The translations under genes and the position numbers were made by a program. A stretch of DNA of 64,000 nucleotides from Panorpa germanica. Its lineage: Eukaryota; Arthropoda; Insecta; Mecoptera; Panorpidae. The stretch covers positions 2,108,001-2,172,000 of the forward strand of contig OY783207.1 in the NCBI GenBank assembly GCA_963678705.1, read 5' to 3'. The notes under the pieces are model-generated. The model had not been told where the DNA came from. It searched no databases and saw nothing but the letters and a program-made list of their open reading frames with translations. Positions 1 through 64,000 of this stretch are shown one piece after another; position 1 is the stretch's first letter; each line of letters starts with the position of its first letter.

Positions 1-507
1 TTCAATTTGTGAAGTATATAGCTTACTATACGAGACTGCCGACGTCATGAATCGTGCGGGGCGGGGTGGGTTTGGTGGTGGGGGAGTATTCTCCAGTGCA
101 CATTGTTTGGGAATACCGACAGCCTTATGTTATGTGGCGTTTGTTCTTTTTTTCAGGGCACTCTGATAGTTTTTCATGGTGACGCAACGACCAAATGAAA
201 ACAAATCTATGCGACAGTGGAATACCGTTGCCGAGTTACTTGGACACGGTGTTAATAGTTTTGGTTAAATTGTACATATATTTTCTATGTAAGCTTTAGT
301 TTTTCTCTGCATACTAGAATACTGAATATAAATTATAGAATATAAGACAATATCTCCTGTGTTGCTTCTGAAATTTATATACTAATTTAAATAATTACAT
401 TGTTTAACTTAAATCATACCAGAAATTTAAAGAAACGAAATTTAAAGTTTATTATTTATTATAAATTATGAATTCTTTTCTATTTTATTATTTATTTTTT
501 TCTATTT
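1..507. other. Noncoding AT-rich sequence
   Basis: No coding signal is visible. There is a G-rich patch at about 57-90; after about 250 the sequence becomes very AT-rich and runs into the family B repeat. I see no recognisable element here. Confidence 0.6.
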
Positions 508-1135
508 TTTATTTATTTATATTATTGTACAACATATTAAGTTTATTGTGTAAAAATTTGAAGTCGATTGGAGTAAAACTGTCGGAGATATAGAGTTTTA
601 AGTATTCACCTCTCTGGTCTGCTGTCATGTTACTGTGAAACTTTTAAATGCGGTTTTCACAGCTTTTTCAGAGTCGGTGCCCTCTCTAGCTCAAAATCTA
701 CTGGATCGATTCTTTTAAAATTTTACGAGGTAACGCTGTCGAGCTTTTTCTTATTTTTTAATTCTAACGTATTTTAAAATAACAAAGTTTCTGATTTTTT
801 TCATGAAAAATCGGTATTTTGAATTTTAAGCGCTGTAAAAAATTGAAAAATCAATAAAAAGAAAACTCGACAGCGTTACCTGCAGAAACTTATCAACTAA
901 TGAAATCATTTTGGATTGTCGATTTCAGTAAATCCAGTGATAAGTTATGAGTGGCACCGCAATGGAACTTTTTTTGTGACGTCTGCGGAGATTCGCTGTC
1001 AATGCCTCATTTCTTGATATTTATTTATGAAAATTTCGCAGTCATTTTATCATGTAGTAATTATAGAAATAATTATATATGAACTGTGTCGTCAAAAAAC
1101 ATTATCGAATATACTTATTTTTTATCGTTTTGACC
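508..1135 (+). repeat. Family B interspersed element, copy 1
   Basis: This block matches five other blocks in the window. Shared landmarks run in order: the ttattgtacaacatattaag start, an 'aaactgtcggagatatag' segment, paired inverted segments around 'aactcgacagcgttacctgc', the 'tttcgatttcag' tract, a short open frame beginning near MSYEWHR, and the end 'atcgttttgacc'. In this copy the frame is broken (ataagttatgag rather than atgagttatgag). Copy 6 shows TTAA at both ends, suggesting a TTAA-target (piggyBac-like) non-autonomous DNA element. The ends of this copy are worn and no TTAA is preserved. Confidence 0.75.
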
Positions 1136-2972
1136 AAGATTAGATTAGAATATTAGATTTTTAATAACGATATTTAACTTTAAAACATGTAAGGCACAGC
1201 ACTTCAATTACCTTCTGTTCGTGAGTTAAATGAAATGTGCGCCAATAGTGTCACTTATACTTTTATAGTCTAAGTCACGATACTTAAAAGAGGTTATAAG
1301 AGCGGTATAAATTTATAATACGATAATGAATTTTATTTTATTCGTTTCTATATACATTATAGAAAAATAAGTGAGTCAATGCTTTTTAGTTATATCGGCA
1401 GTTTATATCCCACAACTTGTTGTAAGTATGAGTCGCCGCCGAACTGTCGAACTATATATGTGTTTCAAAGGACAAGTACATAAAGTATTTGAAATCGTCT
1501 TCGTTCAACGGTGAAATGTGAATAACTACTTAACCGAGAAGGTGGCTAAATCGTGATGTGCCTAACAAAAAGGATTTGAAATGAGTTTCAAGTACAAAAC
1601 ACTTCCACGAAGGACCTCCAAGGATCTCATTAATGCAACGCGGTGTAAGGGATGCGAACAGAACAACGGAGAACAGAAGAAGATCCCATCCGCAGGGAAA
1701 TAACAACTAAGAGACGCAAATGGATTGTGAATAAACTCACGTATTGAATTGTATTTCACGTGGGTGTCAACCAAAATGACGTCATTGAATCCCCAGACAG
1801 ATAGAAAACTAATATTTACAACCCTGTGGCTGATGGTGAAAATTGTAGCAGCAGAATAAATCTCACCAACACCCCTCTTCATTCCCTACCCCTGAGTATA
1901 ATATTTTAGAAATAATAAACTTGGGGCATGTATGGCATGAAATCAGGTCCTATGTAAACAGCCAAGGATGCTTTACTCTGGGGGCGTCATTGCTATCAAA
2001 ATAAAGAAGCGCTTTTTATATCACGGTGAAGGATGATTTCTCTTCATTTTTTTCGAGTATCCAATACTCTTTATTTTCTTTTCGAATCAATCAAGTAGGT
2101 TTTTTTCTTTTTCTTCTGAGAACAAAATACAAGTTTATTGGAATTTTTTTTATCTGACGTTTTATTATACAAAGCTTTTTGAAAATTGAGAACTTGGATG
2201 TCAATATTTATTTTGAATTACCTCGCACGAACCCCCCTTTCTCCCCTAGTGACGTAGTTGAACATAGTGAGAAACAAGGAAATCTTCACCGCTATGTTTA
2301 AGTTAATACAATTGTATCAATTATATCTATCTGGTGCATTGTATGCAGTTGTAGCTGCCATGTTTTCTCCCGCGAATAATATAACGAGCACGTGGCATTT
2401 TAGGAGGGGAGGGGGGATATAAATTGAGGTAGTCTCTATGGGAGGCATTAACTCCCTGTTCCGCCTGTCAGCTTTTCCGCTCTGACTGACACTAACGCTG
2501 TCAAAAACATTGCGGGCTGTATATGAAGCTCTCACACTACCCTCCTCCCCTTCACTTTCCCTGCCCCTCCATTGCATGGTACTCTGCTCACGGAATACTT
2601 AAATAAAGTTCGCTTAGTAATCAATTAAGCCATGGCCAATTGCACGGTATCGGGTAGCCTTAATTTATTTTATATTTTCTGACAAATGCTTACATTAAAT
2701 TAATAATTACCTTCAGAGATTATGAATTTATGTTCTTCACAATAGGTTAATTGCATAAATTGCATAGGCGTCCGCATAACATTTGGTAGGGGGTTTGTGC
2801 AGGTTCTATCCTCCGATTATTATTTTTTATCTCTTATAATCTAGTCTGTTAGACTAATAAGCAATTTAACGTTAACATAATAAAATATAAACAATAAAGG
2901 TTTTGCTCTTCAGCAAACCTTATTGTATGATATGAAATATGTATTACGTTTTGAACTATTAATTGCATTAAA
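1136..2972. other. Noncoding stretch with polypurine and C-rich blocks
   Basis: No domain is recognised. A 106-codon minus-strand frame at 1562-1882 has no known motif. Low-complexity patches include a C-rich tract near 2228-2248, a G/A run at 2403-2416 and a CT-rich run near 2535-2572. I see no gene here. Confidence 0.5.
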
Positions 2973-3303
2973 CTAACTCAACAACTTTTCAGTCTCTATT
3001 CTATTTTTTTCTTCATCGTTGTCCAGTAGGTGTGTTACCTCGTCATTAACATGTTGTTGGAGTCTTTCCTGGTGATTCTTGGCAAATTTCCTTATTGCAG
3101 TGTCCACAATTTTCATCTTTAGGTCCCGGTGAAGATCACTTTTTCTAATATACCAGGGTGCTTCCACGATATTTCTTAGCACTTTGTTTTGGAACCTTTG
3201 GATTAAATCCTTGTTGCTCTGACTGGTACAGCTCCATAGCTGGATTCCATAAGTCCACACTGGTTTAAGAATCTGTTTGTATATTAATACCTTATTTTGT
3301 ACA
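2973..3303 (-). pseudogene. Jockey-type LINE ORF2, C-terminal fragment
   Basis: Read on the minus strand this gives about 108 codons ending in a stop. It begins with a segment reading ILKPVWTYGIQLW and includes RFQNKVLRNIV, APWYIRKSDLHRDLKM and a charged tail. That is the highly conserved region just after the reverse transcriptase domain at the C-terminus of Jockey-clade ORF2 proteins, which copy LINE RNA into DNA at the target. The rest of ORF2 is absent upstream, so this is a 5'-truncated insertion. The frame is intact over this short piece, so it may be fairly young. A much more decayed relative lies at 8403-8560. Confidence 0.85.
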
Positions 3304-4712
3304 ATTCCCTATATTTTATATTAAGTTATTCTTTTTTCTTCTTAACATGTTCTTTCCAGCGCAGTTTAGCATCCTACGAGTATCTATTGAAAATTTTTCA
3401 TAGATTTCTCAAGCTTGCTAAAAACTAATTCCAAGTTTCATTTACTCTCTTACATAGAAATTTAAACGCAACTTACTAGCGTACTACAAGCGAACGCCTG
3501 AGATGCTTTTATTATTTATTATATAAGAAATAATTTTTCCTTTTTTATTGCCTTATAAAAGTAAAAGCTTATTATATTAAAAACATTTTTCTATTTATTT
3601 TTATTCAAATATTAAAATAGCTTACTTGTAACCCTCGAATTTCCTTTCTGGCCGAGAGGCCGTGTTTTATCAACTTGATTGTCTTATCTCATGTACCACG
3701 TGGTTTCAAGCCCTAAAAACTTTTGAACCTTTCGGACAAAGTCATAAAACGGTGCGCCTGGTCCCCATGAATATATGAATGTAGATAAATTGATGCCGCT
3801 TTATTTTATTTTGCGTCCACCTGTCGGTGCTTCCTGTTGTGTCACCTTCCTCTCTCTTCCCCCACATCATCCCTTATCACACCCAAATCACTGCTCCTAT
3901 CTTCTCGTTTCATTTTTCAACTGTGCTGTTTGCCAGAATGGTGTATTTTCTATTTGTTTGCGGGATCCTGCGCTGCGCTGTTCAGTTCTGTTACTCTGGG
4001 ATCCGGTTGACTTTTTATTTATTTATTAAATTCATCCCGGCGGCTACATCCGGCGTGTTCTATTATTTCACGACAGGAGAGGAAGAGAGTGAGAGGAGAT
4101 ATAGAAGTTAGGCTGTGTCATTCTTCCTGTATATTTTGTAGGATAGGATGGACACGGTAGGTGCTGCGTTTGCAACTTGATTAAAATTGTATCGGCACGG
4201 AAATGTTGAGTTTTGAAGGAAGAGAGGGCGGCGGCGTTGGGGGATATGTAAGCCGAGATGGTAATGTAGCTGACAGCGTGTACCGTACATACTACTGATG
4301 CATATTTGTATTTGAAGCGCGTGACATCTGTGGCGGCTCGAAAACAGGCACCCTTATACCTTTAGTGGAATTCTGGAAAACAATAACCCAACCCTAGGTG
4401 CCCCGTATACCCACTTCACCCCCCCTCCCCGCAACGATTCCTATCACCCTGGCCATTCAGCTCACCTGTCGAGTACTTTATTGTTTCAATATCGAGTTAT
4501 ATGGGAAGACGTACCGGCTTGGGCTGCAGCCGAGCGCCTCAGGCACCCCACCCCCCACCCACATCGGATGACTTCACCATATCCATTCCAATTGTTCAAT
4601 AAGATTGCTAAAAGAATGAAAACATACTACTTACTTAGCAACTAGATCTGTAATTTGATTATATTCGAGAAAGCTATTACTCAAGCAACATCTTATTGCA
4701 TTAGAACTACAG
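3304..4712. other. Noncoding stretch, C-rich patches
   Basis: Mixed AT-rich sequence with CT-rich runs (about 3845-3905) and C-rich blocks at about 4418-4432 and 4536-4562. The overlapping open frames near 3775-4111 follow the low-complexity composition and show no domain. No gene is supported. Confidence 0.5.
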
Positions 4713-4902
4713 GAAGAAAAAAAGTAATTGAAATATTTATTTACCAAAAGTTGTTAAAAGATTCTAATGTTACAACACGTTGACTTTTGGCAAACTTTAC
4801 TAAAATCTGTAACAGCAGTCCTGGATGTGTTGCAACATTAATATAAATAAACTTGTTATTATCTTTTGGTAAATAAATATTTCAATTAGTGTTTTTCTTC
4901 CG
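4713..4902. repeat. Inverted repeat (hairpin-forming), ~38-bp arms
   Basis: The arm at 4725-4750 is the exact reverse complement of 4863-4888 (26 bp). The pairing continues outward imperfectly through gaagaaaa / ttttcttc to about 4713 and 4902. The ~110-bp spacer holds a second, weaker inverted pair (ttacaacacg / tgttgcaac). This may be a worn foldback element. No target duplication was identified. Confidence 0.75.
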
Positions 4903-7627
4903 GGTCGTTTCTATGTTGATTATAAAACCACCCGAAACACTTAACCGTCGCAAATAGTTTCTGTAATCCCTATGTACTAATTAAGCCGGACTTATTTGAA
5001 CAGCTAGAGGGAAACTGACAATCTGTGTGTGAAGACCTTTTTCTCCCATCATCTTGTTCAAGGGGATAGAGAGGAAACAGGGGGGATGACATGAAGATGT
5101 CGCGCACCAGATTGCTACATTTATAAGTCCGTACGATGTAGTTCACGCAGCAAATGATTACCTCTTTGGAGAATGTGTGAAATTCTATATACGTATATAT
5201 TTAGAAACATGTCTTCAAGGACATGGATGGATAACTCTCCATCAAGAAGTTTTATTATAGTAATAAGTAGAATACGATCTAAATAATCGAATCTAAATAT
5301 GAATATAAGATTTCCAAATTACGTTTGTGGTGAAGAAGATACTTTCAATCATGTTAGGCTGCAAAAATAGAAATAGTCAGATATGTGCATTATTCAATAG
5401 TATTTGTAAATACACCAATTTTCCAGTGAATGTTTTAGTTTTGATTGCGGAAGTTTGAAGTGATTTGACTAAATGTGTTGTGCAATTGATAATGAACCAA
5501 CAAATAGAAATATACGAGTATCTTAAAAGTTGCAGAGAATGTTTATTTGTACGTCTGCTTGAATAAATTTTATTTTTATTATAGTTCGATTCGGTTCTTA
5601 GACAGTTGTTATATGTATATTTATCTTTTAATGCATGTCACTAGCCTTTACATTCTTTCCATAATAAATTATTAATTATTAAAACTATTCATAGATTAAT
5701 TCATTATTAAAACTACTCATCTAATTAAACTTAAACTGATCTGAAACTGAGAAAGAGCAGCACTTTCTGTTTTGTCCTCTACTTCTCTAGGTAACCATTT
5801 TCAAACCCATGATTCATCCTCTCTTTTCTCTTTATTCCCTCTCTATTTTTTTATTCACTGCATCATAAGTAACAAGCTTAAGAATTATTAAGACAGTTGT
5901 ATGAAGTTGCTTTAGTAGTTAATACAATTCAAGAAAGACCTAAGACTTCTAGAACTTTTAGATCAGATACCACGCTCTATATTTACAAAATTTGAAATTA
6001 AAATTAACGACATGTTAGACAGGGTGCATTAACCATAATAAATTGTATATAAAAATACTTTCTTAACTATAAACTGAGTCACAGAAACAAGTCATACTTT
6101 TTGTCTTGAAATAATCTGTGGTTTAAATGAATGGGGTTACATTAGTTTACCGGGAGTACAATCTTCGTTGGTCAAAGTACAAGTTTTGGCCTCAAGGGTT
6201 GTACGTCTTTTCGTAATCTCACCCTCAAACATTTTAAGGGTGATATAAAAGTGGGTGGCTGGCCATTAGGGACATCTGTGGCCTTGCCCTGTGTGTGCGT
6301 CCGTCCCCGTCCCCATCCCCACTCCCCTCCTCGTCACCATTTCTTCCTCCAAGTTGCTCGCGCCTAATCTAAATTGAATTTCTAGAAGGATCGTGCCTCC
6401 GTGTCTACAGATGATTTGCCATTCCGTTTCCTTATGTTTACTTAGGTATGCGTTAGATTAGGTTAGGTAAACGTTTGGTTAGAGTTCATTGTATGAGTTG
6501 GGAGGAATATGGGAAGACAGAGGGGGTTGGTATGACAAGGGTAACCAATATTAAGAGCTGTATTATAATTCTAAAGGATGTACATTAGTAATTCCTTTAT
6601 GCCTAGATCGCTATCATCTTTTGCGTTAATGGAAAGGTTTTGTTTGCACATTTGACGTTTATAAAAGGTTTTCGGTATTGTAATAACCACTTTAACATTC
6701 AATAAGAGAAACAATAAACCCAAACAGTGAGCGTGCCACGTCATTTAGGAAACTAATTTAAAATCTCTTGTTCCGGCATAATATGGTAATGTATCGCCTT
6801 CAATGAAAATAACCACAAGACAGCAAGAATATTATTGCGCCGGGGAATCGGTTGCTCACGTTCTCTATTCTATTACATACTTCTATTTCTATTCTATTGC
6901 ACAAATTCTATTTTACATTCTTAAAAATATTCATAGCAAAGTTCCTACTAATAAACTACGATAAAAAACCCAGAACACAGTTTTTAAGATACTCGATTCA
7001 ATAAGGAATTCAAACACACCAATTATAGACTTTCTCATTTGCTTGAAAGCTTTTCAGGATTTAAAAGTTTTTATACAATTACTCGTACTTAAATATATCA
7101 TTAAAACTAGCAATTAGTTTAAAAATGATTGTTTAAACTCTATATTTATTGAACGGAAATATTTCATTCTGTATGATTCTGATACTCATTATATTTAAGT
7201 GGTTTAAAGTACTTGCCCATTCATGAAATGAATTCATTGTTGAAATAAATCATATTTCGTTTCTAGTTCATTATTTGTTATAAAGATTGCAATTAGTGGT
7301 CTGTATATTTAATACTAACAATCTTTGTTTAGTCAGTAGCGTACCGCTAGTGATGGAGGTCTATCACAATCATCGTAAGCAAAAATTCGTAAAATGTTAA
7401 CCACAATCTCACTTAAACTCTTAGGCCGTTCTTAGCTTAGTTCCTAGGAGTATTAATTGTAAGTAATAACGTATAACCAATATATAATTATTTTAATTAA
7501 ATGCGAGCGTTTTGTTCCTTTTGTGAAAAATCTTTACTTATCTATAGTCACGCTTCGTTACTGCCAATCGACTAATAGATCTCACACTTAAGACTGATAA
7601 GTAATTTGCAATTGACATATTAATTGT
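4903..7627. other. Noncoding stretch
   Basis: AT-rich, without recognisable coding exons. It contains a C-rich run at about 6300-6338 and a short 'ttaggttagg'-like motif at about 6455-6466, too brief to call telomeric. Near 7334 'cagtagcgtacc' resembles the start of hAT-type ends but is unsupported by anything downstream. Confidence 0.5.
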
Positions 7628-8260
7628 AATGGGCTTGTGTCCTATGTCTATTTAATTTCTATAAAAGTGTACTATATATTGATAAAGTGGGTTACTAGAA
7701 CCTCAAATGTCCAATTATTGTTTAATAACTCTTTATATGTTAAGAGATATTAACAATTAAAAAAATCATTTTGTCTCTCTAATTATTAAAGGGATTCAAC
7801 GTTGTACACATTCCAAATGCATGTGACATCACAACTGCTGCCAACCTTACAGCTCATAAATCTCTAATATATGTATTTATATATCAAAATATTAAATATT
7901 ATTTACAGCTATTTCAAGGAACAATAAAATTTCAATATTATGTCTGCCTTAGCAGGGTTAAATAAAATAAAAACTTATTATTCTTTGACTTGACTTGATT
8001 ATTTCGACTACCAACAGCTACAAAACATTATCACAGCACTGATCTACTCAACAAATAACTGACGTTAAAATGCATTTCACATCATACAAATATGGCCGAC
8101 CATTTCTAACGCTAAAACTACAATTAAAACTTTTAATTGCTATATCTCAGTCAATATTTAGATATTTAATAAAATAGACACGCCAATACACATTTATTAA
8201 CATCAATTTCAATGAACAATTGAAAAATCGACCACTAAAAAATGAGGACACAAGCCCATT
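7628..8260 (+). mobile_element. Family A MITE, copy 1 (full length)
   Basis: The element is bounded by inverted ends AATGGGCTTGTGTCCT and its reverse complement (aggacacaagcccatt). Its ~600-bp interior recurs six more times in the window. Landmarks are 'tgggttactagaacctcaaa', 'gggattcaacgtt', 'ggttaaataaaataaaaac', 'tatggccgaccat' and 'gacacgccaatacacat'. There is no coding potential, so it depends on a transposase supplied elsewhere. The superfamily is unresolved because no consistent target-site duplication is visible when copies are compared. Confidence 0.92.
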
Positions 8261-8402
8261 GTTTATCAGAATACTTTATTTTCTGATATATCTTGCACAA
8301 CATTTTACTAAATGTGCCAAATCTTTTTTACACAATTTCTCTAACTCGAAAGCTTCAAAAGGTTCGGTAGGTGGGATACCTACTACCTAGACATTACCAT
8401 AT

Positions 8403-8560
8403 TATTGGAGTCTTTCCTGGTGATTCCAGGCTTTCCATCTTCACGTCCCGGTGAAGTTCACTGTTTTTAATACTCCAGGGTGCTTGCACAAAGTTCTTGT
8501 TCAGTAATCTTTGGATTAAATGCTTGTTGCTTTTATTGGTACTGCCAGTTAGCGAAATAA
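8403..8560 (-). pseudogene. Decayed Jockey-type LINE fragment
   Basis: Stretches on the minus strand match the LINE fragment at 2973-3303 at the DNA level: 'ttggagtctttcctggtgatt', 'cccggtgaag', 'agggtgcttgcac' and 'ctttggattaaat'. Internal deletions and stops disrupt the frame. This is an older copy of the same family, in the same orientation. Confidence 0.7.
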
Positions 8561-9668
8561 CATTGATTTTGTGATCTACTTGTGGAATTCTTTCAACTTT
8601 CCACTAGTTTTTGGGGGCCTGGGGCATATTAGAAATATATTTGAAGGTATAAGCCTATTTTAGTGTTATTGATCACCATAATGCTTGATAAATTCTATTA
8701 CCAACTTACAGCTTCAAAACAAAGTGACTCTTCTCATCTTTAGCATTAAGTAAGATACAAAATTAGCGAACAAAGGACCCTGCTCGAAGGATAATTCAAT
8801 AAGCAAATGTAATCCTCTTATTAACTTCCAGCCGGAACCCGGAACCAGGAACCATCTGCTCTGTGTTCAACTCTTCGAGTATATTAGAGACTAGAAAACA
8901 CACACATACAATCACAATCGTATTCCATACATGTAAACACGTAAAACATTAAATATCCCTTAAGCTAGGAAAACACTCCTACTTCTACTTTAATTTCGAT
9001 AAAAGAAAATGGAAAACTGTTATTTATAAATATACGGTAGAATTAAATTGGTTTTGCTGTTTGAATAACTTCAAGTAAGTGATAAGTTTGCTGAAGAACA
9101 AAGGTAGACTCTTTGTGAGTCACCTGGTGGTTAAATATGTAACTACTCTTAAAATCTTGATGGACTTAATTAGCAAAGAATTTATATTTATATATATTAA
9201 AGTTTGCTGTAGAGGAATGTATTATCGAATTCTTCATAAATGTAAAATATTTTAGCGATCTCTCGAATGGTTCAGATGCTCCAGTAAACTCTGCTTCTTA
9301 TTCGATACAAACATCAAGGTACAAAACATACTTTAAGTATATCATCGACCATATTTCTGAGAAACTTCTGTATTGGAACATGTCAAAGCTTTTATAGTTA
9401 CATTAGTATTTAAAGAAGGCATATAGGAAAAAATCTCTATTGATAATTTATAAAGAAAGCTAAAGCCATGGACTTGTACGACTCTATATAACCGTTTACG
9501 ATATTCAAAAATCATTTTACTTTTGAGAGGAAAACGAATTCTATTTGCCATAGGATCTATACATACCTTTGGCTTTCGTTTCAACGTTTCACTATTTGGA
9601 TATTGATTTAGGACAATATTGTATAAGTTGTAAAAGCAGTCATATCCTGAGAACGTTGTTTGCCGGAT
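8561..9668. other. Noncoding stretch
   Basis: AT-rich sequence with no recognised repeat or gene. The minus-strand open frame at 9342-9692 overlaps the start of a family C element and shows no domain. Confidence 0.45.
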
Positions 9669-10490
9669 TATAAAGCCTGTCGCACACTGCAAGCGTACTT
9701 AAACGATGGTGAATTCGGGCGCAAATCGACGGCTTGGTAGAGCGGTTATAACTCTCAGAGGCGACTCCTGTGTTTATTGCATGTGTTGTATCACAATACC
9801 CCGCTCCTTTTCGGTGACCGCTGTAATTGTTACACATTACCGAAACGTAATTACACCATCTAATTAGTCTTAGCTTGAAGATTTCGCGTGACTTGAAGGC
9901 GTAGCGGGATGTTGGGTTAGAGTTTGACTTTCTTAAATTCAACCGAGGCAAATTATACGCCAAATAAATTTGTAATAATAAATTATTGTAATATTTTAAT
10001 ACTGATAGCTGAAATGGATACTCTTACTCTCTTTTTGCAATTAGAAAATACAATCAGAAGATTTCGGTATTAATACGTCAACGGTACTCTTTCAATAAGT
10101 GCGGCAGAGTGGGGGGAAAAGAGAAATTGTGCTTATTATATTAGAATCATTCATTTGAGTTGTTTTAATTGGTTTTTAACTTATATTCAACTAGCATTTT
10201 TCAAACTTCGTAGCTAGAACTCTGAAAGCATGTCGACTTCTGTGTTCTTTGCATGTGTTGTGTCACAATACATACATACCACGCCAAATCAAACTTGTGT
10301 ACTGTAGGGTGTATTGGAGTTGTTTTGCACTAACATCATTTACTTTCAGAGCAAACTTTTACTTTAATTTTTATCGATACACCACTGTTTCTTTCGAGTC
10401 TGAGACGGCTGATTACATTTACAGGGTTCGGATAGGTAAAGCATAGTAGCGCGTATACCTCCGGTCAAAATTCGCTTTCAGTATGTCCAG
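9669..10490 (+). mobile_element. Family C element, long degenerate copy
   Basis: The left end at about 9670 reads 'aaagcctgtcgcacactgc', matching the terminal inverted repeat of the family C copy at 49328. The right part (10228-10480) matches the 49328 interior: 'aatcaaacttgtgtactgtagggtgtattgg' and 'atttttatcgatacaccactgtt'. The segment 'tgtgtttattgcatgtgttg...tcacaatac' near 9768 recurs near 10237, so part of the element is duplicated or a ~430-bp insert lies between two partial copies. No transposase is encoded. Confidence 0.65.
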
Positions 10491-12731
10491 AAGAGTATAA
10501 CGCCTAATTTATAAATTACATATAATTTTTTAGCCCATATTTTTCGACGTTTCCCATGACCCATTTGATTTAAATTCAGTGTTCAATTATTGTATAAACC
10601 AAACGATTAATTTATCTGAAAGTATATTTCTGGAATTGACTCTTCCAAGGTGCTCTCTTAGAAATGTTTTTGTTGAAATTATTAAAAATATAAATAGCCC
10701 TCTAGCGGCACATTCGTTGGCGATAAAAATGTTCTGTGTAAAGTTGAATGGCTACGACTCTGCAGGGATAGTACAAGGACAAGGACAGGAGTTGAGGGCT
10801 TGTTGGCACGTGTAAGTGTGAATTGATGTTTATAGAGTATGGGTAAAAATAAGTGGGTGGGATAAGGGTGCAAATCGTTGTGTCTAACAAAGCGACCCAC
10901 CTCTCATTCTTATAATAAAACGTTGGAACTTTCTGTATATGAACATGAAGACGGGGATGGTGATGTTCTATGCCTTAGCTCAACTCACATTCCGCCTAAA
11001 TTAGCTACGTGAGAAGAAAGCATCAGTCACAAGCAGTGTTTGCATACACACCATCTAAAAACAGGGTGTGGTGGGAAGGAACCCCCAGGACATTGGAGAC
11101 ATATACATCCTTCAGTTCCTTCACGTTCATCGTACGTAGCATCTCTGTTGTAAGGTGATAGGTGTTTTGAATCGTCTTTCACTCACCCCCCTCTGTATCA
11201 CTCCCCGCTGATCCTTTACACAAGCTCCTCTTTTGTTCGGAGTGGTTTCACGGGACCGGGCGAGAATAATAGCTTTCAATATGAAATTGAATTCCGCGGT
11301 TCATCGAGTTTTCATCCCTATACTACCACCCGTTATTATATTCCTTCAATTCCATTTTTCACCGAAAAAATCTTTCACATAAAAATGAATGACGTTGATC
11401 CGGTCTCTTCATATCCAAAGAGAGAAAGAGAGAGAGAGCATGCCATCCGTTTGGAGCAAGTTCAATAATTTTAAATTTTCCTATATAATTTAAGTATGTC
11501 TACCTACGGACATTATTGGGACATTCTCCGTCAACTTTATCCAACGATTTAAATGTTACTTGCGATCTCACTATATGTAGTTTCTTCAGTGTAAAGCAGA
11601 GGTCAACACAATTTTATTTGAAAGAGCCAAATCGTAAAAGTTTTGATTGTTTGCCAAGAAAAAATGCGAAGAAATGTACATGCACAATATGCATGATATT
11701 TTTACATATTTTTATTTACAAATAAATGTATTATAGAAATTCTTAAATTTTGCGTAAAATTGTTTTTTTTTTCTGAGATAATATTTCATCACGCTGAAGT
11801 TCGAAATTAGTACCTCTTAATTTAATTAGTAAAGCAAAACTGACCGAGTAGACGTAAGTACCGCCACGTGCAGTCGTTATTCTAAACTCGACTATCAACG
11901 TAAGCCGACTCCAAATGATGCTACGAACATCTTCCAACGTTGGACGCTTGATGGTTAGACGCATCGTGTGGCCGATGCTGGAACTATGTGTGTCTAATGT
12001 CATTTTTACTACCCACCACACTTGATCCACATGTCATGCACTGCTGCACGAATCGTCTAACAAAGGAAGGTTTTATACTTGAAAGTTTCTTTATTTACTT
12101 GAAAGTTTTTGTTAAACAGTGTCAGTGTCAATAATATCAACAAATTAATAAAATAAATAACTCATTCGTTCCACCGTGTAGCAGGAAACTTTCCATGTCA
12201 ATCTTTCAATATTTGACTCACACGTTGGAGGAAACAATTGAATCAAACGTTCACCGCATTGACTTGTGTTTTGGAAGAAGTACAATTATATTAAAACTAC
12301 AAATTAAAAAGTTATCCATGAAAAACCGTTGCCCAGCGGTCGTAGTTTGGCGATGTCTGGTGTAGGGGTAGCTATCACGAAACTCTTATTGTTACAATGT
12401 CCCATACGCTGTTGTATCTCTCCCCCTCCCCCATTCTCTACCCCACGCACTCTTTGGAGGGACAATTACGTAACACTGCGAACTCCCATTATTCTCTGTG
12501 AGACTGTCACATATTTCTTTTTAAATTAAATCTACACGGCCTACGACGGTCGTCGGCGTCGTTTACTGCCATTGTATTCACAGCGTCGTGTGGCGTCGCG
12601 TAACGTCTTACACGAATCTTATGTTAGCTAAGTTGTACATAAATCTAAGAATTCGATTAGCGTCGAAGGTGTCGTACCGTTTCTAGAACATAATCTACAT
12701 TTCCGAATCGCAATAACCCGTCGCGAGTATA
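10491..12731. other. Noncoding stretch with microsatellite
   Basis: It includes a (GA)n run at about 11419-11439, a GC-richer patch at about 12535-12610, and many short open frames without domains. One minus-strand frame at 11743-12030 has moderately protein-like composition but no family match and no supporting splice context. I do not call a gene. Confidence 0.45.
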
Positions 12732-13208
12732 ATAATGGGCTTGTGTCCTATGTCTTGTTGACAAAAACTTGTTTTGTTATGAATGCAGCCCTTTAAATTT
12801 AATGGTTTCAATACAAAGAAAAGGTGACCTTGAGTTTCCGGCTTTAAAATATCATAGTGCACTCCATTGATGGCCATCCTACCTAATAGAAATACAAAAA
12901 GGAGCAATGCCTCGTTGTAAAGTCGATCAAATAGCTTGGACACACCTGATAGAAACCGGTTTTATTGCAAAGAATTTACTACGATATAACTGCAGTAGTG
13001 GAATCTTTGCGTATTGTAATTGGAGCCTCTTCAAAAACTGGGTTAGCTATGAATGGAAAATTGTATCAATGGTTGACCTTGAGTTTTTTGTTCACGCAGT
13101 GGTTATTTTTCTCTTTAAAATAATTATTACAAATTGGTCGAGAGTTTCTATTAATTAAAATTCTGTCCCGCGAGAAGCCAATTGTATTTAGTGACAATTA
13201 TCTTCTCA
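12732..13208. repeat. Orphan family A terminus plus 477-bp unique segment
   Basis: A perfect family A end (AATGGGCTTGTGTCCTATGTCTT) begins at about 12733, but the following ~450 bp differ from all other A copies. A second A end in the same orientation begins at 13209. The unique segment contains two opposite short open frames (12695-12943 minus and 12907-13158 plus), neither with a recognisable domain. It could be part of a longer relative of family A or a remnant of nested insertion. Confidence 0.6.
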
Positions 13209-13772
13209 TAATGGGCTTGTGTCCTATGTCTTAATTTCTATAAAAGTGTACTATATATTGATAAAGTGGGTTACTAGAACCTCAAATGTCCAATTATTTT
13301 TTAACGTCTCCTTATATGTTAATAGATATTAACAATTAAAAAAGTCATTTTCTCTCTTTAATTATTAAAGGGATTCAACGTTGTACCAACGTTTATACAA
13401 TAGAGCGTAAAAGAGATATGTTCTTGAACAACCTTACAGATCATAAATCTCTGCTATATGTATTTATATATCAAAATATCAAATATTATTTATTATGTCT
13501 GCCGTAACAGGGTAAAATGAAATAAAAACCTATTATTCTTTGACTTGACTTGATTATTTCGACTACCAACAGCTACAAAACATTACCACAGCACTGACCT
13601 ACTCAACAAGTAACTGACGTTAAAATGCATTTCACGTCATACAAATATGGCCGACCATTTTAAGCGCTAAAACTACAATTCAAACTTTTAATTGCTATAT
13701 CTCCGTCAATATTTAGATATTTAATAAAATAGACACGCCAATACACATTTATTAACATCAATTTCAGTTCAA
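13209..13772 (+). mobile_element. Family A MITE, copy 2 (3'-truncated)
   Basis: It starts with the full terminal repeat and follows the family A consensus through 'acacgccaatacacatttattaacatcaatttca'. Homology then stops about 60 bp before the expected right end, so the right inverted repeat is missing. A ~50-bp internal deletion near 13490 also distinguishes it. Confidence 0.9.
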
Positions 13773-15803
13773 TTTCCATTACTTCGATATACTTTGCTTT
13801 GAGTTATAAGCAGTGTACTCTTGATTTTTAAACAACCACTTCTTATACAGGGTCACCCTTCTTCAATTATTTCTTACATAAAATATTGGTTACACTTTTA
13901 GCAATAGTGTAGGAAGTGTTGCATAGTGACAGGCGCGGTACATTGTTTTCAATAACGAAATATACATTTTTTTATTCATATAAATATAATAGACATCGGA
14001 AGTATACGATTGTGTTCGGGATTATGCTGCATAATATTTCACAGGAAAACAGGATACACCATCGTATATAGTTTGGAACTCTCCGGATGTCCTCGCCATT
14101 GATATGTGTTCCACAGCTACTATAAACAGTTGAGTACAGCACCCTGGAGGACCGGCAACCACCATACTCGTAGTCAAGAACAATGCGAACACGGTTCGAA
14201 TCACACGCGAGTATTTTGTTCTACTATGTTCTCACTTAGATACATTTTGATTATAAAATATCAAATCGGTATTAATCGATCAAGTGAAAATTATAATAAC
14301 TTGTTAAATATTTTATACGATTTTGAAGCTCCCAAAAATCATTTTGTTATACTAGAGATTAAAAAAAGATTAAAAAAACGGTAAAATATATCGCCTGTGT
14401 GATTCACACCATTATTAAGGGGATTAACACTCAGCAGGAACTCTAAAGCGAGTCCAGGTCAATGCAGAACACAGCTACGGTATTCTCTCTAGTTTTAAAG
14501 CAATAAAATGTAACGAGTGATATCCCATTCCCAGAAACCCTCTGGTTTAAAGTTTAAAAGTAGTAGTTTGTAATGTTGTAATATAAATTTCAAAATGCCA
14601 ACGGCAAATTGTAAGAAAACTTTTATTTAGAAAAAAAAAACAACTTACAAAACTAATTATTGTACTTGTATGAGATACGATAAGATACTCTTGGTACTGC
14701 TTTCAGCAATATACGTCACCAGGAAAATTACAATTATTATAATTTAGAAAAAAACGATGAATTTTTATTTTAGTTTAACATTTAAAAGATGTTGACGGAT
14801 TACTTGCTTGCACTTCCATGTTTAAGCGATGATAAAATGTAATACCACTAAATGAATTCAACCATCAATGAAAAATATTTCTCACACCTGTTCATCGCAC
14901 CCATTGGTTAGTCGAGCCGGTTACCAACCAAACGTTTTTGAGTGTGTATGGGGCCTTTCAACATTGGAATGGGATTTACTCTGACACTACAATCTCCTTC
15001 ATATGCTATTCAGCATAGTTACAACACGCTGAAGCGGATAATGTGGACGTGGACACACAACAGACAGACAGACGTACATATATCTCAATGCGTACAATGG
15101 TTTGGAGAGAAATCTCCTGAATGTTGAAATCTGAATCTCCGAAATATTCTATAGCGTCAATGACAACGGCAACCACCAACTTGGACTATGGACAGCAAGC
15201 AAAGGATAAGACCATCAAGGATAAACATAAAGTGGTCTCGTCTCGCGTTGGTTCAATGTAAAGCTGCCAGAATATTATGAATACTGAGATAAAATTGTGG
15301 ACCACTGAAGGTGGACATTTTTTATTGAATTCTCAGTGAATTTATCATATTTCATAAAATATTATTAGTTGGAAGAAGTTTCATGATATATTCTTCGAGA
15401 CTTTTGTGATATTGATTTCATACTTTTAAGTAATTAAAGCAGTACGTATTCTAATTTACTTTTACTTATATCAGAATTTAGCCATGTTTGTTAAGGGTTT
15501 CTAAAATATAAAGTCTTTTAGAAATGCTGTTATTTAAAGGGACTTCCAACATTTTAAATCTACAGAAACACTCAATATTTTTCTTGAAGAGTGGTATATT
15601 TTATTCAAAGTAAAAATTCTGAGGTTAGTATTGGAACAACTTCTGCCGAATGTTGTTGTATGTTAACAGGAAAACTGGTGCATAATTTAAAATGACTAAT
15701 GCATATATACCTAAACCAAATCAAGGTTAAATAAGATATTAAACAAGGTGTCTTAAATAACTTTTTTCTTTTTAACTTCCACGCGTTATCAATTGCATTT
15801 AGT
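13773..15803. other. Noncoding stretch
   Basis: No recognised gene. It has an A-run at 14631-14640 and scattered 60-90-codon frames of random character. Confidence 0.45.
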
Positions 15804-16440
15804 CAGTGGCGTAGCTACCGTTGTATCTGACGTATCAATGATACGAGGCCCCTGATCTACAGCGCCCTCAAACGTGTGTAATCAAAAATTCTTCAATTTC
15901 TTCACTATTTGAAATAAATAATCCTGTTTCTATAGCTCATCAGTATGAAATTAATGACTTACAGAAATTTTGCATTTTGCAAAGTAATCTTTTGAATAGA
16001 CTGAGGCAGCCTCTGTACCTAAGTAATATGTTGGAAGTATTACAACTGGAGAAGCTCTTATCTTTTTCAAACGAAATAATAAAAAAGTATGCAGGAAAAC
16101 TGTCTGCTAAATACAGTAAGGACATGCCAGTTGATCTTTATAAACAATTAGTTGCTTTGAAAACATGCTTAAAATCTGAAATTCAGAAAACTCTTTCCAT
16201 TAAGGAACTTTTGCTGAGAAAATTCAATAGCCTTGCATCCAGTTTTGCGGAGGTAATAACAGCATGCTTTCTTTCATTCTTGATCCTTCCGGTTACAACT
16301 GCAACAGCAGAAGGAAGTTTTTCGAAATTAAAACTGATAACAAATTATCTAAGGACTTCTATGGAACAGGAAGGCTATCACAATTATCACTATTGTCTAT
16401 AGAGACAGAAAATCTGGGAGTCTGGGCTATTTTATATTTA
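15804..16440 (+). pseudogene. hAT transposase remnant (ZMYM1-like), internally deleted
   Basis: An open frame from about 15850 to 16402 encodes a C-terminal hAT transposase region. It contains LLRKFNSL and the hallmark dimerisation motif LPVTTATAEGSFSKLKLI followed by NYLRTSMEQE. hAT transposases cut and paste DNA; this C-terminal region mediates dimerisation. Directly after MEQE a one-base frameshift moves the expected continuation (RLSQLSLLSIETE) into another frame, so the gene is dead. The end-like motif CAGTGGCGTAGCTAC at 15804 lies only ~50 bp before the frame, so the N-terminal and catalytic core are deleted. No matching right end is seen. Confidence 0.85.
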
Positions 16441-17484
16441 AATACTTTTGAAAACTATTTGTGCACATCTCTAGTCATAACTATTGTTAAAGATCCATAT
16501 GTTTTTACCTAGCCATATTTAAATAACATAGCAATAAGCCCAAATTAGATAAACTAAGAAAGTAACTTTGATTGATTACTATTTCAACCATGATTGGAAG
16601 TGCTAAGTTGATTATGTGCGCTATGAAGTGACGCTTTGTTGCAAGTACACAACGAACAATTAATCTCTTCACGGCCAGTGTATATCTAGTTAGTGTTCAC
16701 TGTCGTAGTGTCGTCACAATACAAATGTGTTACTCAGTTAGATCAGCTGAAAAGGAATGTGACCAGAACTGGGCGACTGTTAGCCTATGCAAACTCATTG
16801 CAGATACATTCCTATCGTGGACATACAGACCAGAGACAATGCCCAGAGAATATGTACACAACATGCATCAAGGTACATGAATACACTGGGGTATATTCAT
16901 ATAGAGCGACGTGGGACAATAGTCAATCCATAGTCCCAGCATCTACCATCCGATCCGACATTACGTTATGGGTGATAGATAGGCTTACATACTGGGCTAT
17001 GTACTGTGCATACAACATGTGCATTTGTACATGGACTGCAACGTATCGTACAACGCTAAACACTATCATACAATTATATTAATGGTCCAGAAAATTTTGA
17101 TTCCTTGTTTTACCATCCGAGGCGAATGTTTTGACGTATATGTTGCGGTTAACCAAATATTGGTACCACTGTGCAGTAATAACTGAACTCTACATACATG
17201 TAAAATTGTTGTGGCTGTTAAATTCATATCAATTTACAAATTGTAATTATTATTTCATTTTGGTAAATAATGTGTTCGAAATACATTAGCTATGTTCTTC
17301 CTCTTTATATTTTAAGTACCAATCTTTTGTTTGATTTGTATTTAAGCTAAAGAAACATTAACTAAAGATGTTTCATTCAAATTTAAGTAAGAAACTATGG
17401 TTAGAAATAAGTCCCATAAAATTATATCGACTTAAAACTTATATGGTTAAAACTTTTATACTAAATTTTTGTTAAGTGATTCAA
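16441..17484. other. Noncoding stretch, then LINE tail
   Basis: A 129-codon plus-strand frame at 16693-17082 shows no domain and is judged chance. From about 17400 the sequence resembles the tail of the LINE fragment at 56110-56365 (shared 'actaaatttttgttaagtgattcaaaa'). That tail is interrupted by the family A copy at 17485. Confidence 0.55.
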
Positions 17485-18105
17485 AATGGGCTTGTGTCTT
17501 AATTTTTTAGTGGTCGATTTTTCAATTGTTGATTGAAATTGATGTTAATAAATGTGTATTGGCGTGTCTATTTTATTAAATATCTAAATATTGATGGAGA
17601 TATAGCAATTAAAAGTTTCAATTGTAGTTTTAGCGCTAGAAATGGTCGGCCATATTTGTATGACGAGAAATGCATTTTAACGTCAGTTATTTGTTGAGTA
17701 GGTCAGTGCTATGGTAATGTTTTGTAGCTGTTTGTAGTCGAAATAATCAAGTCAAGTCAAAGAATAATGAGTTTTTGTTTTATTTAACCCTGTTACGGCA
17801 GACATAATATTGGAATTTTAATGTTCCTTGAAACAGCTGTAAATAATATTTGATTTTTTGATATATAAATACATATAGCAGAGATTTGTGAGCTGTAAGG
17901 TTGGTAACGTTACACAAGGATTGTGATATCACATGCACTTGGAATGTGTACAACGTTGAATCCCTTTAATAATTAAAGAGACAAAATGACTTTTTTAATT
18001 GTAAATATCTCTTAACATATAAGGAGTTATTAAAAAATAATTAAACATTTGAGGTTCTAGTAACCCACTTTATCAATATATAGTACACTTTTATAGAAAT
18101 TAAGA
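17485..18105 (-). mobile_element. Family A MITE, copy 3 (reverse, one end worn)
   Basis: The left edge carries the terminal repeat AATGGGCTTGTGTC. The interior is the reverse complement of the A consensus, ending at 'ttatagaaattaaga'. The last ~18 bp of the outer repeat are replaced by unrelated AT-rich sequence. It sits inside a LINE 3' tail. Confidence 0.9.
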
Positions 18106-19421
18106 TGTAATGTATTATTTAAATATTTAGATATTTAATACTAAAATAGAATTATAAATGTTATGTTAAATATATCTAGAAATTGTTTGATGGTGGCTTT
18201 GGTGAATTAAACTTTCATATGAATATAAGAATGCAGTTTTCTAATCCTCATCTGTGATGCAACAAGCGCCATCTGAATGCACCATTACTTACAGCTTTAT
18301 TGCATTAACCTATTGCAGCTGATCTTGTCTTAAAGTACGTCTTTGTGAAAGTAGATTCACATGTCTTTCCTCGTCTCCTCGCGTGGAATCTCCGCATAAT
18401 CACATTACTCTGGATTCACTCGCAGAGCTGCTACTGGCACAAGTTGACACTCTAAGGGAGATGAAAGATCTTATGCTTATTTGTAAAGATCATAAACTCG
18501 AAGTGCTTTAAAGTAACTCTCAATTAACAACGAAACTTTGAAATAATTCCAAATCCAATAGTTGCAATTGTTTTACAATACATTAATATGGAAATTGGTA
18601 AAACACTATTACTTTGCTAAGATTTAAACCAAAGAATTCCTATTGCATGAACTTCATTTTTGAAAGAACACAGTCGTTATTTTGAGCAAGAACTTAGGCC
18701 ATTATTTTGTAACTTTTTCTCCGACGATATGTGTCATGAATTGGACTAGTATGATATTCATTTGTTCGATAATGTTTCAAGGAAAAACTAAAAGTGATTT
18801 TTTGTATGGTATGCTTTTTACTATGTGCGCAAATGCCTTTTGTTTGCTGATTGTCAAATTGTGAAATAATTTATTGAAATTTGGTCTTGTCAGTCAATTA
18901 CAAATAAATGTTATCTATATTTGTAGACACCCTGTATTGGAATAGCTGTATTATGTTGCATGTATTGTATTTTATAATAAATCCACAAAATCATTTCTTT
19001 TTTCATGGCGGTGCTTTACGATTATCACATAATGTGCAATAAACATAAAAAATATTATAAAATGTGATGACTAAAATAAAATATGCAATTTATTTATATA
19101 TTTTTGGTTGTTATTAAAATATCTAAAAATCCAATTTTGCTGCACATAAATTTTGTTATTGCTCATATCATTTATGAATCTGAATATAATTTTAATAGAT
19201 ATTCGTTTTATAGGATCATAGCAGCAGAATGTTACAAGTATATCTAAATGAAAAGTTTCTACCAAATCGGACAGGTAGTTCTGATTTGGTAGGACTCTTT
19301 GTCTATTAAAATGTAGAAGGAACTGTAGGAATTACACTCTATTAGTTGTTCCGAACATGATGTATATATTTACCATAAACAATAATAATATCAAGAACGA
19401 ACATTCAATAAAAACAGAAAT
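18106..19421. other. LINE tail remnant and noncoding sequence
   Basis: The first ~100 bp (to 'gtttgatggtggcttt' at about 18203) continue the LINE tail interrupted by MITE A. The remainder is AT-rich, with no exon recognised before the 3' end of the CBM39 gene. Confidence 0.5.
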
Positions 19422-19427
19422 TTTATT
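19422..19427 (-). promoter_or_regulatory. Polyadenylation signal AATAAA
   Basis: The plus strand reads tttatt, giving AATAAA on the minus strand about 82 bp past the stop codon of the CBM39 gene's last exon. Position and sequence fit a poly(A) signal for that transcript. Confidence 0.6.
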
Positions 19428-19508
19428 AACTGAAAAAAGGTCAACTTAAAATTCTATCTAAAAATTCACAAAGTACTTTAACGATATAAAAGAATACATC
19501 TGGACATG

Positions 19509-20083
19509 TTATGACAGCTCTTCTTGCGTTGGAGCCTTAAACCTGACATCAATTGAAGGTTCTTCTTCTTCCACGTTGTAGCTTTCCAACTTCAGCTTGG
19601 ACGATTTAAGCAGCTTCCTTGCTTGAGCCAACAACTTCAGTTTATTCTCGAAAGAGTTTACCGTAAATACAATATTACCATCCGTAGTTCTGTATGCAGA
19701 AAGAACTTTGATTGTTTCGTCCGAAACATTCAACTTCTCCGTTATGAAGGTCCTAGCAGCAGCTGGAGGATCTTCCCCTGCTGGTACCTTTCCAGACAGC
19801 AGCAGCATGCTGTTATCAGTTGTGTTCATCTCGTGAAGAAGTTCCGTTTGAAGCTCTCTAACTCCCTCCAGTTCTTTCGTCAGCTTGATAACCTCGCTTT
19901 CAAGATTTGCCAGTTCTGTTTTGGTATGGTTCACTTGGATGTACAACATCTGCATGTCTTTCGGGTCGCAGGGTACTGGAGAAGGGTGCGGGGATGTGTG
20001 GGGGACATCTGCATGAGTTACAGGGGCCTCGGATGTTGTATGATGGTGATGAGTGCTGTGGTCGTCATCATTAGGGATCAGTT
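19509..20083 (-). CDS. Terminal exon of CBM39 secreted protein: linker, coiled coil, ORF1/FP-like domain
   Basis: This is the last exon, beginning after a good acceptor (ctctttgttgcag, minus strand) and ending at TAA (19509-19511). It starts with two bases of a split codon, which joins in frame to the phase-1 donors of both CBM39 first exons and gives a Glu codon. The encoded 191 residues fall into four parts: an Asp/His/Thr/Pro-rich linker (about 5-40, including HHHH), a leucine-heptad coiled coil (about 43-87), a folded-looking domain (about 93-167, with FITEKLNV, SAYR, IVFTVNSF and ARKLLK), and an acidic tail. The last domain resembles the C-terminal domain of insect LINE ORF1 and FP25K-type proteins by pattern only. 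NHT, NTT and NVS are potential N-glycosylation sites, fitting secretion. No GH16 glucanase-like sequence is present, unlike typical GNBPs. The exon reading is strong; the domain assignment is tentative. Confidence 0.85.
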
Positions 20084-20174
20084 CTGCAACAAAGAGATAT
20101 TTAACGTTACTACACAAATAAAACATGAGCAATTAAACAAATAATGAATTGTCGGAGCTAAAGTCTCATTCCCA

Positions 20175-20578
20175 CTCACTGTTTCGATATTTAATTTACT
20201 GTTTTTATTTAATATTGTAATTTAGATTTCCGGTTTTCGTTTAAGCATTTCTTGTCACATTCGTGTTTCAATTTGAGTTTAGTTAATTTAGTTGGTGCGT
20301 ATGCAATTGTATGTGAAATAATTAAAATAGCTATTTTTAATAACAATTAGTAATATAAATTGTTTTCACTTCTATATTTTTCAAAAACTGACATTAAACT
20401 TCTTTTAAAAGTAAATTCTACTGCATTTTGACAGATTGACACATTTTGGAGGCTATAATATAATATAGTTTTTCTTAAAACATTGAAAACTTAAAAATTA
20501 AATTAAATTAAAAATGGTACTGTGAATAACTACGCGTATTGCCATATGCTAAACAATTTAAATTAAATACAAAATTAA
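20175..20578 (+). repeat. Family F interspersed repeat, copy 1
   Basis: A ~405-bp block shared with 36132-36576 and 44428-44880. It starts 'ctcactgttt', contains 'ttagttggtgcgtatgca' and 'gttttcacttctatatttttc', and ends 'acgcgtattgccatatgc'. No inverted ends or coding frame are visible, so the class is unknown. This copy lies in the CBM39 gene intron, about 90 bp from the splice acceptor. Confidence 0.85.
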
Positions 20579-21204
20579 AAGTGTAAACCTTGACTTTATT
20601 TTCGTAGTAATGTGTTAAAAAGAGATGGAAGATTTTTGTAATGCATTTTCTGTAAGAATTTTTACGTTTCACTTCTTTATATTTCTTAGACCACACTGCA
20701 ACCCCTATTCCATGGTTCCACCCACCCTTTACCCTGTTGTATTTCCATCAGTTCCCTTGTGCTATACTTGTAACCCCTTGTCATATTTGAATATTCTGCA
20801 CTCTGTTATATGTATGTATATATTTTTATTCTTGTACTACGTGTTTTATTTTAAGATAGTAAAAATTCTTTGATATTTATTTTCAAATTGGATCAGCACT
20901 GTTGAAAAGAATGTTGATGATTTCTTGTTACTAGTATCTTCTTTATTTAATGACTAACGGATAAGCCTGTTGGTGGTATTCACGTAAATGTACCAAAAAA
21001 CGTTTATGACAAATAAGTGTGTGTACGAAGTTCGTACACTGACATATAGATGGTAGTACTATTTACAAATCTATAGATTTTTAGATAGTACCAAACTTCA
21101 AACGATATGTATCAAAATTTGAAGACATTCCAAACATTAGTTTATGATTTACAGTGTTTTTAGTGACGCTACTTTTTTAGTGTTCAAAACAATAGACAAA
21201 TCTT
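20579..21204. other. Intronic noncoding sequence
   Basis: AT-rich sequence within the CBM39 gene intron (20084-24326 for the nearer first exon). No additional exon is recognised. Confidence 0.5.
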
Positions 21205-21843
21205 AATGGGCTTGTGTCCTATGTCTTAATTTCTATAAAAGTGTACTATATATTGATAAAGTGGGTTACTAGAACCTCAAATGTCCAATTATTTTTTAAT
21301 AACTCCTTATATGTTAAGAGATATTATCAATTAAAAAAGTCATTTTGTCTCTTTAATTATTAAAGGGATTCAACGTATTACTCATTCCAAGTGCATGTGA
21401 CATCACAATCCTTGTGTAAGGTTGCCAACCTTATATATCATAAATCTCTGCTATATGTATTTATATATCAAAATATCAAATATTATTTACAGCTATTTCA
21501 AGGAACAACCAAATTTCAATATTATGTCTGCCGTAACAGGGTTAAATAAAATAAAAACTTATTATTCTTTGATTTGACTTGATTATTTGACTATCAACAG
21601 CTACAAAATATTACCACAGCACTGACCTACTCAACAAATAACTGACGTTAACATGCATTTCACGTCATACAAATATGGCCGACCATTTCTAGCGCTAAAA
21701 CTACAATTCAAACTTTTAATTGCTATATCTCCGTCAATATTTAGATATTTATTAAAATAGACACGCCAATACACATTTATTAACATCAATTTCAATCAGC
21801 AATTGAAAAATCGACCACTAAAAAATGAGGATACAAGCCCATT
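21205..21843 (+). mobile_element. Family A MITE, copy 4 (full length)
   Basis: Both terminal repeats are present; the right one carries a single change (gatacaag for gacacaag). The interior is close to consensus over 639 bp. It lies in the intron of the minus-strand CBM39 gene. Confidence 0.93.
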
Positions 21844-22379
21844 GCATATGTTTTTTTATGTGAAATAGCTTTGCTTGAACGTTGCAAGATCCTCAATGCA
21901 GTTACAGTTTTAAATCTAAATGCATAAAATAATTTTACAAAAAACTTTTTCTTGTATTTTTGAATAGTTGAAAATAACTCTGTATTGTTGATGTAGTATC
22001 ATGAGCTTTGTGAACGCGAATCGAGCTTCGTAGGCTGAATCACTGACTGAATGTACAAATCCACTACAGCAATCATATTTCTGTTCTCAATACAATTGAA
22101 TACCGTAGTTACATAAAGAAAAATGAGAAAAATCATTCAGAAAATAACAAATTGATATATATTTCCATTTCGCCTTTATATTACAAAACAGATTGCACAG
22201 AGAAAATCGTATAACGTACGATAGCATGACGTTTCTCTATTTTACAACGGACATACTTGAAAAGTATACGTCACATGCTTCAACGCTTTTGTTTTTACCA
22301 TGGAATTATAAAAGAATCAAACGTTGTTATCATTTATTTTCGGCTAAGTCGAACTTAAGACCAAAATCAGGTGTAATAT
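21844..22379. other. Intronic noncoding sequence
   Basis: AT-rich. The open frame at 22193-22396 runs into a MITE and is not a gene. Confidence 0.5.
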
Positions 22380-22874
22380 TAGATATTAACAATTAAAAAA
22401 GTCATTTTGTCTCTTTAGTTATTAAAGGGATTCAACGTTATATACATTCCAAATAGTTATTAACCTTAGAGCTCATAAATCTTTGCATTATGTATTTATA
22501 AAATATCAAATATTATTTACAGCTATTTCAAGGAACAATACAATTTCAATATTATGTCTGCCGTAACAGGGTTAAATAAAATAAAAACTTATTATTCTTT
22601 GACTGGACTTGATTATTTGACTACCAACAGCTACAGAACATTACAACAGCACTGACCTATTCAACAAATAACTGACGTATACAATGCATTTCACGTCATA
22701 CAAATACGGCCGACCATTTCTTGCGCTAAAACTACAATTCAAACTTTTAATTGCTATATCTCCGTCAATATTTAGATATTTAATAAAATAGACACGCCAA
22801 TACACATTTATTAACATTAATTTCAATCAACAATTGAAAAATCGACCACTAAAAAATGAGGACACAAGCCCATT
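22380..22874 (+). mobile_element. Family A MITE, copy 5 (5'-truncated)
   Basis: Homology to family A begins internally at 'agatattaacaattaaaaaa' and continues to an intact right end (acacaagcccatt). About 140 bp of the left side are missing. It is in the CBM39 gene intron. Confidence 0.9.
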
Positions 22875-24326
22875 TGTTTCGCAATAAATTTCCAAAATAG
22901 GACAATGTCAAATAAGATAACCCAATTGACTGGAAATATAACTACCATCTCTAGTGGAAGCGTCAGTTTTATTTCATTATATTGAGGTTAAAAAACCAAG
23001 GTTTATTGACGTTAAAAATGAATTGTGACGTAACACATCTGACGTAATCAATTTATATTTTATTTAACACCGCTGCAACATGTTACTGTCAATATAGAAA
23101 TCAAAATTACAACCAGCATACGTGATTTCAGTTTAAAACGAATATATATATATAAAAAAAAAACATTTTATGAAGCACGTAACTCCTCCCCTTTCTGCTC
23201 AGCTCAGAAACCAACCCAACTCACTTAAAATTGCTACGTTAGGCCAAGGCACGTTACGAAGACATGTTAACTAAAATAGAGATTACGTGTCAATCTGTCA
23301 TACATTGTGATTTAAATTCTTTTTATAATAAATTGAAAATGGTCTTTGCTTTATACACGAGTATTTCGAAAGGTGACTGATGAACGGATTCATGTGAATA
23401 GTGGTGAGTGAGTGAGAGGGGCGGAAGGGGGTGGTTGATAACGTAACGTACTATGGAAAGCTGTCACAAATTCTTGGAAAAACTGAAAATATCCCAAAAT
23501 ATAAACGCCTACGTATATCTTCGTTTAGTTTCCTTTACTGATTGCTGCTGTATTGGATCATAAATATATTTTATTAAATATAAAGTCGGTTTACCAAATC
23601 TTAAAGAAAGTTTAACTGAATGTAAATAATCTTTAAAAATCTACGAATTCGTCGATACTATAATGTATGTTAAAAAGCAATTTTACGAAATGCAAGTAAG
23701 GTTTCCTATTAGGCACAGTTCAATAAAACACGAACAAAAACTTGTTTTTCTGAACAAAAACACCAATGTTTACACCAAAGAGACAGTTCTTAAAACATTT
23801 TTGTCTTTAAAAACTGTTTTAGTAAACAAAACACATTCTCATCTGGAGTCGTTAAAATCAAAGGAAAACACGTTTGTTGTTGTTTTATAGTCTGCTTGGT
23901 TTATACACGTAGTATTGTTTTTTGGGAGCATTTGCGCTTGTCAGTTGTTGTTTATCATGTTTATAATATTTATGGGACACACAGAAAAACACTCTGTTGA
24001 CAAAAAACCAGTCTGTTAAGTGTGATCAATCTGTTTTCGAAAAACAGGACTGTTTTAAAATAAAACAAAACATGTGCATGCGCTAAAAACTGAGGTGTTG
24101 TGTGCACATATTTATTCCCTTCCCTTTCTTTCGGGCTGTGTACCCTTACCTTAGGAAAAAATTACTATCAGGAATATGATCGCCGCCTAATTATTATGCA
24201 ACAGTTAATACATGACAATATTTTAACATACAAAACTTGATTAGAAAGAAGACTTCAAGGTCATAAGTCATTTACTTTTATTTATGTGTGTGTGTGTGTG
24301 TGTGTTTGTCACTTATGATAAAATAC
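22875..24326. other. Intronic noncoding sequence with (TG)n
   Basis: Remainder of the CBM39 intron next to the nearer first exon. A TG microsatellite lies at about 24285-24305, only ~20 bp from the splice donor. The ORF at 23663-23890 is Lys/Val-rich, without a recognised domain. Confidence 0.5.
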
Positions 24327-24735
24327 CTGTAACAATAAAGCTTTGAATTCCATATTGATATCCTAAATGGTCTTTTTGTACATAAAACCAATAATAAACA
24401 ATATCTCCAACTTGTAAAATGACATTTTTATCGTAGAACGTCCATCTTCCATTATTCGGCATTCGAACATCCCCTGCCAGTTCTGCACCATCCCCTACAT
24501 CTATCATCGTGTTAACACTTCCTTGAAACCCAAATAATTCAATACCGGGTTCATCAGGTATTGACACACGCAATCCTTTAGGTGACAAAGCCTCCACTAG
24601 GGGTCTAGGCATTTGATAAACCGTGTTGGTAATCCTTACAGATGGTTCCGTCTGTGTGGCAGTAGCGCTGGCAGCAAACTCTACCGTCAATGTCACACTC
24701 ACTATTAATGTTATTAAGATAAATGTTTTTGACAT
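24327..24735 (-). CDS. First exon A: signal peptide + CBM39 (beta-1,3-glucan recognition domain)
   Basis: ATG at 24735 opens 136 codons plus one base, ending at donor ACAG|GTATTT (phase 1). Residues 1-22 are a hydrophobic signal peptide. Residues about 39-136 are a CBM39 domain as in GNBP/beta-GRP pattern-recognition proteins: VEALSPKGLRVSIPDEPGIE, then NNGRWTFYD (Trp98), VGDIVYYWFYVQ (Trp116) and DHLGYQ. CBM39 binds fungal and bacterial beta-1,3-glucan extracellularly and triggers immune cascades. Joined to the exon at 19509-20083 it gives about 327 residues. The interval between SVN and GRW differs from the usual AGxMSxDI pattern, so binding may be altered. The open frame past the donor is intron. 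A TATAAG (24791-24796) and a TCAGT initiator-like site (24772-24776) lie upstream, but their spacing is short. Confidence 0.9.
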
Positions 24736-26950
24736 TATTATTTTATTTGTACACTAATTTAAAGTTTATTCACTGACGAGGTGTGTTCACCTTATAATTG
24801 TTTCACTATTCAGTAGCACGTGAACACTGCGATGTTACTGTTCTGTGTTTGAATTATCGATGTGTGGCATCTGAATAATATATGAGTTTAATTTAGTTGT
24901 CGGCGCAAGGTCGTGACGTACTGGAACCGCACTGTGTCAGAGTTGCTTCTTATCCATTGATTTACCATTGAATATTTATACAATTCATAAGGCGATCCGA
25001 CATTTGCACAGGTTTAAGCAGCATACCCACCAAAGAAACGTTGTTAGCGTGTTTGTTCATAACTTTCTCTTTCTTTTTCGAAGTTGAGTTGGAAACTGTT
25101 TTCCACTATGAGTGCAGGAATCTCTTCCTAGGTAGTGATAGCGAACAACCAGTCTAGATAGCGGTGTCTCAATCTATATATGTTATCAGAGATGTGCGTT
25201 TTTCAAATACATATACTCAAAATGCAATACCTCATTTCTATTTTGTATTTATATATCTTTTAAGAGTTACTACGTTTATGTTACTTCATAGTGTTAATCA
25301 GTAAATATTATTTTTTAAATATAAACTTAAAACCACACCAACATTAGCACCATCTATGATCTAAAAGTATCTGCACAATTGTCTTAATAATTCTAATTTA
25401 AAATGATAGATGTGCCTATTATTTTATTATCCTTCCTGTTACCCCCACCATAAGACATCTGATTTTCGTTAACCTAAATTTGTTTATCATATTTTCTCGT
25501 TCATTATTTGTTTTACTACAAATACATTCCTTACTGAAATATATATATACGTAAATATATATTATTTTACCTACTACCCCCACATGCGACATCCAACATT
25601 TACATATTTTCATTCATAAGTTGACATTATTTAGACATGAGTGTACTAAATGTGTTGTACTTTTAACGTACAGACTAGTGCAACATAAACATGCGACACT
25701 AATAAAACCCTTACTCACAAATTAAGTACTGCCTTTTAACAGTTTATTATTAACTGACAGTACCAAAATGAAATTATTTAAGGCGCCAAATTTAAATTAA
25801 ATTAATTGCTTACTCGTTGTTGTTTGCAAATACTGTTTCTACTTTAAATACATGTATTTATCTAGTGAGTATCCTGCTTTAGATGACAAATACCGGTATA
25901 CCACAAGCATCTCCGATCAAAACAAGTTATTAGATAATAGTTGGTTAGGCACCTTTGAAATTGTGTAATAATATTTATTATGTTTTGCATTTTTAGGTAT
26001 TGCATGCTTGGACGTCTCATCAGAATGGTCCCTCACTGATCGCAGTAAGAGCGTCCCAAGGAGCAGGCCTGCTCAGCCTACATGTAGACTAACATATGTA
26101 AGTGAATATTTTTTATTTATATAAGAAACTGTAAGAAATACCACTTTCAACTTCATTGGTTGCTTATGACTATTAACAATCTAAAAAAGAACCCATTTCT
26201 ATCTTGCAAATATGGTATTTCTGGTATAAACAAAACCTTATCAATCTTTAAAACTCCACGAATTATTTGTGCAATAATTAGTAGTTACGTAATTCATAAT
26301 AAAACACCAACGTATTAGAGGAACCCCCGCGAGAACGCTATGCCACGTATCCTTTTTGAATCGGTTTGTTTTCAATCGTCTATGACTAATATTTATTTCT
26401 TTATTTTATTTTTAAGATATATGGAATTTTATAACATTTTATGTACTAATACTTATTATTAGTTGATGCACAATAAATAAATAAAAAAAATTTAATTGAA
26501 CCAGTCGAATATGTTACAAGGTTATACAAATTAATTTTTATTAACGCAATAATGGACCAAAGAGTTCCAGTTAATTTTATTGCATGATTATTTGTTCATC
26601 TTAAATGGAATTTTGTTTTACTACTGCATTAACTTTTGTCACGGCTTTCTCTTTTCAATGTAACCAGACCAAGGTACCAGAATTTGTCTCAAAAAATTGC
26701 CTTAATTTATTTGATTTAATTTTATTTAACGCTGAGTCTTATCACCGACAACCTCCTCTAATACTGGTAGTATTTATGATGTCGTGGCCTAACAAAAGCC
26801 TCATTAGTGTTATTTTTACGAGCATGTAATCAAATTAAATCTGGTAACAAACAAACTCACAAAATATTGCGCTGGTCCGGAGATTAAGCCCGATGATCAT
26901 GTCACTATTAAATTCGATGTGTTACTAGACAGGACAGACAGTTGTCTATA

Positions 26951-26951
<1 letters not shown>
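24736..26951. other. Noncoding: upstream of exon A, intron of exon B form
   Basis: If the far first exon is spliced to the shared last exon, this is intron; for the nearer exon it is promoter and upstream sequence. No other exon is recognised. A ~45-bp motif (tattattttatt...ccccca...gacatc) appears twice, near 25415-25465 and 25560-25600. Confidence 0.5.

Positions 26952-26989
<38 letters not shown>
26952..26989. repeat. (TA)n microsatellite
   Basis: About 19 TA units directly abut the terminus of the minus-strand Helitron fragment. Confidence 0.95.
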
Positions 26990-26990
<1 letters not shown>

Positions 26991-27350
26991 TAGCTGTCCC
27001 GGCCACGCGTTGCTGTGCCTAACGTTTTTGTCATATTACATTACATAGCGCCATCTATTGAATATTTACTCAATCTAGTCAACAGATTTCGATTTACTCA
27101 ACAGAATATTTACTCAATCTAGTCAACAGATGTCGCCATCATCGTCGCCCGATGTCATATGCCATATACAGATAATTAATAGACAAATAATTAGCAATAA
27201 GATAAATAAATTGAGATGTAAGCTATTCTATCTTTCAAGTTGGATCAAACTGCACAGGGTGTACAAATTTGATTAAAATCGGTTAAGTAGTTTAGGAGTC
27301 CATCGCGGACAAACACGGACAAACAACGTGACACGTAATTTATATATATT
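26990..27350 (-). mobile_element. Helitron 3' end, inverted fragment
   Basis: On the minus strand this ends ...GGGACAGCTAG at 26990, followed by T, the Helitron CTAG|T signature. Over about 350 bp it is the reverse complement of the 3' half of the complete element ending at 28945, including a tandemly duplicated 'gaatatttactcaatctagtcaacag' unit. Homology stops at the (AT)n tract, so the 5' part is missing. Confidence 0.8.
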
Positions 27351-27351
27351 A

Positions 27352-27353
<2 letters not shown>

Positions 27354-27437
<84 letters not shown>
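27354..27437. repeat. Long (AT)n microsatellite
   Basis: More than 40 AT dinucleotides at the broken edge of the Helitron fragment. The complete Helitron has only a short 'tatatatata' at the homologous point, so the tract expanded here. Confidence 0.95.
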
Positions 27438-27441
<4 letters not shown>

Positions 27442-27931
27442 TAGGGCTAGGTAATTGAAAGAAATTTGTCAGGAAGTAAAAAAACAGCATTTTAAGAGTG
27501 TATTATTTAATTCTTCCTGGTTTATTACCATCAAATCATTCAAAACTTCCGGTAATTATAGTTATAAAGAAAAAATGAACACAAATTTAAATTTTAATTA
27601 ATATCATAAATAATGTATAGAATATTTAATTCGCATAATTAATTATAAAGGTCATTTGATCGACATATTTGTACTGATTGAGACCTCATAATATTTAGTA
27701 TAGTTCAACTTACAAGAGTTCGACGTTCACTCATGCTTAAAACAAATTGTGTCGTATAAATCTGCAATGCAATGAAAAGCCACTATCTCTCATTGTTTTA
27801 TAATGTGTATAAGAACAAATAAGATGAAATTCATCATTGCATCGTAAATTTACGCGACACCTATATGAGTTGCTATCAAACTCTCATAATTTGGACTATA
27901 TATTTAGTACAAACAAATTCATATTAATTAA
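27438..27931. other. Noncoding AT-rich sequence
   Basis: Nothing recognised between the AT tract and the Helitron 5' end. Confidence 0.5.
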
Positions 27932-28945
27932 TCTATACTAATATTATAAAGCGACAGAGTTTGTTTGTTTGAACGCGCTAATCTCCGAAACTACTGGTTC
28001 GAATTGAATAATTCTTTTTGTGTTGGATAGTCCAGTTATCGAGGAAGGCTATAGGCTATATAACATCACGCTACGACCAATAGGAGCAAAGAGTTTTCCG
28101 TTGCGTGCGCCGTGAAAACGGTTCGAGATACACAAAAAATATGTATTAAAGAATAATAGCTCTTTTAATGATCTAAAAAACAGTCCGCAATAGTATATGT
28201 CTATCGTTTAAGATTAACTCACAAAAACCGTTTTTATGGTAATTCAACAAAAAACTTTAAAGATTACAATGATAAATAACTCCGAAACAAAACCAACTCG
28301 CTCTCTGCGCTGGCCGGCGCGGCGGGAGAGAGGCGGTGCTTGCGGGCAAGCCGGGAGGGGGGTGTAGCTCAACGAGATACCATGCCGCGCGGGTCACTCG
28401 CGCGGTCGGTTCCCTACTGAACGGTTGAATGCAGCGCTAATTTGTTTATGCGATATAATTATCATCGTAATATTACTTTTTAAACACAGTTTCATTTTGT
28501 AGTTGTTTTCTATATAGTAGGTACTTTATTTGTTTTAGGATAGTATTTAGTTACACAATAATAACACTTTTTTGTTTTCATGTAGATTATTAATTTATAT
28601 ATATAAATTACGTGTCACTGTGTTGTCCGCTATGGACTCCTAAACTACTTAACCGATTTTAATGAAATTAGTACACCGTGTGCAGTTTGACCCAACTTGA
28701 AAGATAGGATAGCTTACATCTCAATTTATTTATCTTATTGCTAATTATTTGTCTATTAATTATCTGTATATGACATATGACATCGGGCGACGATGATGGC
28801 GACATCTGTTAACTAGATTGAGTAAATATTCTGTTGAGTAAATCGAAATCTGTTGACTAGATTGAGTAAATATTCAATAGATGGCGCTATGTAATGTAAT
28901 ATGACAAAAACGTTAGGCACAGCAACGCGTGGCCGAGACAGCTAG
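27932..28945 (+). mobile_element. Complete non-autonomous Helitron
   Basis: It begins TCTATACTAATATTATAAAG, a 5' terminus typical of many insect Helitrons, and ends ...GAGACAGCTAG. The flanking bases are A on the left and T on the right, as expected for insertion between A and T without target duplication. Length is 1014 bp. It has no Rep/helicase frame. A GC-rich core (about 28307-28420) contains a perfect 7-bp stem CCGCGCG/CGCGCGG around a 7-nt loop (28385-28405). Early text 'gaaactactggttcgaattg' matches the usual post-5' Helitron sequence style. Confidence 0.85.
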
Positions 28946-30029
28946 TAATATTATAGAAGCAAACGAACGATTCCCATACGAATAGCAAATGCAAATGTTT
29001 ACCATATTAATGTTATTTATACAGGATGCGGTTAGGTTTATTTAGCTTAGTGTCTGTATTTATCAGCCGACAGATTTTATCGTTTTTATTGTTTTCATAT
29101 GTTAAAACCACTAAATTTAAACAACCTCATGTAAATTAACCTTGAAATAATTTTGTATTCATTTTGATTGTTAATTTCATTTTTAATTAAAGGTGTTCTC
29201 TCATAAGAACGAGTTTTAATCTGCTTTGAAGGTCCGCAGGTTCACACCGCTGGAAAGTAGAGGTCAAAATAAGGCGCTAAATAAAAATCGTTCAGAATTA
29301 GATTTTTCGGGACCTCTACTTTTAAAATTTATTGAAAAAATATATCGTTTTTTAATTTATGATATATAAATATTATTTAGCGATTAGAGAAGAATAACTA
29401 TATCAAATTTAGGAACTTTACTAATTTTTTTAATATTTTTAAAGGACTCCTTTTGTATAGCTTCCGAATATGATTCATAATTTTCAATATATTAAAAAAA
29501 CATGAATTTTCTCGATGTTTATTTTGAACTTATCCATTTTTGCTACTGCGCAACTCATAATGATACAAAAAAACCCATGTTATAATGATGAACGAACGAG
29601 ATGTTTAATTTTATTCGTATTTCTAATGAAACAGTAGTTCATGGAATTCATTACATGAATACTCAACACAGTAAACTTTACCTTTGATATTTAAATGAAA
29701 AAATTTATTGAATTTAATTAAAAAATATACAGAGACATTATTGGAAATACATATATAAAATAACATTCCAAGGACGACCACCAGTTTATTATAAATATAT
29801 AATTAGTTGCTTGCTAATTATTATTTTCGTAGTTAAAAATTTAATATTTATAATCCAAAAAAAAAAAACTTTTTTTTATGTACATTTTAATTTTAGAATC
29901 AAGCGGATGCTTTTATTTTGTTTGTTATTTAGCAGCCGCCACTCAAAGCGATATCTTTTAATTGGTGTGTTTTACTTTCGTCCATCTTTAAAATATAGTA
30001 AACTTCAGGAAAGGATGTGCAAGGTGTGC
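28946..30029. other. Noncoding AT-rich sequence
   Basis: No exon or repeat recognised; an A/T-homopolymer patch lies at about 29858-29877. Confidence 0.5.
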
Positions 30030-30237
30030 TAGAGAGAGATAGAAACGCTGGAGCTCATTAAGTATTCATGTGAGAAAAGAGTAAAAAGTGAAAAGAAGAT
30101 TGTGCAGTTATTGTGCAGGGCAAAGATAGAGAGAAGGATAAAGGAAGGAGAAGGAAGAACAGAGTAGAAACAGGAGAGAAAGAGAAGCATTTTTCTATTT
30201 TCTTTTGGAAGGAGTAGATAGAATAAGGATCACAAAA
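30030..30237 (+). pseudogene. R1-like LINE 3' fragment (family E), copy 1
   Basis: Sequence from 'gaaacgctggagctcattaag' to 'cttttggaaggagtagatag...aaggatcacaaaa' matches the end of the longer family E copy at 48125-48640. It corresponds to the ORF2 C-terminus and 3' UTR. It contains stops. It lies in the intron, on the opposite strand, about 20 bp from the exon B splice donor. Confidence 0.8.
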
Positions 30238-30254
30238 TGTAATGATTACAATAC

Positions 30255-30630
30255 CTTGAATAGTATACGATTGTTCATCTCTCCTGTATCCCAAACGATC
30301 CTTCTGCACAAATGTCCAATAGTTGACCACATCTCCTACTTCTAATTGTACATCAGGATTATAATATGTCCATCTTCCATCTCCTGGTGACAGGATATCA
30401 ATCGACATTCGTCCAGCCGCTAAACCCACCACAGGTTCATTCACGCTTCCATGAAATGCAAATAATTCAACTCCTGGAGTATCAGGTATAGACACCCTTA
30501 ACCCACGTGGGGTCAGAGCTTCTACACGTGCTACAGGCACGTGGTACGGTTGACTATGATAACGATTTGATGATTTTCTTCCAGCGAAAACAATAGCAAT
30601 TGTTGCTAACAATAGCAACAAACGAAACAT
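30255..30630 (-). CDS. First exon B: signal peptide + CBM39 (beta-1,3-glucan recognition domain)
   Basis: ATG at 30630 opens 125 codons plus one base, ending at donor CAAG|GTATTG (phase 1). This is the same codon position as in exon A. Residues 1-16 are a hydrophobic signal peptide. Residues about 29-125 form CBM39: VEALTPRGLRVSIPDTPGVE, AGRMSIDILSPGDGRWTYY (Trp87), VGDVVNYWTFVQKDRLGYR (Trp105). The match to the family's usual pattern is better than in exon A. The two domains are clearly paralogous. No second downstream exon is visible between here and exon A, so it probably splices to 19509-20083 (about 316 residues). Alternatively it belongs to a separate gene that lost or never had its own last exon here. 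The open frame beyond the donor reads through intron and LINE sequence and is not coding. Confidence 0.88.
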
Positions 30631-31689
30631 CTTAGTAATTCACAATAATCACTGTTTAACAAACAACGCACTTTTTTGTTATTGTTTAATGTTTAACACA
30701 CACAATACTTTCTTGTGTCTTACGTTCACTTTGTTATGTATCTAGCATGATTACTTGCCTGTCATACTTTTGATGAAATCACTTGACCCCAGTTCGCAGT
30801 TATCACAAATTAAAAAACAGATTCACTATTTCGAACTAGTAACCAGTCGATTCCGCCACGAGTTGTAACGTTGATTCTTGTGAGGTCCACAGACGAGTGT
30901 CGTGCTGTTTTATTAAAGAAATCACTACTACTTGTACATATATATGTATAAGTATGTATACATAAAGATATGTGTGAATTCAAGCAACTACAAATACTAA
31001 GAAATGAATTATGTATGCGTTTGTAATTAATTACATACATTAATATTTAATATATATACCGAATAAAGAACGAAGGTATTATTAACATAACATTTACGTT
31101 GCCAATACGTTACAGATATAAGTATTACATAACTGTGTTTAGTGACTAATAAATTTTAATAAAACCATCTTTGTCTTTATCGATTCCCTCGAAATTTTGA
31201 AAGAATGTTGCATGAAAATCGAATTTCTTTGTTCGTTTCTTTCCGGATGATAGTCTTCTGTGTTTGTGTGTGTGTGTGTCTTATTTACTCCCAATTTATT
31301 TCATATCATGCTAAACCACAGCAAAGCGTGACCGGGTTTGGTTAGTATTAGATAACATTGAAATATAATATTAATATTCTATCCTTTGTTGAAAAAAGTT
31401 CAACTGTATTGATTCAACTAGCGGTGCAGATGTACATTTGTTAGCTTGCTATAATCTAATTCCAAAATTCATTGTCTTCTTCTCATATAGGTAACTTCAT
31501 ACTTACTAGCTTACTACTAGCTAATTAAAGGGTTACATTTTCTACTTGAGGAGCTACTGTGAATCGAGAAATTAGAAATTACATTACTTAACAAAAAGCC
31601 GACGAAAAGGGATTGTATAATTAAAGGAAAAATTGCATTGCATGTCGTAATCATTCAATATATTGGACAAACATTATGAGAAGATTAAA
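30631..31689. other. Upstream region of exon B; degenerate Helitron-like end
   Basis: Sequence above exon B shows no clear TATA box. A short (TG)n lies at about 31262-31279. Near 31320-31350 'gcaaagcgtgaccgggtttggttagt' resembles a worn Helitron 3' end, but CTAG is changed to TTAG; the call is weak. Confidence 0.4.
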
Positions 31690-32418
31690 TACAGAAGCAG
31701 CCTTTGGGGGTGGCAAGCAGGGCAACCGCCCGGGGCCTCGCATTCTCGCGCAACACCCAAGTAGAAAAATTCTTTACTATATATGTATTTGAATCTGGCG
31801 CCTCGCTCTTTAGAAATTTCACTAGAATCACAGCGTATATCTTTTAAGGATGTATGAGCGATTTAAGTAAGGGCTCAATTTTTTTTTACGTGTAGATTCC
31901 TCCTCAAAGAGTATACTGTTAAAATTTCAGGGTAGGTAACCGTTCTTAGTTTAAAGAAATTAATTGTTGAAAATTGACATAAAATACATTGCTCTTATAG
32001 GGAAATGGGTACATGTGATCATAAATCAATAAATTTGAGTATGTTCTGTATTGTGTAGCATAAAAAAAAACTATGCATTGGAAAGGTGAATATTGGCGTC
32101 ACACGTCAATATTTAAAAAATACCATGTAACCGTTCATTCTGAAAAGAAAATTAGAAATGAAATTCAAATTATGATATTTAATAAATTATTTTTCGTCAT
32201 ATTTGACACTTGGCAACGTCGCACTGCTATAATAATCGTCACAGCACGGCAGCGGCAAAAACGGTATATAAAGATTTGTCTTTGTGCTTGGTAACTTTTA
32301 TACATCTTCCAATATAAAATTTTATTTCTCGTCAATTATCATCAAAAATGTTTATTTACAATTTACATAAATTATACAAAGAACAAGTGCCTCGCAATGG
32401 CTAAGGTCGCCCCTGATT
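31690..32418. mobile_element. Possible hAT-type non-autonomous element
   Basis: The left edge has 'gggcaaccgcccggggcctcgca'. The right edge, read in reverse, is 'caggggcgaccttagccatt', both in the style of hAT (ZMYM-like) ends that generate gene-poor copies. The two ends are not clean inverted repeats of each other, and the interior has no transposase. The boundary is approximate. Confidence 0.4.
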
Positions 32419-34220
32419 AAATATAATCTTCAAAATCCCCAATAGGTTTAAATTCATAGACTGCTGGGAGCTTGAGGCGCTATTAACTATACAGTCCATT
32501 TGCCATCCACGAGAAATTAATTGTATTAATTGTATTAATAAATTTTAAATCATGTTTGGGACCTAAAACATTCTTTGGATCATGTAATTCTTTTTTAGAT
32601 TTTCATATAAACGGATTGGCTATATAAAATATTAAATTAAACTCTATTATTGACAAAACATATGATAAAATATTAATTTCCACATATTCAAATAATGAAT
32701 GGAGAAATATTGATTTTATGAACAACCTTTGACCCCCAGAGAACATTAACGTCATCTATGGATATATTGTGTACTAAATATAGTTATGACTTCATGAAAT
32801 AAATTACATGTTCTATAAATAGATCTGATTGACGTGACCATAGTCTCTCGGCTCTCCACTAAATACACTTATCAGCACGTTTCTTTATGTGTCAGTGTAT
32901 TAAAGCACTGATAACTGAAAATATAGTGTCTTTATGATTTATGTGCTGTTAAAAACATACTCTACTCGCAAAAACCTTGACTGTAATCAGAGCGAGGGTA
33001 CTTTTTTCAATTTCTTTCATGCTACTCTAAACTATATATTATATCATAGTTAGATATAACTTTACAAAGTAGTTTTAGAACTATTTGGCCATTTGAATAC
33101 TTTCAGTACGTCGCTATGAGTTCAACCTAGGTCTAGAGATGACATTATGCGGAGTTATAGAGGACTTATGGACCTCGACACGTGTCAGCATAAAATATAC
33201 AATTTTTAGTATATTTCCCTGAGATCTAAAACTTTAAACTTATGTTTAAAATATTAAATAGTCATTTAAAAAAATTTCGAAATAAATCAAATTATCTCTA
33301 ATAAGCACATTTAGTAATTACTAGTTTTTAATAGTAAATTTTGTTATTACAAAACTATTAATTGTTCTGTATGATAATTAATTAATGAATGTAATTATAG
33401 CTCAATGTTATATTATTATCCAATTTATTTATAAATGGTCTATTAATTCACTTGCAAAATATATAATTAAAGATCTATTAATAGATGTATTTCAATACTA
33501 TTTTTATAAAACTAATGCTAATGACCTCCATTATAATCAGACAGCGTTTGCGAACTGTTTTGACAGTTTTGTTAAAATCGGTAGGCCTTACTTTCTTGTG
33601 ACTACAGTAACTCATTTCTTCCTTGCTAACTTATACGTTAAATGGAAAAAAAAACATTTCTTAGTTTGTTATGTTCTTACGCATTTGTTTTCTCTTCTTC
33701 TCTGTATCTCCATAAACTCTCTGAAGTGCCATGTTTTCAATACGTAGATGATTAAGAAAATCTTGATTCTTTCATGAAAAAATGTTGTTCACCAAGGTAA
33801 CGATCAAAATCACACATCTGAGTGAAAGAACTCTGCTCCAGCTTTTTCCATATTCCGCTTCTTTCTCCTCCTCCATATTTCCTGTTATTCTAAATACTAC
33901 GGTATCCTCCTCCTCCATAATCGTTGCAAATGTTCTTCTACTCTGTGGATTATTTTTATTGAATTAAAATATATTTGTTAAATGTATTTATCATTGAAAC
34001 TTACGAGATTTATTAAAATTAATTTCATTTTTATATAGACTTTTAATTTTTATTACAACAGCTATTCAACTTTTGGAAATTTCCACAAAACTGACCTTAT
34101 TTATATCAAAGAACGAGCAGCGCGAGTAGCGAATTATTTAATCGATATCAGCAAGATTAATCTTATAATAATAATCTTATAATAATTACCACAAAATAAT
34201 TTACTGAAAGGAAAAGGAAA
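32419..34220. other. Noncoding AT-rich sequence
   Basis: No recognised exon. The 120-codon plus-strand frame at 33385-33747 is A/T-biased with no domain. Confidence 0.5.
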
Positions 34221-34226
34221 AAGGTC

Positions 34227-34495
34227 ATGCAACCTGGGCTACAACATGTCATAGCCTGTGGCAATGTAAAAATACAGCAATGGCAAGAAATGGACTCCAA
34301 AAGGCGGTGCTACAGACTTCGCAGACGCTTCCTGTTAATTTTGATTGAGAAACCGAAATTTATAACTGCAGTAGCCATGAATAGATCATTCTTGTTGTCT
34401 GGATATAACGTATAAGAAGAAGCAGAACAATATTAGGGGCGATAAAAGGCTATGTGCCTAGGAAGTCCGAGAAACTATATTAAAAAAAGAAACCA
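34227..34495 (+). pseudogene. I/Jockey-type LINE 3' end fragment, copy 2
   Basis: From about 34240 it matches the DNA of the ORF end at 60185-60364 (tgtaaaaatacagcaatggc, gcggtgctacagacttcgcag, ttcttgttgtctggatata). It lacks about 10 bp (near 34337) that the other copy has, which shifts the frame. The 3' tail runs to 'attaaaaaaagaaa', near the insertion's end. Confidence 0.85.
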
Positions 34496-35865
34496 TGTCA
34501 TAGCTCTTGCGTACTGCACTACGCATAGACGTAACATTCAATTTTGTTCATATTATTGAACAATAGTCGTTTGGTACACTGATTGAAATACTGAATCATC
34601 CTCTGATAACTCTCTTGTAGCAACAAACAATCTGCGGTTAATGTTCTTTTCGATGTATGGATGAAGCCATTACATTCTACGTCTGATTCGTCGTCTTCTA
34701 ATAAAAGCGTATGCTATAATCACATCTTGTTCATCACTTGACATTTTCCCAATGAAAAAACGTGCTTTCTCAATGAGTAAACTTCAGAGAAATGACCCTA
34801 TTTGCAGCTTGTATGACGTTACGTGGACAGAACTAAGATGCAGAATACGTCTGGCTTCATTTACAGCTTGCATGGAAGGGAATAGGTAGATGGGAATGAT
34901 ACTTTCAGCTATGTAGACTCAGACAATAATGAACACCTCTATAATATCTTATTGATTACTTTGTTTAATTACATTAAAACTATAAAACACAAAATTTGAC
35001 TTAGTTAATTTACGGTGAACAATCACTCTTTAATTTGTTCATGCAACATTTCTCCCCCGCAATCGTAGCATCGTGCCGGTTGCAACTTGTTTGAACGCAA
35101 TCCCCATTCCACCACATTTCACCCACCGCCTCCTTCTTGCACGTCATCCAACGCGCGGCATATGGACTGTCAATTAGAACCCCGATCGAGCGCTCTATCG
35201 GATTCCCATTTAAACGGCCTTGACAGATAGTTACAGCCAGATCGCTGTCTCAGATATATTTGAAATCACCACCCTCCGTGAGCTACACTCACACACTGAC
35301 ACACAATTATTGTGAGTATACTAATTTGAGCAAAATGATTAATGACATTTTAATGTGGCTAAATTGTGAATAATACTGCGTACGTAATTAATCAATGTCT
35401 GACAGTGATTCAATAGAACGCAACAGGAAAACCCAGCCTCCGGTTTCTAACTCTTCACACACATCTCGCATTTGTTGCATGCATTGGGATAGGATTGGGA
35501 TGATTCTGTAACGCTCACGAACATTGGCATCCGATACGAGGATATCTGATAAGTTTTATTTGCTACCCAGTGTAGTACATTAAGCAATTTTCGAGAATCG
35601 GTTTCTATATACGATATACAGATATATGTGTGTGTGCTTTTCTGAATTGACTTATCGATCTACAAAAATATTCGTTGTGTGAATTTTTCATGGAATATCA
35701 CTAGGAAGCGCTGGGTATTGCTAATGGAATATCCGGTCTGTAAAGGAATACTTTGTGCGCTATTATGAGAGTCTGCCTGACACTGCATCCTAGGTACACT
35801 TTATCATGAAAGTAATAGTAGTTGCTTTATTAAGTGATTGCCACGGTATCTGGTACACAAAGGAA
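34496..35865. other. Noncoding sequence
   Basis: No gene recognised; a short (TG)n lies at about 35624-35635. Confidence 0.45.
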
Positions 35866-36131
35866 GACAGAATGTGAAAATGATGTAGAAGCGAAATTAT
35901 GGAGCATATGCGGAAGGCAAATGGAAAAATTAGAACACATTAAGTATAGGTGTCAGGATAAATTGGAAAGTGAAATAACCTTGAAGGAGTTATTACAAGA
36001 AAAGAGGGAGGTAAAGAGAAAGAGAAGAGAGAAGGAGGAGAAACTTTGGGAGCAGAGGGAATCGTGAAAGGATTGCCAGAGAAGGGAAATAACAAGGGAG
36101 ATAAAATTTGAAAAGGAAGAAGAGAATTTCC
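35866..36131 (+). pseudogene. R1-like LINE fragment (family E), copy 2
   Basis: The plus-strand frame contains a CxxxMEKLEHIKYRCQ motif, corresponding to the C-terminal zinc-finger-like region of R1-type ORF2. A Lys/Glu-rich tail (about 36000-36066) follows. It ends where family F copy 2 begins. Truncated at the 5' side. Confidence 0.8.
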
Positions 36132-36576
36132 GCTCACTGTTTTGATATTTAATTTACAGTTTTTATTTAATATTGTAATCTAGATTTCAGGTTTTCGTTT
36201 AAGCATTCCTTTTCACATTTGTGTTTTAATTTAAGTTTAATTAATTTAGTTGGTGCGTATGCATCATTAGTAATATAAATTTTGACAGTTCGACTATTTT
36301 TAATAGCAATTAGTAATAGAAATTGTTTTCACTTCTATATTTTTCAAAGAACTGACATTAAACTTCTTTTAAAAGTAAATCCTACTGCATTTTGACAGAT
36401 TGTCACATATTGGAGGTTATAATATAATAGTTTTTCTTAATTTAATATTTTTAATTTAAAACATTGGACATTGTAAGGTTCTACAAAAACTAAGAAAACT
36501 TAGTTAAAATGAATTAAATTAAAAATGGTACTGTGAATGACTACGCGTATTGCCATACAAAATACAAAATTAAATT
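36132..36576 (+). repeat. Family F interspersed repeat, copy 2
   Basis: Shares start, internal landmarks and the 'acgcgtattgccata' end with copies at 20175 and 44428. It abuts a family E LINE fragment directly, either by insertion at its end or by joint mobilisation. Confidence 0.85.
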
Positions 36577-37335
36577 AAAGCAGAGAGTGGCCCCGTGAAG
36601 GCAGAAACAATAAAATATAATGCATAGTAGTATTTAATGTCCTTAGATTCGAAAACATATTTTCCAAAAAAGAAAATTAGAATAAATGTAAATTTATTGA
36701 TTGTCAGGGTCGTGTATACCCTTAGTAATGCAATGCAAAGTTCAGAAAATGTCATCGTCACCTTTAAAATCATATTAAAAGTATTCTGTTTTATTACAGA
36801 ACATTTCAGGGTCCATAACCACGGCCACTTTCCCCCCGTTAATGGCCCCCCCTCGGCCCCATGTCCTTATGGGTCTTAATTTAGTTTAATGTATCGAGCT
36901 TATTCTAAAGCGCGTCATATTTCATCTTTACGGCCGCGGAAAGGGAGGCGTCACAAACAGGAAATACTGCAAACCACGACAATTCAAACAAAGCCAAGTC
37001 GAGTCGAGCTTTTGCGAGCTTTTACTACATTTATGCTTCATTGCTATTAATTTTCGTATACGTATACAGTTTACGCTGGTCCTGCTGGTTATGGCATCAT
37101 CGCGCTCGAAATGGTTGTAATCTGCATGCTGGAGTCTGTACAAGCCTTCGGGTCGGTGTCACGGCACTCCCATCGCGCGCACGGTCTTATACTCCCGACG
37201 CAGAAGGGTCACGGAGTCCTAGTGTCGTCAACAGGAACTAAAGTTGTTTAATGGGGTGCAGTACTGACAGCTGGTTAATTTGCATTCCCCTCATATCAAT
37301 ATCAAGGAAGATATCTTAAGAACATTAAGTATATC
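36577..37335. other. Noncoding sequence, C-rich patch
   Basis: A C-rich patch lies at about 36830-36858. Frames at 36928-37241 have no recognised domain. Confidence 0.45.
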
Positions 37336-37650
37336 TTCAATAATGTTTTTTGACGACACAGGTAATATATAATTATTTCTATAATTACTACATGATAAAG
37401 ACATTTGAAGAATACTTTGTGCAATTTTCATAAATAAATATCAAGAAATGAGGTATTGACAGCGAATCTCCGCAGACGTCACAAAAAAAAGTAACATTGC
37501 GATGTCCCTCATAACTCATCACTGGATTTTCTGAAATCGAAAAACCAAAATGATTTCATTAGTTGATAAGTTTCTGCAGGTAACGCTGTCGAATTTTTCT
37601 TTTTTTATTGATTTTTCAATTTTTTAAAGCGCTTAAAACTTCAGAAAAAC
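37336..37650 (-). repeat. Family B element, copy 2 (half)
   Basis: Reverse orientation, from 'aataatgttttttgacgacac' through the reverse of the 'tttcgatttcag' tract to 'acgctgtcgaattttt', ending near 'aaagcgcttaaaact'. The other half of the element is missing. Confidence 0.85.
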
Positions 37651-39342
37651 TTGTGATGAATTATGAAAGTAGTGTATTTTGTCACTTATCTTTTTGAATA
37701 AGCATATCGTCGATTTATTTCAATTCAGAGAACGAATTAAATAGAAATTAAGCTTCCTGCACTTATGTGACTTGCAGAAACCGATTCTGTCACTTCCGGT
37801 CTCTGAATCTCGTTGTGTATATATTTTTATTTATTGATTTCATCTTCAATACATACTGCAAGCTGGAATTCCATATATTTTCAACTATGTAATATATTTT
37901 TCTATAACATCAAAGATTTTAAATGGTTGTGCCTTTTGCAACTACTATTAACAGAGTTTTATAACTAAGAGTAGGGGTAAAAAACATTAGCCACCTGGTG
38001 GCTGTCTCAGCAAACTAGACAAATAACACAACCCCTATGACAAACTACATACCGCTAACTTTTGCTCTTTGAATGTATTTCTCACCCGCACATGTTACTA
38101 TAAAAACTACTCCTAACTTGTCTAATACTTACCAGACCCTGACCGCTCTACGCCAGTACAGTTAGTGGAGTGGGGGTAGCACCCATCCCATCCCACACAC
38201 GAAATAAGAAAAACTTATCGTATGTCTCATAACTCGTACGACATTAGAGGAGCGTAGCGCGGGGGAGGGGTGAAGAGTGACACAGCAACCAGGAACACCT
38301 GCGAGCCATCAGGTTGATTACACGGGTCTCTAATAACAACGCGAGGAGGAGAGAGGGAGGAGCAGTAACAGCACTACTTTTGATTGCGTGTTACATTTGC
38401 TTTAAATAGTCGAGTAATATAAAATAGACGATGCAATACAAACAATGTTCTCAAGCATTAAAAGTTCAAAGTGGAAATGTCACTTCTTTTGACAGTTTAC
38501 AACAAAAATGTGTTTCATTTCGCCTACGAACATAGGTGTAGCAACACCCGATGTCACCACCCAAAAAAAGTTGGATCCAATTTTCCACATCACATCTTCT
38601 GCAACTTTCTTCAACAATATTTTTATCTGCGCTCGACTATTACTAAAACTATTTTGGAGCATATTGCTGGAGTTTTCAGAATAGATGGTCGAATACGAAA
38701 CGGAGAATAAGTTCTTATATTTTATAGCCACTATCTAACTTTCTTGCTTCATGGGCCGCGACCCGAATGGGGCGGCTAAGTAACTGCCTCTGTGTAACCC
38801 TTCCCCCATATGCATATATCTAGTTCCAACGTGGAATGTCATTACTTCTAAATCTGTTTGCCTTAGGTAAATTCAATTCGTTTCTGATTCGAATTATCTG
38901 TAAGTAGATGCATTAATAACGTCACGACGTCACGTGGGTCGAAGGCAGCTGAGATATGTCTCTCCAGAGTAAGACTTGACATACATACGAAGCGGAGAAA
39001 CGAAGTCGCAGCATTGGTTCGTTCTCAGTCTGTGCTCTGTAGTATTTTCTTTAATTTATATATGACCCCGACTTCACTCCTCTTTCATTTCGTCCCTAGT
39101 CTTTCTATCCTGTAGCAGAAGTCTCCTACTCACCCACTCACGACACCGACACCGTCGGGAAAGACCGTTGGGAAATTGTACCCGCATCATGGAAACATAC
39201 CCTGAGCCTTGTCACTCCACGAACCTCCCCGAAGCGCTCTCCCTTCTTCATTAAAACACCACTGTGAAATCCGCGAGGTCATTATTATTTAAAGGAAGTA
39301 GTATGCCGTGGATCGGGAAGTCCAAGCGTACTTTATGAGTGT
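37651..39342. other. Noncoding sequence with GC-richer patches
   Basis: Slightly GC-richer intervals at about 38130-38370 and 38750-39260, with purine runs such as 'gaggaggagagagggagg'. Opposite-strand frames at 38471-38731 lack domains. No gene is supported. Confidence 0.45.
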
Positions 39343-39994
39343 GGATTTATTTATATTATTGTACAACATATTAAGTTTATTGTGTACAAATTTGAAGTCA
39401 ATTGGAGTAAAACTGTCGGAGATATAAACTTTTAAGTCTTCACCTCTCTTGTTACTTTGAAACTTTTAAATGCGTTTTCTCACACATAGCTTTTTCAGAG
39501 TCGGTGCTCTCTCTAGCTCTAAATCTACTGCACCGATTCTTTTGAAATTTTGCACACTCTTTCTTTACATAAATGCCGAGTTAACGCTGTCGAGTTTTTT
39601 TTAATTTAACATATTTTAAAATAACAAAGTTTCTGAATTTTTTCATGAAAAATCTTTTAAGTTCTGTAAAAAAATGAAAAATCTAAAAACAAAGAAAAAC
39701 TCGACGGGGTTACCTGCAGAAACTTATCAACTAATGAAATCATTTTGGTTTTTCGATTTCAGAAAATCCAGTGATGAGTTATGAGTGGCACCGTAATGTT
39801 ACTTTTTTTTGTGATGTCTGCGGAGATTCGCTGTCAATGCCTTATTTCTTGATATTTATTTATGAAAATTTCACAAAGTATTCTTCAAATGTCATTTTAT
39901 CAACTAGTAATTACAGAAATAATTATATATTAACTGTGTCGTCAAAAAACATTATCGAAAATATGCTTCTTTTTCATCGTTTTGACCAACTTAA
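39343..39994 (+). repeat. Family B element, copy 3
   Basis: A nearly complete copy running from 'tttatttatattattgtac' to 'cgttttgaccaacttaa'. It contains the intact short open frame at 39771-40019 (MMSYEWHRNVTFFCDVCGDS...) preceded by the 'tttcgatttcag' tract. The right edge has TTAA at 39991. Confidence 0.85.
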
Positions 39995-40733
39995 CTTGAA
40001 ATGCAAAGAGATAATTTGATTACTCCTTAAAAAAACTTAACTTCTGCGTATTAGCTGTATTAAAACTGTAAAAATCACGCAAAGTTTAGTCTAGTAAAAA
40101 ACTCTTTTGTTGTCCTTCAACTCTTTTGGCTAGTGTCTAACAATATTCAATATCCTACTTATCCTAAATAACATCCACCACACTAGCACGTCGTCTGCAA
40201 CCAGGTACAATACGAGTACATCGTTCTCACGTTCGTCATTCAAAGGCAAATCAATGCCTTTGTCAAAGTTAATGAGCTAATTAGTGCAGGGTTCAGTAAA
40301 TTCATTCGCCCTTATATTCACAAGGCCACAGAATTCTCGTTGTACGTCTATTTGTGTATGGATAGCCAGAAAACTTTAACAATGCCCTTTAATTATATTC
40401 CCTTATTGTAGACAGTGATTACAGAGTCCTCTGACGACAGAAGTTCAAACTTCAAGGGGAATCAGATCTGATATACTACTTCTATTACTTAATCTCAGTT
40501 TGTAGGCAAGGCTAAGATTTTAGGCTTTGAGAGTAGATAAATAATGAACAGATTTTCTAGGAGATGTATTAAATTTCAATATGTATACGGGTATATATAT
40601 ATTTGTCTTTTCGTTCCTTTGTTAACATCCTCATCCTGAAGAATATACTTGTAGATGGTAAAAATTAGACTGAACTTCAAGATATCTAAAATATTATATA
40701 GTAGGTATTAATTTTTTTAGATGGTACTGTTTT
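39995..40733. other. Noncoding sequence
   Basis: No exon or recognised repeat. Confidence 0.45.
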
Positions 40734-41165
40734 CTATTAGGCTTTTAACGCATTTTCCGACCCCACACGGGTCGACAAATTGCAAACTCAAAGTTTCCAA
40801 TGAAAACCTAACTAAAACGAGCCATATCGAGCCGTGTTTCGTGACTATAGAATTTCAAACAATAGGGGATTTTATTGTGTCGTATTGTGAGATATTTGTA
40901 TGTATGTATGTATTTAAGTATTTTTAAAAAGTATTTGTCTGTTGTATCTCTGCTCATGATGTTCACCATCAAAAGCATGCAATTACGTTGCTCTACGACC
41001 TAGAAAGACAGTCGCTTAAAACCAATTTCAAATCAGTTTTTTTTTCATTCGAGCTTGTGTGTTCTCTCACTCACAATACAGTTCCATTCGTATTCGGTTC
41101 GTGCAGATTCGGAAATCGCGTTTGCAATCAGTCGACTCATGTGCAGACTGCATTAGAAGTGTATT
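40734..41165 (+). mobile_element. Family D element, copy 1 (degenerate)
   Basis: Shares ordered blocks with 58593-58963: 'gccgtgtttcgtgact', 'gattttattgtgtcgtattgtgag', 'atcaaaagcatgcaa', 'gcaatcagtcgac'. The terminal repeats are eroded. The open frames inside are not conserved between copies. Confidence 0.8.
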
Positions 41166-42524
41166 TCAGTTCTTGTTACATAAGCATACTTATATCGTAA
41201 GCATGCTTATTTTTTATAGTTTATCAATATGTTTATCGACTGTTTTGAAAATATAAAAATGCATACTATATATTGGCTCGATTTCCACCACCTCTGATTC
41301 GAAATCTAGCTTGGATTTTTTGTTTATAGTCGAACTCTGTTTCAAAGTGTGAGAGCCCTAACGATTTTATCATGTATTAGAAAGACTTAAAGTTAATATT
41401 TGTGATAAAACTTAGCGTAAGAAGTTGATGGAACGCTTTTACCCGAATCCCTCTCTCCTGCCCGATATTTAGGTGTTCTCTTTTAATGTTTTTCCAGTGG
41501 TAACTCTTCTTAAAGCTATGACAACCTAAGCTCATTTATATCTGCAATTGAAATCGCTCCGCCTTCATTTAATCTGTTGTCTTCAACTATGATTTCTTAG
41601 CAAATGAATAAGAACCACAACACTGTCCTCCACAGCTCATGTTGACTTAATACGTCGACCGAAAATTGTCTGCACATCTTGTAAGTTAATGTGATTACCA
41701 TATGCCTTGTGATAAGAACCTGGCTACCAATGGGTGGTGACATCACCGGAGCTGGCACCTTAACTGTCACCGTGTTCCAAACGAAGAACTCCTGATTCAC
41801 ACACTGATCTATGTCATACAGTTGAATACGTTGCCCTAGTTGCGCTGGGACACCACGTAAAATGATCCAAGAAATTCGGTCGTTTAATCTTGTGGTTAAT
41901 GACGCGTGTGGAATGTTGTTTGTTAACAAACATCTGTCTTTGACTTGGATAAATAACAATTTATAAAAAAATCTCAAAAGCACACATACAACACAGTATT
42001 GATTTCATGTATTACATTTTTTGTTGTCGCAGTAAACAGAGGAGTAGAACAAATATATATCGATGTATTGAACGTAGTATGTAATTAGAAATAAGTACAA
42101 ACATTTAAGAAATATACTACTGGGTTATTGAACTATAGTTCTTAGAACACAATTGTTTACATTTTGCGGGATTTAATCTCCTGTAGACACTATAAATAAA
42201 GTCGATTTTTACAAAATTTTTATATCCAAACTAATGCATATTTCTTAGTATTTTACATTCTTTTATAGTTGGGGAAATCCATCGCTTTTACAGTAGTTTT
42301 GTCTTCATCATTTAAAAAAGTCCAACCTGAATTTAAATTCGAATTTTTGTTGTCATCTTGAAAATAAAGGTTGTAATTTTTTTGTTAGTTTATCTTAAAA
42401 ACTGTAAGTCCTACAAAAAATTTGTACAGAGCTTTTTTTGTAGATTGTAATATTATCTATAACTTTCGTTAATAACTTCTTGTTGCACCTTTTTCAATTA
42501 AAAAGTTACAAGGAAAAATAAAGC
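41166..42524. other. Mostly noncoding; one unidentified minus-strand frame
   Basis: A 128-codon minus-strand frame at 41597-41983 has balanced, protein-like composition in its middle (for example RISWIILRGVPAQLGQ and VKVPAPVMSPPIGSQ). I recognise no family and see no clean splice context. The rest is AT-rich. Confidence 0.4.
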
Positions 42525-43088
42525 TTAAGGGGGGAGTAAGGTTTCAACTTTTTTTTTCATTTTCTTAAATTTATTTATTTATTGTACAACATATTAAGTT
42601 TATTGTGTAAAAATTTGAAGTCAATTGGAGCAAAACAGTTGGAGATATAGAGTTTTAAGTCTCCACCTCTCTAGTCTGTTTTCGTGTTACTTTGAAACTT
42701 TTAAATGCGGTTTCTTACACATAGTTTTTTCAGAGTCGAAGCCCTCTCCAGTTCAAAATTTTGCAAACTCTTGCTTTACATATATGCCGAGGTAACGCTG
42801 TCGAGTTTTTTTTGTTACCTGCAGAAACTTATCAACTAATGAAATCATTTTGATTTTTCGATTTCAGAAAATCTAGTGATGAGTTATGAGTGGCACCGCA
42901 CTTTTATTTGTGACGTCTGCGGAGATTCGCTGTCAATGCCTCATTTCTTAATATTTATTTATGATAATTCCACAAAGTATTCTTCAAATGTCATTTTATC
43001 ATGTAATAATTATAGAAATAACTATATATTAATTGTGTCGTCAAAAAGCATTATCAAAAATATGTTTCTTTTTTATCGTTTTGACTTT
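42525..43088 (+). repeat. Family B element, copy 4 (internal deletion)
   Basis: Starts at TTAAGGGGGGAGTAAGGTTTC, the best-preserved left end. It lacks the central inverted segment between 'ctgtcgagtttttttt' and 'gttacctgcag'. The short frame at 42876-43124 is open (MSYEWHRTFICDVCGDS). Confidence 0.85.
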
Positions 43089-43934
43089 ACAAATAAGAAA
43101 TGTAAATGTTATGTTTTCTGCTAAGTTTAGATAACGAAAAAAATAAATTAGAATTCCTAAAATGAAGCTCTCATAGCTCATAGAATATAACAAAATCTTT
43201 GGACCATTTTGTATTAAAACTAGTGAATATTTTGGATCATTTAAAGCAATCCTCTACAACACAGTACAACATATATGGTATAGTGCACGACATATTTCCT
43301 CGTTGCTCCTAAACTCAGCTCTACTCAACGACCACAGATCCCATGTCTTTGTGTTTATGTTCGCTCTCTGCCTCCGGCAAGGTTCTAATTGAAAATCTGT
43401 GGCCAACCCCCTGCCATTTTCAACCCTGTCGCCTGCGTCACCCACAGCCGACGGCCGATGTTTGAATTTGAAACTTACGACCTTCCCCTTGCGATTGTGT
43501 GCACTGTGCACTGTACTCCGTACATGGTTTGGTTATCTTACCTATACAATAGATAAATCATGCCGTTTGTGAAGTAGAACACCACTAAGCTACGACAATT
43601 TCAACTGCAAGGGTATGTAACGGGTGTAAGTGCCATAGCAGGTATTAAGACATTCCTTTTGACCATCTTAACTTTAAAAAAGGTTTATAGAGTTTGAATT
43701 ACATAAGACGATAAGATCATGACTTTGTTTAGGACTAAGGGAGGGTCATATAATATTGTTTAGGACGAGACGAGGTTTACTTTACTGTATTTAGTATGAA
43801 AAGAGGAGTATAGACCCCTTTCAGGATTACGATAGGTATAAAATTTCAACTGCAAGCTATGTTTAGGTATATACTTTTTAATTTATCGTTGACCTACTTT
43901 CGATATCCAATATTCTAAGTTTTCTTAAAGAACT
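43089..43934. other. Noncoding sequence
   Basis: An 85-codon minus-strand frame at 43254-43511 has no known motif. Nothing else is recognised. Confidence 0.45.
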
Positions 43935-44278
43935 ACTTCGTCAAATAATGAAGCTAATGGAAAGATGATATTTTATAAAAATGAACCTTAAGATGAACCA
44001 ATTGCTGACACTGTAGACTTGCCCGTTGCTTGGAGTTTTTGCTTTGACTACTACCCAAGTATAAAATCTAACACTTTAATTAGCTTGTTGTAATCTAGGA
44101 AGTGTAAAACTGCATTTCAAGACAATTTCTATTTCTTGCACTACATACAGTTTTCGTGGTAGCTTGTATGAATATTTTATCATTGTGAACTTCAGCGTAT
44201 TTTTTTGCACTCTACATTTCTACACAAACGCAATTTTTATTGTTTCTTTCCTTTAAATTCTCTATTCAAAATTGAAGG
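43935..44278. repeat. Diverged duplicated segment, copy 1
   Basis: Aligns with 46420-47228 through 'aagatgatattttataaa', 'gactactacccaagta', 'agcttgtatgaatattttatcattgt' and 'ttctacacaaacgc'. No coding or terminal structure is seen. Confidence 0.75.
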
Positions 44279-44427
44279 TCTAAAAAGAAACTGACTCTGA
44301 ATACTGACAAAAATGCAGGTGTTTTTGGAGATAGAAACACGTTCTGATAAGGATACAAGAAGAACCATCCTTTCAAAAGTAGGGACATTCTAATTTAAAT
44401 GCAAAATTCTTAAACCTCATTTCCTCA

Positions 44428-44880
44428 CTCACTGTTTTGATATTTAATTTACTGTTTTTATTTAATATTGTAATCTAGATTTCAGGTTTTCGTTTAAGCA
44501 TACTTTTCACATTTGTGTTTTAATTTAAGTTTAGTTATTTTAGTTGGTGCGTATGCATCGTTAGTAATATAAATTTTGACAGTTCGACAAAATTGTATGT
44601 GAAATTATTAAAATTGCTATTTTTAATAACAATTAGTAATAGAAATTGTTTTCACTTCTATATTTTTCAAAAACTGACAGATTGATAGATTATCACATTT
44701 TGGAGGTTATAATATGATATAGTTTTTCTTAATTTAATATTTTTAACTTAAAACATTGGACTTTGTAAGGTTCTAAAAAAAATTAAGAAATCTTAAAAAA
44801 CAAATTAAATTAAAAATGGTACTGTGATTGACCACGCGTATTGCCATATGCTAAACAATTTAAATTAAATACAAAATAAA
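44428..44880 (+). repeat. Family F interspersed repeat, copy 3
   Basis: The longest of the three F copies, with intact start 'ctcactgttttgatattt' and end 'cgcgtattgccatatgc'. Confidence 0.85.
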
Positions 44881-46419
44881 ATAAAATTTAATTTATCAAA
44901 TAATATTTATTAAATAATTTAATTTTGTAGTTGCAAGACAAACAATGTATGTTTATTATATATGTTTAATTTATTTAACCTTGCCCTACTTGGCTTATAT
45001 TATGATCATACCACTTCCTAATTAATTTATAATTATGTATAAATAATCAAACTTGATAACAACAAAACCCAGAATATATAACGCTGGTTTGGGAACCATT
45101 TTATTATTGTCAACAATTTTTCTACTCATATAATAAATGTAAAGTAATATTTTTGATTTTTTATCTATCTAGATGAATAGATTCTTCATTTCCTTTATTA
45201 GACCTTACAGATTAAATATTTTGAAATTGCTTCTTCAGTCAATTCTAAAATAATGAAAATATTATTCAATTCCCTACACAGAATACTACAGGCTACACGT
45301 AAACTGCCTAATACTCAATTTTCGAATCGTCTTACAGTTTTTTCTTTTATATTTCTTTCATTTCACTAAGCAAATGGTACTGAATACGATAAGATCTTCT
45401 ATCTCAACTGCAGATACTTACAAATAAAATAAAGCATATGTAGCAGTACAATTCAAATGTCTTGAGCAGAAGAATTTTGTAATTTAAAACAAAAGTACAA
45501 TAAGAAATCTGAATTGTTGGTAACTATGTCTATATAATTTGTATGGAATAAATGGAATGGAATGGAAACGAGACAAGGAGAACAAAGTCTCTCTGCAAAA
45601 CGACAGAACGAGGAGGCATCATTTCAACTTTATCGAATAACAATTTTATTTACTTGGAATTCGTTTGACCTGTTTTATTTGCTGTGAGCTTTGTAATATT
45701 TAGAAGAGGAGCAATGGAGGACAAGTCCATATAGTTCATATTATGTATTAAAGATCGAATTGCAAAGTTATTTGATGGAAAATGTCACAAACTTTTATAA
45801 AACAAATATATCTACAAAATATTTCATTTACTTTATTGCCAAAATTAAGAATTATCAAGTAACTTTCTTGATAACATATTTCTTCACCGCGAAAGAGCAA
45901 TATATGCCGAGTACGATGTTCAATAGCTGCTGCACAAATTGTATCATTATTTTATATTTGTGCCAATATTACAGCACCAATAGCATGCGTGAATGTGGAT
46001 CATGTTTCATGTTCACCAACCATTCAAACAAAGCATTACAACCAATAAACTTTCCTTTTGTTACATGGGCTTTCAGTGGCACATTTTACGATGGTCCTTT
46101 ATATTCAAATCTATGTCTATCCACCATCCCATTCCTTTAACCCCCCCCCCCTCTCCTCACCCACGTACTGCTCTGACGCAACGCAACACAACGTATTGCC
46201 GACAAATCTCTTCGCACAATGTAACACATACATTAGGTAATGTTGGTCGTTACTTCATGTGCTTTACGTTAAATCTTTTATAGGACAGTTTACATTGACA
46301 TATTTACTTTAGTCACATTTAAATACTCGAACTTAAATATTGGAATTTATATGTTATAGAAATACAGCTTTGGATACTAATTTCAAGCTAAGTTTGAGCG
46401 ATTACACTTGTACAGTTAT
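44881..46419. other. Noncoding AT-rich sequence
   Basis: It includes a C homopolymer run at about 46140-46152 and a 'ggaatggaatgg' patch at 45548-45570 that may be a LINE tail. The open frames at 45760-46283 overlap one another and show no domain. Confidence 0.45.
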
Positions 46420-47228
46420 TTCGTCAAATATTGAAGCTAACAGAAAGATGATATTTTATAAAGATGAACCGTTGAACAATAGCTCACACTGTAGAGTTAT
46501 GCGTTGCTTGAAGCTTTTGCATTGACTGCTACCCAAGTAGAAAATATAACACTTTCATTAACTTGTAGTAATCTATTACCTTTAAAACTGGCATTGCAAG
46601 ACTTTTTCTTAATGGGGTATAGAAAACAAACTTAAAAATTCGTTTGTAGCAATATTCCAAATGTAGATCTGCACTGCAAGATAATTTTCTATCTTCTTAA
46701 TAGCTTGTATTAATATTTTATCATTGTTTAAGCCTTTCAGATTTACTTTATTATCTTTATTCTATCTTCTTATTATTATTTATTATCTTCTTAAAATTTC
46801 ATATAGTCTTATTCTAACATAATTAAAAATATACTTAACGAAACTTACTTTAACGTAATACCCCTTCATTAAGTCAGTTCTTTCATTTTCCCAATCTCAA
46901 CACTTCTTCGCTCTCTTTGTATGTCCTTTTCTCCACCTCTTTCACTTTTTTCTTCCATGAATATCCCCGATCATTATTCCCTTTAGCATTTCCTTCCTTC
47001 CTCCTTTCTTTTTCCTTCTCATCAAGTCCCCTTTCTAAAGCTTGTATACTTTGAAGTATTTTTGGATACATTTGTCAACTTAACCATTTCTTTAGTCATC
47101 TGTTATTACTCTCTACACATCAAAGCTAATTTCAATATATTCTTTTGCCCACTACAGTTCTACACAAACGCTATTTGCAGTATTCCTTTCTCTTCTGTTT
47201 CCCTTTCCCTTTCCAAAATTGAAATTAT
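46420..47228. repeat. Diverged duplicated segment, copy 2 (with insert)
   Basis: Same order of landmarks as 43935-44278. A ~400-bp block lies between 'tattttatcattgtttaa' (about 46730) and 'aatttcaatatattc' (about 47130) that is absent from copy 1. That block contains a family E LINE fragment. Confidence 0.75.
46860..47072 (-). pseudogene. R1-like LINE fragment (family E), reverse copy
   Basis: The minus frame encodes a Lys/Glu-rich C-terminal tail of the kind seen in family E ORF2 ends (KKKVKEVEKRTYKESEEVLR). No reverse transcriptase is present. It lies within the insert of the duplicated segment. Confidence 0.6.
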
Positions 47229-48124
47229 AAAATTATAATTGAGAAAATATAACCATTTTCTTCGTTTCTTAACTTTTCTACTTCTATGCCAGACTGAATT
47301 TTAATTAAGATGCTATAAAGACTAAATTTTTTAGTATTAGTTTTCATAAATGTTAGTTCTAATTTGCATTTGGAACTAGTCAACAAAATCAGTACGCAAT
47401 AAGCTACGAGTAACATAAATTAGTAATAAAATGCAGGGGACAAGTTTATTAGCTCTAATGTTCTTAAGCAAACACATAAACTGTACCAGTGAGATATTCG
47501 TACTCGTACAAGGCACATTCTAAGTGGAGAGAGAGCTTCTAAAGACTCTTGAACCATCAAGAAGTAAATACAGCAGATGTAGTTTAAATGGGTGATTTAG
47601 ATTTGCATATTATTTAGATACGCCTATCCATATTGTCATACCATACCATAAGTAAACCCTCAGTGAATGTGACACCCATTTTAGATATGCGATACCGAGT
47701 ATTTGACTCTGTCTGTAAAGTAAATAAGGCCAACGATATAAACTGTACATTACATATGTGCGTTGCGTTATTAAAGTTACTTTCATTGTAGTTGGTGCTT
47801 CAGGGAGTTGATATGAACCGTTACGAGCAGTCCTTGCCTGCGGGTGTTTTCTTCCTCTATTGTGCAAGCACCATGGAACAACTGATGGCACCAGGTCGTA
47901 GGATTACATAACTCTGAAGAGAAAACTACTCCATGCCAGAACTATTCACAATTCACAATTCATTGTTAAATCACATAGTCTTACGATAGGGATGGTGCAC
48001 CTGCTTTACGAGGGCTTGGGTTGCCACGAATGGAACATTTATATTTTACAACATTTTAGCAACATTCATGAAATTGTACACAACTTAAAATTATAATAAA
48101 AGAAAGTTGAAACAATGCCAAAAA
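47229..48124. other. Noncoding sequence
   Basis: A 93-codon minus frame at 47610-47891 has no domain. Nothing else is recognised. Confidence 0.45.
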
Positions 48125-48660
48125 CAAAATTAAAAAATTAAGAAGAGCAATTACAACAAAAGATGTAAAAGGATTTGGGAGAGAGGGATACCACAATACT
48201 TAAGAGAAAAAGACACACAAAACATGAGAAGGATTGCCAGATTTAGATTGGGAAACGAGGAGAAAGGAAACAGATTCTGGGTAAATAGCGAGGTGTGCGG
48301 AACGGATATAAAAACATTGGAGCACATTAAGTTTTCATGTGAGAAAAGAGTAATAAGCGAAAAGAATATTGGCCAGTTATTAAAGGGTGGCAGTGAAACG
48401 AAGAGGTGGATGGTGGAAATAGAGAAAAGGAACGAGGAAAGAGAAGGAATGGCAGAGTAGAAACAGGTGGGAGAATAGCAAGAGAAACGAAGCAGTTATA
48501 AGTTATTTTTATAAGGATAATTGTATATACATTTTTTCTTTTCTTTTGGAAGGGGTGAGAATGTTTAGATTTAATAAGGATCAAAATTGAATTAAGTACA
48601 GTGACAAGCAAATAAATGAGTTAAGGCACAAGAATGTAGTGCCAAATGGCAAAAACATTA
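48125..48660 (+). pseudogene. R1-like LINE ORF2 C-terminus and 3' UTR (family E), longest copy
   Basis: The open frame 48224-48460 reads RRIARFRLGNEEKGNRFW, then a Cys/His motif (VCGTDIKTLEHIKFSC) and a charged tail. This is the typical end of R1-type ORF2 after the reverse transcriptase. The in-frame stop is followed by a UTR with 'aaggcac...tgccaaatggcaaaaacattaat', a common tail for this group. Upstream RT sequence is absent, so it is 5'-truncated. Other family E copies lie at 30030, 35866, 51915 and 63075 on the plus strand, and at 46860 and 55860 on the minus strand. Confidence 0.85.
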
Positions 48661-49327
48661 ATATGGTATAAATTAGGGGTATAAATTATGTCACATAAAT
48701 TTAATTATTTTAAACTTCCACTCTTCATTGTCACGTGTTGTCACACATTGTGGACGTTGTTACGTCACAAATGTTTGTCTTTCTTAATTTTTTGATCTTG
48801 TTTATTTTCTTTTTGTGACACACTCTGGATCGTCCTCCTTGTACATGAATATTACGAATGCATATTTACAACACAAATAAAAAGGTTCGCTACCTCTGTC
48901 CTACGATATAATATGTTATCATCACACACACTGAACTATAAAATATACATAGTACTCTGAATGAATGTAATATTATCCTTTGTACCGTGTTTACAAAATC
49001 GGTAATACCTTTATTCTCCTAGCTCCTACGTTCTAGGTTCTAGGTCCTAGGTAGATAATAGAACTGGTTCATATTTTACACTTGGCTAACTTCTTCAAAC
49101 AAATAGTTGCTCCAAGTTTTCATAACTAGTTTGAAAGTGATGATAATTAAATATTAATTAGCCTGCAAAATGTTCACCTAACTGTAATTTATGATCCTGC
49201 TTTAGTTCTTTGAAAAATCACTGAATATGTCAGACTGCATATTTAAAATGGCGCTAGTTATATTTCACATTTACGTAATAAATATAAAAAACAAGACAAG
49301 CGTAAATTTTTGCTGAAGACCTCCCTG
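48661..49327. other. Noncoding sequence
   Basis: A short repeated phrase 'ctaggttctaggtcctagg' is at 49031-49050. No gene. Confidence 0.45.
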
Positions 49328-49595
49328 TAAGGCCTGTCGCACATTGCGCACTTTCTTGCATACGACAGTACGCCAAGTCAAACTTGTGTACAGTAGGGTG
49401 TATTGGAGTTGTTTTCCACTAACATAATTTATCATAAGAGCAAACTTTTGCTTTAATTTTTATCGATACACCACTGTTATGAAAGAGACTATTGCATTCC
49501 CTTCCAGACGACTGATTGCATTTACAAGGTAGGAATAGGTTTAGCGTTGTATCATTTATTCGCTGAAATACGCTTACAGTGTGCGACAGGCCTTA
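49328..49595 (+). mobile_element. Family C MITE, compact copy
   Basis: Ends TAAGGCCTGTCGCACATTG and CAGTGTGCGACAGGCCTTA are inverted repeats with one mismatch in 19. The element may duplicate TA at its target. It is 268 bp, with no coding capacity. Interior blocks match 10228-10480 and 62260-62356. Confidence 0.9.
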
Positions 49596-50100
49596 TAACA
49601 AATCTCTTGTAAGATATCATACTGACTATCTTCGTCTGATTTACTTCTTAATTACTTGAAATAGTATCTACGATTTTCACTCTCTTTCCTCATTTATAGC
49701 TATTTCCGTTATACGTTTTTCCAATTCCGGTTGAATTGTTTACACGTACGAGGATATGTGGTAACGCCTGTGAACCTCCCACCCCTCTCTCCACTATATT
49801 TATTGGGTTCGGATTCGTCCACCTCGTGGTTTTTATTTGTTCTTTTCGAATTAAGATAATGGAGCACGTAGATGACCGAACAAAATGTTAATTCGAATTG
49901 GGACTTGCTTCAGATCCCAAGGTACGATTTTTAAGACAGTTGTAAATCTAGAGTACTGTTCGTTTCTAGACGTCATTAACATTAGTAGTTCCATCGTACG
50001 GCGCTGTAGTAAACCGAGATTCCAAAATCAAATTACTTTCCAGTAATCAGATCTAATTAAAATGATGAATTATAAATTGAGAACACTAGCTCATACATTT
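49596..50100. other. Noncoding sequence
   Basis: Nothing recognised. Confidence 0.45.
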
Positions 50101-50856
50101 TTAAGGGAGGGGTTACGGTCTCAGCGTAAAAATAAACACTTTTCTTGCGATTTTTTTTCTTAAGTATAGATTGAGCAATTTTATTCGAACCTTTTTTACA
50201 TTATTGAGCATACTTTTGACTATGTTGTATAATTTTATCATGCAGCAATATTGAAGCATAAGCCGGTAACAAAGCTTTCTCCAGAAGGTCTTGGGAAAAA
50301 AGACAATTTGCGGTGTTCACTATAACTCAGCCGGAAATTATTTGAAAATGAAAAACCATTAAAATTTAGTTAAATTATAATCAAATCTTCCCCCCAACGT
50401 TCTCTGATAATTTTTTTTTTCATTTAAAATTTTTTGGCGGCCATCTAAAGTGTGAACTGTTATTTTCCACGAAAAATTCCGCCTTTTTGTGGGTGGGAAA
50501 CACCCTTAATGTAAAAAAATTTTTTTATCTAAACGTTGGGGGGCGATATTTTATATGTAGAAAATGTGTACGAAGTTTGAAATGAATCAGTCAATTAGTT
50601 TTTAAATGGCTGTGAACACGGACTTTGAAAAAGTAGTTTTGAGAAAAACGCGTCGACAGCTGCACTGCTATCCCGAATGCCCGCTGCTGTTAGAGTTATA
50701 GCGTTAAAGGCCAGGAGATTAATAAGACAATAACTTCAAGAATATTGCTTAGATCTGCTTAAAATTTTAAGGACATATTCTTGAAATGTTAAACAATAAG
50801 ATAAGACAAAAAAAAATTGGATTTTTCGAAAGTGAAAACCCTAACCCCTCCCTTAA
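50101..50856. mobile_element. TTAA-flanked MITE
   Basis: Left TTAAGGGAGGGGTTA and right TAACCCCTCCCTTAA are perfect inverted repeats, with looser similarity for ~8 more bases. TTAA at both outer edges fits piggyBac-like TTAA target use, although the internal terminal GGG is not the classic piggyBac CCC. 756 bp, no transposase. Confidence 0.85.
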
Positions 50857-51290
50857 ATAGATTTTATTATTTAAATGTGCATTTGTACTAATGTACTGTG
50901 TAATGTAATGTAGTGATGTAAAATAATTTATATATTTGATAATATACACTGTAAATAAATTATATTAATTTACGCATATTGTTTTTTACTAGAAAGAAGA
51001 AAGACATTAAAACCCCTTTTTTTAAATGTACAATCCATGTTTTTTCCATTGTTCCTTTCTATAGCACAAAGCTTTTATTCTTCTTTTTTTATATGCACAT
51101 TTTTATGTTAAGAAATTCTTTGTTATAATATCTTTTTTTTATATAATTTTTATTTTTTATATTAGAAGAATTCATTAAAGAAATTTCTTCGTATTTTTAC
51201 AAATTACCCATTACGTATAGACGTTTCGATATTACACCGACTGCGAGAGAGCCCATTAAAAGTAGTCTTCATGGGCTCCAGGATGCTGGC
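50857..51290. other. Noncoding AT-rich sequence
   Basis: T-rich and A-rich runs only. Confidence 0.5.
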
Positions 51291-51329
51291 TGGTGCTGGA
51301 CCACCTGCAGACTACCAGCTTATTATTTT

Positions 51330-51616
51330 ATAGCAGTAACGTAGATTTTTATCTAATAACAGGTTTTACCAAGACCCGGCGTGGCGCTTTTATAACTTTT
51401 AATTATGTTTACTTTTATAGAGTATGCCTTAACAATATAGATACAAAATCAGATTGTGAATCACAATTTAATTTAAAATTTGATAGCCCTTATATAGTAA
51501 CAAAAGCATATAATAATAATAAAACTGGTAATTTTATAAATTACAAACCATTACAAATTCATGATGTTACACAAAATATTTTACATTTTATGCTGACTTA
51601 CTTTTGTAATGTATAA
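51330..51616 (+). pseudogene. Possible degenerate FLYWCH-type zinc-finger exon
   Basis: The frame within 51293-51616 has a spacing reminiscent of FLYWCH fingers (TKTRRGAFITFNYVYFYRV, then a Cys at DCES), as found in MULE-type transposases and some insect regulators. The usual Trp-x-Cys and final Cys/His residues are not clear. Call is tentative. Confidence 0.25.
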
Positions 51617-51914
51617 TGTAAATATACATGAAATTATTTACAATAATGTGAATTTTATCTATGCCCCCGTACTTCAAGTACAGTGTCGGGTCAGTGGGTG
51701 GGGGAGAGAAGGGGGGAGTGTTATAGAGGGTTCAATGTTCAAGCCTTGATTATAACTGGTTGTAAAACCATTTGCGTCCGTACCTTTTGCTAGCGTAGCA
51801 CCTCTCGTCTCTCTACTATAACCGGGTACGCGTCATTACACTAGCATCTCATGCGAAACGACAGTAGCGGCTGTTTTAGGGGGTACACTTCAAAATTATA
51901 GTCGATTTACTGTA

Positions 51915-52110
51915 AGCATGCGAGAAGGAAGAGGAAAAATTAGAACACGTTAAGTATAGGTGCCAGGATAAAATGGGAAGTGAATTAAGCTTGGAGAAGT
52001 TATTACAAGGAAAGAGGGAAGGAAAGGTATGAATAACTGAAATTAGGAGAAAGAGAAGGGACTTTGTAAGCAGAGGGAGGCACGATTGCAAAAGAAGAAA
52101 GTAAGGAGGA
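51915..52110 (+). pseudogene. R1-like LINE fragment (family E), copy 4
   Basis: DNA matches copy 2 at 35935-36100: 'aaaaattagaacacgttaagtataggtgccagg', then 'gagaagttattacaagg' and a purine-rich tail. Stops are present. Confidence 0.75.
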
Positions 52111-52630
52111 GGCAATATACAACAAGAACATGTTTTCACAAATTCACAAAAACCCTAGCAACCAACAAATTACTAAAATATCTCCGTTTATTATTATAAT
52201 TCGCTACCCCACATAGAAATAATAACGAGCTGGCACTGCGATACGAACGAGCAGGAGTGAAAGGGGTTGGTTAAGGGTGTGAGGAGGGGATTACTTTGAT
52301 GATGAAACACAGACGGAAAGATGTCCACTACCTCGTATTAAGAGTGGATAATGGCTGTAATTAAATGATCCAAAATAATGATATGGTGATATGAATAATA
52401 CACCTACAGTAAATGCCCTTGCCGGGTTTAAGTGTCAACACCATTACAGATAAACAAGGTTGAAGGCACGATCATATCGGAAACAATTTACGAGAATGTT
52501 CTTATTTTGTTTGTACATCACTCCATGTAAAACAGGTAATAATTGTTATTTTAATTACGGTTTGTTTCGTATATGAAGATATGAGTGGAGAGGTGTTATG
52601 TTTCAAATTGTTCCTTTGTGTTATACCTAC
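52111..52630. other. Noncoding sequence
   Basis: Nothing recognised. Confidence 0.45.
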
Positions 52631-53139
52631 TTAAGGTGAAACGGTATTTGGCCATTTTTGATTCGCGAAATATAGATGGCGATACTATACAGCAGGTTAA
52701 ATATTATCAAAAAAAAAAAAAAAAAATTATGTTTAAATCGCTTTATGTAAGTAACTATAAACGCGAATCAAAAACTTAACTCGATTGACTTTTAATGAGT
52801 TCGAACTGCAATAAAGGTTATAAAATTTATGACAAACCCTTAGAAATGTTACCAGTCATATAGAAATTGGAATTTAACTAGAAATTATAACAGTATTAAT
52901 TTTCAAAACTTATTTTTGCAGTTCCAACTCATTAAAAGGCAGTGAAAGAAAGCTTAAAATGTAGATACGTTATTCATCTAACTAATTGCAGCTTTAGATT
53001 TTGATTCGCGTTTATAGTTACTTGCATAAAACGATTTAAACATAAAAAACATGTTTTTTTTAACAATATTTAACCTGCTGTATAGTATCGCCGTCTATAT
53101 TTCGCGAGTCAAAAATGGCCAAGTATCGTTTCACCTTAA
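52631..53139. mobile_element. Palindromic foldback MITE with TTAA edges
   Basis: The left arm (52631-52772) and right arm (about 52999-53139) are near-perfect inverted repeats of ~142 bp, starting TTAAGGTGAAACG. A second inverted pair continues inside (about 52789-52815 with 52917-52945). TTAA lies at both outer edges. An A-run (52708-52727) in the left arm is matched by a shorter T-run in the right. No coding frame is credible. Confidence 0.9.
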
Positions 53140-54299
53140 AATAAGACAGATTTGGAAAAGACAAGATTGTTCAATTATTTCTTAAGTACACTATTTAATC
53201 GACCGATAAGAATTAAATATTTTCCAAATAATGTACTTTTCATTAAGCAAAGCATAAAGATACAAACCAATTTAATTCATGAACCTAAAGTTTGAAATAA
53301 ATAATTACAAAAACTGCAGAAAATAATTTCGATTGCTAAATGATAATAGAGTATAAATTTATTTAATTTATTTGATGATTATATCATCAAACACATAACA
53401 ACACATCGGGTAATTATAATTCTATTCATCTCCGTATATAAGCGCCACCTTTTAGCCTATTTTTGCAAAGCCCTAATTAAATTTCATGTTTTGTAGCCTG
53501 TATTCAACCACGTATACCAATTTGAATTAAAACCCATTAAAAGTAATTATACAAAAAATACAATTATAATAAAAAAAAAACATTAATACAATAATTGTAA
53601 TGAAATTATTCTCAGTGAATACACATATTTCAAAAATACGTGAACTGTGCTTCTCCCTCTCTCTCTCTCTCTTTCTCTAACTCTCTGGTCGAACATACTC
53701 GTAACAAAGTGATGAAAAACATTCGGAAAACATACTGGCTGTATTTCTGCGGGTTATTTAAACATTTACCAGGCGTCCGGAATATAAAACAGCATTAACT
53801 GCAAATTAGTTGTGTGGGGTCGCGAGTTTCCACCCCTATCCCACACCCTTCTCTCTTTTACGGACTGGTGACTACCGACTACCCCCATATTCCGTTACTC
53901 GGTGGGGTGGGGTGAAACGCTAGCGACCTCTCTACTACATTATGTAACTGGTAGAAAGAGTGAGTGAGAGAGCGAGGGTGGGTTTACGACCTGCACAAAG
54001 CAGATGTGTATTTAATTATTTAAAGAATTCTTTAAAAGTGTCGCAAAAGTGTTTGAATAACTATAGAGCCAAAGTTGAAGTCAAGAGGCAACGGGAACAA
54101 CTTGTAAAAAGTTCTCTCTGTAGTGTCTGGTAAATAGATTACTATTTATGTAAGAGCTGTTGTCTGATGAAGTTGTCTTTAAATTTAGTTACCTCCTTGT
54201 ATACACGGAATACAATACAGAACATACGACAAAACAAATTAAAAAGAGCGATAGAAACGACAACAAATTTAAAAAAAAATCAACGCATTTCAAGATTTC
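53140..54299. other. Noncoding sequence with (CT)n
   Basis: A (CT)n microsatellite lies at about 53654-53677. C- and G-rich patches are at about 53830-53920. No gene. Confidence 0.45.
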
Positions 54300-54935
54300 A
54301 AAACAATAAAAAGGAAGCATATTTTCGATAATGTTTTTTGATGACACAGTTAATATATAATTATTTCTATAATTACTACATGATAAAATAACATTTAAAG
54401 AATACTTTGTGAAATTTTCATAAATAAATATCAAGAAATGACGAGGTATTGACACCGAATTTTCGCAGACGTCACAAAAAAAAGTAACATTGCGGTGCCA
54501 CTCATAACTCATCACTGGATTTTTCTGAAATCGAAAAACCAAAATGATTTCATTAGTTGATAAGTTTCTGCAGGTTACGCTGTCGAGTTTTTATTGTTTT
54601 ATTGCTTTTTCAATTTTGTACAGCACTTAACAGTCAAAATACCGATTTTTCATGAAAGAAATCAGAAACTTTGTTATTTCAAAATACGTTTAAATTAATT
54701 TTTTTTTTAAAACTCGACAGCGTTACCTCGGCATTTATGTAAAGAAAGAGTGTGCAAAATTTCAAAAGAATCGTTTCAGTAGATTTTGTGCTAGAGAAGT
54801 GTGAGAAACCGCATTTAAAAGTTTCAAAGTAACACGACCAGAGAGGTGAAGACTTAGAACTCTATATCTCCGACAGTTTTACTCCAATCGACTTCAATTT
54901 TTTACACAATAAACTTAATATGTTGTACAACGATA
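54300..54935 (-). repeat. Family B element, copy 5
   Basis: Nearly complete and in reverse orientation, with all internal landmarks. The short conserved frame is open and extended at both ends (54189-54542, minus), including the residues derived from the 'tttcgatttcag' tract. The outer ends are worn. Confidence 0.85.
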
Positions 54936-55859
54936 TAAATAAATTAAGTTTCAAGTCAAGTCAATCAAATCAAGTAGTTTTATTCACAGATTATGTCTTC
55001 AGTAATAAATTTGCTACATTATTTTAAAGAAAATTTAGAAATCAATTCAAAATTAATTTTAACAAGTATCTAAATGTAATTTTTTTTAAACAACACATTT
55101 GAAAACAAATTAGTTTATTTCTTTTTACATCAAATTAATCCTTAGGTTGTCCATGGCATCACTAATTACCAGGACCACTCATTATCTCTCCAATCTAACG
55201 TTTCAGTAATAGCAACCTCGGGTACGATGCTATGCTGCTCTCATATTCTTTATCAGGCAAGTTATACATTTATTTTGATCATACACATTTATGAGGCCAC
55301 CCGAAATCCGGCCCCGCCCCTCGGAAGTAATTACGCGATACAAGCTTGTACACACCTAGTCCTACTAGACTTGTAAGGGAGGTTTTTGAATAGCAATATA
55401 GTACTCGTATGGGTTGCCATCACCTACATCCCTCTGGGACAGGGTGGTCTTCGTTATGGTTATGGAATGGGGTGCGGTTGTATCACGCGTTGGTCGTAAA
55501 CGTCGCATAAAACACCACCAGGCGGCTAACCTGAAACCCGTTTGAACTAAACCCGAACCCACGACGCCGTCGCTATAGAAGAGAACCTGGACCAGGATTT
55601 CTAGGAGGGTGATGAAGCTCTTGTCCTTCATTCCTTCCGTAAACTTTATGTCAGAGAGTTCCGTCTAATAGATCCGTTTTCACATTACTTGACTGCTTAC
55701 ATTAGCTACATTATGTATAGCAGTGTAAGGTCGAGTATCACTATCAGCGAGATATGAATGTAAATGACAAGCTTAATCCATTATTGAGGGCGAGATATTT
55801 TGAATATTGTATTGTACTGTTTCTGCCTATACGGCCTTGCAACCTCATATATATTATAC
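54936..55859. other. Noncoding sequence; one unidentified minus-strand frame
   Basis: The 88-codon frame at 55365-55631 (for example WWCFMRRLRPTRD) has a repeat-like character, but no second copy is in the window. No gene is called. Confidence 0.4.
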
Positions 55860-56103
55860 ATTTCCTTTACACATTTTTTAAATATTTTTCTTTCTTTTCA
55901 AAATTCGTTTCCCTTGTTATTTTCCTCCTCTGCTTCTTCCTTACTTCCACCAGTTATCTACTTTCATCTCTTCTCTTATAATCGCGACTCCCTCTGCTTT
56001 CAAAGTTTCTCTTTCTCCTTACCTCCGTCATCCACACTCTTTTCTTGAAATTATTCCTCCAAGCTTAATTCAATTTCCATTTTATCCTGACACCTATTTT
56101 TCT
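55860..56103 (-). pseudogene. R1-like LINE fragment (family E), reverse copy
   Basis: The reverse complement matches copies at 35935 and 51930: 'aataggtgtcaggataaaatgg', 'gaattaagcttggag', then a purine-rich tail. The CT-rich plus strand makes spurious open frames (55754-56048). Confidence 0.75.
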
Positions 56104-56109
56104 ATATTA

Positions 56110-56365
56110 TTATATATTATATTTGAATGCATAAATTATAGTTTAGAAAGATCAAAATTCAATAGTGATATATTAGATGTGATTAAAACTTTTCCTGTTA
56201 ATACTAAATTTTTGTTAAGTGATTCAAAATTAATTAGTGAATTATTGAAATATTTAGAAATTTGTAAAATTGATTATAAATTATAAAAGATGTATAAAAA
56301 ATGTTTGATGGTGGCTATGACGAAAGAAAGTCAAGGCAAATAAGTAAATAAATATGAAAAAAAAA
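56110..56365 (+). pseudogene. LINE ORF2 C-terminal tail, uninterrupted copy
   Basis: The frame reads NYSLERSKFNSDILDVI, then FPVNTKFLLSDSKLIS and LLKYLEICKIDY before a stop. This is typical for the extreme C-terminus of LINE ORF2. A short UTR and 'aataaatatgaaaaaaaaa' end it. It is the intact counterpart of the LINE tail split by MITE A at 17485. Confidence 0.7.
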
Positions 56366-57056
56366 CATTTTCATATTCTTTCTCTCTATATTTTGAATAT
56401 AGAGCGAGAGAATAAACCAAAGCCTTACTCGTGCATTGGAAAATATAAATCTATTTCAAATATTTCTTAGTTTATGTAATCTAACATTATACTAACTTAA
56501 AAACTTTTACGTAAAAGGTAAACGTCTTTACGTTAAACAACCCTTAAAAACATGGAACTATGTTTTGCAGGGATTATTTATATATTAGACTAACATAATT
56601 CTCAATTCAGAAATTTTGCAAATTAATTGAAACAAACTTTATGAAATGTAATATAGAAAATAAACGAACATTCTCTTTACAACTGCTTTTAAATAATTTT
56701 CCATTAAAAAAAATAATGATTAGGATTTAAAAATATTTGAAGAAGCATTCTTCATTTTATTTTCTTTCTAATTCCGTAGATTCTAGAAATTCTTTTCAAA
56801 AAGGTATCAAGTAAAAATAAAAGTATAGAAATAATCTTTAGTGGGTTTGTTAATAGGATTATAGTTAATCGGATTACGTCGTACACCGTACCGGAGGATG
56901 GAAATGGATCTTATACGTGGTTTATAATCTGACAGGGATTTTATATTACGACAAATTTTAATTATACGAGCAAAATGATTAGGATGTAGAAAAATATTAA
57001 ATGAAATTATTTTAAATTACTGGAAGCTACTTTTAGTACGGAAATAATTTTTATTC
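56366..57056. other. Noncoding AT-rich sequence
   Basis: Nothing recognised. Confidence 0.5.
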
Positions 57057-57667
57057 AATGGGCTTGTGTCCTATGTCTTAATTTCTATAAAAGCGTACTA
57101 TATATTGATAAAGTGGGTTACTAGAACCTCAAATGTTTAATTATTTTTTAATAACTCCTTATATGTCAAGAGATATTAACAATTAAAAAAGTCATTTTGT
57201 CTCTTTAATTATTAAAGGGATTTAACACACATTCCAAGTGCATGTGACATCACAATCCTTGTATAAGGTTACCAACCTTACAGCTCATAAATCTCTGCTA
57301 TATGTATTTATATATCAAAATATCAAATATTATTTACAGCTATTTCAAGGAACAATAAAATTTCAATATTCTGTCTGCCGTAACAGGGTTAAATAAAATA
57401 AAAACTTATTCCTTGACTTGGCTTGATTATTTCGACTACCAACAGCTACAAAACATTACCACAGCACTGATGTTAAAATGCATTTTACGTCAAACAAATG
57501 TGGCCGACCATCTGTAGCGCTAAAACTACAATTCATATTTTTAATTGCTATATCTCCGTCAACATTTAGATATTTAATAAAATAGACACGATAATACATA
57601 TTTATTAACATCAGTTTCAATCAGCAATTGAAAAATCGGCCACTAAAAATGAGGACACAAGCCTATT
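57057..57667 (+). mobile_element. Family A MITE, copy 6
   Basis: Complete with both ends; the right end has one substitution (aagcctatt). Several small internal deletions are present, including loss of part of the 'cctactcaacaaataact' segment. Confidence 0.92.
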
Positions 57668-58592
57668 ACATGATTAAGTGTAACAATACCTTACACCAGG
57701 AATATTAGTACCTTAAAGTGATGAAAGATGTCTCTAATAAGCAGGTACACAAAGTAACATAAGTAACCTGCACTCACCTCTAGATGTACCTGCTACATAA
57801 ATGTGTACAAACCTTAACATATTTATTTTCTATATATAAATGCAGCGAACCACAAAATCGGCCATACACTTGACTAGACAACCCGTTTAAATATTTCATT
57901 GGTTTTTTTTTTACATTTGTATTCTTTTTCTTCTTTAGTTTAGCGAAGTTTAAGATGCAGTCATGTTTAGATTAGGAACCACAAACATTCACAAAACTAT
58001 GTCTAACACATTCACAAAGTTAACATTGCTAGAGCATTATCAATATACGTGTTAGACCTTGGGGAGTTTACAGAACCTTCTAGACCAAGCAATTGTTATT
58101 CTGATCACCCTCTACTATTGTAGAAGCCTGTTCTTTTTTTATCTTGAAGAAAAAACGATGGAATAACCAACTGCAGACATTATACATACCGCAATACACC
58201 CAACCCCTTTTTAAACACCTGCAACCCTTTCTCCTATTCCTTCCCCTTAATAGCTATCAATGGTCGTAACATCCTGTGGACAAGATACACTGTGAACTTG
58301 TTTTTTATTAAATTGAAACTCTTGTGAAGATGGTTGTTCCAGTGAATTCCTTGTCTACAGTATCGTAGTTTTTCCACATGGCCAATATAGTGTTAACTTT
58401 ATGACGCATATAATATTTACACTGCTTCCAGATACCGCTAGTACACTTTTAGATAAATCTTTGTACAAAAGAATTACTCTGAAGTTACTCTTATTCTGTA
58501 TTACAGTCCAAGTTGTCACTAGCTAAGTCTTTTAGTGCAATTTCATACTTGCTAGCTTACTGCAACCTAATTAAAGTGTTACCGAATAACTC
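57668..58592. other. Noncoding sequence
   Basis: No gene recognised. Confidence 0.45.
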
Positions 58593-58963
58593 TTAGACCG
58601 TCTGCACACGGGGCAGCAAGAGCCATGTCGATCCGTGTTTCGTGACTCTATAGAATTGTTAACATTAGCATAACAGGAGATTTTATTGTGTCATATTATG
58701 AGGTATTTGTATGTATGTGTGTATTTCAATACATATGAATAGTATTTGTGCACATCTCTGCTCATAATGTCACCATCAAAAGCATGCAACGCAATTGCCT
58801 GCGACCTAGAATCATAGTCCCTCAAAACGTGCTTAAAACCAATATCAACTCAGTTTAGATTCGTTCGTGCCGTTGCACTAACAACACAGTTGCATTTTTA
58901 TTCGGTTCGGGCAAATTCGGGGCTCGTCTTTGCAATCAGTCGACCCGTGTGCGGACGGCCTTA
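58593..58963 (+). mobile_element. Family D MITE, copy 2
   Basis: Ends TTAGACCGTCTGCACACGGG and CCCGTGTGCGGACGGCCTTA are inverted repeats, 17 of 20 matching. The interior is shared with 40734-41165. No coding capacity. Confidence 0.85.
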
Positions 58964-59683
58964 GTCTCACTTAGTTCAGATTATCATATTCCACTGTATT
59001 AATGTTGAATACTACCTGGTGAAGCAACTAAAAATGGGACGGCGGTACCATCCGCGTCCGCCCATGCAAAAATGCATCTCACGAATGAATGCCAAAAACC
59101 GATAGCGGATGTATGAACCCTTCCCCACCCTATAAATATCAGCTTTAAAACTTCATGATACCCCCTTGGCCAGACACCCTACAACATAGCATATAGGCAA
59201 CACTTGGCGCAAATAATAAGGGCCGGAAAACACGCCCTGATACAATAGTAATACTAGTGGGGTGGAAATATATTTATATTTGTTTCTGTCATCCTTTAAC
59301 AAGGGGAGGGAGAGTTGCAGACAACTTTAGGGGGATGCATTGCTGTGAAATGATTTATGGCGTTTTGTAAATGAATATAAATGATGTATTAATGCGATTT
59401 AAATCTAAGATGAGTTTATTAACTTGCGTAGTAGTCACAATTTTTACGTAAACTTTGCACGATTTGCTCGCCAAATGTCGTTAAACGTTCATTTTCTTCA
59501 ATTGCCTACCATCTACATTACAAGATATACCTTTCTTTCCATAAATTACCAACAAAAAACCCAATGAATGAGATATGTTCATGTAAAAAACCTATGAAAT
59601 GATGATCAAAATAGCTTCTGCTTTTGATAGATTAACACTTTTTAAAACATGTAAAGATGACGCTAATGTTGTCATTGAAATAA
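58964..59683. other. Noncoding sequence
   Basis: No coding signal; may include eroded LINE sequence just before 59684. Confidence 0.4.
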
Positions 59684-60395
59684 TACCCAAAATTATCCGA
59701 CTCGTTATCAGTCATACAGTCGTTAAGCAGTAAGGGAATTAATAAAAAATTAGACAGCAAAATTTATTATGTCAAAGAAAAAATAAATAGGGAAATACAT
59801 AAAGGCCGAAATATTAACCTAATTTGGATACCGTCACATAAGGGAATTAAGGGAAATGAAAAAGCTGACCAAATGGCCAAGATAGCTGCTTCCTGTGATA
59901 ACTATATTTCATATTTTATAAAATCAGATATGAAAACAGAATTTGAAAAAAATGAAATGAAAAATTGGCAAGACAAGTGGGATAATTCTGATAAAGGTAG
60001 AGAATTTTATAAAATACAACCAATACTGAGACGTAAGCCATGGTTTTCCAAACTAAAATGGCCAAGAAGATTAATGACAATGACCTCAAGACTAAGAATG
60101 AATCATACTGGAGCTCCGAAACATCTAGCAAGAAACAAAATCATTCCAAACTCTAAATGCGAATGTGGTGAAGAGGAGGCAGACCCTGACCACATCCTGT
60201 GTCAATGTAAAAATACAGCAATGGCAAGAAATGGACTCCAAAGGGCGGTGCTACAGACTTCGCAGACGCTTCCTGTTAACACCGCCTTTTTGATTGAGAA
60301 ACCGAAATTTATAACAGCAGGAGCCATGAATAGATCATTCTTGTTGTCTGGATATAAAGTATAAGATAACTATATATATAAAAAAAAAATACTTA
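59684..60395 (+). pseudogene. I/Jockey-type LINE ORF2: RNase H domain and C-terminal zinc finger
   Basis: An open frame of ~226 codons runs from 59684 to the stop at 60362. It begins with the RNase H segment DSLSVIQSLSS and has the diagnostic IWIPSHKGIKGNEKADQMAK. The C-terminal finger CECG...DPDHILCQC (C-x-C-x8-H-x4-C type) follows, and the frame ends RSFLLSGYKV. RNase H degrades the RNA strand during retrotransposition. Endonuclease, reverse transcriptase and the first RNase H acidic motif are missing and a stop precedes the frame, so it is 5'-truncated. The surviving frame is unbroken, suggesting recent insertion. A (TA)n/A-run at 60370-60391 follows the stop. Confidence 0.9.
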
Positions 60396-60957
60396 AATAC
60401 CTAAGACGTAACTTTGCTGCGATAGCTGTGCTTCTATAACTTTATAGAATTTAACATTAAAATGGAAATTAGTGACTAACTTTCTTTTTCATGAAAGTGT
60501 CCAAACTTCGCAGCACTATCCAAGCAACGCTGGTATATAGATTCGTATAAAATACAACAAGTTCGTTGTGAATATAGAATATACAGATAGCACAGAGGAA
60601 TTGTAGTTCTATACGATTCAGCAGGATCACAAATGTATACAGATATGGTGAAATGGAGCATCCAGGAACGGGAAATGGGAACATCTACACTCTAAATCCA
60701 CCGCCCTTCGTCTCGTCGCACATTGTTACACAATATCACATCGTATAGCGACATATCGAATACTAGAACACCAATACCTCTTGTACACAATGTACCATTG
60801 CATCAATATTTGTGAAGAACTTCATACGTGGAAGTAAAGATAGTTGTCGTTTTAAGTGCTAGTAACTATCAAAAGTTGATGCACTCGAATAAATATTAAC
60901 AAACAAAAAAATAGCATGTGTTAGAATGGAATCTACCCCATTAACATATAATTTGCT
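60396..60957. other. Noncoding sequence
   Basis: Nothing recognised. Confidence 0.45.
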
Positions 60958-61595
60958 AATGGGCTTGTGTCCTCATTTTTTAGTGGTCGATTTTTCAATT
61001 ATTGATTGAAATTGATGTTAATAAATGAGTATTAACGTGTTTTTTTTATTAAATATCTAAATATTGACGGAGATATAGCAATTAAAAGTTTGAATTGCAG
61101 TTTTAGCGCTAGAAATGGTCGGCCATATTTGTATGACGTGAAATGCATTTTAACGTCAGTTATTTGTTGAGTAGGTCAGTGCTGTGGTAATGTTCTGTAG
61201 CTGTTGGTACTCAAATAATCAAGTCAAGTCAAAGAATAATAAACTTTTATTTTATTTAACCCTGTTACTACAGACATAATATTGAAATTTGATTGTTCCT
61301 TGAAATAGCTATAAATAATATTTGATATTTTGATATATAAATACATATAGCAGAGATTTATGAGCTGTAAGGTTGGTAACATTACACAAGGATTGTGATG
61401 TCACATGCACTTGGAATGTGTACAACGTTGAATACCTTTATTATTTAAAGAGACAAAATGACTTTTTTAATTGTTAATATCTCTTAACATATAAGGAGTT
61501 ATTAAAAAATAATTGTACATTTGAGGTTCTAGATCTCACTTTATCAATATATAGTACACTTTTATAGAAATTAAGACATAGGACACAAGCCCATT
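60958..61595 (-). mobile_element. Family A MITE, copy 7 (reverse, full length)
   Basis: Both terminal repeats are intact, and the interior is the reverse complement of copy 4 with few changes. Length is 638 bp. Confidence 0.93.
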
Positions 61596-62259
61596 GTTAA
61601 AAGTGTATAAATAATGAAGAAGATTACAAACTGTTATATATGCTAAGTTGCCAAATATAATATTAAAGCAAATTCCCACATAATTTTTTGTATTTTTCAC
61701 AGGCTGTAAGGTCATATTCATATAATTTCAGCTTAACACACACATACATACATACATAATCAGTGAACAGCAAAGAGCGTAATAATAAGAGTGACACATC
61801 AAAGTAATGTGTCATATAAAGGGGTGTGTTAAATACCCCGTAATAAAGCAAAAGCCAGTGTCAGTGTCCCTGATGGCCTTAGTGGTGGTTCGCTGGTGAT
61901 TCCCTGGTGTTCAACCCTGAGGCTCGATTTAAGAAAGCACTCACGTGGTTCCCTAATGACTCATTAGCGGTTTGTATTAGCTTGAAACAAGCTAACCTTG
62001 CTTCCGTATCAAACCCAACTTAACCTCAACTAAACTAACCTCATTGACAAGCCAACCTCACGTATTGTACCGCATAAGTAACGCTATACTTCACTACACT
62101 GCCGCAGACAGCAGCACTGTGGATGGTCAGTAGCGTAACTTGTCCTTTTTCACTTAGTAACAGTGTTATAGCTTATTACCCAACTTAAAGGACCCCATAT
62201 AAACTCGATTAATCAGTTCTGTATACATTCTCCATCTAAGCGCCATCATGAGAGCTACG
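61596..62259. other. Noncoding sequence
   Basis: It contains 'aacctcaactaaactaacctca'-type short repeats near 62020-62050. No gene. Confidence 0.45.
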
Positions 62260-62356
62260 TAACGGCTTTGTCGCTTGCAGTGTGCGAGGTTCATTACATT
62301 TACAGGGTTAGGATAGGTAAAGCGTAGTAGCGCGTATACATCCTGTCAAAATTCGC
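62260..62356 (+). mobile_element. Family C element, partial copy
   Basis: 'gattacatttacagggtt'-like sequence, 'gtaaagcgtagtagcgcgtata' and 'gtcaaaattcgctt' match 10410-10475. It stops exactly where family B copy 6 begins at TTAA. Confidence 0.8.
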
Positions 62357-63040
62357 TTAAGAGGTAAGGTCAAAACGATAAAAAAGAAGCACATTTTCGA
62401 TAATGTTTTTTGACGACACAGTTAATATAGAATTATTTCCTAAATATTAAATGACATTTGAAGAATACTTTGTGAAGTTTTCATAAATAAATATCAAGAA
62501 ATGTGGCATTGACAGCGAATCTCCGAAGACGTCACAAAAAAGAGTAGCGGTGTCCTTCATAACTCATCACTGGATTTTCTGAAATCGAAAAACCAAAATG
62601 ATTTCATTAGTTGATAAGTTTCTGCAGGTAAAGCTGTCGAGTTTTTATTCTTTTATTACTTTTTATATTTTTTACAGCACTTAAAAGTCAAAATACCTAT
62701 TTTTCATGAAAAAAATCAGAAACTTTGTTATTTTAAAATACGTTTAAATTAAAAAATTAAAAAAAACTCGACAGCGTTATCTCGGCATTTATGTAAAGAA
62801 AAAGTGTGCCAAATTTTAAAAGAATCGGTTCAGCGGATTTTGAGCTAGAGAAGGTACCGACTCTGAAAAAGCTATGTGTGAGAAACCGCATTTAAAAGTT
62901 TCAAAGTAACACGAGAGGTGAAGACTTAAAACTCTATATCTCCGACAGTTTTTCTCCAATCGACTTCAAATTTTTACACAATAAAATTAATATGTTGTAC
63001 AATAACATAAATAAATTTAAAAAAAAAGTTGAAACCTTAA
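62357..63040 (-). mobile_element. Family B element, copy 6 (TTAA at both ends)
   Basis: Left edge TTAAGAGGTAAGGTCAAAACG; right edge GTTGAAACCTTAA. This copy best defines the family as a TTAA-flanked element with imperfect inverted ends (GTAAGGT core). Internal landmarks are all present. The short frame is broken here. Confidence 0.85.
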
Positions 63041-63074
63041 CTCAATGGGCAGAATGGGCAGATAGTATGTAACT

Positions 63075-63163
63075 AAGCACAATGTAATTATAAAATATGT
63101 AATTTAATGATTTAAGGCCATATGGCAAAAACATTACAATAAAATGTTAATAAACAACAACAA
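63075..63163 (+). pseudogene. R1-like LINE 3' UTR tail (family E-type)
   Basis: 'aatgatttaaggcc...atggcaaaaacattac' followed by 'aaaatgttaataaac' matches the tail of the 48125-48660 copy. Only the UTR end is present. Confidence 0.6.
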
Positions 63164-64000
63164 TCGGCAAATAGGACCTAGTAGTTGAAATCGCTGAAAA
63201 ACAATAAAGAAAACGATGAAATTAGATATTTATTATTTATAACTAATTAAGCAGAAGAAATCACTCTATAAAATCGTAAATGATTCTTTGCCAACCAAAT
63301 ATAAACAGGCTTTTAGCATAACGGTTTAAATTTTATTTATTTTGCTTAAAGCTTTATATAAATTTTATAGCAACTGAATTACTTTTCCAGCATTTGAAAC
63401 AAATTCAATTTAAACCATTTACATTAAACCCGTACTCCCATAATAATTTATAATTTCAAGTTTTTCAACGCCTAAAATGTAGGCAGCCATGAACCTAACA
63501 CGCCAACATGAATAGAGCTTTATTTAACGGATTAACAAGAACTTGAGCATAAAGTTTCATAATTTTTCGACTTTCCCGCGTTCTGTATTCATTGATAAAA
63601 CAGAGTGGGTGGTAAAATAGGGATTATAAAAACCCTATTTAAACTGTTTTAGATCGTATCTCATGAATAAGACTTCTAGAAAATTTTATATATTTTGAAA
63701 ACCCTTCTCTAATTTACTTCATGAAAGTTTCACAGTGAAATGTTACGAGTAGAAAATCTTTTGAAACACTGAAACATTACTTTTGAGAGTTTAGAGATTC
63801 GAACTGGGACGTTATTATGAATACAGGAAGTAATCTATTTCTAAAAGACTTAAAGCTCTCAGTAAACTTTAACTTCAATCTTAAATTGTATAACTCTTCT
63901 TATTCTTCAACAGTCAACAGTGAATACTATCGATTATTAAAATGGTGCTGATGTCATTTCATTTTAGTTGAAGTTGTCGTATGTAGATTGTGGAAAGTTT
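63164..64000. other. Noncoding AT-rich sequence
   Basis: Nothing recognised to the window end. Confidence 0.45.

What the first reader, a model, noticed from the sequence alone, without database searches (positions are those of the whole stretch)
19509..30630. Two CBM39 first exons share one terminal exon: likely alternative-promoter immune receptor gene
Seen: two paralogous exons (24327-24735, 30255-30630), each with ATG, signal peptide and CBM39, both ending phase 1 at GT donors in the same codon position. A single exon with a matching acceptor and phase lies downstream (19509-20083), with AATAAA 82 bp past its stop. No other downstream exon is visible. Inference: promoter choice swaps the glucan-binding module on a constant stalk, so one locus would yield two recognition specificities.
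Basis: partly seen in the sequence, partly recalled or inferred. Interest (0 to 1): 0.85.

Follow-up and report, generated by a model that had tools for sequence, protein, structure and literature searches.

The report
Two glucan-binding exons sharing one stalk
In what looks like an insect genome, two different sugar-sensing first exons appear to share a single downstream exon, predicted to form a coiled-coil stalk with a small folded domain resembling part of a jumping-gene protein, so one gene may make two versions of a clustered immune sensor; no transcript evidence was available.

Summary
Exons A (24327-24735) and B (30255-30630), minus strand, each encode a hydrophobic leader plus one CBM39 (Pfam E 2.3e-30 and 1.7e-31), are 43% identical, and end in phase 1 at GT. 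Exon C (19509-20083) has a strong acceptor (3rd of 588 AG sites), the matching phase, 191 open codons, and AATAAA 82 bp past its stop. Apart from sites inside B and C, it is the only phase-1 acceptor in 19.0-31.2 kb scoring 2 or more that opens over 42 codons. tblastn finds no third CBM39 exon and no second C in the window. Alternative first exons on a shared terminal exon are the best reading, from sequence alone; A or B might instead make a CBM39-only protein. New here: C is not a bare stalk. It is predicted as a 47-residue helix with coiled-coil heptads plus a beta-alpha-beta-beta-alpha-beta domain. Its best PDB fold matches, in two models, are human LINE-1 ORF1p trimers, with marginal E-values and no sequence-level support. 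I read the product as an oligomeric glucan-binding lectin with exchangeable CBM39 heads. Two different specificities are not shown.

The parts
30255..30630 (-). Exon B: ATG, hydrophobic leader and one CBM39; ends phase 1 at GT (30254-30253)
   Evidence: Pfam CBM39 E 1.7e-31; phmmer to solved beta-1,3-glucan-binding protein domains, best E 2.1e-29; translation
24327..24735 (-). Exon A: ATG, hydrophobic leader and one CBM39; ends phase 1 at GT (24326-24325)
   Evidence: Pfam CBM39 E 2.3e-30; 43% identical to B; translation
19509..20083 (-). Exon C: candidate shared terminal exon, phase-1 acceptor (AG 20085-20084), 191 codons and stop (19511-19509)
   Evidence: acceptor ranks 3rd of 588 AG sites; open frame longer than in each of 300 simulated copies; single copy in window
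19824..19964 (-). within C: predicted long helix with coiled-coil heptads (exon C residues 41-87); the exon's only Cys is residue 39, just before it
   Evidence: AlphaFold2 helix 41-87, block-mean pLDDT 77-94 over residues 41-80; 11 of 14 a/d positions aliphatic in residues 44-89, reached by 0 of 10000 shuffles; coordinates checked by translation
19575..19811 (-). within C: predicted beta-alpha-beta-beta-alpha-beta (RRM/ferredoxin-like) domain (residues 92-170)
   Evidence: Foldseek best matches human LINE-1 ORF1p; coordinates checked by translation
19422..19427 (-). AATAAA, 82 bp past the stop of C
24277..24282 (-). AATAAA 31 bp past exon A's read-through stop (TAA 24313-24315); possible end of a CBM39-only transcript
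20165..20580 (.). interspersed repeat that begins 82 bp from exon C's first base, inside the intron (other copies about 36126-36579 and 44416-44881)
   Evidence: self-BLAST

Best explanation
One secreted-lectin gene, probably of an insect, on the minus strand. Two paralogous first exons (B, then A 5.5 kb nearer), each probably with its own transcription start, carry a leader and a CBM39 of the beta-1,3-glucan-binding kind. Each is spliced in phase 1 to the same last exon C. C supplies a His/Pro-rich linker, one cysteine, a coiled coil that makes the protein oligomeric, and a small RRM-like folded domain. The product is a GNBP-like protein without the glucanase-like (GH16) domain: a multivalent glucan binder whose head is chosen by promoter and whose oligomerising tail is constant. 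Shown: the exons, phases, CBM39 identity, and absence of another candidate exon by these tests. Predicted: coiled coil and fold. Inferred: both junctions, separate promoters, oligomerisation, secretion, immune role, differing specificity.
For: CBM39 in both exons with phase-1 donors. A strong phase-1 acceptor opens 191 codons, with no rival over 42 codons outside B and C. No third CBM39 exon or second C in the window by tblastn. Of the 33 other minus-strand frames of 45 or more codons between C and B, all were scanned and none reached a Pfam cut-off (best sub-threshold hit FANCL_C, E 0.0032, 18.2 bits against 27.3). Joining to C extends the CBM39 match to position 104 of 107 for both. Of the AG sites at 24501-25400, those that would place A's domain in frame after B either run into stops or score -0.45 or less. 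dN is well below a saturated dS. Coiled coil: helix, and 0 of 10000 shuffles reach the heptad count. GNBPs without the glucanase-like domain have precedent in Drosophila CG13422 and CG12780 (PMC2685406, passages; the paper says 'CR domain', which I equate with CBM39).
Against: No transcript data and no relatives of the gene could be obtained. No whole genome is held. Scans of viral contigs with C and with B, and of bacterial/archaeal genomes with B, gave no real relative. The B donor is only 53rd of 727. Exon A read-through gives GILS*, then AATAAA 31 bp further, and scores nearly as well on CBM39 as the spliced form (106.0 against 106.6 bits). No convincing promoter motifs.
Confidence: 0.62

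Rival explanations
1. Exon A is mainly a single-exon CBM39-only gene ending at TAA 24313-24315 (like Drosophila CG13422/CG12780), and only B is spliced to C.
For: In-frame stop after four further codons and AATAAA 31 bp later; Pfam score of the read-through 106.0 bits against 106.6 for the spliced form; such short proteins exist (PMC2685406, passages).
Against: A has the better-ranked of the two donors (24th of 727 against 53rd), in the same phase and at the same place in the domain as B's; the spliced form extends the CBM39 match to position 104 instead of 97.
Confidence: 0.13
2. Exon B uses another, short terminal exon, or reads through to the stop at 30060-30058, and does not share C.
For: B's frame stays open for 65 codons past its last complete exon codon; ATTAAA at 29962 and AATAAA at 29917 lie further on; weak donor rank; terminal exons under 30 codons were not examined.
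Against: The read-through looks low-complexity, partly overlaps an interspersed repeat (30036-30112), and does not raise the CBM39 score (108.3 bits, against 108.5 for the exon alone and 109.5 spliced). No acceptor scoring 2 or more opens over 42 codons in phase 1 between B and C.
Confidence: 0.13
3. B or A is a decayed or unexpressed duplicate, so the locus makes one protein only.
For: No expression data; a 10-kb intron with repeats lies between B and C.
Against: Both frames are intact with ATG, leader, CBM39 and donor; dN 0.56 against saturated dS 2.6.
Confidence: 0.09
4. Exon C is unrelated to the CBM39 exons: a retrotransposon ORF1 remnant or an independent gene that happens to have a matching acceptor.
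For: LINE-1 ORF1p is the best PDB fold match; C's frame reads 16 codons upstream of the acceptor and includes an ATG.
Against: The frame is intact and ends close to a polyadenylation signal; there is no other copy in 64 kb. No minus-strand frame of 80 or more codons lies at 14221-19073, and the one at 19074-19331 has no Pfam match, so no reverse transcriptase was seen beside it. The acceptor is 3rd of 588 and in the right phase.
Confidence: 0.03

Closest known systems
Insect beta-1,3-glucan recognition proteins (betaGRP/GNBP3)
   Same: N-terminal CBM39 after a leader; five solved chains match B at E 2.1e-29 to 1.3e-24, named beta-1,3-glucan-binding protein and Gram-negative binding protein 3. 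Species names of these chains are recalled, except Plodia and Bombyx for 3AQX/3AQY (PMC3975366, passages)
   Different: No glucanase-like GH16 domain found; a predicted coiled coil plus RRM-like domain follows instead
Drosophila CG13422 and CG12780 (signal peptide + CR domain only; PMC2685406, passages)
   Same: Short GNBP-type proteins without the glucanase-like domain
   Different: [quoted passage not shown] here a large shared tail exon is predicted
PGRP-LC of Drosophila and Anopheles (PMC2715215, passages)
   Same: One locus swaps recognition modules on an invariant part by alternative exon use, in insect innate immunity
   Different: PGRP-LC is a transmembrane receptor (abstract's listing) whose alternatives are ectodomains chosen by splicing; here the alternatives are first exons, and I see no membrane segment in C by eye (not tested)
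LINE-1 ORF1p (PDB 2ykq, 2ykp, 2yko) and the domesticated mammalian L1TD1 (PMC4161310, passages)
   Same: Coiled coil followed by an RRM-fold domain; best PDB fold match in two models
   Different: No detectable sequence similarity, no C-terminal domain recognised, and C is predicted to be part of a secreted protein
Variable-first-exon loci such as UGT1A (recalled, no call)
   Same: Several first exons with own promoters on shared downstream exons
   Different: Different function; two first exons and one shared exon here

Membership tests
GNBP/betaGRP family | N-terminal CBM39 | tested here: met
   Pfam E 2.3e-30 and 1.7e-31
GNBP/betaGRP family | C-terminal glucanase-like (GH16) domain | tested here: not met
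   No GH16 in exon C nor in any of the 33 other minus-strand frames of 45 or more codons between C and B; precedent for members without it
GNBP/betaGRP family | Binds beta-1,3-glucan | not testable with these tools
   33 of 81 columns shared by two solved domains are kept in both A and B; contact residues not checked, the structure papers are not held
Alternative-first-exon locus | Both first exons have donors in the phase of one shared acceptor | tested here: met
Alternative-first-exon locus | Two transcription starts and both junctions used | not testable with these tools
   no RNA data; promoter motifs inconclusive
LINE-1-like ORF1p | Coiled coil followed by RRM fold | tested here: inconclusive
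   predicted in the best model of each of two runs, but only two of five models in each run had mean pLDDT above 60
LINE-1-like ORF1p | Sequence similarity to ORF1p families | tested here: not met
   no such hit at E up to 10 in Pfam (its filters drop most matches above 0.1) or PDB
LINE-1-like ORF1p | C-terminal domain after the RRM | tested here: not met
   only 21 residues, mostly of low confidence, follow the last strand; the trimmed model adds one more low-confidence strand

The most novel reading that the evidence does not exclude
The shared tail exon is a captured retrotransposon ORF1p (coiled coil plus RRM) turned into a secreted oligomerisation module, onto which an insect locus loads alternative glucan-binding heads by promoter choice: a jumping-gene-derived multivalent lectin of innate immunity.
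Probability: 0.2. Interest if true: 0.78.

Novelty: new variant of a known kind. Interest (0 to 1): 0.5.

Why it matters
If true, an insect glucan-sensing locus would swap its recognition domain by promoter choice, much as PGRP-LC swaps its ectodomains by splicing (PMC2715215, passages), but in a soluble oligomeric lectin. That gives a simple, testable case of how receptor diversity arises by duplicating first exons. If the tail derives from a retrotransposon ORF1p, it would be a rare domestication of that protein for an extracellular role; PMC4161310 (2014; [quoted passage not shown]

Tried and rejected
CBM39 exons in series: rejected as an in-frame product of strong acceptors (AG sites at 24501-25400).

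A GNBP with a GH16 exon between the CBM39 exons and C: not found in any of the 33 minus-strand frames of 45 or more codons there. Shorter frames were not scanned. Four of these frames gave sub-threshold Pfam hits (PsbM E 0.9, TBP-TOTE 0.015, DUF2953 0.071, FANCL_C 0.0032), read as chance.

Relatives: viral-contig scan with C, no relative. Viral-contig scan with B, one hit over query residues 83-99 (L001), which lies in a 565-codon frame of a viral-contig record and is a chance match by my reading. Genome-contig scan with B, nothing. Rfam: no match in the window at gathering score.

Hdd13 as a CBM39 protein: a recalled lead. The listing of seven papers that hold the word showed no link to CBM39.

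Weak Pfam hits of C or of the joined proteins (Ta1207 E 0.0097, Spc24 E 5; HAP1_N E 0.065) are below their cut-offs and were not used.

Literature: I saw no paper on a CBM39 gene with alternative first exons or a coiled-coil tail in the listings of the searches nearest to that question (2 papers, 20 of 6,074 listed, 15 papers, 20 of 46 listed, 15 of 988 listed). I read listings and passages, no whole paper. The library holds open-licence papers only.
Full report
What is there. On the minus strand lie, in order, exon B (30630-30255), exon A (24735-24327) and exon C (20083-19509). A and B each start with ATG, encode a hydrophobic leader and one CBM39, and end in phase 1 at a GT. The best solved relatives of B are chains named beta-1,3-glucan-binding protein (A was not searched). 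A and B are 43% identical over 122 aligned positions, and 49 of 97 domain positions agree. C begins after a pyrimidine-rich acceptor, has the matching phase, is open for 191 codons, and is followed by AATAAA 82 bp after the stop.

Is it more than chance. The frame containing C (207 codons) exceeds the longest one-strand frame in each of 300 simulated copies of the 12.2-kb region (median 96, maximum 193). C is 46% GC in a 31.5% GC region. Of acceptors scoring 2 or more, nine open 30 or more codons in phase 1: C, two inside C, two inside B, and four of 31-42 codons, one of which is a TA repeat. Between A and B, dN is 0.56 and dS 2.6 by NG86 (dS is saturated, so the ratio is rough; YN00 failed), with more changes at third codon positions (79) than at first (52) or second (46) over 125 codons.

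Who joins whom. The window holds no third CBM39 exon and no second C by tblastn with a cut-off of E 100. For A to follow B in series, the stop-free in-frame acceptors among AG sites at 24501-25400 lie inside A's leader or domain and score -0.45 or less; those upstream of A's ATG run into stops. Joined to C, the CBM39 matches extend from profile position 96 (A) and 95 (B) to 104 of 107. Against this, A's read-through (four codons, TAA, then AATAAA at 24282) scores 106.0 bits against 106.6 for the spliced form, so the profile does not separate them well. A CBM39-only product of A therefore stays open; [quoted passage not shown] None of the 33 other minus-strand frames of 45 or more codons between C and B reaches a Pfam cut-off, so no GH16 exon was seen.

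What C is. C has a linker rich in His and Pro, a single Cys (residue 39), three N-x-S/T sites (residues 52, 87, 119), and a run with 11 of 14 heptad core positions aliphatic that none of 10000 shuffles matched. AlphaFold2 without an alignment gave a helix 41-87 followed by strand, helix, strand, strand, helix, strand (mean pLDDT 70.2, pTM 0.45; five models 70.2, 63.1, 47.8, 47.8, 44.1). A trimmed construct gave the same order with one added strand (mean 69.0, pTM 0.43; five models 69.0, 64.5, 47.4, 45.7, 45.4). Foldseek against the PDB put three chains of the human LINE-1 ORF1p trimer at ranks 1-3 of 1477 matches (E 1.7e-3 to 3.7e-3, probability 1.00). For the trimmed model, 2ykq_A was rank 1 of 1052 (E 0.025, probability 0.94) and 2yko_B rank 13, with mostly ribosomal chains between. 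Among viral models, five of the top 20 are baculovirus proteins named RRM domain-containing or FP/25K (ranks 2, 3, 5, 10, 19). TM-scores of the ORF1p rows are low (0.37 or less by query), rmsd is 12-13, no match in the three searches reached E 0.001, and no sequence search found ORF1p. So the order coiled coil then RRM-like fold is supported, while descent from ORF1p is a lead only: ORF1p may simply be among the few solved chains with that order.

How it most likely works. The head binds triple-helical beta-1,3-glucan, as CBM39 does in betaGRP (PMC3975366, passages), and the coiled coil makes it multivalent. Choosing the first exon chooses the head. B retains more residues shared by two solved domains (3aqy, 2rqe) than A does (13 columns against 6, 33 kept by both, of 81). 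B is therefore the likelier classical glucan binder and A the more altered one. This is inference.

Context. The rest of the 64 kb shows mobile-element traces: a weak hAT C-terminal match and an RNase H match, and several repeat families. Ten other open frames chosen from the rest of the window gave no Pfam match at E 0.01.

Verdict. Observation confirmed, interpretation partly supported. It is a new variant of a known kind: a GNBP-like CBM39 protein without a glucanase domain, with probable alternative first exons comparable to the module swapping of PGRP-LC (PMC2715215, passages), and an unusual coiled-coil plus RRM-like tail.

Noticed in passing
7627-8264, 13206-13773, 17484-18105, 21201-21849, 22377-22881, 57049-57671, 60951-61602: A repeat of about 500-650 bp occurs at least seven times in the window, in both orientations, two copies inside the A-C intron.
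   Followed up: no
495-1137, 37326-37647, 39345-39989, 42551-43090, 54298-54948, 62364-63025: A second repeat family with six full or partial copies (about 320-670 bp); some copies carry short open frames with similar peptides.
   Followed up: no
26978-27321 and 28613-28955: Inverted copies of a 345-bp repeat (96% identical) flank about 1.3 kb in the B-A interval, beside a long TA run.
   Followed up: no
15842-16399 (+) and 59684-60361 (+): Remnants of a hAT transposase C-terminus (E 2.9e-4, 21.0 bits against a cut-off of 21.4) and of an RNase H (E 2.6e-6), the latter probably from a retrotransposon.
   Followed up: partly
19557-20141 (+): A 195-codon open frame on the opposite strand overlaps exon C; read as a shadow of the coding strand.
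   Followed up: no
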